A stretch of 30,237 bases of DNA, taken from the IMG/VR virus record IMGVR_UViG_3300030104_007623, positions 1 through 30,237 of that record. One strand, 5' to 3'. The notes below the pieces were generated by a model that was given only the letters and a program-made list of their open reading frames with translations, was not told the DNA's origin and ran no database searches. The stretch is from a virus. Shown in pieces: positions 1 through 30,237 of the stretch. Both the position numbers and the translations under genes were made by a program. Each line of letters begins with the position of its first letter. Positions within the stretch are counted from its first letter, which is position 1.

Positions 1-2040
1 ACCATAATAATCTTTAAAAACTCCTGGGTGGTGTGTAAGTGCAAGTTTAAAATACTTAGGTCCTAAAATACCGTATGCTCTTTTTTCAAAATCATTATAG
101 TTAATTGAATCAACTACTGCTTTTTTAAACATATCATTCTCCAACCATGAAGGTATTTCAGCTTCATTTAAATCTGGGCCTGCTGGTTTATCTCCTATTT
201 TTCCATCTTCTCCATAACCACAAGTACCTTCATCTAAACTATCTTGGGAAAATTGAACTACATTATTTCCATCATTCCAAACAATTTCATATTCATACCC
301 TCTATCAGTTTCTTTAACTTTTCTAACTACACCATCTTCTATTTTATGTTTTTTAGAAGTTACTTTATCACCTACTTTATATTTAGGTTTTTCTTTAGAT
401 TCATTAACAGGTTTAACATCACCACTTGTAGCTAAAATCATTCGTGCTTTTGTAGCACCATTTCCTTTATCATAAGATACAGATACAAAATCTCTACCAT
501 TATATTCTTTAGTAGCCGTTACTACAGCTGGGTGTCCAAGATAAGTTACTTTATCTCCAACTTTAAATTCTTCATTTAATGAATCTTCATTTAAACTTTT
601 TAGACCATATTTGTATCCATTCCAACTAAATTTAGATTTTCGATCCATATTTTCAAAATCATCAGACACAGCAAATATTTCAACTGTCCCATTTTCCTTA
701 TCTACAATATCAATATCTTCTACATCAAACATTTGTTCTAGATTACGAGCTATTTCTTCTGCTCTTCTCATGGCTTCTTGTGAACTTAATCTTCTAATTT
801 GACCCGCCATTGTTTCTTTACCTAAAGCAATACTCACACCTGGTCCTGTATCATAATCTATTCTAACAAATAAAAAATTACCAAAATTGTTATCAAAAAC
901 AAATCTAGGTTGGGATACTTTTACATATGAATCTTCATTTTTTTCAAACTTATCTTCTCTTATAATTTTATCTCCTTTAACTGAAGAAAATGGTACTTGA
1001 ATCATAGTATCATCATCGAATTCAATATTAAATGCATTTTTCCAATCTAATTTTTGAATTACTTTTCCTGCTCTGCCATCTTTGTATAATGTGTCTCCTA
1101 CTTTAGTTGGGTGTCCATGATCAACAAAACTAAATCGTGCCATACTACGACCTTCATTAACTGATTCATACATTCTTAAATCATCTAATTCAGATTTTAT
1201 TGCCGCCATTCTATCATCCATATCATTAAGTATACTACCATAGTCATCTGCTATTGGACCTCCTTCTGGTTCAGCTTCTTGTTCCATATTTCTAAGAACA
1301 TCTTCTCTTTCATCTTCAAGGTCTGCAAGTTCTTGTTTTAAGTCTATTTCAGCACTTAATTTATCCATAAATGAAGAACCATATTTTTTATCTAATGCGG
1401 CTTGTTTAGCTTTTTCATCAGCTTCAATTTTATCTCTTTTCATTTGAGCTGCTCTTGCTTTAACTAAAACAGGATCATTCATATCTTCTCCTATTTCTCT
1501 TTCATTAATTGGTCTACCTTTTTCATCCTTTCTATAATCAATCTCTTTATCTAATTCAGTATCAATTGTATAGGGTTTCCCATTTAAGTCAACATGCTTT
1601 TGAATCCTCCAAACTGCGGATTTTTTAACACCACTATTAACTAAAGCTTCTTCTTTTTTAATTGCTTCTCTTTTAGACATAAATCCAGACTTAGCTGTTT
1701 CACCATCTTGAGTTGTGTATTTAACATAATATTGAGGAGTGCCTTCTATTCCTTCATCAATTGGCTTATTTGGGTTAAGTGTTATTTCATCAGGAGACAT
1801 ACCTTGAGCAATAGCATCATCATACTTTGCTTTAACCATACCAAAATACTTAACGACTTGTTCTTCAGATTGGTTTAATTCTTCACCTCTATCTGCTTTA
1901 TCTAAAGCTCTTTGAAAGAAAGCAAATTGGTCCTCATCTAATGCATCCTGGAATTTTGCCATTAAATTTTCATCAATTGAATTTTCATTTAAGGGATTTC
2001 CTAAATAAGCTTCTTTAATTAATTTTTTGAAATTTTTCAT
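1..2040 (-). CDS. Large phage protein with SH3-like segments, partial (C-terminus beyond window)
   Basis: An uninterrupted minus-strand reading frame of 680 codons starts at the ATG at 2040 and runs off the left edge, so the C-terminus is missing. Function not recognised. The N-terminus (MKNFKKLIKEAYLGNPLNEN) is a basic amphipathic helix. The middle (about residues 140-300) is highly charged and probably coiled coil. Three segments share the pattern K-V-G-D-x-(V/L): residues 313-318, 493-498 and 555-560. Each is followed by a short beta-rich stretch with Gly and Val, as in small SH3/KOW-like barrels. The low-cysteine, acidic, repetitive character suits a virion or scaffold-associated protein, but that is inference. 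An AT-rich 26-base gap separates it from the lipoprotein gene upstream. Confidence 0.75.
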   Translation of the reverse strand, partial: MKNFKKLIKEAYLGNPLNENSIDENLMAKFQDALDEDQFAFFQRALDKADRGEELNQSEEQVVKYFGMVKAKYDDAIAQGMSPDEITLNPNKPIDEGIEGTPQYYVKYTTQDGETAKSGFMSKREAIKKEEALVNSGVKKSAVWRIQKHVDLNGKPYTIDTELDKEIDYRKDEKGRPINEREIGEDMNDPVLVKARAAQMKRDKIEADEKAKQAALDKKYGSSFMDKLSAEIDLKQELADLEDEREDVLRNMEQEAEPEGGPIADDYGSILNDMDDRMAAIKSELDDLRMYESVNEGRSMARFSFVDHGHPTKVGDTLYKDGRAGKVIQKLDWKNAFNIEFDDDTMIQVPFSSVKGDKIIREDKFEKNEDSYVKVSQPRFVFDNNFGNFLFVRIDYDTGPGVSIALGKETMAGQIRRLSSQEAMRRAEEIARNLEQMFDVEDIDIVDKENGTVEIFAVSDDFENMDRKSKFSWNGYKYGLKSLNEDSLNEEFKVGDKVTYLGHPAVVTATKEYNGRDFVSVSYDKGNGATKARMILATSGDVKPVNESKEKPKYKVGDKVTSKKHKIEDGVVRKVKETDRGYEYEIVWNDGNNVVQFSQDSLDEGTCGYGEDGKIGDKPAGPDLNEAEIPSWLENDMFKKAVVDSINYNDFEKRAYGILGPKYFKLALTHHPGVFKDYYG

Positions 2041-2066
2041 AGATTTTATTATATAGTATAAATATG

Positions 2067-2606
2067 TTACTCTTTTATTCTAATTGTAATGTCATGCGGA
2101 GCTGTTTCATCTCCCCCAAAATAAGGATATAAATAATATTTTTTATAGTTAGACCCACATGATCTAGGGGTTTCTTTTGTTACACCATTAACTGAGATGG
2201 CATATTTGTCTTCGTCTAATTCAATGGTACAATTAATGATTTCATTGAGTTCAACTGTGGTAATTTTACCAAATGAAAATTCTCCAAATTGATGTTTAAA
2301 CCAATGCAATTCTAAACTATCATTGTACCATCTCCAACCAATTCTAATTGAAGATTTTAAATGATGTTCACCACAATCGCTTATCCCATATAACTTATTT
2401 ATGTCTGCTTGATTAACCGGGTCTACGGTTTGATATATGGCGGATTCATTAAATATAACTTGAAAATCAAGGGTGTGACTCCAATCTCTTTTAACTCTAA
2501 CTCCTGAACGATGATTACCTTTTTTTATAGTATATATTTTGAAACCATTTTCATCAATTTTTCTACATCCCAAAAAGGCTAAAAATATTAAAAGGTATTT
2601 TTTCAT
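2067..2606 (-). CDS. Putative secreted lipoprotein
   Basis: A 179-residue protein that begins with a short signal peptide: MKKY, a hydrophobic core LLIFLAFLG, then Cys14. FLGC fits a lipobox, so signal peptidase II processing and lipid anchoring at Cys14 are expected. The mature part is rich in aromatic residues and alternating strands, with Cys residues (C78 area and C-terminal SCGSNYKK) that might pair. This suggests a beta-sandwich exported domain. No family recognised. A phage-coded lipoprotein would act in the host envelope, for example in superinfection exclusion or surface change (inference). It starts two bases after the stop of the 67-residue gene upstream. Confidence 0.7.
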   Translation of the reverse strand: MKKYLLIFLAFLGCRKIDENGFKIYTIKKGNHRSGVRVKRDWSHTLDFQVIFNESAIYQTVDPVNQADINKLYGISDCGEHHLKSSIRIGWRWYNDSLELHWFKHQFGEFSFGKITTVELNEIINCTIELDEDKYAISVNGVTKETPRSCGSNYKKYYLYPYFGGDETAPHDITIRIKE

Positions 2607-2608
2607 TG

Positions 2609-2812
2609 TTAATTGTCTGTTGAAAATTCAATAATTTCAGCTTCTTCAACCACTTCACAAAATATATAGTGGGTTTTATCTTTTAAAACATGGTTTGAAC
2701 CTAAAAAATCTCTAAAATCTTTTACTTGGTTTTGATCATTAAATCTTTCAACCCTAATTTTCCTTAAGATTTTATATAAATTTCCTTGGTGATGGTACAA
2801 CTGATTAAACAT
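2609..2812 (-). CDS. Small hypothetical protein (67 aa)
   Basis: No family recognised. The product is mixed basic and acidic with a strongly acidic C-terminus (EVVEEAEIIEFSTDN) and no membrane segment or cysteine pair. It is the first gene after a promoter-like motif (TTTG, 20 bases, TATATTAA at 2817-2848). The -7-like box ends only four bases before this ATG, so the transcript could be leaderless if that promoter is used. Its stop is followed within two bases by the start of the lipoprotein gene, suggesting co-transcription. Confidence 0.6.
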   Translation of the reverse strand: MFNQLYHHQGNLYKILRKIRVERFNDQNQVKDFRDFLGSNHVLKDKTHYIFCEVVEEAEIIEFSTDN

Positions 2813-2816
2813 TGAA

Positions 2817-2848
2817 TTAATATAGAATAAATATATTAAAATTCCAAA
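2817..2848 (-). promoter_or_regulatory. Bacteroidetes-type promoter candidate, TTTG-N20-TATATTAA
   Basis: On the minus strand TTTG (2848-2845) is followed after exactly 20 bases by TATATTAA (2824-2817). Spacing and boxes match the other members of the motif family in this window. The ATG of the 67-residue gene begins four bases later. Confidence 0.5.
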
Positions 2849-2865
2849 TTTATTTCTAAATTATC

Positions 2866-3651
2866 CTAAAATTGATCTAAATCCCTATCCATTCTAGATT
2901 CTAAGGGATCAAGTTTTTTTGATTTTTCAAATTGGTTAACTAAATCTCTTGATAATAACTTACAAGCTAAAAATCCTACCATTAACATTAAAATAGCAAT
3001 AGGAGTGGAATAGTAACTAAAAATTATAATATTGTAATTCCACAGACCATGAAAACAACAAGCTGTAAGTAATCCCATACCTGCATATAATATTGATTTA
3101 AGTCTAGGTCTTGAGCTTAAATAAATTGCAGATATAGTTCGTTCTTTAAATTTTGATTTTTTTATTTTACTTACTCCTATCCAATACCCTAATAATAAAC
3201 CACAGATCATATGAACCAGTACAGCACCAAAAGTTCTATATTTTAACACTTCAAACCCAAATCTAGCTATGTAATTAATATTTTCTATAAGAGCAAATCC
3301 TAACCCTATCATACCCATATAAAACATACAAGTTATAGGATGTTTGATTAATTTATTACTTAATCCCTTATATATAATTAAAAACATTAAAAATTTTGAA
3401 ATTTCTTCTTTAGGGGCAGTAACCCAAAATTGTTGCCAAAAGGGGTCACAAATGTACAACCCATTCCAATAAGGAGTAAGAAAGGATAATGTATCTAATA
3501 TTACTACTGAGAATAATCCTCCTATAACAAAACTTAATGATTTTTTTAATGATAAAGATTTATATGGGGATGATACATAAATTATCCAAGCATATAATAA
3601 AGGGGGGAAAGCTAATACTAATAAACCAACTAAGTTAAATCCTAATACCAT
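2866..3651 (-). CDS. PrsW-like intramembrane protease
   Basis: A multi-pass membrane protein of 261 residues when started at the ATG at 3651. The frame is open up to a TTG at 3684, but the ATG is more natural. The four signature motifs of the PrsW/glutamic-type intramembrane protease family appear in order: APKEEISK (Glu82, Glu83, Lys86), GFALIENINY (Glu123, Asn124), a His in a transmembrane helix (His147 in LVHMICG), and FHGLWN (His201, Asn205). In bacteria PrsW cleaves anti-sigma factors within the membrane. The substrate here is unknown; envelope stress signalling, lysis timing or superinfection exclusion are possible (inference). The C-terminal 30 residues are charged and cytoplasmic. Its neighbours are another membrane protein and a lipoprotein, making a small envelope-directed cluster. 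Confidence 0.8.
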   Translation of the reverse strand: MVLGFNLVGLLVLAFPPLLYAWIIYVSSPYKSLSLKKSLSFVIGGLFSVVILDTLSFLTPYWNGLYICDPFWQQFWVTAPKEEISKFLMFLIIYKGLSNKLIKHPITCMFYMGMIGLGFALIENINYIARFGFEVLKYRTFGAVLVHMICGLLLGYWIGVSKIKKSKFKERTISAIYLSSRPRLKSILYAGMGLLTACCFHGLWNYNIIIFSYYSTPIAILMLMVGFLACKLLSRDLVNQFEKSKKLDPLESRMDRDLDQF

Positions 3652-3741
3652 AAATTTAAGTTTTAATAAGGTTAATAATTGCAATTACTCTTATTAAAAA
3701 AAACGTATTAAAGATAAAACTAGTGTATGGTTATAAATATA

Positions 3742-4089
3742 TTAATTTTTCCAAAAAACTTGAATTGATATTAAAGCTATTGAGATAAGTAATGAAATTA
3801 TGGTTTTTGTTGAAAGTCCCTCACCAAATAACCAACTTACCATAATAGCATATATTATTACCCCAACTCCAAAACCAATAAACCTAGCAGGCCATAGCAA
3901 GCCCTCAGTACCCGTAACTGTGTATTTAGTACCCCATATATAGAAAAATGAAAGAATAAAGCCAAATGCAGCTATTACCCATTCATTATTTTTAAACCAT
4001 TCCCATTTAAACTGACCATTTAATTGTAAAAATGCTCCTATATGTCCCAAAGCAAAAAATAATATTCCATATAGTAAATTTAAATTCAT
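3742..4089 (-). CDS. Small four-helix membrane protein (115 aa)
   Basis: Hydrophobicity suggests four membrane-spanning helices (about residues 3-22, 37-55, 68-88 and 94-112) with an aromatic loop GQFKWEWFKNNEW after the first. No signal peptide cleavage site, catalytic motif or known family was recognised. Length and four-helix layout resemble small phage and bacterial membrane proteins of unknown role. The ATG overlaps the TGA of the 46-residue gene upstream by an ATGA junction, so translation is probably coupled. It may belong with the PrsW-like and lipoprotein genes downstream in remodelling the host envelope (inference). Confidence 0.65.
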   Translation of the reverse strand: MNLNLLYGILFFALGHIGAFLQLNGQFKWEWFKNNEWVIAAFGFILSFFYIWGTKYTVTGTEGLLWPARFIGFGVGVIIYAIMVSWLFGEGLSTKTIISLLISIALISIQVFWKN

Positions 4090-4226
4090 AAGTTGGTTGC
4101 TCCTTCAAACATATTATTTTGAATTTTTTCTCTTCTAAGTTCTATTACTTTTTGAATAAAATATAAATCCTTATCACTACAATTTGAGACATATTCACAT
4201 ACCTCATCTATATTTAATTTTCCCAT
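4086..4226 (-). CDS. Small hypothetical protein (46 aa)
   Basis: A 46-residue frame from the ATG at 4226 (MGKLNIDEVCEYVSNC...) to a TGA that overlaps the ATG of the membrane protein gene (ATGA). It is predicted to be helical, with charged residues and no membrane segment. No family recognised. The close packing on both sides and the overlapping stop/start support it as a real gene. Confidence 0.5.
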   Translation of the reverse strand: MGKLNIDEVCEYVSNCSDKDLYFIQKVIELRREKIQNNMFEGATNL

Positions 4227-4234
4227 CTTTAATT

Positions 4235-4351
4235 TTAAAATGTTACTTTATTTGCTAATATTTCTAAAACTTCCTTAGCCATACTAGGATATCCCTCTTC
4301 AAGAAACTCTATGGCTCTCATTATTTCTTTGTATAATTCTTCTTTATTCAT
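4235..4351 (-). CDS. Small hypothetical protein (38 aa)
   Basis: A 38-residue frame starting at the ATG at 4351 (MNKEELYKEIMRAIEF...), amphipathic and helical, ending in TAA at 4235. Its start overlaps the end of the 62-residue gene upstream by eight bases, as for many genes here. Sequence and length resemble a single helical hairpin, perhaps a regulator or interaction peptide. No family recognised. Confidence 0.45.
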   Translation of the reverse strand: MNKEELYKEIMRAIEFLEEGYPSMAKEVLEILANKVTF

Positions 4352-4532
4352 AATCTTCAGATAGTTTTTTAATTATTAACTCAATATTATTTCCATCAAA
4401 TTTGACCCCAACTACCTCTTCTTTTTCTTCAATTTTTCTGATGAATTTATTTAATTCAAAGGATCTAAATATTAAACCACCTTTGGCTTCTCCTTCCCAT
4501 TGATCTTTCCAGAATACTTGTTCTTCAAACAT
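4344..4532 (-). CDS. Small hypothetical protein (62 aa)
   Basis: An acidic 62-residue protein with a likely beta-alpha-beta layout (GGLIFRSFELNKFIRKIEEKEE, then VVGVKFDGNNIELIIKKL). No motif or family recognised. It follows the 84-residue gene by 11 bases and overlaps the next small gene. It is probably part of the unit driven by the promoter candidate at 4823-4854. Confidence 0.55.
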   Translation of the reverse strand: MFEEQVFWKDQWEGEAKGGLIFRSFELNKFIRKIEEKEEVVGVKFDGNNIELIIKKLSEDYE

Positions 4533-4543
4533 AATTTTAATTT

Positions 4544-4798
4544 TTATGATCCTAATAATAGGTTGTTATTTTCTAATCCGACTTTCCAAAACCTCATTAA
4601 CCATAGTTTTCTAGTTTTACCTTCAATTATGGTTTCATCATCAAATGAATCTTTTTCCATTGAATAAGCAGCAACCATAGCGATACCCATATCAAAATAA
4701 TCTCGAGCATCATCCATTTTACCTTCTTTAACTGCTAATTGGCCTTTTTCCCATGCTTTAGTGATGGGGAACTTTGTGACTTTAGTGTCTATTAACAT
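4544..4798 (-). CDS. Small helical protein, TPR-like (84 aa)
   Basis: Residues 14-45 (ITKAWEKGQLAVKEGKMDDA, then RDYFDMGIAMVAA) resemble one tetratricopeptide-like helix pair: the pattern W...G...A..G....A...F..G. The remainder is helical. A binding or adaptor role is possible but unproven. It is the first gene downstream of a strong promoter-like motif, with a 24-base A-rich leader between the -7-like box and the ATG and no Shine-Dalgarno sequence. Confidence 0.55.
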   Translation of the reverse strand: MLIDTKVTKFPITKAWEKGQLAVKEGKMDDARDYFDMGIAMVAAYSMEKDSFDDETIIEGKTRKLWLMRFWKVGLENNNLLLGS

Positions 4799-4822
4799 AA
4801 CTTTTATTTTTTATTTATGGCG

Positions 4823-4854
4823 TAAATATACGAAGGCTCCCTGTGGGAGCCAAA
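4823..4854 (-). promoter_or_regulatory. Promoter candidate with hairpin in the spacer, TTTG-N20-TATATTTA
   Basis: TTTG at 4854-4851, 20 bases, then TATATTTA at 4830-4823 on the minus strand. The 14 bases TTCGTATATTTACG and the following (G/C)C(A/G)TAAATAAAAAA stretch (4834-4807) are nearly identical to the copies at 7491-7522 and 8466-8497. Its spacer holds a perfect 7-base-pair inverted repeat. Confidence 0.65.
4835..4851 (-). repeat. Perfect inverted repeat inside promoter spacer (possible terminator or operator)
   Basis: GGCTCCC, a three-base loop, GGGAGCC. It lies just after the LamG gene and before the -7-like box. It could end the upstream transcript (the bases after it are TTCGTATATTT, only moderately T-rich) or bind a regulator. 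Two related promoters have a different stem in the same position. Confidence 0.6.
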
Positions 4855-4881
4855 TGTATTATTATTTTTCTTGTAAAAAAT

Positions 4882-6027
4882 TTATGAAGGGACATCAGAT
4901 ACCCTACTAGCAAGAGTCATATTTCCTTGACTAGACATATCAAAATTTGCACCACCAGTAAAGCTATTGGATATGGTCCATGTATTAACTCCGTTCCAAT
5001 TATCTCCTGTACCATCTCCTCCAATTTGCCACCAAGCAACCCCATTTGCAGATTTAGTATGGGTATTTAAATCTTTGGGGGCTCCTCCATTAAATAATTC
5101 ATTAATATCATTTTGATCAAATTCAGTATTCCATAATGAACAATTTTGTAAAGAGCCTGAGTAGGCTTGGATTGAACCTATTGTACTTGAATCATTAGCT
5201 CCTATTCTAACCTCAGCGGTTGTATTTTGGCCGATAGTTGCTATACCTATATTTGTTGTAGTTTCTAAAACACTGTTAACATATATTTTACCTGTTCCAT
5301 TTTTGAATGTTCCTGCTAAGTGAGTCCAAGTATTATCTACTGGAGTTGAAGTGCTTCTAATTCTATAAACCCCAGATCCAGGACCAGTTGAGTTTCTTAA
5401 TTCAAAATTCCATTTACCACTACCAATATCATCATGATACATTAAAAACCCGTTACCACCTGTAGCATTATCAAATATTTTACTATCGTCAGGTGGGTCT
5501 GCTATGTAAGCTTTTACCCAAATAGAAAGAGTGAAATCATCAGTTAGGTTTAAAGCTGGTGTATTAGCTCTACTGAAAAATTCTTTATCAGCAACACCTG
5601 CTCCAGTTTGATCAAGGAAAAAGGAATATTGGTTATTATATCCTGCGGGTGGGGTTGATCCTCCTGGAACTTCTGGTAATGGGGTTCTGGAATGATTTAA
5701 TTCTTCTACACTAATCGCTACTCCTGTTGCGCCCACAACAAATTCTAAATCACATTCCCCTGCTCCTCTTATTATGGATTCACTTAAAGGAATAGTAAGT
5801 CTTGGATCAAAATCAAAACTTGAATTCCCCTCAGGAACAACAATCCCTAATTTATAATCATCTTCAACGATCATATCTCTTGTAATATCTCCTGTAAAAT
5901 TACTATAAACTGAACCTGAGATATATTTGGGGGTAATAGCAGGAATGATTTGTTGTGAATTAGGAATAATTTCTAATACAACGTAAGCTGTTCCTACTGA
6001 TTGGTTGTTAAATGCGAATGTAGCCAT
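4882..6027 (-). CDS. LamG/concanavalin-like domain protein, probable virion surface protein
   Basis: A 381-residue protein with no signal peptide. Residues 1-115 are beta-rich with many Ile, Pro and Gly (FNNQSVGTAYVVLEIIPNS...). A short Pro/Gly linker (EVPGGSTPPAG) leads to a laminin-G/concanavalin A-like domain, roughly residues 130-335. That domain contains the typical strands NLTDDFTLSIWVKA, WTHLAGTFKNGTGKIYVN and AEVRIGAND (LamG_3 pattern). The C-terminal 50 residues are Gly/Asn/Ser-rich. Such proteins often bind glycans or decorate phage capsids or fibres, so a receptor-binding or decoration role is likely (inference). Upstream the sequence contains TTTG, 18 bases, TATTATTA, a possible promoter of a second type. 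Confidence 0.75.
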   Translation of the reverse strand: MATFAFNNQSVGTAYVVLEIIPNSQQIIPAITPKYISGSVYSNFTGDITRDMIVEDDYKLGIVVPEGNSSFDFDPRLTIPLSESIIRGAGECDLEFVVGATGVAISVEELNHSRTPLPEVPGGSTPPAGYNNQYSFFLDQTGAGVADKEFFSRANTPALNLTDDFTLSIWVKAYIADPPDDSKIFDNATGGNGFLMYHDDIGSGKWNFELRNSTGPGSGVYRIRSTSTPVDNTWTHLAGTFKNGTGKIYVNSVLETTTNIGIATIGQNTTAEVRIGANDSSTIGSIQAYSGSLQNCSLWNTEFDQNDINELFNGGAPKDLNTHTKSANGVAWWQIGGDGTGDNWNGVNTWTISNSFTGGANFDMSSQGNMTLASRVSDVPS

Positions 6028-6030
6028 AAA

Positions 6031-6060
6031 TAATAATATTATGGATATAAATATTACAAA
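6031..6060 (-). promoter_or_regulatory. Possible second-type promoter, TTTG-N18-TATTATTA
   Basis: TTTG (6060-6057), 18 bases, TATTATTA (6038-6031), ahead of the LamG gene start at 6027. Only three bases separate the second box from the ATG. The same arrangement lies before the RHH gene. Confidence 0.3.
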
Positions 6061-6281
6061 CTATATTGCTGTTTATATTTTTTAACCATACCTTCTCCCA
6101 AACCAAGAGTTATTATTTCTGCCTTTTTAGGTACGCCAGGTAATTTACCTTCTTCTAATGCATCTATAATTTCATCTACATTTCTGGTTTTGTAAACTTT
6201 CATTTTGGTTTTAGCATTTGAACGATTTGATGTTTTAAATACTAATACGGTTGGGTATAAATAACTTTTTTCTCTAGCCAT
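6054..6281 (-). CDS. Small hypothetical protein (75 aa)
   Basis: A basic 75-residue protein (MAREKSYLYPTVLVFKTSNR...). It has an alternating strand/helix pattern and a C-terminal segment GLGEGMVKKYKQQYSL. No family recognised. It overlaps the end of the nuclease-like gene upstream by eight bases, so it is probably co-translated with it. Confidence 0.6.
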   Translation of the reverse strand: MAREKSYLYPTVLVFKTSNRSNAKTKMKVYKTRNVDEIIDALEEGKLPGVPKKAEIITLGLGEGMVKKYKQQYSL

Positions 6282-6807
6282 ATATTAATTGTTTTAATTC
6301 TTGTAAATTCATTATTCTTTTTTTAACAAATTCTAATTTTAATTTGTTTCTAGTGATTTTGTGATCAGGGTTAAAAATTTTACTAGTATATCTAAACCCA
6401 CCACTATCATTACTTTCTTTTTTTAAAATTTCAAACTCTGATTTTTTAAAAACTGTAAATTTGTCTTCGTTCAGGTATTTATTAAAAGAGCTAGGAACCC
6501 AATGAACTAATAAATCCCAATCCTCTTTTTGATGAAAAGAACCAAATCCAACAGTAGCACCCCAATCCATAGCTTGGTTTACATTACATTTCAGTTCAAT
6601 TTTAATACCATTAGCTACAATATCATGATCATTAATAATATGCCCCACAAACTTTCCCCTTAACATTTTAGCTAATTCTATTTGGTTAAGTACATTGACA
6701 CTATTTTTACCCTCACTATTTAAGCTTATAATCATATCAAAAAAATCATCAATAGTTACATTTTTAAAATGATTCTTTAATGCTTTTTTATTAAAAATTT
6801 GTTTCAT
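6274..6807 (-). CDS. Putative PD-(D/E)XK-fold nuclease
   Basis: The ATG at 6807 gives 177 residues. An in-frame GTG at 6822 would add five, but the ATG sits inside the end of the upstream 31-residue frame, as is common here. Seen: Glu44 in a helix (NQIELAKML), Asp62 (NDHDIVANG), then Glu71-Leu-Lys73 on a hydrophobic strand (IKIELKCN). This is the E...D-x8-E-x-K arrangement of restriction-endonuclease-fold enzymes, followed by a further acidic strand (KEDWDLLVHW). No specific family was recognised; a Type II restriction-like or host-DNA-degrading nuclease is possible. It sits downstream of a SWIM-domain gene, which might recognise nucleic acid. Fold assignment is from motif spacing only. Confidence 0.5.
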   Translation of the reverse strand: MKQIFNKKALKNHFKNVTIDDFFDMIISLNSEGKNSVNVLNQIELAKMLRGKFVGHIINDHDIVANGIKIELKCNVNQAMDWGATVGFGSFHQKEDWDLLVHWVPSSFNKYLNEDKFTVFKKSEFEILKKESNDSGGFRYTSKIFNPDHKITRNKLKLEFVKKRIMNLQELKQLIYG

Positions 6808-6886
6808 TGTTTTCTTTTTCACCTTGATATACCCAAATTCCTATAAGGGCTAATCCTATTAAAAATATAATTCCTATTTGTATCAT
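6791..6886 (-). CDS. Single-pass membrane micropeptide (31 aa)
   Basis: Begins at the ATG at 6886 with MIQIGIIFLIGLALIGIWVY, one clear transmembrane helix, then a short charged tail QGEKENNETNF. The start overlaps the TGA of the SWIM gene (ATGA). Its 3' end overlaps the start of the nuclease-like gene. It is probably translated by coupling. Role unknown; small phage membrane peptides can act in lysis or exclusion. Confidence 0.5.
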   Translation of the reverse strand: MIQIGIIFLIGLALIGIWVYQGEKENNETNF

Positions 6887-7326
6887 TTTTTATGTTTTAA
6901 TTCTAATGCTTTAATGTGTTTACAACGTCTATCTTTTGCTCTCCATGTACCTGGGCAAGTGCAAGAAAAATTTCCTGAATCTGGGTAGTATTTGGTTGTA
7001 TATTCTATATCTTTTGAACTACTTATATGAGTCTCTATTATTGGCTCAGTTCGTTTTTCTTTTTTAGGTCTAATTACTTTAATATCCTCTAATGTTGTTT
7101 TAGGATGTACTTTTTGCATTGTTGGTAATATAAATTTATCACCATTGCGGTCTGTATATAAAGCTGCACTTAAATATGCATGCTCCATTTCATAGTGAAA
7201 TCTTTGTACGTTTACAAATTTACCTAATCCTCTACACTTAAATGAGAATTGTGAAGTTGGACTATGAACTATCCTAGTTCTTAGATTTCCGTATTTATTT
7301 AAATTTTGAAATTTGAATAATGCCAT
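6883..7326 (-). CDS. SWIM zinc-finger protein
   Basis: A 147-residue protein whose C-terminus carries a SWIM-type zinc site: Cys122-x-Cys124 and, after ten residues, Cys135-x-His137 (CTCPGTW...RRCKHI). SWIM domains bind DNA or proteins and are found with transposases, helicases and plant regulators. The N-terminal 85 residues form a basic beta-rich region (LFKFQNLNKYGNLRTRIVH) without a recognised family. The linker is Lys/Pro-rich. It lies between two membrane micropeptide genes and upstream of a putative nuclease. A DNA-binding role is likely; the target is unknown. Confidence 0.7.
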   Translation of the reverse strand: MALFKFQNLNKYGNLRTRIVHSPTSQFSFKCRGLGKFVNVQRFHYEMEHAYLSAALYTDRNGDKFILPTMQKVHPKTTLEDIKVIRPKKEKRTEPIIETHISSSKDIEYTTKYYPDSGNFSCTCPGTWRAKDRRCKHIKALELKHKK

Positions 7327-7327
7327 A

Positions 7328-7462
7328 TTAGTTAATTAATTTTTCGTATAAAAATGAGAAACATGAATATGATAAAATACCCCAAAACACAATTTGTATT
7401 ATTTTTATTGTATTTAGAACAACAAAATCTAAAATTTTATAAAACAATCTACTTTTTTTCAT
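7328..7462 (-). CDS. Membrane micropeptide (44 aa)
   Basis: A 44-residue frame (MKKSRLFYKILDFVVLN...) with a hydrophobic segment around residues 14-38 (VVLNTIKIIQIVFWGILSYS), probably one membrane helix with a basic N-terminus inside. It is the first gene after the promoter candidate at 7491-7522, separated by a 28-base A-rich leader, and it ends one base before the SWIM gene. Role unknown. Confidence 0.5.
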   Translation of the reverse strand: MKKSRLFYKILDFVVLNTIKIIQIVFWGILSYSCFSFLYEKLIN

Positions 7463-7490
7463 AACCTTTATTATTTTTTTATTTACGCCG

Positions 7491-7522
7491 TAAATATACG
7501 AACCCTATCTCAGGTAACCAAA
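7491..7522 (-). promoter_or_regulatory. Promoter candidate, TTTG-N20-TATATTTA
   Basis: TTTG (7522-7519), 20 bases, TATATTTA (7498-7491), followed by CGGCGTAAATAAAAAAA. This is nearly the same 28-base downstream block as at 4823-4854 and 8466-8497. A weak stem (ACCT with AGGGT, one wobble pair) lies in the spacer. Confidence 0.65.
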
Positions 7523-7530
7523 TATTTACG

Positions 7531-7731
7531 CGGAAGTCTTTAAAATAGATTAAGCTAAGGAACCATTGTCTCTCGTTTTATACCTTATTTTTATTTCGGC
7601 AGGCTAATCTAAACCTGGGCGTCATCACGTTAAGTGGCTCTTATGTCCATCACCCGTCTATCCACTATAGTTAACTATACTATTTCTCATCATGTGTGGC
7701 ACACTAGTCGTAGTCACTTCGACTCGTACTT
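7531..7731 (-). ncRNA. Possible structured non-coding RNA (about 200 bases, no coding frame)
   Basis: This stretch has no open frame longer than about 15 codons on the minus strand and is visibly richer in G and C than the genes around it. On the minus strand it can form AGTCG...CGACT (7725-7707), GTGT-GCC-ACAC and CAGG...CCTG hairpins. It can also form a longer pairing of TAGATTAGC with GCTTAATCTA that encloses an AAGG...CCTT stem. A perfect 14-base palindrome TATAGTTAACTATA lies at 7666-7679. The motif (A/G)TGATG(A/G) occurs three times. It matches no tRNA, tmRNA, 6S, SRP or RNase P signature that I can recognise. Strand is assumed from the surrounding genes. It could instead be a long regulatory or replication-related site. 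Confidence 0.4.
7666..7679. repeat. 14-base perfect palindrome
   Basis: TATAGTTAACTATA reads the same on both strands. It lies in the middle of the non-coding stretch and could be a dimeric protein-binding site or a hairpin in an RNA. Confidence 0.55.
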
Positions 7732-8190
7732 TTAATATTTAGTCCAATCTAATTGGTTTATTTTATCAGTATGATATTTTTGTGCTGTCTCATATTCTTC
7801 ATCTGTATACAATTCCTCACCTGTTTCTTCATCATACTCTTCAAAATTCATAGCACTTAATAAACCATCTACATCAGTTAAACCTGTAAAAAATGAACCA
7901 CTACTTCGGTTAGGTAATCCATTAGTTTCTTGACTTTCAACCCACTCTATAAAAAATTCCATATTACTTGGAATACTAGATTGTTTTTGCATTGCTATTA
8001 AATCAGCTACTAAATCTTCCCAAACAGCATCAGCATTACCCATAGCTTGATGGGCTATTAATCTTTTAGCCATTTCAACATTTAAATCAAGCTCACGCTT
8101 CCACTCTTCTTCAGTGTATTTTTTCTGAGTGTAATCTTCTTTTAAAAGCTTGTTTTCAGCTAAATATTCTTTTAAATCAAAATCTTCCAT
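7732..8190 (-). CDS. Hypothetical acidic protein (152 aa)
   Basis: A strongly acidic, mainly helical protein. The N-terminus (MEDFDLKEYLAENKLLKE) is an amphipathic helix of a type I recall at the start of many small proteins of marine phages, possibly a packaging or interaction signal (inference). Residues 25-70 are helical (LDLNVEMAKRLIAHQAMG). The C-terminal half contains an Asp/Glu-rich stretch (NFEEYDEETGEELYTDEEYE). No family recognised. It is the last gene before the non-coding element. Confidence 0.6.
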   Translation of the reverse strand: MEDFDLKEYLAENKLLKEDYTQKKYTEEEWKRELDLNVEMAKRLIAHQAMGNADAVWEDLVADLIAMQKQSSIPSNMEFFIEWVESQETNGLPNRSSGSFFTGLTDVDGLLSAMNFEEYDEETGEELYTDEEYETAQKYHTDKINQLDWTKY

Positions 8191-8222
8191 TTTATTTTTT
8201 TTATTTTTGTATATAAATATTG

Positions 8223-8441
8223 TTAGAAAAATACTCTACCATTTTCATAAGCATCTTGTTGTGCTTGCTCCTCAGCTAATATATCATAATCTATTTCATC
8301 ACAAACTATACAACCACTATTATTACATACTCCGCAATCTGTAACTACGCCTGATGTTGAAGAATGTTGCAACATTTCATTATAGATTTTATTAATTCCA
8401 TCCAATCTCCTTTGAATTTCTAATTTTATTTCATTTGACAT
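8223..8441 (-). CDS. Small zinc-knuckle protein (72 aa)
   Basis: The protein has a helical N-terminus (residues 3-26), then Cys36-x2-Cys39-x4-Cys44-x2-Cys47 (CGVCNNSGCIVC). Two closely spaced CxxC pairs could bind one zinc ion. A helical acidic and polar tail follows. No family recognised; DNA- or protein-binding is plausible. It is the first gene after the promoter candidate at 8466-8497, with a 24-base A-rich leader. Confidence 0.6.
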   Translation of the reverse strand: MSNEIKLEIQRRLDGINKIYNEMLQHSSTSGVVTDCGVCNNSGCIVCDEIDYDILAEEQAQQDAYENGRVFF

Positions 8442-8465
8442 AACCTTAATTTTTTATTTATGCCG

Positions 8466-8497
8466 TAAATATACGAAGGAGCTCTCGCTCCTCCAAA
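8466..8497 (-). promoter_or_regulatory. Promoter candidate with hairpin in the spacer, TTTG-N20-TATATTTA
   Basis: TTTG (8497-8494), 20 bases, TATATTTA (8473-8466), then CGGCATAAATAAAAAAT. The downstream block is nearly identical to those at 4823-4854 and 7491-7522. The spacer contains GGAGC-GAGA-GCTCC on the minus strand. Confidence 0.65.
8478..8491 (-). repeat. Inverted repeat in promoter spacer
   Basis: GGAGC, a four-base GAGA loop, GCTCC on the minus strand: a GNRA-type tetraloop if transcribed. It occupies the same place as the GGCTCCC hairpin at 4835-4851 but differs in sequence. Confidence 0.55.
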
Positions 8498-8513
8498 TAT
8501 TTATGGGTTTCTT

Positions 8514-8663
8514 TTAATTTATCTTCTTTTCCCTATTGAATTGGAGTTCTAGAGTAAGCATATAACAGAATGTTTCTAAAAAGAAAGGATCTAATAGATG
8601 AAGTTCAATAATTTCTTCATCATTAAGACTATTAAATAAAAGTCTAAATTCATTACTTATCAT
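8514..8663 (-). CDS. Small hypothetical protein (49 aa)
   Basis: A frame from the ATG at 8663 (MISNEFRLLFNSLNDEEIIELHL) to TAA at 8514, overlapping the end of the 102-residue gene by 11 bases. It is helical with hydrophobic and acidic residues, including LLDPFFLETFCYMLTLEL. No family recognised. The overlapping start and tight packing support a real gene. Confidence 0.5.
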   Translation of the reverse strand: MISNEFRLLFNSLNDEEIIELHLLDPFFLETFCYMLTLELQFNREKKIN

Positions 8664-8961
8664 TTTCTTTTTGAAGGAATTCTATTGCTTCTTGGATTCT
8701 AATACATTCCTCATATTGCTCTTCTTTTTCATAATTTGGAAGTGCCTTTTCTAATGTTTTTTGGAAATCCTGCCTATCTATAGTAATATCGTAAATATCT
8801 CCATCTTCTTCGCTTATAACGCTAAAAGCGTGAAGATATTTTCTTTTGCCCCTTAAGTTTTTTAATACAGTGGATACTAAAGCTTCAGAGATTTTAAAAT
8901 CCATATTTTGAATCATAGATTCAAATTCTTCAACATTTTTTACTTGAAATTCTATTGCCAT
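8653..8961 (-). CDS. Hypothetical protein with UVR-like C-terminal helix pair (102 aa)
   Basis: Residues 1-66 are mixed alpha/beta with a strand pair around HAFSVISEEDGDIYDITID. Residues 72-98 (KALPNYEKEEQYEECIRIQE) resemble the UVR helical hairpin of UvrB, UvrC and related interaction modules, with the pattern Y.....YE.C..I...I. An interaction role is suggested; the enzyme partner is unknown. It follows the Lys-rich gene by one base and precedes the 49-residue gene by overlap. Confidence 0.55.
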   Translation of the reverse strand: MAIEFQVKNVEEFESMIQNMDFKISEALVSTVLKNLRGKRKYLHAFSVISEEDGDIYDITIDRQDFQKTLEKALPNYEKEEQYEECIRIQEAIEFLQKENDK

Positions 8962-8962
8962 A

Positions 8963-9145
8963 TTAAAATAAATCTAAAAAGTTATTATTTATCTTTTTTT
9001 CCTTCAACTTGGAAAACATTTCATCTCTTTTAAGCATTTTAGTAGCTAACCTTTCTAGGTGGTTGTTTTTTGATTTTTCAAAATCATTAACAATTTTATC
9101 ATGCTTTTTTTTCTTAATTGGTTTTATTTTCTTACCTTTCTTCAT
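8963..9145 (-). CDS. Small Lys-rich protein (60 aa)
   Basis: Extremely basic at the N-terminus (MKKGKKIKPIKKKKHDKIVN), then a helical region. It is probably nucleic-acid binding, but no family was recognised. The promoter candidate at 9152-9183 ends six bases before this ATG, so its transcript may have almost no leader. Confidence 0.55.
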   Translation of the reverse strand: MKKGKKIKPIKKKKHDKIVNDFEKSKNNHLERLATKMLKRDEMFSKLKEKKINNNFLDLF

Positions 9146-9151
9146 CGGTAA

Positions 9152-9183
9152 TAAATATAAAAAACCTTAATACAATACCCAAA
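9152..9183 (-). promoter_or_regulatory. Promoter candidate, TTTG-N20-TATATTTA
   Basis: TTTG (9183-9180) directly follows the stop of the HNH-like gene. Exactly 20 bases later TATATTTA lies at 9159-9152. The ATG of the Lys-rich gene is six bases further on. Confidence 0.55.
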
Positions 9184-9831
9184 TTATTTATAAGAAACTA
9201 AGTTATAGGGATCATCATCGTCTACAGGATTTTCACCATCTAAACCTAACTCTCGTAATCTTTGTAGATGATAGTCATCTAGTTGCATGTCTACGGCTTC
9301 TGTAGTTTTGGTAACTGATAGATTGTCTTCTAGTTTTTTAATATCTCTTTCAGTAAATACTTCTCCTATAAACAAAAAATAACAATTATAGCACAAAAAT
9401 TCTATGTTATTTAGATTATAATTTAATTTATTTTTATCCTTGAAATGTAATATTAAAGGTACTTTATGATCTGTTACTCTATGTTCTTGAAACCCACAAT
9501 TACCACAACATTCTTCTAAATGTCCCTCAGTAATTAACCTATATTTTAATTTTTTAGGTGAAAATGAAGCAGCATCAATTTTCCCCTCTATTATGTCTAA
9601 TAATGCAGGTTCTTTTCCTGTTGATTTAAGAAATTTGGGTATACCTTTACCACTTTGATTTTTATGTATTTCAAATAGAGTTTTACCCGTTTCTTCATCC
9701 ACATACAGCTTCATATAACGCTTCAAATGGTGGTATGAGCAATTTAGGTATCTAGCAGCAGCCTTAACTGATTTTGTTTTATTCATCGCTGCTAGACACA
9801 TATCTTTTGATATGGGTTTGGCTGCGGGCAT
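9184..9831 (-). CDS. HNH-like protein with N-terminal HTH, active site altered
   Basis: A 215-residue protein. Residues 21-42 (SVKAAARYLNCSYHHLKRYM) look like a helix-turn-helix of the Fis/homeodomain-like kind. Residues 108-151 form an HNH-type zinc module: Cys109/Cys112, then LILHFKDKNKLNYNL, Asn142 and Cys147-x2-Cys150. In canonical HNH enzymes the strand reads LHH and the second CxxC is followed by His. Here these are LHF (Phe130) and Tyr151, so nuclease activity may be lost and a DNA-binding role retained. The C-terminal 50 residues are acidic (VDDDDPYNL). It overlaps the DksA-like gene by one base. HNH homing-type nuclease origin is likely (inference). Confidence 0.65.
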   Translation of the reverse strand: MPAAKPISKDMCLAAMNKTKSVKAAARYLNCSYHHLKRYMKLYVDEETGKTLFEIHKNQSGKGIPKFLKSTGKEPALLDIIEGKIDAASFSPKKLKYRLITEGHLEECCGNCGFQEHRVTDHKVPLILHFKDKNKLNYNLNNIEFLCYNCYFLFIGEVFTERDIKKLEDNLSVTKTTEAVDMQLDDYHLQRLRELGLDGENPVDDDDPYNLVSYK

Positions 9832-10109
9832 TAATCTGTGAGTTTATCTAAACCTTTGTTTTTTTTAGATTTTTCTTTTTCTAATTTTTCAAATGCCTCA
9901 AATTGTTCTTGGGTTAAAACTTCTAGATCTACCCATGTATGGTCTCCAGATCCTCTCATTACAGTCACTCCCCTTTTAGGAGATTCAGTAGAACAATTCA
10001 CACAGGTTTTGGTTCCTGGGAGTATTTCTAATCTTTTAGGTGGGATTTTAATATTACATTTAATACAATTCATTATTTCTTCAGTGTCAACTGGGGGATA
10101 CATATTCAT
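9831..10109 (-). CDS. DksA/TraR-type C4 zinc-finger protein
   Basis: A 92-residue protein with Cys15-x2-Cys18 and Cys36-x2-Cys39 spaced as in the DksA/TraR zinc finger. The intervening IPPKRLEILPGTKTC follows the family pattern I...RL...P....C. The long DksA coiled coil is absent, as in short phage TraR-like proteins. TraR and DksA bind the RNA polymerase secondary channel and alter transcription; this protein may do the same to host polymerase or may just be a zinc ribbon. The C-terminal tail is charged and helical (EQFEAFEKLEKEKSKK). Confidence 0.65.
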   Translation of the reverse strand: MNMYPPVDTEEIMNCIKCNIKIPPKRLEILPGTKTCVNCSTESPKRGVTVMRGSGDHTWVDLEVLTQEQFEAFEKLEKEKSKKNKGLDKLTD

Positions 10110-10119
10110 TGGGAATTTT

Positions 10120-10515
10120 TTATTTAAATAATTTTAATTTTTTTAGGATGTTGTATAATTGTGTTGTGGTTTTTACTGGGTATTCTTCATTGGTTATGTC
10201 ATCTGTGATTCTATAGTCAAATTTGTTTGGGTTTTCTACTTCATACACCCACCAAAAAATTACTCTACATACAGATGCCCCATATAATTCTTCTAATAAA
10301 TTTTCAAAAATCTGATAATGGGGGTCTTCATAACCAAATAAATCAATCCCATATTCCTCATGAACTCTTCTTGATCTTGAATTTATTTCTTTCATCATCT
10401 CTATAATGTCAATAAATCTTCTTTTTCTTTTTTTATCTATAGATTTACTACTTTCAGAAACCTTAAGATTTGACCCTGTTATAGATAATAATGATTTTTT
10501 TATTCTATCTTTCAT
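10120..10515 (-). CDS. Hypothetical protein (131 aa)
   Basis: The basic N-terminus (residues 1-35) precedes a helical core with the distinctive stretch EEYGIDLFGYEDPHYQIFEN and an aromatic strand VIFWWVYEVENP. The tail is helical and basic. I do not recognise a named family, though the stretch looks like a conserved phage protein. Its ATG overlaps the TGA of the 53-residue gene upstream (ATGA). Confidence 0.6.
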   Translation of the reverse strand: MKDRIKKSLLSITGSNLKVSESSKSIDKKRKRRFIDIIEMMKEINSRSRRVHEEYGIDLFGYEDPHYQIFENLLEELYGASVCRVIFWWVYEVENPNKFDYRITDDITNEEYPVKTTTQLYNILKKLKLFK

Positions 10516-10673
10516 TCAATTTCTTTTATTCTAAAAATAGTTATAAAATCTGATAAGGGGAGTTGTTTCTTTTTTGAGGCTTTTAGATAAGCTTGTTTTT
10601 CATTTTTAGCTTTTACAATCCCAACTGCTTCTTCTTCTTGATCTAAAGCATTGAAGTATTTATATTTTCTCAT
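10512..10673 (-). CDS. Small hypothetical protein (53 aa)
   Basis: MRKYKYFNALDQEEEAVGIV... begins at the ATG at 10673 and ends in a TGA that overlaps the next start. The layout is strand-helix-strand with many Lys residues, resembling small phage DNA-mimic or adaptor proteins, but no family was recognised. It is the first gene after a promoter candidate, with a 15-base A-rich leader. Confidence 0.55.
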   Translation of the reverse strand: MRKYKYFNALDQEEEAVGIVKAKNEKQAYLKASKKKQLPLSDFITIFRIKEIE

Positions 10674-10688
10674 AACTTTTATTTTAAT

Positions 10689-10720
10689 TAAATATAATGA
10701 AAATATCTTGGGGGATCAAA
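10689..10720 (-). promoter_or_regulatory. Promoter candidate, TTTG-N20-TATATTTA
   Basis: TTTG (10720-10717) overlaps the stop codon of the last glycan-cassette gene. After exactly 20 bases TATATTTA lies at 10696-10689. It probably restarts transcription after the cassette. Confidence 0.6.
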
Positions 10721-11483
10721 TGTACTTCAAATTATTTTCGGGTTTATGTTTAATATAACTCCCCCATTTATATTTTGCGTATTCATGCCCATTTTGTTCT
10801 GCTTGTTGTCTTTTTTCTCCATTTGTAGATGCTGATGCGAAATGGTAAAAATGGCAATTATAACTCCTAACCATACTAAGTCCAGATAGTTGACATTTTA
10901 AAAAGAAATCCCAATCAGCGACCATTCCTAATTCATAATTTTCATCCCACCCTCCTACTTTAAGATAATCTAATTTTGACATAAAGATAGGAAGTGTTGA
11001 ACCTGTTTTATCAATAGGAAGTCCTCTCTGTGATTCTTCATAACCCCAATAACTCTCTAAATTAAATGTTTTAGGATCACGTCCACAATCTTTAATATGA
11101 AATTGTTTAAACATACTAGGTATAGGTTCAATTTGATTTGGGGATATAACTGATCTTGGGGTATAAACTTTTTCTAATTGAATATCCCACTCTAAAGGAA
11201 ATACATTATCATCATTTACAATTAATATTTTATCATGACGTGCATTCATTACTCCTAAGTTAGTTCCTCGACACAGGCCTACATTCTCTTCTAAGTTTAA
11301 AATATCTATATTATCTTTCCATTTTTCAAGAACTTCTTTATTTAAGTCATAAAAACCATCTACCACTACTATAATTTGATTTTCATCATCTTGACCTACA
11401 ATTGCTGATTCTAAACATAAGTCTAAATATTCTGGGGATTTATATGTTGGTATTATTACTGATATCATAGGTGGGTTTTCCAT
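10716..11483 (-). CDS. Family 2 glycosyltransferase
   Basis: A 255-residue GT-A enzyme. It starts with the nucleotide-sugar-binding strand ISVIIPTYKSPEYLDLCLES, followed by IIVVVDGF, ENVGLCRGTNLGV and the metal-binding NDDN (residues 90-93). Later GGWDENYELGMVADWDFFLK supplies the acceptor/catalytic Asp region typical of GT2. There is no membrane helix, so it is probably cytoplasmic. Start: MENPPM at 11483 overlaps the previous gene by 19 bases; the internal Met6 would shorten the overlap. It is the last gene of the glycan cassette. Sugar donor and acceptor cannot be told from sequence. Confidence 0.88.
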   Translation of the reverse strand: MENPPMISVIIPTYKSPEYLDLCLESAIVGQDDENQIIVVVDGFYDLNKEVLEKWKDNIDILNLEENVGLCRGTNLGVMNARHDKILIVNDDNVFPLEWDIQLEKVYTPRSVISPNQIEPIPSMFKQFHIKDCGRDPKTFNLESYWGYEESQRGLPIDKTGSTLPIFMSKLDYLKVGGWDENYELGMVADWDFFLKCQLSGLSMVRSYNCHFYHFASASTNGEKRQQAEQNGHEYAKYKWGSYIKHKPENNLKYI

Positions 11484-12187
11484 TCATTTATTAATTCTTC
11501 TTGTTTAGTTTTATATAGTGGAGCTAACCATGCTGTTTCACCATGAGTTGAATAAGTATTTAGAGGACACATTAAGGCTTTCCCATTATCTCTTAACTCT
11601 AAAAACATTTTAAAATCATTAGGGTGGGTTCCAGACGTCCATTTTCTTAATATTTCTTCATCTTCTTTTAGATTTTTTACTGTAGAGGCAAAGGTCATTG
11701 TAGTACTATTAAACATCCCAAATAATTCAGTTTCACCTCTATATATTCTAGTTAAATATCCCCCAGTTTCATCTACTTCAGGATTACCACCTTGTTGTGG
11801 AGGAATAAATTTATCAGGATGAAGATATAAAGTAACATAAGGAGCTCCTAATTTAATCCCCTCTTCTATGATTTTTTGTGAATTTGGGAGATGGATATAA
11901 TCATTTTCTATAAAATAAACTATATCATCATCATTATAAGTAAGTGCTTCATCTAATGCTAAATTAAAAGTACCAGCCCCATGTCCTACTGAAGCGTAAT
12001 AAATATGATCTCTTGATTTATATTTTTGAATCATATCATTTGTTTCTTCAGATATATTATCTGCTATGATAGACCAATCAGCATCTGTAAATACTTTAGT
12101 AGCATTTGCTAAACACACCTCATTATTAATATATTCAGGTTTTACTTTATTATAACCCGCATCTGATATTCTATATATTACTTTCAT
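11465..12187 (-). CDS. GT-A-type glycosyltransferase-like protein
   Basis: A 240-residue protein. It lacks the classic N-terminal GT2 strand but has an internal GT-A-like core: HGAGTFNLALDEAL, then DIVYFIENDYIHL with a DxD-like END (residues 94-96), and later GGYLTRIYRGETELFG. The pattern suits a family of short viral glycosyltransferases; the exact GT family is not clear. Start and end overlap neighbours by 4 and 19 bases. Function within the same glycan pathway is inferred from position. Confidence 0.65.
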   Translation of the reverse strand: MKVIYRISDAGYNKVKPEYINNEVCLANATKVFTDADWSIIADNISEETNDMIQKYKSRDHIYYASVGHGAGTFNLALDEALTYNDDDIVYFIENDYIHLPNSQKIIEEGIKLGAPYVTLYLHPDKFIPPQQGGNPEVDETGGYLTRIYRGETELFGMFNSTTMTFASTVKNLKEDEEILRKWTSGTHPNDFKMFLELRDNGKALMCPLNTYSTHGETAWLAPLYKTKQEELINEWKTHL

Positions 12188-12771
12188 ATACGCTCGATTA
12201 TGGTAAAACCATTGTTATTGGTAAATCTTTCTTTTAATTTCCAAATATTCTTATTTTCATCTAAAAACTCAGTAACGGCATCCCATAGTCCTTTACCCCA
12301 ATCTAATTCTCCCAAAAACCCATTTTCTGAAGTTGTTGGTTCACTTTTATGTTCATATGATGTTGTATCGTGAAAACATATATACTTTCTTGCTTTAGAA
12401 GAATGTCTTTTCAATTCAGCTTTTAATTGATTATAGTGGTGCCAGGTATCAATAAACAACAAATCTGTTTCTTCAATATCAATTTCTAAAACATTAGCTT
12501 CTACAAATTTAAATTTTAACCCATAAGCATTAGCTGTATCTTCTACTTCTTTAATATTACCCCCCCATCTTGAAGGGTTATATAAATCATAGGATATTAA
12601 TCCATTTTTAGGGGCTGCTGCTAACCAACCCCATGTTGATAAAACACTCCTTACCCCCATTTCGGTTATATGATCACACTCTTGACCATATTTTATTATA
12701 GTTGGGAGATGTTCATTAATGTCTGAGGGGGTTTGATATAATTGGTTAATTTTATTTTCTAAGTCTATCAT
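12184..12771 (-). CDS. SAM-dependent methyltransferase-like protein
   Basis: A 195-residue Rossmann-like protein with a modified SAM motif I at residues 35-48 (ITEMGVRSVLSTWG, Glu37 and Gly39). YDLYNPS follows, and then the strand TDLLFIDTWHHYNQLKAEL (Asp108) and CFHDT (134-136). This set is typical of Methyltransf_24/CmcI-like enzymes that methylate sugars or small acceptors. A glycan O-methylation step is likely. It lies between glycosyltransferase genes and overlaps the downstream gene by four bases. Confidence 0.75.
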   Translation of the reverse strand: MIDLENKINQLYQTPSDINEHLPTIIKYGQECDHITEMGVRSVLSTWGWLAAAPKNGLISYDLYNPSRWGGNIKEVEDTANAYGLKFKFVEANVLEIDIEETDLLFIDTWHHYNQLKAELKRHSSKARKYICFHDTTSYEHKSEPTTSENGFLGELDWGKGLWDAVTEFLDENKNIWKLKERFTNNNGFTIIERI

Positions 12772-12783
12772 ACTAAGTTATTT

Positions 12784-13593
12784 TTATAGGTTTGGGAAAA
12801 GTAAATCTAAACATTCTTTTCCAAATTTTTCTTTTATAGTTTGAATACGTTCTTTATTTTTAGGTGTTCTCTCCATTTTTTTTCTATGTAACTCCATTGT
12901 TCTTTCTTTTTGGAAAAACCATTTATTATATTCTTCATGGTTTGGGTTATCAAAAGTGTATTGGGATATATCTAAGGCATGTCCCGGGTTTAATTTTATT
13001 GTATCATACCCCAAAGATTGGTAATGCCTCCCTATTTTATCTCCAATAAATTGATGAGGCCATTCCTTCATAGTTTGATGCCATAAACTAAACTTATCTA
13101 ATCTACACCCTGCATAGAAAATAGTACTGTAATATTCTTGATTATTTAATGTTTTTCTATTTTTGAAATTTTGATCTTGTATTGTTTGATTCCCAAACCA
13201 TCCAGGTTTTCTTCTCCCCAATAAACCCAAAGAACCCAAGTTTGGATATTTTTTATAAAGCTCTAAACATTCATTAAACCAATTAGGGTTGGTGGGAATC
13301 ATCCAATGATCATTATCTAAAAGAAGTATATAATCAAAACTATCTTCATTAAAGTAATTTGTTAGTAAAGTCCAGGCCCCACCAACTCTTAAATTCTCCT
13401 CAGGAAATATCAACCCTAAATCATATTTTTCTTGATTTTCTTCTAACCATTCTCTTGTTCCATCTGTTGAACCATTATCACAAACTATAATTTGTGAATT
13501 TTTAGGTTTTATCTTGGAGATTGATATGATGTTTCCCTGAGTGTATTCTTTTCTTTGATATGAGACTATATATATTAGTAATTTAGGATTCAT
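12784..13593 (-). CDS. Family 2 glycosyltransferase (rhamnosyltransferase-like)
   Basis: A 269-residue protein with canonical GT2 features: LLIYIVSYQRKEYTQGNI, then IIVCDNGSTDGTREWL (DNGSTDGT 39-46), the loop ENLRVGGAW and the DxD motif LLLDNDH (Asp93, Asp95). The C-terminal region has an aromatic, basic helix (EEYNKWFFQKERTMELHRKK). It probably extends a glycan from a nucleotide-sugar in the cytoplasm. It overlaps the sulfotransferase-like gene upstream by four bases, consistent with one operon. Confidence 0.88.
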   Translation of the reverse strand: MNPKLLIYIVSYQRKEYTQGNIISISKIKPKNSQIIVCDNGSTDGTREWLEENQEKYDLGLIFPEENLRVGGAWTLLTNYFNEDSFDYILLLDNDHWMIPTNPNWFNECLELYKKYPNLGSLGLLGRRKPGWFGNQTIQDQNFKNRKTLNNQEYYSTIFYAGCRLDKFSLWHQTMKEWPHQFIGDKIGRHYQSLGYDTIKLNPGHALDISQYTFDNPNHEEYNKWFFQKERTMELHRKKMERTPKNKERIQTIKEKFGKECLDLLFPNL

Positions 13594-14141
13594 AGGTTAT
13601 AATTAGTTTTGTATAGGTTATGATGAATTAAATTAGTGGTTTCAATTAATTGTTCATTTGTTAATGGATTTGAAATTATATCACATATATCTTCATACCT
13701 AATAATCTCACAATTTTCTTGAGCCCAATCCCATGTTTTATCAATAACAGTATTCCATTGAGTACAAGCTTCTTGGAGATTTATTCTATATTCCCCTCTT
13801 GTTTGACTATGTCCCCATACTTTATTTATAATACTACTAACTACATTTCTTCCATCTCGAATAATATAATAAATTTTAACATTTGGAAAAAATTCTTTTA
13901 TCCACTTTAAAAACTCTATATTAATTTCTTCATTTAAAGTATGTTTTTCAAATTTATTAATTAAACCACTTTCTAATTTTTCATCTTTATATTTATTCCA
14001 TTTTTGTAATTCTTGGTTATATTTAAAACAAGCTATTGTGTGTTTGTTTTCTAATGTAAAATCAATATGGAGTTGTTCTCCTATCCTTTTGGATAACATT
14101 TTAGTACCTGATCTTTCACATCCTGTTATTAACTGTTCCAT
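13590..14141 (-). CDS. Sulfotransferase-like protein (copy 1)
   Basis: A 183-residue P-loop protein with both PAPS-binding signatures. The 5'-phosphosulfate loop is ITGCERSGTKML (residues 5-16). The 3'-phosphate motif is IYYIIRDGRNVVSS (90-103), with the conserved Arg95 and Ser102/103. It is shorter than cellular sulfotransferases (about 250-350 residues), lacking most of the C-terminal cap, but keeps the core fold elements. It would transfer sulfate from PAPS to a sugar hydroxyl. A second sulfotransferase-like gene lies two genes upstream. It overlaps the PIG-L gene by 13 bases. Confidence 0.8.
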   Translation of the reverse strand: MEQLITGCERSGTKMLSKRIGEQLHIDFTLENKHTIACFKYNQELQKWNKYKDEKLESGLINKFEKHTLNEEINIEFLKWIKEFFPNVKIYYIIRDGRNVVSSIINKVWGHSQTRGEYRINLQEACTQWNTVIDKTWDWAQENCEIIRYEDICDIISNPLTNEQLIETTNLIHHNLYKTNYNL

Positions 14142-14695
14142 ATAATTACTTCTAATTTTTCTTTATTATCTATCCATTTTCTGTTTTGAAAGTATTCTCT
14201 ATGATATTGAGATTCATAACAATCCATAGCTATTTCCTTTTTAAAAATATCAGTAGCTGTTAGTTTAACAGTTAATCTTAAATCACTTTTCCCTACAATG
14301 TTCCAGGGGTGACAATAACCTAAAATACATCTATCTTTAAAAGCTCTAACACATTCATTATAAATTGTTAAATGATCTTGGTGAACATCAAAACTTGATG
14401 GGCATATTATAATATCAGGATTAATTTCTTTTTTCAATTCAATTAGTTTATCTAAAACTCTTTGTCTATCAAATTCACGAACTTTAAAATCCAAAATATC
14501 TAAATTAGGTTTATCACAGAGAGAATTACAAGCTAGGGTAAATTCTTCTTTTAATTCTTCTCTACCACAATAACTAAAACATATTATATTAATTTGATTA
14601 TTATGGGATAACTTATGTATCAACCCCCCACAACCTAGGGTTTCATCGTCTGTGTGTGGGGATAAAATTAAAATATTTTTATTTGTTATATTCAT
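14129..14695 (-). CDS. PIG-L/LmbE-family zinc deacetylase
   Basis: A 188-residue protein with the metal-binding signature SPHTDDETLGCGG (His14, Asp16-Asp17-Glu18) and the second His motif VHQDH (His104, His107). Family members remove N-acetyl groups from GlcNAc-containing glycolipids, mycothiol precursors or antibiotics. Here it probably deacetylates a GlcNAc-like residue in the phage glycan, creating a free amine that a sulfotransferase could then modify, as in heparan-type chains (inference). It lies between the two sulfotransferase-like genes, which supports this link. Confidence 0.85.
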   Translation of the reverse strand: MNITNKNILILSPHTDDETLGCGGLIHKLSHNNQINIICFSYCGREELKEEFTLACNSLCDKPNLDILDFKVREFDRQRVLDKLIELKKEINPDIIICPSSFDVHQDHLTIYNECVRAFKDRCILGYCHPWNIVGKSDLRLTVKLTATDIFKKEIAMDCYESQYHREYFQNRKWIDNKEKLEVIIWNS

Positions 14696-14699
14696 TCGT

Positions 14700-15230
14700 T
14701 TACTTTTTAGCTCCTATTGGTCTTAATTTATAAATTCCTCCCTGTGTTTGGGGTTTTTCTTGGGAAATGTTTACAAATTTAGGGTATTCACTCCATTTAT
14801 GTTTAATATTTAATTCAAATAATTTAGAAATAGTTTGTTGAATTTGGTCAGGGGTTTTTAAAAGATCTTCATAAATTATAGTATAGTCAATTAAACTTCC
14901 ATATTTTTTACGGTGAGATAAACAAGTATCGTATCTATTTCCACTAACATAACCATTATCGGATTTTAAAACATCTTCTCTATTCCTTAAAACATCTATT
15001 ATTATAATTTCTTTGAACATTTCTAATTGTTGGGTTATAAGTGGATTAGGAAGTTCTCCTGAAAATAAAGACTGGAATCTTTTACCTACATCATATTCTG
15101 AGTTAATGAAGTCTTTGGGGGTAATTTCTTGGTAGTTATAAACATTGAGACCCTCAAAGGCATTAAATAATCTTCTAACCAAGGTTGTACCTGATTTAGC
15201 ACATCCTGTTATATAAATTTTCTTATTCAT
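14700..15230 (-). CDS. Sulfotransferase-like protein (copy 2)
   Basis: A 176-residue protein with ITGCAKSGTTLVRRLF (P-loop, residues 7-22) and, at 76-90, IIIIDVLRNREDVLKS, which carries the Arg and Ser of the 3'-phosphate-binding motif. It differs strongly from copy 1 outside these motifs, so the two are not a recent duplication. Asn83 and Glu85 replace the usual Asp-Gly residues of the RDGR motif. Probably sulfates a different position or a different glycan. Intergenic distances of three to four bases on either side place it firmly in the cassette. Confidence 0.78.
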   Translation of the reverse strand: MNKKIYITGCAKSGTTLVRRLFNAFEGLNVYNYQEITPKDFINSEYDVGKRFQSLFSGELPNPLITQQLEMFKEIIIIDVLRNREDVLKSDNGYVSGNRYDTCLSHRKKYGSLIDYTIIYEDLLKTPDQIQQTISKLFELNIKHKWSEYPKFVNISQEKPQTQGGIYKLRPIGAKK

Positions 15231-15233
15231 AAT

Positions 15234-15854
15234 TTATAATTTTTCATAAAATTTATTTTGTTTTTCTTGTCTATCTATTGTTTTAGGGTGATATAAACAA
15301 TATTCTTCATCATGAGGTAATTGAGAAATTGTTGTATGGGCTTCTAATACTTCATGAACTTTATTTTTCCATTTTATTTTACCATTATTTTTGTAAATTC
15401 TCCATTGAAGATCAGGAAAATTAACCCATCCTTTTTCATTAACTCTCCATCTCCATTTATTAATGTGTTCTTGAGTTAATCCTTCTACAGTATTAATTCT
15501 TGGAACTAAAAAAACATCTACACTAGAATTTACCTCTAATATACTAGATAAATTTTCTAACATTGTAGGAGTAACTATTTCATCAGCATCAATCTGAAAA
15601 ATATAATCTCCAGTACACATATTAGTTAATTTGTTTTTCCACTCCCCAAAATTATTTTTAAAAGGTAATCTATTAAGAACCCCTAATCGTTTTTCAACAG
15701 AAAGTAAATAATTCCAAACTTCTTCTGTACCATTAGTATGATCAAATAATACTACTATTTCATCCTCTACACGTTTATTCTCAATTAAAAAATCTAATAA
15801 ACGTTGGATTTCTAAAATTTCATTACAAACCGTAATTGCATAACTTATTTTCAT
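15234..15854 (-). CDS. Family 2 glycosyltransferase (WaaE-like)
   Basis: A 206-residue GT-A protein with MKISYAITVCNEILEIQRLL, then DEIVVLFDHTNGT, the donor loop NNFGEWKNKLTNMCTGDY and the DxD motif QIDADEIV (Asp89, Asp91). The later stretch WRIYKNNGKIKWKNKVHE is typical of the small WaaE/KdtX-like GT2 enzymes that act on lipopolysaccharide core or protein glycans. The 30-base gap to the large transferase upstream is AT-rich with no clear promoter. Confidence 0.87.
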   Translation of the reverse strand: MKISYAITVCNEILEIQRLLDFLIENKRVEDEIVVLFDHTNGTEEVWNYLLSVEKRLGVLNRLPFKNNFGEWKNKLTNMCTGDYIFQIDADEIVTPTMLENLSSILEVNSSVDVFLVPRINTVEGLTQEHINKWRWRVNEKGWVNFPDLQWRIYKNNGKIKWKNKVHEVLEAHTTISQLPHDEEYCLYHPKTIDRQEKQNKFYEKL

Positions 15855-15884
15855 ATGGGAAATGTATGAAAAAAATTTAAATAA

Positions 15885-17666
15885 TCAAAATTCTTTTTTA
15901 AAATTGGGGTGAAGATGTTTGTATTCAAGTTTAACATCTTGAGATACTTTTCGTAAAAATAAAGACGGGTAGGTATCTTTTTGTTTTAAGATAATTTCAA
16001 CTTCAGTAAATTCATTAGGATGTGCATTTGGATTTTCCCGAAATTTTTCAACATCTTCCATAGTTTTGAATTTTGATATATCTACCCCAAACCAAGTAGG
16101 TTTTAAATAGTCAATAATGTTTTCCTCAATTTTTGGATCATAATGTCTTATAACATTATAATAATACCATTCATCAGCAACATTAAAATTTTTCCATAAG
16201 TTTTCATGGTTATATTTATTTGCTATTTCAGCATGTTCTCTATTTAGGATCATCCACTGAGAATTTCTCATCATATTTCCCCAAGTTATTCCTAATTCTT
16301 TTGAAGGGTCACCATTTCTACAAATTTGAGTATAAGCTGCATCTTTTATTTTTATATGCTTTGGATCTTTAGGAGTTGGGGTTAATTTGGTATATAAGAA
16401 GCTTTTTCCTGCTGTTTCCTGTTGGTTAAATAGTATGTCATATATTACTTTATAGAAATGTAAAGGGATACAACTTTCAGAAACTAAAACAAATCTTTTA
16501 TTAGTTGGGTCTTTTAAAGCATTTTTAATTAAAGCATTGGTTGCCGTTAATAAATTACTATCCCCCCATTCTGTATGAATATGTTCTGGGATTTGGTGGT
16601 CAATTAAAAATTGTTGGTTTAATTTATCTCTTTCTTTAGTGTGGGCATATACATTACACTTTCCATTCCCATCAGATAAAAAGTCATACCACAATTGGGG
16701 TTGTTTTAAATTATTTCTAGTTAAAAATAAAAAGGCTATTTTATCTTCATTATTTTTTTCGAAAGTAATTGTTTTATCAAATTTAACATCTATAAAGGGG
16801 GAAAAATTACTTTTGGAATGTTCTATTTGTTGAATCTTATTTTTAACAATACCAAGTATCCTTGGTTTGTGAATATTGAAATTATTTTTTTTACAATATT
16901 CTAAAAATAATTCTTTTCTTTTAGAAGAATTTTCTAATTTGGAAAATTCTCGAGAATTTGTTTTAGAATTAGTTATATCATTATTAGGCCAATACTTTTC
17001 AGAAATATCTTTATATTGTAATTGAAAAGATTCTACTGTAGTATTTTTTATTTTCTCTTTTGTTTTTAATTTTCCTGGGGGGTTTATACATTGAATATTA
17101 TCTATTATCGCAAATTTTTTAAGGTTTTTAATATCTTCAACCCCATTAGCTACCATGTAAATGTAATCAACCCCAAAACTTACTAGTTTAGGATCATATA
17201 TTTCCATAAACTTATTAATAGAATCTTTAGTCATCAAACAACTATTGTTTTCTACAAAATTGGTATATCTTAAAAAATAATTGGGGTTTGAGGTATTAAT
17301 ATCCCACCCTATTTCACTCCCTAAGGCAAAAGATGGTTGGCATATTTTTAAATTACATTCTAAAGATAACTTAAACATTTTGTTTATATCTTCTGTGGTA
17401 ATTATAATATCATCATCTAAAAAGAAAATTCTATCATACTCTTGTATTTTATCATAATTGGTGGTGTATAGGTGGTGGAAATTTTGCCACTTATCACCTT
17501 TTCTTTTTTCTATGTAATCTACTTTTTTAGAATATTTTATAAAATTTTTTTCTTCACTTCCATAATATATAACAAAAACATCATATTCACGGTCTTTACC
17601 TAACCAAGTATTATCAAAATTAGTATTGTCCCCTACTGAGGAAAATATTAGGTTTTTCATTTTCAT
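15885..17666 (-). CDS. Two-domain glycosyltransferase: DUF707-like plus GT14/Core-2-like
   Basis: A 593-residue protein. The N-terminal domain (about residues 1-220) has a GT-A-like core with IQEYDRIFFLDDDIIIT (Asp84-Asp86) and VSFGVDYIYMVAN, resembling DUF707. A charged linker follows. The C-terminal domain, roughly residues 300-590, matches the Core-2/I-branching family (GT14): DKIAFLFLTRNN, KCNVYAHTKERD, RFVLVSESCIPLHFYKVIYD, NSQWMILNREHAEIA and ADEWYYYNVI. GT14 enzymes add branching GlcNAc or xylose residues. A fused pair could make two successive linkages. It overlaps the HAD-like gene by four bases. Domain boundaries are estimated by eye. Confidence 0.78.
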   Translation of the reverse strand: MKMKNLIFSSVGDNTNFDNTWLGKDREYDVFVIYYGSEEKNFIKYSKKVDYIEKRKGDKWQNFHHLYTTNYDKIQEYDRIFFLDDDIIITTEDINKMFKLSLECNLKICQPSFALGSEIGWDINTSNPNYFLRYTNFVENNSCLMTKDSINKFMEIYDPKLVSFGVDYIYMVANGVEDIKNLKKFAIIDNIQCINPPGKLKTKEKIKNTTVESFQLQYKDISEKYWPNNDITNSKTNSREFSKLENSSKRKELFLEYCKKNNFNIHKPRILGIVKNKIQQIEHSKSNFSPFIDVKFDKTITFEKNNEDKIAFLFLTRNNLKQPQLWYDFLSDGNGKCNVYAHTKERDKLNQQFLIDHQIPEHIHTEWGDSNLLTATNALIKNALKDPTNKRFVLVSESCIPLHFYKVIYDILFNQQETAGKSFLYTKLTPTPKDPKHIKIKDAAYTQICRNGDPSKELGITWGNMMRNSQWMILNREHAEIANKYNHENLWKNFNVADEWYYYNVIRHYDPKIEENIIDYLKPTWFGVDISKFKTMEDVEKFRENPNAHPNEFTEVEIILKQKDTYPSLFLRKVSQDVKLEYKHLHPNFKKEF

Positions 17667-17968
17667 ATTTCTTCTATTATTGTGATTTCACCCCCAACAT
17701 TTAAATCTAATAAACTTTCTTTAGATTCACAAGTTATGTCATTAAAACTACAACCCCATTCCATTAATTTTTTAAACATAAAATCTTCCCAATCTATCTC
17801 TCCATTTAACTCCTTAGGAATCCAGTAAACAATTTCATCACCATTATCATACATTTTATTTATTTTTTCAATGCAGGGGTATTTTGGTTTAATCATATTA
17901 TGGTTAAAGTTACTTTCTAAATCTGATAGAATAAAAGTTATACTAGTTATATTTATAAATACTTTCAC
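17663..17968 (-). CDS. HAD-like protein lacking catalytic Asp residues
   Basis: A 101-residue protein whose middle (KPKYPCIEKINKMYDNGDEI, then YWIPKELNGEIDWEDFMFKK) follows the pattern of short HAD-family phosphatases of capsule clusters: P....I..IN.LYD.G..I......DW...T...L...G. The N-terminal strand that should carry DxDGT reads FINITSITFIL, and the usual Asp nucleophile and general acid are absent. It may be a degenerate, regulatory or scaffold paralogue; the resemblance is from spacing only. It sits between the GT32 and the large two-domain transferase genes. Confidence 0.5.
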   Translation of the reverse strand: MKVFINITSITFILSDLESNFNHNMIKPKYPCIEKINKMYDNGDEIVYWIPKELNGEIDWEDFMFKKLMEWGCSFNDITCESKESLLDLNVGGEITIIEEI

Positions 17969-17979
17969 TAAATATTGGG

Positions 17980-18714
17980 TTAGATATTATTATAAATATC
18001 CCTTTTACTCCATAAAGTGTCATAATAGGTTTTTGAATTCATTGGTATTTTACTATCAGGATATAGTAAATTTGATAATTCTTTACTTTTTGTTTTTATT
18101 AATTTTTTTTTGGTTTTAATACTACTCAAATGGTAATCTCCATCTTGAAATAAAGATATTCTATAATCTAGATAATAATTTTTAATTTTGTGGATATTAT
18201 GTAAAATATCTCCAAATAAAATAGGTCCTGTGGGATGGAGTGGAGATTCACCGTAAAATCGATTTTTGACATTATTAACTATTTGTGTTATACTAACACT
18301 ATAGATTAATAAATAAGGGACCGTAGCCATAAATGATATCTGTATTCCACTTCTTTTACATTCTCGCCTATATCTATCCTGAACTAATATTAAATTATCT
18401 TTTTTATTATCAAGTATTTCTGAGAGAGGAATAAGATATTCATGCAATATATCACCATACACCCCCCCTCTTTTATAAAGAATACAATATCTAAATAAAT
18501 CAGCTTTATATGCTCCTGGTTTTAAGGAATCAAAAGCCATAAGTACATCTTGGTGAAAATTATTTTTTATAAATTCTCTACATCTAGTATTACTGTAATA
18601 TTCAATTTTATATTCTGGGTTGTTTTCTAATGTTTTATTAAAAAGGTTTTGAATCTCTTTAGGTAAATCTTTTTCTTCCCATTTTCCTGTTTTATATAAA
18701 ATTTTAGGTATCAT
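17980..18714 (-). CDS. GT32-like glycosyltransferase, altered DxD
   Basis: A 244-residue protein with the GT32/OCH1-like pattern: MIPKILYKTGKW, then GAYKADLFRYCILYKRGGVY, followed by Gly87-Asp88-Ile89-Leu90. In family members the last step is DxD (for example YLDID). Here the second Asp is Leu90, so metal binding may be weaker or use another residue. The remainder includes HPTGPILFGD (a typical GT32 acceptor-loop motif). It lies directly downstream of the intact GT32 gene with a four-base overlap. Confidence 0.78.
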   Translation of the reverse strand: MIPKILYKTGKWEEKDLPKEIQNLFNKTLENNPEYKIEYYSNTRCREFIKNNFHQDVLMAFDSLKPGAYKADLFRYCILYKRGGVYGDILHEYLIPLSEILDNKKDNLILVQDRYRRECKRSGIQISFMATVPYLLIYSVSITQIVNNVKNRFYGESPLHPTGPILFGDILHNIHKIKNYYLDYRISLFQDGDYHLSSIKTKKKLIKTKSKELSNLLYPDSKIPMNSKTYYDTLWSKRDIYNNI

Positions 18715-19508
18715 AAAAAACGTCTTGCTATCTTGTTGTAAGTAGTATTTTTTGTTTTAATATCTTCTATAGTTAGATTATTTAAATAGCCCCATGATAC
18801 AGATTCCCACAAATGGTGACAATATGCTTTTTTTAAATCATGTTCTTCTTCAAATAACATTTTTATACCCACTTTATCCCAAATTGGAAAATGAAAACTT
18901 TTAAAATTTTCAATGTATAACTTATCTGGGTGTTGTGATGATAAATATAAAGGTAAATATACTGAGTGTTCATCCCAATAAGCATAATTTTCACCTCCTC
19001 CTTTATTTAAATTTTCACTTAAAGGTTTAGCTCTAAAAGTAGAATAACTATTATACCAAATATCTAAAAATTCACTCTCAGAAGTAGACATTATAACAGC
19101 ATTACATAACCCTTGTATTTGTTTATAATTGGGGGAAATTTGTTGACCTATAACAAATTTATTATTTAATAGTGGGGTAAAAGGTTTGACACAAATAGTA
19201 TCTATATCCATGTAAATACCTCCTTTATCTTTTAAAGCCTCTAGTCTAATTATATCTGCTTTATGGGCAACATGATATAAAGGATTACTAAATATCTCTG
19301 TTGGGGGATTTACCTTAACAAGTTCTAATTTATCTTGTATCTTTCTAAACCACTCTGTTTCAGGAAGGTATTGATAATAAAAATAAACTTTATCTGGATT
19401 GTTTACTTCTATAGCCGATTTAAGGGCTAAATAGTGAGATAAATTAAAAGGTTTACCCCCAAAATCTTTACTTAACCCAAATATAAAATGAAATATATTT
19501 GGTATCAT
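18711..19508 (-). CDS. GT32-like glycosyltransferase with intact DxD
   Basis: A 265-residue protein with IPNIFHFIFG at the N-terminus and VAHKADIIRLEALKDKGG, then IYMDIDTICVKPF (Asp101-x-Asp103). These are diagnostic for the DxD sugar-binding region (Gly_transf_sug) of alpha-galactosyl/mannosyl transferases. Other conserved parts include IGQQISPNYKQIQGLCNAVI and a C-terminal HHLWESVSW. It likely adds a hexose to a glycan in the cytoplasm. It is eight bases downstream of the zinc-ribbon gene. Confidence 0.85.
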   Translation of the reverse strand: MIPNIFHFIFGLSKDFGGKPFNLSHYLALKSAIEVNNPDKVYFYYQYLPETEWFRKIQDKLELVKVNPPTEIFSNPLYHVAHKADIIRLEALKDKGGIYMDIDTICVKPFTPLLNNKFVIGQQISPNYKQIQGLCNAVIMSTSESEFLDIWYNSYSTFRAKPLSENLNKGGGENYAYWDEHSVYLPLYLSSQHPDKLYIENFKSFHFPIWDKVGIKMLFEEEHDLKKAYCHHLWESVSWGYLNNLTIEDIKTKNTTYNKIARRFL

Positions 19509-19516
19509 ACTTATAA

Positions 19517-19978
19517 TTATTCAGGGAGAACCCCTATGTATGAAAGAGCTTCCATATAATCTTTTTCCACAAATTGTTTCATTGTAGACATATCCATTCT
19601 ATGTTCATAATACTCTCCTTTTTTACCAGGTTTAGGATATTTTTCTTTTTCTTCTTCTTTTATCTCCACGGATTTAACAGCAGCCCATTTCCAATTATTA
19701 ACGGTGGAGCCATTAGCAAATACCATCCCCTGAGATGGGAGATTAATTGTTGAAGGGAACCATATTTGACCTTCTTCATCCTCAAATTTTAAATCTTTAT
19801 ATAATTCTGGGAGAAATTCCATTTGTTCTTTTAAAATTAATTCTCCTTCTTTCATTAAGGAATTAGATTGGAACCCACACCCGTAACAGAAATAATTACT
19901 TATTTCTTGGTTTACTTCAGTTACATAACAGGCATCTGATCCACATCGAGTACATATTTCTAGTTTATCTGAATTCAT
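19517..19978 (-). CDS. Zinc-ribbon protein (153 aa)
   Basis: The N-terminus has Cys9-x2-Cys12 and Cys31-x2-Cys34 (CTRCGSDAC ... CYGCGFQ) as in a zinc ribbon. Residues 40-150 are acidic and aromatic (LPELYKDLKFEDEEGQIWFP). The overall arrangement recalls an uncharacterised marine-phage protein, but no named function is known to me. It is placed within the glycan cassette between GT4 and GT32 genes. A structural or regulatory role is possible; nothing identifies it as an enzyme. Confidence 0.6.
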   Translation of the reverse strand: MNSDKLEICTRCGSDACYVTEVNQEISNYFCYGCGFQSNSLMKEGELILKEQMEFLPELYKDLKFEDEEGQIWFPSTINLPSQGMVFANGSTVNNWKWAAVKSVEIKEEEKEKYPKPGKKGEYYEHRMDMSTMKQFVEKDYMEALSYIGVLPE

Positions 19979-20005
19979 AATTTTATTATTTGGATTAATT
20001 CTATA

Positions 20006-21328
20006 TTATACTTTTTGAAGTTTGGGTAAGTTTAATTTAGGAAGATCCTGTGGTTTGGTTTTCAGGTTAGAATTAAGTTTAGGAAGTTGTAATTTTACCT
20101 CTTTTGGGAATGATGGAATATTTTCAGTAAAAATTAAATCTAATTTTTCTTTCATTTTATCAAAACTAAAATTTTCTTTACAATAGTTTCCTTGTTGTTT
20201 TGCTTTATGGATATACTTTTTATAGTTCTTATAAGTATCTTTTAAAGATTTACCTAAAGACATAGTATCTACATCAAACCACTTTGCCCCCTCTACAAAC
20301 CAATTATTTCTTGCACTTGGGTGCATGTCTCCCAAAGTACCTGGGAGTAGTATACTCATATCAGGTTTTAAGAAATCTGTATGACCTGACCAACCTGTGG
20401 TAATAATTGGTTTTTTGGTTTGGGTAAATTCAAGTAATGGTCTTCCAAAACCTTCCCCCTTGGTTAAACTAACCATGGCTTTAACCTTATTATGGTTATA
20501 TAACTCATTTATTTCTTGATCAGAAAAATCACCATGGAGTAAGTAAACATTAGGACATTTACCTTTTATGGTGTTTTTTACATCTTGTATCTTCTTCAAA
20601 GTTCTTTCTCTATCCATATAAGACACAGTCCCATGGCTAGTTTTTAAAATCAAAGCAGGTTGTTGTTGTTTATTTTTAAAGGTCTCACAAAATGATTTAA
20701 TAAGTAACCCCACATTTTTCCTGTCATGTCCAAAATCCCCTTGTATCCAGTGTCCTACAAATAAATAACAAAATGATTCTTTAATATTAGATAAATCTAA
20801 AGTAGATTTAACAGGTTTATAGGTATCTAAATTTAACCCTTCAAACAATACCTCTGTTTTGGTATTCAATTCAATATTACTTACAACTTGTTTAGTATTT
20901 TTATCAGCTTTTTGAAATTTACAATCTTTTAATACTCTTATAGTATGTTCTGAAGATCCTACTACTAAGTTCATCCTGTTACACCCCTCAATCCATTCAG
21001 CTGGGCATAAAGTGGTTTCTATTCCAGCTGTCATTCCAATGTTATATTTTCCTTGGGGCATGAACTCATTTGGAATTGTAAGTTGTATCCAAATTTCAGG
21101 TTGTGGATATTTTTGGTTAGGTTGGGGATAGAATAGATGTTTATTTAGAAATTTCCACTCTGAATGATCTTCAATAAATCCCCAAGGGGTGTTACCCCAT
21201 CTTTGGGGTAATATTTTTACATCATACTTATCTAACTCTATAATAGCTTTTGCTACATCTCTACCTCTTGAACCATATCCTGAGTATGTGTCTATAGGGC
21301 AACTTAATATTAATGTTGGTTTGCTCAT
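20006..21328 (-). CDS. Family 4 (GT-B) glycosyltransferase with Pro-Lys-Leu tail
   Basis: A 440-residue GT-B protein. The N-terminal domain begins LILSCPIDTYSGYGSRGRDVA. The C-terminal nucleotide-sugar domain has FVGHWIQGDFGHDRKNVGLL, then VSLTKGEGFGRPLLEF, the E-x7-E-like signature of GT4 (Glu in KGEGFG and in LLEF). Residues about 405-440 contain a repeated LPKL(N) motif (QLPKLNSNL, DLPKLNLPKLQKV), a short Pro/Lys/Leu tail that could bind a membrane or a partner. It begins one base after the stop of the neighbouring GT4 gene. No Shine-Dalgarno sequence is visible before its ATG. Confidence 0.85.
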   Translation of the reverse strand: MSKPTLILSCPIDTYSGYGSRGRDVAKAIIELDKYDVKILPQRWGNTPWGFIEDHSEWKFLNKHLFYPQPNQKYPQPEIWIQLTIPNEFMPQGKYNIGMTAGIETTLCPAEWIEGCNRMNLVVGSSEHTIRVLKDCKFQKADKNTKQVVSNIELNTKTEVLFEGLNLDTYKPVKSTLDLSNIKESFCYLFVGHWIQGDFGHDRKNVGLLIKSFCETFKNKQQQPALILKTSHGTVSYMDRERTLKKIQDVKNTIKGKCPNVYLLHGDFSDQEINELYNHNKVKAMVSLTKGEGFGRPLLEFTQTKKPIITTGWSGHTDFLKPDMSILLPGTLGDMHPSARNNWFVEGAKWFDVDTMSLGKSLKDTYKNYKKYIHKAKQQGNYCKENFSFDKMKEKLDLIFTENIPSFPKEVKLQLPKLNSNLKTKPQDLPKLNLPKLQKV

Positions 21329-21329
21329 T

Positions 21330-22769
21330 TTAATAAACTAAATTATGTGTTTGTACTTTTTTAATATCTATATTAGTGTTAATTAATTCATATTTTTCTC
21401 TTGGTTCCCAAGTATCAAATAATTCATCTAAAGCTTCTATTACTCTTTTCCCTTGATGGGATGATGTAAACCCAGCTTCATCACTTAAAGCCCATTCTCT
21501 ACCCTTCAAACCTACTTCATCCCTCTTTTGAGGAGACATATCATATATTTCTCTGATTCTTTTAGCTGCATCTTCTGCTTTACATCTATCATCAAAAATG
21601 TAAGGAGTAACTGGAGATCCCTGAATTGACCTATTTGTGGGGTAAACTGGAAAGGCCCATTCCCCATGGTTTTTATATTTTCCTGTATGGTTTGATGGTA
21701 ATTCTGGGGTTGGTTCAAACCATTTTCCATTTTCATCTTCAAATCTCATTTGATCCTGCATTCCACCTGTAACATTAGCTATAATTGGGGTTCCAGCTAA
21801 CATTGCTTCTGTCAATGTTAACCCCCATCCTTCATTTGAAGTTAGTAGAATTTGGGCATCTGCTAAGTTATACAACCTATTTAAATCTCCAACAGAAAGC
21901 TTATTTGTTGAAAAAACAATGGCTTTTGGATAATCTTTGCTAAATAATAATTCCTCAACTGTAATTAAGTCTGTACCAGCTTCATGAGATACTTCAGTAT
22001 GAAGTACAAATCTACACTTATCCGCTTTTTCTTTAGGTAAAGAATCCAAGAAGATTTTAAAAGCAAACATTGTATCTGGGATTTGTTTTCTTCTAATATT
22101 CCTAGAATTAAAAAATAACATAAAATCTACTTCTTCATCTTTAAATACCTTAGATTTAAAATTTTCTAATTCTTCTGAGTGTGGTGGTATGGGGAAATAT
22201 TTATTGTGGTTTAATCCATGGGGCACATATTTTATAACTTTATCCTCAGCTTTATCCCCCAAAACAATCTTATTAATATTTACGGTTTGTTTTGAAATTC
22301 CCAATAGGGCATCACATGACTCATAAAACGCTTTATTATATAAGGGGGCAGGGTAATCATCCCAAATATTAAGGTAAACAATTGGAATTTGTTTCCTAAT
22401 TTCTCCCTCCATTTCAAATAACCACATAAAATATCTAGGATCTGTAATTATAAAAATAGCATCTGGTTTTTCTAGTTTAATAAGTTGTCTTACTAAATCA
22501 GGATTTCCATAACCATCAGTAGGATATAGAAGGACACTAGAATCGGTAATTCCTGATTCTTTATTTGTATCTTGACTTATATCAAATCTTTTACCCTTAT
22601 CTGGGTGTTTAATAGCTCCTGCTATTTGAACCCAATTAAAGTGTTGGCAAGTATGTATAACTATTTCTTTTGCTACAGTGGCTACTCCTGATGGGACTCT
22701 TATATCATCGCATATCAAAAGTATTTTTTTTCTTTCACTAGGTGGAAGATATTTAAAACTTTTATCCAT
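21330..22769 (-). CDS. Family 4 (GT-B) glycosyltransferase
   Basis: A 479-residue GT-B protein: the N-terminal half has KILLICDDIRVPSGVATVAK, the C-terminal half SNEGWGLTLTEAMLAGTPII with the GT4 donor-binding Glu residues, and ANVTGG. It is expected to use a retaining mechanism with a nucleotide sugar. It is the first gene of the glycan cassette, starting 12 bases after the ribbon-helix-helix regulator gene (an A-rich leader with no Shine-Dalgarno), so the regulator may influence the cassette (inference). The C-terminal region beyond residue 420 is helical and charged. Confidence 0.87.
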   Translation of the reverse strand: MDKSFKYLPPSERKKILLICDDIRVPSGVATVAKEIVIHTCQHFNWVQIAGAIKHPDKGKRFDISQDTNKESGITDSSVLLYPTDGYGNPDLVRQLIKLEKPDAIFIITDPRYFMWLFEMEGEIRKQIPIVYLNIWDDYPAPLYNKAFYESCDALLGISKQTVNINKIVLGDKAEDKVIKYVPHGLNHNKYFPIPPHSEELENFKSKVFKDEEVDFMLFFNSRNIRRKQIPDTMFAFKIFLDSLPKEKADKCRFVLHTEVSHEAGTDLITVEELLFSKDYPKAIVFSTNKLSVGDLNRLYNLADAQILLTSNEGWGLTLTEAMLAGTPIIANVTGGMQDQMRFEDENGKWFEPTPELPSNHTGKYKNHGEWAFPVYPTNRSIQGSPVTPYIFDDRCKAEDAAKRIREIYDMSPQKRDEVGLKGREWALSDEAGFTSSHQGKRVIEALDELFDTWEPREKYELINTNIDIKKVQTHNLVY

Positions 22770-22780
22770 TATTTTTTTAT

Positions 22781-22969
22781 TTATAAATCTAGGTTTGTTT
22801 GATTATTAATTTGTTTTCTAAATTCCTCATCTGTAAGATACAAATAAATTGCACGATCGGCAAGTTTTTGGAAAGAAAATTTTCTTTTAACACATTCAAT
22901 TTTGAAATTTTCAAATAAATCACTTTTAACTTTTACACTAGTTAAGGTCATTTTTTTCTTTTCAGTCAT
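22781..22969 (-). CDS. Ribbon-helix-helix DNA-binding protein
   Basis: A 62-residue protein with the Arc/MetJ-like RHH layout: a beta strand TLTSVKVKSDLF that would insert in the DNA major groove, helix FENFKIECVKRK, the turn FS and helix FQKLADRAIYLYL. Two such chains normally form the DNA-binding dimer. Its position just before the glycan cassette and after the replication block suggests local transcription control (inference). Possible promoter upstream: TTTG, 18 bases, TATTATTA at 22985-23014. Confidence 0.75.
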   Translation of the reverse strand: MTEKKKMTLTSVKVKSDLFENFKIECVKRKFSFQKLADRAIYLYLTDEEFRKQINNQTNLDL

Positions 22970-22984
22970 TTTTATTTATTTTGT

Positions 22985-23014
22985 TAATAATATATAAATA
23001 TATGCAGATTCAAA
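22985..23014 (-). promoter_or_regulatory. Possible second-type promoter, TTTG-N18-TATTATTA
   Basis: TTTG (23014-23011), 18 bases, TATTATTA (22992-22985). The same pair with the same spacing occurs at 6031-6060 before the LamG gene. The region is very AT-rich, so the match may be chance. Confidence 0.3.
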
Positions 23015-23957
23015 GGGATACACCCACATTGCATAAACTTTTATCATTTTTATAAGGACAGAAACCACAATTCCACTTAGATGGGTTTGGTAACATTTCC
23101 TTAGTTGTATATTCGTTTTGGGTAAAACATTCACCCATAAATTCTTCTAACGCTTTAGTTGCTCTACTTATTTTAATTTTACCCGATGGGGGAGAGTACA
23201 TTTGGAATCGTTTTTGTGGGTAATCCCCACCAGTATAAATTTTTCTTCTTGTTATAAAAAACTCAACATCTATATTTTCCTTAGGCACATCAAACTGTTC
23301 CGCAAAGAATTTTTTGTATAAAATAAGTTGGAATTGTTTATCTTCATCTTTTTTGACATAATCTAATTTCCAACCATTAGTAGAAGTTTTAATATCTATT
23401 ATTTTGAATTTATTGGTTCCTTCATGATACATTACAATATCAAGATAACCTATAAACAAAACGTTAGGATTATAATGTAAAGGAGGTATTGTGATGGGGG
23501 TTTCTATTCCTACTAAATGCCAACCACGTTTTGTAAAATATTTACCTCTATGTTTTTTTAAATAATTTAATATTTTAACTCCATCTTGATAAAATTCACT
23601 TAATTCACCTGGGTTTGAAAAATGTTGATTATTATTTTTATTATATTCTTCTTTATAATGTTCCCTAAGTTGGTCCTTTAATATCTCTAAAATATCTTCT
23701 CTATCAGCTGCTGCAGCACTTTTTTCATACATTACCTTAATATAATGTTGAAATGCTTCATGTAATGCTTTTCCAAATACAGTATGGATACTAGGTGTGT
23801 AAACTTTATAACCATCCCTATACTGCAACGCCCATTGTTTAGGGCATTTTTTCCACATTGAATATTGGGAATATGAGATATTCTTTTGAAAAGCATAATT
23901 AACTTCTCTTTTGGGAGTTTGTTGTATCTCCTTTACTATCGTAGGAATTTTAGGCAT
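23010..23957 (-). CDS. PD-(D/E)XK nuclease with probable 4Fe-4S cluster (AddB/Cas4-like)
   Basis: A 315-residue RecB-fold nuclease. Motifs in order: SYSQYSMWKKCPKQWAL (with Cys38), GKALHEAF (His66), GYLDIVMYHEG (Asp173), FKIIDIKTS (Asp188-x-Lys190) and QFQLILYKKF (Gln-Tyr motif). At the C-terminus CGFCPYKNDKSLC gives Cys297, Cys300 and Cys309. With Cys38 these make the four-cysteine iron-sulfur staple of AddB/Cas4 nucleases. It probably processes DNA ends during recombination or replication. It starts immediately after the DUF1599 gene in the replication block. Confidence 0.88.
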   Translation of the reverse strand: MPKIPTIVKEIQQTPKREVNYAFQKNISYSQYSMWKKCPKQWALQYRDGYKVYTPSIHTVFGKALHEAFQHYIKVMYEKSAAAADREDILEILKDQLREHYKEEYNKNNNQHFSNPGELSEFYQDGVKILNYLKKHRGKYFTKRGWHLVGIETPITIPPLHYNPNVLFIGYLDIVMYHEGTNKFKIIDIKTSTNGWKLDYVKKDEDKQFQLILYKKFFAEQFDVPKENIDVEFFITRRKIYTGGDYPQKRFQMYSPPSGKIKISRATKALEEFMGECFTQNEYTTKEMLPNPSKWNCGFCPYKNDKSLCNVGVSL

Positions 23958-24377
23958 TTATTTTTTCCATTTGTCACGCCCAACTAGTAAACCAATTATA
24001 CCATAATTGGCTACATCTAGAAACGTGTCTTCCATTCCTTCACCTTTAACAAAATTTTTACCATTTACCAATAGATTTCTTAATCTGGATACTTTATCAG
24101 TTAATCTAATTGCTAGTCCAGTTAATGAAAATTTTTTATCATTTTCTTTAGTTAAATCTCCTCCTAATGAAATGTTTTGTAAACCATAGTCCATATGTTT
24201 ACGAGCAAATGTTGTATACATTTCATCTTGAATCTTTAAAAATTCTTTAGCCAATTCAGGATACTCTTCTTCAAAAATATGTTGTATTTCAAGATTTTGT
24301 TGAGATACGGCTTTCCACTTTTCTGCTTTATCAAGTTTTCTTGATTCTACTAAATCTTCAATAAATTGATCTTTCAT
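23958..24377 (-). CDS. DUF1599/Nmad1 family protein (nucleotide-modification associated)
   Basis: A 139-residue helical protein with the family pattern: MYTTFARKHMDYGLQNIS (Lys60, Asp63-Tyr-Gly), then GLAIRLTDKVSRLRNL (Arg91, Asp94, Lys95, Arg98) and MEDTFLDVANYGII (Glu116, Asp117, Asp121). The family is all-helical and MazG-like in its acidic residues, and is reported as associated with phage nucleotide modification systems. It may act on (d)NTPs. A promoter-like motif lies inside the upstream gp62 gene, 79 bases before this start. Confidence 0.78.
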   Translation of the reverse strand: MKDQFIEDLVESRKLDKAEKWKAVSQQNLEIQHIFEEEYPELAKEFLKIQDEMYTTFARKHMDYGLQNISLGGDLTKENDKKFSLTGLAIRLTDKVSRLRNLLVNGKNFVKGEGMEDTFLDVANYGIIGLLVGRDKWKK

Positions 24378-24835
24378 TTAAATAACTTTTTAATTTCTTT
24401 ATCTTCTAAACTCATTTTTTGTAAAATTTGAGTAATTACTTTTTTATCCATTATGTTAATATACGAAAGGGCTTCCCGAGATCCAACCTCAAAATAAGAA
24501 GATATATACTCTACTAATTCTTTATTGGGTTGTTTATTTTTGGTTTTAATATATTGTAACCAAACTTTACGTTTTGGTATCATTTCTTTATAGAAATTGT
24601 ATATTTCTTTTTTATTATTTGGCATTAAACTCTGCGCATAATCAGCGACTTCAACGTAATATGGGCTCATACTTACAAATCTATGCACCATGTATGAATT
24701 AAAATTATCCCAATCTTTATCCGTAAACTCTTTAACAGGTGTTTTGTAAAGAGTTATGTGTTGGAGCCAATCAAATATGTTTTTTGTCTTATTTTTTAAT
24801 TCCATATCTTGAAAATCTAAACCATAATCTTTCAT
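24374..24835 (-). CDS. gp62: Clamp-loader small subunit (T4 gp62-like)
   Basis: A 153-residue helical protein that I assign to gp62 by layout. NIFDWLQHITLYKT comes first. NSYMVHRFVSMSPYYVEVAD matches the (V)NR.LSYFPD...AN region of marine T4-like gp62. KEIYNFYKEMIPKRKVWLQYIK matches the NFY...I.K.KR...W segment, and EYISSYFEVGSREALSYINIM plus a terminal helix matches the end. It joins gp44 to load the sliding clamp on DNA. The ATG at 24835 overlaps DUF2061 by 47 bases; an ATG ten codons later (MELKNK) would cut the overlap. The gp44 gene is about 1.4 kb upstream. Confidence 0.7.
   Translation of the reverse strand: MKDYGLDFQDMELKNKTKNIFDWLQHITLYKTPVKEFTDKDWDNFNSYMVHRFVSMSPYYVEVADYAQSLMPNNKKEIYNFYKEMIPKRKVWLQYIKTKNKQPNKELVEYISSYFEVGSREALSYINIMDKKVITQILQKMSLEDKEIKKLFK
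24456..24487 (-). promoter_or_regulatory. Internal promoter candidate inside the gp62 gene, GTTG-N20-TATATTAA
   Basis: GTTG (24487-24484), exactly 20 bases, then TATATTAA (24463-24456), preceded by TTTCG. The TTCGTATATT core also occurs in the three strong copies. It lies inside the gp62 coding region and would drive the DUF1599 and nuclease genes. Its first box has one mismatch. Confidence 0.4.
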
Positions 24836-25040
24836 GAAAATAATATAAAAGCATTTTGGTAAACAATTCTATTGAACCTATAGTAAACCCTATTTTCACA
24901 CTTCCAGTTATTAAGTAAGATAATAAAATAGTATCCAAAGTTCCAACTATTCTCCAAGTAATAGTTTTTAAAAAATGTCTTTTTCTACTAACCTTGCTGG
25001 GTGAGTTTAGGGTGGTAAATAGTTTTGATAAAATATTCAT
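24789..25040 (-). CDS. DUF2061 membrane protein
   Basis: An 83-residue protein with the DUF2061 signature: SRKRHFLKTITWRIVGTLDT (Thr-Trp-Arg 28-30, Asp-Thr 36-37), a transmembrane segment around 31-46 and a second around 50-68, with Glu58 and Lys62 and the C-terminal YYFHERLW. In Bacteroidetes DUF2061 genes are often found beside sulfate-assimilation genes (recollection, not checked). That would fit a link to the PAPS-dependent sulfotransferases in this phage. It overlaps its upstream neighbour by one base. Confidence 0.8.
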   Translation of the reverse strand: MNILSKLFTTLNSPSKVSRKRHFLKTITWRIVGTLDTILLSYLITGSVKIGFTIGSIELFTKMLLYYFHERLWFRFSRYGIKK

Positions 25041-25285
25041 TAAATAGAGATATCTTTATACTCTTCTCTTAATTCTTTAGGTAAAGAATCAGGTATGATT
25101 TTTTTAGTTTCTAAATCATAGAATACAGGTATTGGAAGCATTGCATCTTCATCAGTTCCAGCTACAAATTTTGATACTTTCCTTAATACAAAAGCTTGAC
25201 CAAATAAATATCCTCCATCAAATCCTTCTATTGCTGTGGTATTTTTAAAATCTATGTTAATACCTTGTTGTTGTGGGTTGTTCAT
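25040..25285 (-). CDS. Conserved small phage protein (81 aa)
   Basis: An 81-residue protein with FKNTTAIEGFDGGYLFGQAF, then VLRKVSKFVAG and PIPVFYDLETKKIIPDSLPK. The strand-rich N-terminal half and the PVFYD motif resemble a small protein I recall as recurrent in marine T4-like phages, of unknown function. It sits between replication genes. No catalytic residues can be named. Confidence 0.6.
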   Translation of the reverse strand: MNNPQQQGINIDFKNTTAIEGFDGGYLFGQAFVLRKVSKFVAGTDEDAMLPIPVFYDLETKKIIPDSLPKELREEYKDISI

Positions 25286-25295
25286 ATTTTATTTT

Positions 25296-26276
25296 TTATT
25301 TTATTATATAATTATAGATTGTTATTAAGCAATCTTTGTCTAATTGGTTATATTTTAAATACTTGTCTTTCCATTCTTGAGATTTTTCACCATTATAATT
25401 AGGCCAACTTCCATCAAGATATGCTTGCCATCTAAAACCTTCTCTCGCTTCATAATTTTCTACTTCTTCCCAAGTTACAGTTTTATCACCTAATAAAAGT
25501 CTACACAGATAATTTTCTTTTTCACAGTAACTTAACATTAATTTTGTATATAATTTTCTTAATAGAGGATTATAATCAGTAGGTAGAGTATAAATTTCCC
25601 AACATGATAGATGGAATGCGAAACCAGGCCAATATGCCATTGTTAATTGTTTTTGAAACCAATTATGTTTCTGTTTAATATCATAATGTACTCTAGAAGT
25701 GTAGTCATTGTTATTTATTTTATTTCTTTTAAACCCGTTTATTTTTGCAATAAGTTTATTGAGAATGATAGCTACGGACTTTTCTACTAAACCTAAACCA
25801 CATGTTAAATTAGTAAAAAACTTATAATGTTTAGTGTTAGTTAAAGTTTTAACCCATGCCCACATTCCGGGACCCATTATAAATCTTCTTGAAAGTTTAT
25901 ATGGTAAATGGCTAGCTATTTCATTTAATTCTTCATAGTCATTATTTACTTTCAAAGCAGCTAGAGACATAATTGTTTGATCTCTCGATACATCATCTTC
26001 TCCATATCTTCCAGTATGTCTTGATGCTTGATACCATTTCTTTTTGAAGTGGTGATTCTCCCCAAACGCACGATAACATTCTAAGATACCTTCTTTCATT
26101 AAAGGTTCTTTCCATGTTATATAGGCTAATCCTGTTCTCCAAAGACAATCCCCTTCTCCAACATTTAAAGCCCCATCTTTTTTTGCCCATTCCCAGGCAT
26201 GTTCACACATCATTTTAGTTTTTGTGTCAAAAAATTTTTTAGCTACTATTTTTTTACCTGGTTTAAAAGTACTCAT
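25296..26276 (-). CDS. Hypothetical helical protein, possible alpha/alpha toroid (326 aa)
   Basis: I do not recognise this family. Seen: an all-helical sequence with GEGDCLWRTGLAYITWKEPL, the polar stretch ASRHTGRYGEDDVSRDQTIM, and many Trp, Tyr and His residues (GPGMWAWVKTL, FHLSCWEIYTLP, FRWQAYLDGSWP). Repeated helical pairs with polar/aromatic loops suggest an (alpha/alpha)6 barrel of the glycosidase or sugar-processing kind. GEDDVSRDQ could hold catalytic acids (inference). It lies between gp44 and the conserved 81-residue protein, with four-base overlap to gp44. It could connect the glycan cassette with replication or have an unrelated function. Confidence 0.55.
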   Translation of the reverse strand: MSTFKPGKKIVAKKFFDTKTKMMCEHAWEWAKKDGALNVGEGDCLWRTGLAYITWKEPLMKEGILECYRAFGENHHFKKKWYQASRHTGRYGEDDVSRDQTIMSLAALKVNNDYEELNEIASHLPYKLSRRFIMGPGMWAWVKTLTNTKHYKFFTNLTCGLGLVEKSVAIILNKLIAKINGFKRNKINNNDYTSRVHYDIKQKHNWFQKQLTMAYWPGFAFHLSCWEIYTLPTDYNPLLRKLYTKLMLSYCEKENYLCRLLLGDKTVTWEEVENYEAREGFRWQAYLDGSWPNYNGEKSQEWKDKYLKYNQLDKDCLITIYNYIIK

Positions 26277-27199
26277 ATTACTTGTGGTTTTTTAATTTCT
26301 ATTATTTTTGCTAATGCACTTGCTATATTAATTTCTTTATCTATTCTAAAGTTTGAATGGTATTGGTGCTCATTCAAGATCATTGCCACACTACCTTCTC
26401 TACCTACTGCATATTCAGAGGCATAATCAAATAATGCTCTATATAGCCCTTCAAAGTCTTTAACACCCGAATCTGCTATTATTTGTCTTAATTTTCTATA
26501 ATCTGTTTTCTTATTTTTTAGCTCCGCTATAATTTGTTTTGTATAGTTAGATGATACCATAATTGATTCATCTACCTTTAATTTACCATCCTTAATTGAT
26601 AATTGAATGGTGTTTAACATTTTTCGTATATCCGGATAATGGGTGTTAACTATGTTAACGAGAAAGTCTACATTCCATCCTTTTCCTATCTCATTTATTA
26701 GGATTTTATTTAAATGTTTTGCTACCTCTTTTTTACTTGGTGGAATTATTTTTAGTACCTGACATCTTGATTGTAATGGGTCTATTACCCTTTCTATAAA
26801 ATTGCACGTCATAATAAAACGTGTGGTTCTTGAAAATGTTTCTATTACATTTCTTAAAGACGCTTGCGCTTGAATTGTGAGGAAATCTGCCTCGTCGAGT
26901 ATGACAACTTTAATCTGTCGAAACGAAGCAGTACTTGAGAAGTTGGTGACTTTATCCCTAATAGTTTCGATCCCACGTTCATCACTAGCGTTAATGTATA
27001 AGTAATCGCAGTCCAAATTATTAACAATGAGTTTAGCAAGAGTAGTTTTACCTGTACCAGCAGGTCCGTAGAAAATAAAGTTTTGAATGTCATCTTGATC
27101 TAAATATTTTTGTATTTGAGTTTTAATATGGTTATTACCTACATATTCATCAAGAGTGTTAGAACGATATTTTTCAACTAATAATGTGTGATCTTTCAT
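26273..27199 (-). CDS. gp44: Clamp-loader ATPase (T4 gp44-like)
   Basis: A 308-residue AAA+ protein. Walker A FIFYGPAGTGKTT (residues 41-53), Walker B VVILDEADFLT (98-108), sensor 1 IMTCNF (129-134), and the arginine finger in the SRC motif (Ser144-Arg145-Cys146) are all in place. The C-terminal collar is helical. With gp62 it opens and loads the sliding clamp for phage DNA synthesis. It starts directly after the SET gene with a four-base overlap, and no Shine-Dalgarno sequence precedes it (A-rich AAAATAAAAAA). Confidence 0.93.
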   Translation of the reverse strand: MKDHTLLVEKYRSNTLDEYVGNNHIKTQIQKYLDQDDIQNFIFYGPAGTGKTTLAKLIVNNLDCDYLYINASDERGIETIRDKVTNFSSTASFRQIKVVILDEADFLTIQAQASLRNVIETFSRTTRFIMTCNFIERVIDPLQSRCQVLKIIPPSKKEVAKHLNKILINEIGKGWNVDFLVNIVNTHYPDIRKMLNTIQLSIKDGKLKVDESIMVSSNYTKQIIAELKNKKTDYRKLRQIIADSGVKDFEGLYRALFDYASEYAVGREGSVAMILNEHQYHSNFRIDKEINIASALAKIIEIKKPQVI

Positions 27200-27621
27200 T
27201 TTTTTATTTTATAACCATAATCTGTGAAAATTTCATCTCCTTTTTTAATATCTTTGAGTGCAAAAAAAGCAAAACAATCTTGATAATTTCTGGTGATGTG
27301 AACTCTTTCTTCATTAATTTTTTTTGAATAGGAGTTTTTTATATCAGGGGTTGTCCAAAATGCGTTTACCCCAGAGGGGTTACTATTATACATTGAAGCA
27401 TACCCAAGAACTATACTAAAAAATTGCTTCTTTTTATCTTGATAAAATCTGTAGTGGGGGAGGATTTTAGTATAAGTTCTAATAGCAGGAAATGAAATAT
27501 AACGGCATTCTTCTAACAATTCCCCTCTTTTAATATCACCAGTAGCAAACACCCCAAACCCACTATTTGGGATTGTTGATGTTTTTATCTCTAATTTTCC
27601 GCAATTATATAATCTATCCAT
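27196..27621 (-). CDS. SET-domain protein
   Basis: A 141-residue protein with a compact SET fold: GFGVFATGDIKRGELLEECRYI (Gly21, Gly23), LGYASMYNSNPSGVN (residues 72-86) and ALKDIKKGDEIFTDYGY (121-137). SET domains methylate lysine using SAM. The usual Asn-His-Ser motif reads Asn-Ser-Asn (residues 79-81, His lost), but the terminal GDEIFTDYG Tyr is kept. Targets in phage infection are unknown; a host or phage protein may be modified. It lies between gp44 and an 87-residue protein. Confidence 0.82.
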   Translation of the reverse strand: MDRLYNCGKLEIKTSTIPNSGFGVFATGDIKRGELLEECRYISFPAIRTYTKILPHYRFYQDKKKQFFSIVLGYASMYNSNPSGVNAFWTTPDIKNSYSKKINEERVHITRNYQDCFAFFALKDIKKGDEIFTDYGYKIKK

Positions 27622-27624
27622 TTT

Positions 27625-27888
27625 TTAATATTCATCTCCATAAATGTTGTACTTCTTTATAGGTTCAGGTTTAACTTCTTCTTCAGTATAATGTATAGCA
27701 TACAATTTACTTCCAATAGGATCTAACCTATATTCACCTTTGAAGTTAGTAACATCTAGGTATGCTTCCAAAGTATCTGTTAAATTTTTATAAACAACAT
27801 TTTTTGTATCATCTACCAAAGTCCACCTGTCTCCAGGTGGTACTCTAGTAGCAATTAACTCATTTCTTTCTACAGCTTTTGTTTTCAT
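27625..27888 (-). CDS. Small hypothetical protein (87 aa)
   Basis: An 87-residue protein with beta-strand-like stretches (NELIATRVPPGDRWTLVDD, then FKGEYRLDPIGSKLYAIHY) and a charged tail. It resembles a small beta-barrel or domain-swapped module, but no family was recognised. It follows groEL after an AT-rich 63-base gap that holds no clear terminator, so its transcript may come from read-through of the chaperone unit. Confidence 0.55.
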   Translation of the reverse strand: MKTKAVERNELIATRVPPGDRWTLVDDTKNVVYKNLTDTLEAYLDVTNFKGEYRLDPIGSKLYAIHYTEEEVKPEPIKKYNIYGDEY

Positions 27889-27951
27889 ATTTCTTCTTTA
27901 ATCATTGTGAATATAAAACAAATTAATATAAATGATAATTTTAAAATCATA

Positions 27952-29574
27952 CTACATCATGCCCATCATAGTTGGGTCTATTTCGGATTGTGAGGTTTCT
28001 TTTGGTTTATCCACTATAGTACATTCTGTTAATAGAATTGTTCCTGCAATTGAAGCTGCATTTTGTAAAGCATTTCTAGTAACTTTAAATGGATCTATAA
28101 TACCTGCTTCTTTTAAATTAGTTTCTTCTTCAGTTTTAATATTATACCCTACCCAATCTAAATCTTCTACTAATACAGATATATGTTTAGCATTTTCTTC
28201 GGTATAGCCCGCATTAGTTAAAATTTGTGAAAATGGTTTTCTACATGCTTTTTGAACAATATTTACACCAAATTCAAAGTCTTTATTTCCACTAATTTCT
28301 AATCCTGAAACTGCACCTAATAAAGCAACTCCACCACCTGGAAGTATTCCTTCTTCAATGGCTGCTTTTGTAGCATTAAGAGCATCATCTACTCTATCTT
28401 TTTTCTCATTCATTTCAGTTTCAGTATTTCCACCTACATGAACAATTGCTACTCCACCAACAAATTTAGCCATTCTATCTTGTAGTCTTTCCATCTCAAA
28501 TGGTGTTTGGGCATTTTCAATTTGAGTGGCTAATTCTTCTACTCTTTGAGAAATTGCTTCTTCACTACCTTTACCATCTACAATTGTTGTTTTTTCTTTA
28601 GTAATAGTAGCTACTCTAGCTTCACCAAACCATTCCCAACTAAACTTTTCAAGCTTCATTCCTTTTTCTTTAGAAAATACTTGACCACCTGTTAATGTAG
28701 CTATATCTTCTAATACTAATTTTTGTCTATCTCCAAAATCAGGAGCCTTAACAGCACACACCTTTAATGTACCTCTCATTTTATTTACAATAAGAGTAGC
28801 TAAAGCTTCACTATCTATATCCTTAGCAATAATTAAAAGTGATTTATTAGTGTTTGATACTCCTTCTAATATTGGGAGTAATTCTTTTACCTGTGTAAAG
28901 GTATGATCTGCTACTAATACATAAACTTCATTTAAAGTTGAAGTCATATTATTATTATTAGTAACAAAATATGGGGATTTAAACCCTCTATCAAACTGCA
29001 TTCCTTCAACAGTTTCTAAATATGTTTCTCCTGTTTTAGATTCTTCAATATGAACAACTCCTTCTCTACCTACTTTTTCCATAGCTCTAGAGATAAGTTT
29101 TCCTACTGTTTCATCATTGTTAGCTGAAATTGTAGCAATTTGTTCTAATTGTTCAGGAGAAGAGATATCTTCATTTATGCTTCTTAATTGGGTAATAACT
29201 TGCTCTACAGCAGCATCTATACCTCTTTTAATATCTACAGCATTTGCCCCATCATCTAAAGCTGATAAGCCTGCTTTAACCATTTCTCTAGCTAATAAAG
29301 TAGAGGTAGTTGTACCATCTCCTGCATTATCCGCTGTTTTAATAGCTGCTTGTTTAAGCATTTGAACTCCTAATTCTTGAATAGGGTCTTCTAATGAAAT
29401 ATTTTTTGCTACTGTTACCCCGTCTTTTGTTGATTGAGGGTAATCATTTGGTTTAGAAATTACTACATTTCTACCATTGGGACCTAATGTTGATACCACA
29501 GCGTTTGCTATAGTATCTATTCCTTCTACTAATTGTTTTCTAGCTTCAGGGCCAAATTCTATAATTTTACTCAT
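27952..29574 (-). CDS. groL: Chaperonin GroEL
   Basis: A 540-residue full-length chaperonin. Visible features: GPNGRNVVI (residues 31-39), the ATP-binding GDGTTT (85-90), the apical-domain core around FDRGFKSPYFVTNNN and the C-terminal equatorial GILPGGGVALL. The C-terminal tail ends ETSQSEIDPTMMGMM, lacking the long Gly-Gly-Met repeats of bacterial GroEL. GroEL folds proteins, here possibly phage capsid or enzyme proteins. It overlaps groES by eight bases (stop/start TGAGTAA arrangement), so both are co-translated. Full-length phage GroEL is uncommon. Confidence 0.97.
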   Translation of the reverse strand: MSKIIEFGPEARKQLVEGIDTIANAVVSTLGPNGRNVVISKPNDYPQSTKDGVTVAKNISLEDPIQELGVQMLKQAAIKTADNAGDGTTTSTLLAREMVKAGLSALDDGANAVDIKRGIDAAVEQVITQLRSINEDISSPEQLEQIATISANNDETVGKLISRAMEKVGREGVVHIEESKTGETYLETVEGMQFDRGFKSPYFVTNNNNMTSTLNEVYVLVADHTFTQVKELLPILEGVSNTNKSLLIIAKDIDSEALATLIVNKMRGTLKVCAVKAPDFGDRQKLVLEDIATLTGGQVFSKEKGMKLEKFSWEWFGEARVATITKEKTTIVDGKGSEEAISQRVEELATQIENAQTPFEMERLQDRMAKFVGGVAIVHVGGNTETEMNEKKDRVDDALNATKAAIEEGILPGGGVALLGAVSGLEISGNKDFEFGVNIVQKACRKPFSQILTNAGYTEENAKHISVLVEDLDWVGYNIKTEEETNLKEAGIIDPFKVTRNALQNAASIAGTILLTECTIVDKPKETSQSEIDPTMMGMM

Positions 29575-29944
29575 TTTCTATAATTTTTTGAATGTCTTTT
29601 ATTTCTTCTGGTGTAACTTCTGTTTCAGCTAAAATACCTTCTACTTTAACTTCTTTTTTAACTCTAGCCAATATTTGATTTTCTTGGCCAATATAATACT
29701 CGTCTCCTTTATGTTCTAATTTAGTGAACCCAATTGTAGGTAAAATAACTGTATCTCCTATTTTGATTTCTGTTTCTATAAAACCAACTCCAGCTACATG
29801 CCTTCCAGGTCCTACAGCTACTACTGTACCATGTTCATTTCGGTCTTTACCTAAATCAGGTACTACAATTGATCCGTAAGTTGCTTCTTCTTCTTCTTGA
29901 GGTTTAACAATAACGGCATCGAATAATGCTTCTAATTCTGTCAT
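29567..29944 (-). CDS. groS: Co-chaperonin GroES, C-terminally extended
   Basis: A 125-residue protein with the GroES fold: DAVIVKPQ, a mobile loop around residues 17-36 (EEEATYGSIVVPDLGKDRNE, with the hydrophobic tripeptide IVV), GTVVAVGPG, VILPTIGFTKLEHKGDEYYI and a terminal strand ILARVKKEV. Residues about 97-125 (VEGILAETEVTPEEIKDIQK...) add an acidic helical tail not found in the roughly 97-residue bacterial protein. It partners GroEL in the same operon. A promoter candidate lies upstream at 29966-29996. Confidence 0.93.
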   Translation of the reverse strand: MTELEALFDAVIVKPQEEEEATYGSIVVPDLGKDRNEHGTVVAVGPGRHVAGVGFIETEIKIGDTVILPTIGFTKLEHKGDEYYIGQENQILARVKKEVKVEGILAETEVTPEEIKDIQKIIENE

Positions 29945-29965
29945 AACGTTTTTTTAATGTTTATT

Positions 29966-29996
29966 GTAATATAATAAAAATATCTCAATAAGCAAA
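29966..29996 (-). promoter_or_regulatory. Promoter candidate for the chaperonin operon, TTTG-N19-TATATTAC
   Basis: TTTG (29996-29993), 19 bases, TATATTAC (29973-29966). The ATG of groES is 21 bases further on. One base shorter in the spacer and different at the last box position from the other family members. Confidence 0.4.
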
Positions 29997-30013
29997 CCTA
30001 GGATGCGATTTTC

Positions 30014-30237
30014 TTACTTAATTTTTATTGATAATGGTTTTGTTACTACATGAGGAGAATATGGAACTGTAACTGTTAATAATCCATTCTCCATTTTAGC
30101 ATCTGCTTCAGATAATCTAAATTTACTAGCTACTTTGTAGCCAAAACTAAATGATCTTTTTGCTATACCTGAGTAATGGTATTCTCTATCATTACTATCA
30201 TTTTCAGGTTTTGTATAACTAACTTTTAAAATGTCTC
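30014..30237 (-). CDS. Small heat-shock protein Hsp20, partial (N-terminus beyond window)
   Basis: The last 73 residues of an alpha-crystallin/IbpA-type protein. The frame DILKVSYTKPENDSNDREYH continues to GIAKRSFSFGYKVASKFRLS, then the domain end ADAKMENGLLTVTVP and SIKIK. This is the canonical sequence order of the crystallin-domain strands (Lys-x-Glu-Asn-Gly-Leu-Leu-Thr-Val). The N-terminus lies right of the window. It precedes groES by 69 bases, making an Hsp20-GroES-GroEL chaperone block. Hsp20 genes are common in marine T4-like phages. Confidence 0.85.
   Translation of the reverse strand, partial: DILKVSYTKPENDSNDREYHYSGIAKRSFSFGYKVASKFRLSEADAKMENGLLTVTVPYSPHVVTKPLSIKIK

Follow-up and report, generated by a model that had tools for sequence, protein, structure and literature searches.

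The window analysed here is the whole 30,237-nt stretch of viral DNA, a 30-kb fragment of a genome that may carry PAPS or sugar-nucleotide genes elsewhere. Within it lies a 12-kb block of predicted glycan genes (10716-22769), in which every ORF is on the minus strand and the largest gap is about 30 bp, in line with a preliminary description of a tightly packed, single-strand cassette. Two block genes (19517-19978 and 17663-17968) come in addition to those listed there. Misassembly, a concern raised in that description, is argued against by an independent contig (G001), which carries near-identical sequence with intact ORFs, at 97.5% identity over 11739-18714 and 98.5% over 18709-23919. A DNA-level search of named phages gave no match. 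The host of the virus is probably a Flavobacterium-like bacterium. Support for the label 'T4-like' comes only through relatives: a T4-type portal is found in six of ten, including Flavobacterium phage immuto, and the window ends short of the portal region.

Genes were assigned to families using Pfam cut-offs of 23.3 bits for GT2, 23 for Gly_transf_sug (GT32), 26.4 for GT4, 28.2 for PIG-L and 27 for Sulfotransfer_3. At the high-coordinate end of the block lies a GT4 glycosyltransferase (21330..22769; PF00534, 44 bits), for which viral contigs gave 600 or more matches and which is syntenic with the immuto copy at 54% identity. The adjacent GT4-like gene (20006..21328; PF00534) scores below threshold at 23.4 bits; it is 55% identical to immuto, and its homologue adjoins the first GT4 in all 11 loci that span the site. 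A Zn-ribbon-like protein, judged as such by its cysteines (19517..19978), is likewise present in 11/11 spanning loci; among named phages it is found in immuto alone, and it was undetected in the more distant loci L090 and L094. These genes and a GT2 glycosyltransferase (15234..15854; PF00535, 42 bits), also in 11/11 spanning loci, form a left constant core.

Two variable GT32-like glycosyltransferases (18711..19508 and 17980..18714; PF04488, 46 and 45 bits, respectively) lie next to each other, the former also being found in G002 and G042. They are followed by a small protein (17663..17968) with no Pfam match and a weak match to phrog_1238, annotated as phosphoheptose isomerase (E 7e-5); our reading is a HAD-like protein whose catalytic DxD is not visible. 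A two-domain glycosyltransferase (15885..17666) contains a GT14 domain (Branch, PF02485, 78.8 bits) preceded by a DUF707-like region just below threshold (PF05212, 23.5 bits), and occurs in four viral loci only, being absent among the named phages searched. Further along, a GT2 gene (12784..13593; PF00535, 58 bits) has a counterpart in the same place in L094 at 63% identity. The gene at 12184..12771 encodes a putative sugar methyltransferase with a homologue in another island (L110, E 2e-32), and the gene at 11465..12187 a putative GT-A glycosyltransferase, judged from an acidic motif, YFxE[ND]DYxH, conserved in seven homologues from seven islands. The usual last gene of the island is a GT2 (10716..11483; PF00535, 56 bits), with a homologue at the right end in 9/11 spanning loci. 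Beyond it, also on the minus strand, two small ORFs and an HNH-type protein (9184..10515) keep the order w10120-w9831-w9184 in relatives, and immuto annotations for the counterparts of the last two are DnaK suppressor and HNH endonuclease. The previously proposed set of three GT2, two GT32 and two GT4 genes holds, as does the GT14 fusion. The methyltransferase call finds a weak RMNT_CmcI match only (E 0.007), and the 'other GT-A-like' gene retains its acidic motif but matches no Pfam or PHROG family. A PDB sequence search returned nothing useful for the latter two or for the GT14 fusion.

Between these glycosyltransferase genes lie the deacetylase and sulfation genes. The PIG-L family N-deacetylase (14129..14695; PF02585, 55.7 bits) is confidently placed, with motifs HTDDE and HQDH invariant among phage copies; HxDDE and HxDH are the metal-site motifs of this family. 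Sulfotransferase A (13590..14141; PF13469, Sulfotransfer_3, 46.5 bits), the partner of PIG-L and a candidate N-sulfotransferase, has an invariant P-loop (5'-PSB) GCERSGT and 3'-PB RDGRxVVSS, and matches tyrosylprotein sulfotransferase weakly (E 4e-4). Sulfotransferase B (14700..15230) was also described as PAPS-type; at 25.2 bits (PF13469, E 2e-5) it falls just below the cut-off and is hence best called sulfotransferase-like. Its homologue in G003 exceeds the cut-off at 33 bits, summed over the pieces of the frame, and its motifs (P-loop GCAKSGTT, LRNxEDVLKS and YE[DN]L) are retained in a 73% identical homologue. The first Foldseek match of sulfotransferase B is SULT1C3-PAP (probability 1.00, E 0.006), obtained with a low-confidence model (pLDDT 47). 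Predicted models of both sulfotransferases are poor (pLDDT 41 and 47) because only three to four homologues were at hand, and the fold matches accordingly count for little. Both proteins are short, at 176-183 aa compared to about 325 aa in bacterial homologues, and a profile-profile comparison aligned only 35 columns between them. We considered that the two ORFs could be halves of one gene and rejected this, since a P-loop and a 3'-PB motif are present in both. Sulfotransferase B occurs in G003/L004 without a detected PIG-L gene, and is likely an O-sulfotransferase.

The preliminary description saw in the combination of deacetylase and sulfotransferase a reminder of N-sulfation, and the link between the two genes proves stronger than it proposed. 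The order of PIG-L and sulfotransferase A, and their 13-bp overlap, are identical in the distant phage locus L094. In G043/G044 the PIG-L copy is 91% identical to that of the window and sulfotransferase A 70%, compared with 39-49% for core genes overall (GT4 46-47%, PDDEXK nuclease 39%). Relative to L094, PIG-L has a dN/dS of 0.08, sulfotransferase A one of 0.28, and the GT2 gene at 12784, which travels with the pair, one of 0.24. The association extends to bacteria: an HMM built from bacterial PIG-L-adjacent sulfotransferases recovers sulfotransferase A (E 8e-10), and in one Flavobacteriales family PIG-L lies directly upstream of the homologous sulfotransferase in all 13 genomes that carry it. 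These genomes were located with the sulfotransferase as sole query and, belonging to one family, do not represent independent events. The pair's sulfotransferase is rare in the phylum, since a phylum-wide draw at a strict threshold found it in 2/396 genomes. The bacterial loci have GT-like, formyltransferase and flippase-like neighbours, the GT-like and flippase-like genes being read from their N-termini. As judged from gene order, the PIG-L and sulfotransferase genes are coupled both in phages and in bacterial polysaccharide loci.

Comparison of gene order with related contigs, which the preliminary description had suggested, reveals that relatives of immuto carry an island whose genomic position is fixed. 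Its left side consists of the core GT4-GT4-Zn ribbon-GT2 and its right side usually of a GT2 followed by the small ORFs and HNH gene, an arrangement that the window fits. The interior is swapped between relatives and measures 7-16 kb in the 11 spanning loci, immuto included. Among 124 proteins from 14 islands, GT2 (28) and DegT aminotransferases (9), epimerases, methyltransferases and acetyltransferases predominate. Sulfotransfer_3 is found in 9/50 records and PIG-L in 6/50; sulfation is a minority version of the island. By its gene order, the block is a local allele of this variable glycan island.

Among the closest known systems, Flavobacterium phages vB_FspM_immuto (MW353175-MW353177) share the site, the left core and the small ORFs and HNH gene on the right. 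Their interior differs, with WecE-type aminotransferases, an epimerase, a methyltransferase and a 'pilin glycosylation' protein, and the immuto genome has no Sulfotransfer_3 or PIG-L match. Large clusters of glycan or LPS genes have been described in cyanophages of the T4-like type, in pelagimyophages and in jumbo phages (PMC3037559, PMC7029224, PMC7824862). The large LPS clusters of cyanophages P-SSM2, S-SSM7 and S-SM2, whose function is unproven (PMC3037559), differ from the immuto-like island in site and hosts. The host recognition cluster of pelagimyophages, which are T4-like marine phages, is likewise a variable island that encodes several glycosyltransferases, but it sits in the structural part of the genome, together with tail fibres (PMC7029224). 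Compared by the papers' descriptions, sulfotransferases are mentioned neither for these pelagimyophages nor in the cyanophage paper or the jumbo-phage survey (PMC7824862). The giant Megavirinae are eukaryotic viruses, and resemble the phage block, by description, in having a virus-encoded glycan pathway with predicted sulfotransferases (PMC11625862). The block had been called unusual for a T4-like genome: as a large glycan cluster and one island allele it is not, and the unusual part is its sulfation content.

Taken together, profile searches support the proposed glycan building, sulfation and deacetylation well. We consider it somewhat more probable than its opposite, at about 55%, that the island encodes a cytosolic pathway for an oligosaccharide that is sulfated, possibly on nitrogen, and that fibre proteins of the virion are its most likely carriers. 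The constant core (two GT4, one GT2 and usually the terminal GT2) would perform a shared early step, and the interchangeable interior genes would finish a phage-specific oligosaccharide. In the allele of the window, the interior GT2, GT32 and GT14 enzymes may extend the chain, PIG-L may remove the N-acetyl group from an amino sugar, and two enzymes would transfer sulfate from host PAPS. The freed amine is a plausible target for the PIG-L-coupled sulfotransferase A, the independent sulfotransferase B would plausibly sulfate oxygen, and the methyltransferase may cap a sugar. Assembly would be cytosolic, because the block has neither a predicted membrane segment (among 180 ORFs of the island regions, the six with a hydrophobic segment all lie outside the block) nor a flippase. 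The acceptor is most likely a protein of the virion, for instance a tail fibre, and the resulting charged, variable coat could alter adsorption or hide the particle. Virion glycosylation in mycobacteriophages involves only a few glycosyltransferases and is not known to include sulfation. Phage-encoded glycosylation of mycobacteriophage virion proteins is itself on record (Freeman et al. 2023, as cited in PMC12619734).

As to whether the glycan sits on the virion or on the infected cell, the indirect evidence tilts towards the former. A less probable reading is that the island instead remodels the surface polysaccharide of the infected host (LPS, capsule or Bacteroidota O-glycan), for example for superinfection exclusion, its enzymes acting on host-exported lipid-linked intermediates. 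Many cytosolic glycosyltransferases act on host lipid-linked glycans, so a block lacking membrane proteins is compatible with this. Remodelling of the host surface is also how the clusters of cyanophages, pelagimyophages and jumbo phages are currently interpreted (PMC7029224, PMC7824862). In addition, genes of the O-antigen type resemble those for the interior enzymes, and the bacterial pair lies beside the neighbours described above. However, the block has no Pfam match to an initiating transferase, flippase, polymerase or ligase of LPS or capsule export. Sulfotransferase genes near tail-fibre genes in two relatives further favour the virion: in G030 a Sulfotransfer_3 gene is flanked by a tail-fibre-like gene on one side and a YadA-head fibre-like gene on the other, and genes of the Sulfotransfer_2 and Sulfotransfer_4 families occur at a distance of a few kb; in G005 a single gene separates a Sulfotransfer_3 gene from the YadA/UspA1-repeat gene that precedes it. 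These are different proteins from the two in the window.

An unlikely alternative places the glycan on phage DNA bases to block restriction, comparable to the glucosylation of T4 DNA or to the DNA glycans of several sugars that have been reported (Pyle et al. 2024, as cited in PMC12619734). In its favour, replication genes are located upstream of the core GT4 genes, a gene of the DUF1599 'nucleotide modification associated' family is present at 23958-24377, and PMC10829341 mentions phage glycosyltransferase/sulfotransferase systems that glycosylate and sulfate nucleotides. Nevertheless, the core-GT4 carriers G009 (160.5 kb), Mel-JY01 and RM378 have no thymidylate synthase/hydroxymethylase, a search of 17 records, run without a positive control, gave no Tet/JBP match, and a DNA modification would not usually draw on so large and exchangeable a repertoire of glycans. 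That the genes are passengers without a present role, 'stuffer' DNA or recently acquired host genes as raised earlier for cyanophage LPS clusters (PMC3037559), is very improbable despite the high interior turnover and the degenerate look of the HAD-like gene, given the intact motifs, the dN/dS values above, a pair whose order and overlap persist in a distant phage, and an island site that is retained across the lineage.

Returning to the sulfated virion glycan, we tentatively suggest, at less than even odds, that PIG-L and its partner correspond to animal NDST divided over two prokaryotic proteins, that they produce N-sulfated amino sugars in the polysaccharides of Bacteroidota, and that phages captured the pair for an N-sulfated virion coat. 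The likeness to NDST, deacetylation coupled to sulfation, is by analogy only: NDST is one bifunctional protein, whereas the phage activities are predicted for two separate genes, and the phage deacetylase matches the PIG-L family. The role of phage sulfotransferases has been stated as unclear (PMC10580990), and the coupling kept in phages and Flavobacteriales offers a specific substrate hypothesis for them. Should N-sulfation be confirmed, the two proteins would offer a candidate set of bacterial-type enzymes for making glycans with N-sulfate. Obtaining active NDST by expression in bacteria has been described as a bottleneck for the biosynthesis of heparin (PMC13353177, PMC11069525). More generally, a 'phage with many sugar genes' becomes a testable system with a fixed site, a constant core and exchangeable finishing enzymes, for which immuto on Flavobacterium sp. 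LMO8 is a cultured relative. An APS kinase, a possible phage source of PAPS, was observed in one relative only (G025).

The window is a linear virus record of 30,237 bp whose minus strand holds nearly all genes. In its glycan block (10716-22769), Pfam searches bore out the three GT2 genes, the two GT32-like genes, the PIG-L deacetylase (14129-14695) and the GT14 fusion named in a preliminary description. Other assignments stood in part: one of the two GT4 genes (21330-22769 and 20006-21328) was recovered and the other was sub-threshold, as was the DUF707 match of the GT14 fusion; sulfotransferase A (13590-14141) exceeded the Sulfotransfer_3 cut-off, sulfotransferase B (14700-15230) fell slightly below it, and the methyltransferase-like gene matched weakly. 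No family match was obtained for the gene described as GT-A-like (11465-12187), which carries an acidic motif conserved in homologues from six other islands. Two further genes had not been listed. The one at 19517-19978 encodes a Zn-ribbon-like protein, and the one at 17663-17968 a small HAD-like protein that resembles, by a weak PHROG match, a sugar-phosphate HAD enzyme and in which the catalytic DxD region seems to have been replaced.

Misassembly, raised earlier as a possible source of the block, is rejected, as the independent contig G001, from another metagenome, carries the block with 97.5% identity over 11739-18714 and 98.5% over 18709-23919. The shared block genes are all open in G001, most with few amino-acid changes; the exception is the core GT2 at 15234 (86% identity). 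In the comparison of this gene (15234-15854) with L082:8802-9419, the 86% identity stands against mostly 94-100% for neighbouring genes of the two strains. Here dN approximates dS, as calculated with a simple Nei-Gojobori script whose values for distant relatives suffer from near-saturation at silent sites; the divergence may reflect diversifying selection or recombination confined to this patch.

The left core of the window (PDDEXK, small ORF, GT4, GT4, Zn ribbon, GT2) is matched in Flavobacterium phage immuto, and both share a right boundary of small ORFs followed by HNH. The immuto interior differs, with aminotransferases, an epimerase, a methyltransferase and other glycosyltransferases. 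Across 11 fetched loci spanning the island site, immuto included and with ORFs called mechanically, both GT4 genes, the Zn ribbon and GT2 are kept in all 11 and a terminal GT2 homologue in nine, while interiors vary and island length ranges from 7.2 to 16.0 kb. Among 124 proteins from 14 islands, Pfam tallied 28 GT2, nine DegT aminotransferases, five epimerases and five methyltransferases, as well as acetyltransferases. The kept core, swapped interiors and Pfam tally together indicate that the glycan island is variable and that the block is one of its alleles. A Flavobacterium-like host is probable, judging by the relationship to immuto and by the best-matching relatives of PIG-L. The core GT4 is very common (at least 600 matches in viral contigs) and the GT14 fusion occurs in at least four viral loci, the near-identical contig among them; both counts are lower bounds because the searches used short exact patterns.

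Large glycan clusters have been described in T4-like phages (PMC3037559, PMC7029224, PMC7824862); this kind of system is therefore already known, which corrects the earlier suggestion that such a block is unusual in a T4-like genome. Phage Sulfotransfer_3 proteins are also known, their role being given as unclear (PMC10580990). As far as our searches show, two features are new: the arrangement of the island in immuto-like phages as a core with cassettes at a fixed site, and a coupled PIG-L/sulfotransferase module that phages share with Flavobacteriales.

Of 50 records that carry the core or relatives of it, many of them fragments, nine contain Sulfotransfer_3 and six contain PIG-L. Neither sulfotransferase A nor the GT14 fusion had a match among 50,697 named phage records. 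Some of these phages do encode distant PIG-L proteins; in Arthrobacter phages, which are among them, the annotation places a glycosyltransferase next to the PIG-L gene. A Sulfotransfer_4 protein lies inside the island of viral record G014, and record G030 has one Sulfotransfer_4 and one Sulfotransfer_2 protein near tail genes. In all, the G030 locus (L109, 8771-17942) holds three sulfotransferase genes, each from a different Pfam family, and, by eye, a GT25-looking gene, near tail sheath and fibre genes.

In the distant phage records G043/G044, the window's order of PIG-L, sulfotransferase A and GT2 (12784-13593 in the window) is kept, with an identical 13-bp overlap. Identity to the window is 91% for PIG-L, 70% for sulfotransferase A and 63% for this GT2, and in the core 46-47% for GT4, 49% for GT2 and 39% for the PDDEXK nuclease. 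This pattern is compatible with the module having been exchanged between lineages, although a higher conservation of PIG-L alone would likewise increase the identity of that protein. Used as a genome-scan query, the PIG-L alignment yielded ten cellular loci, five with an adjoining homologous sulfotransferase (four in Flavobacteriales and one in Bacteroidales). A further search that used the bacterial sulfotransferase alone as query found it in 13 of 35 genomes from one Flavobacteriales family, and in all 13 (L115, L117-L128) PIG-L stands directly upstream of the Sulfotransfer_3-type gene. To our knowledge this bacterial gene pair is uncharacterised. A profile of the bacterial PIG-L-adjacent sulfotransferases matched sulfotransferase A at 8e-10 and sulfotransferase B at 2e-4, and no further window protein below 0.3. 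The two sulfotransferases are separable, because a sulfotransferase B homologue occurs in viral record G003, where PIG-L was not detected, and G043/G044 hold the pair with no sulfotransferase B homologue detected. Sulfotransferase A would act after deacetylation, and sulfotransferase B would not require it.

A plain Kyte-Doolittle window scan found no hydrophobic segment in the block proteins at the threshold used, which suggests a cytosolic pathway, presumably fed by sugar nucleotides and PAPS from the host; because the core is constant, the first step is probably shared. Gene neighbourhoods favour virion fibres as the acceptors: in G030 a tail-fibre-like gene and a YadA-head fibre-like gene flank a Sulfotransfer_3 gene close to tail sheath genes, and in viral record G005 a homologue of that enzyme is separated by a single gene from a YadA/UspA1-repeat gene, these fibre-side enzymes differing from the window's sulfotransferases. 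Remodelling of the host surface by the island is a serious rival to fibre modification. Phage DNA is disfavoured as acceptor because G009 (160.5 kb), RM378 and Mel-JY01 have the core GT4 and no thymidylate-synthase-type hydroxymethylase.

Downstream of the island, a Laminin_G_3 (concanavalin-like) protein (4882-6027) is a possible fibre or glycan-binding protein. Elsewhere, the window encodes a PrsW-family intramembrane protease homologue (2866-3684), with homologues in relatives, and a DUF2061 predicted membrane protein (24789-25040) far above the Pfam cut-off. A phage-encoded GroEL and GroES pair (27952-29944) is found too in immuto and several relatives, and near groEL lie SET-domain proteins of the protein lysine methyltransferase family, at 27196-27621 in the window and at 9341-9670 in the near relative L112.
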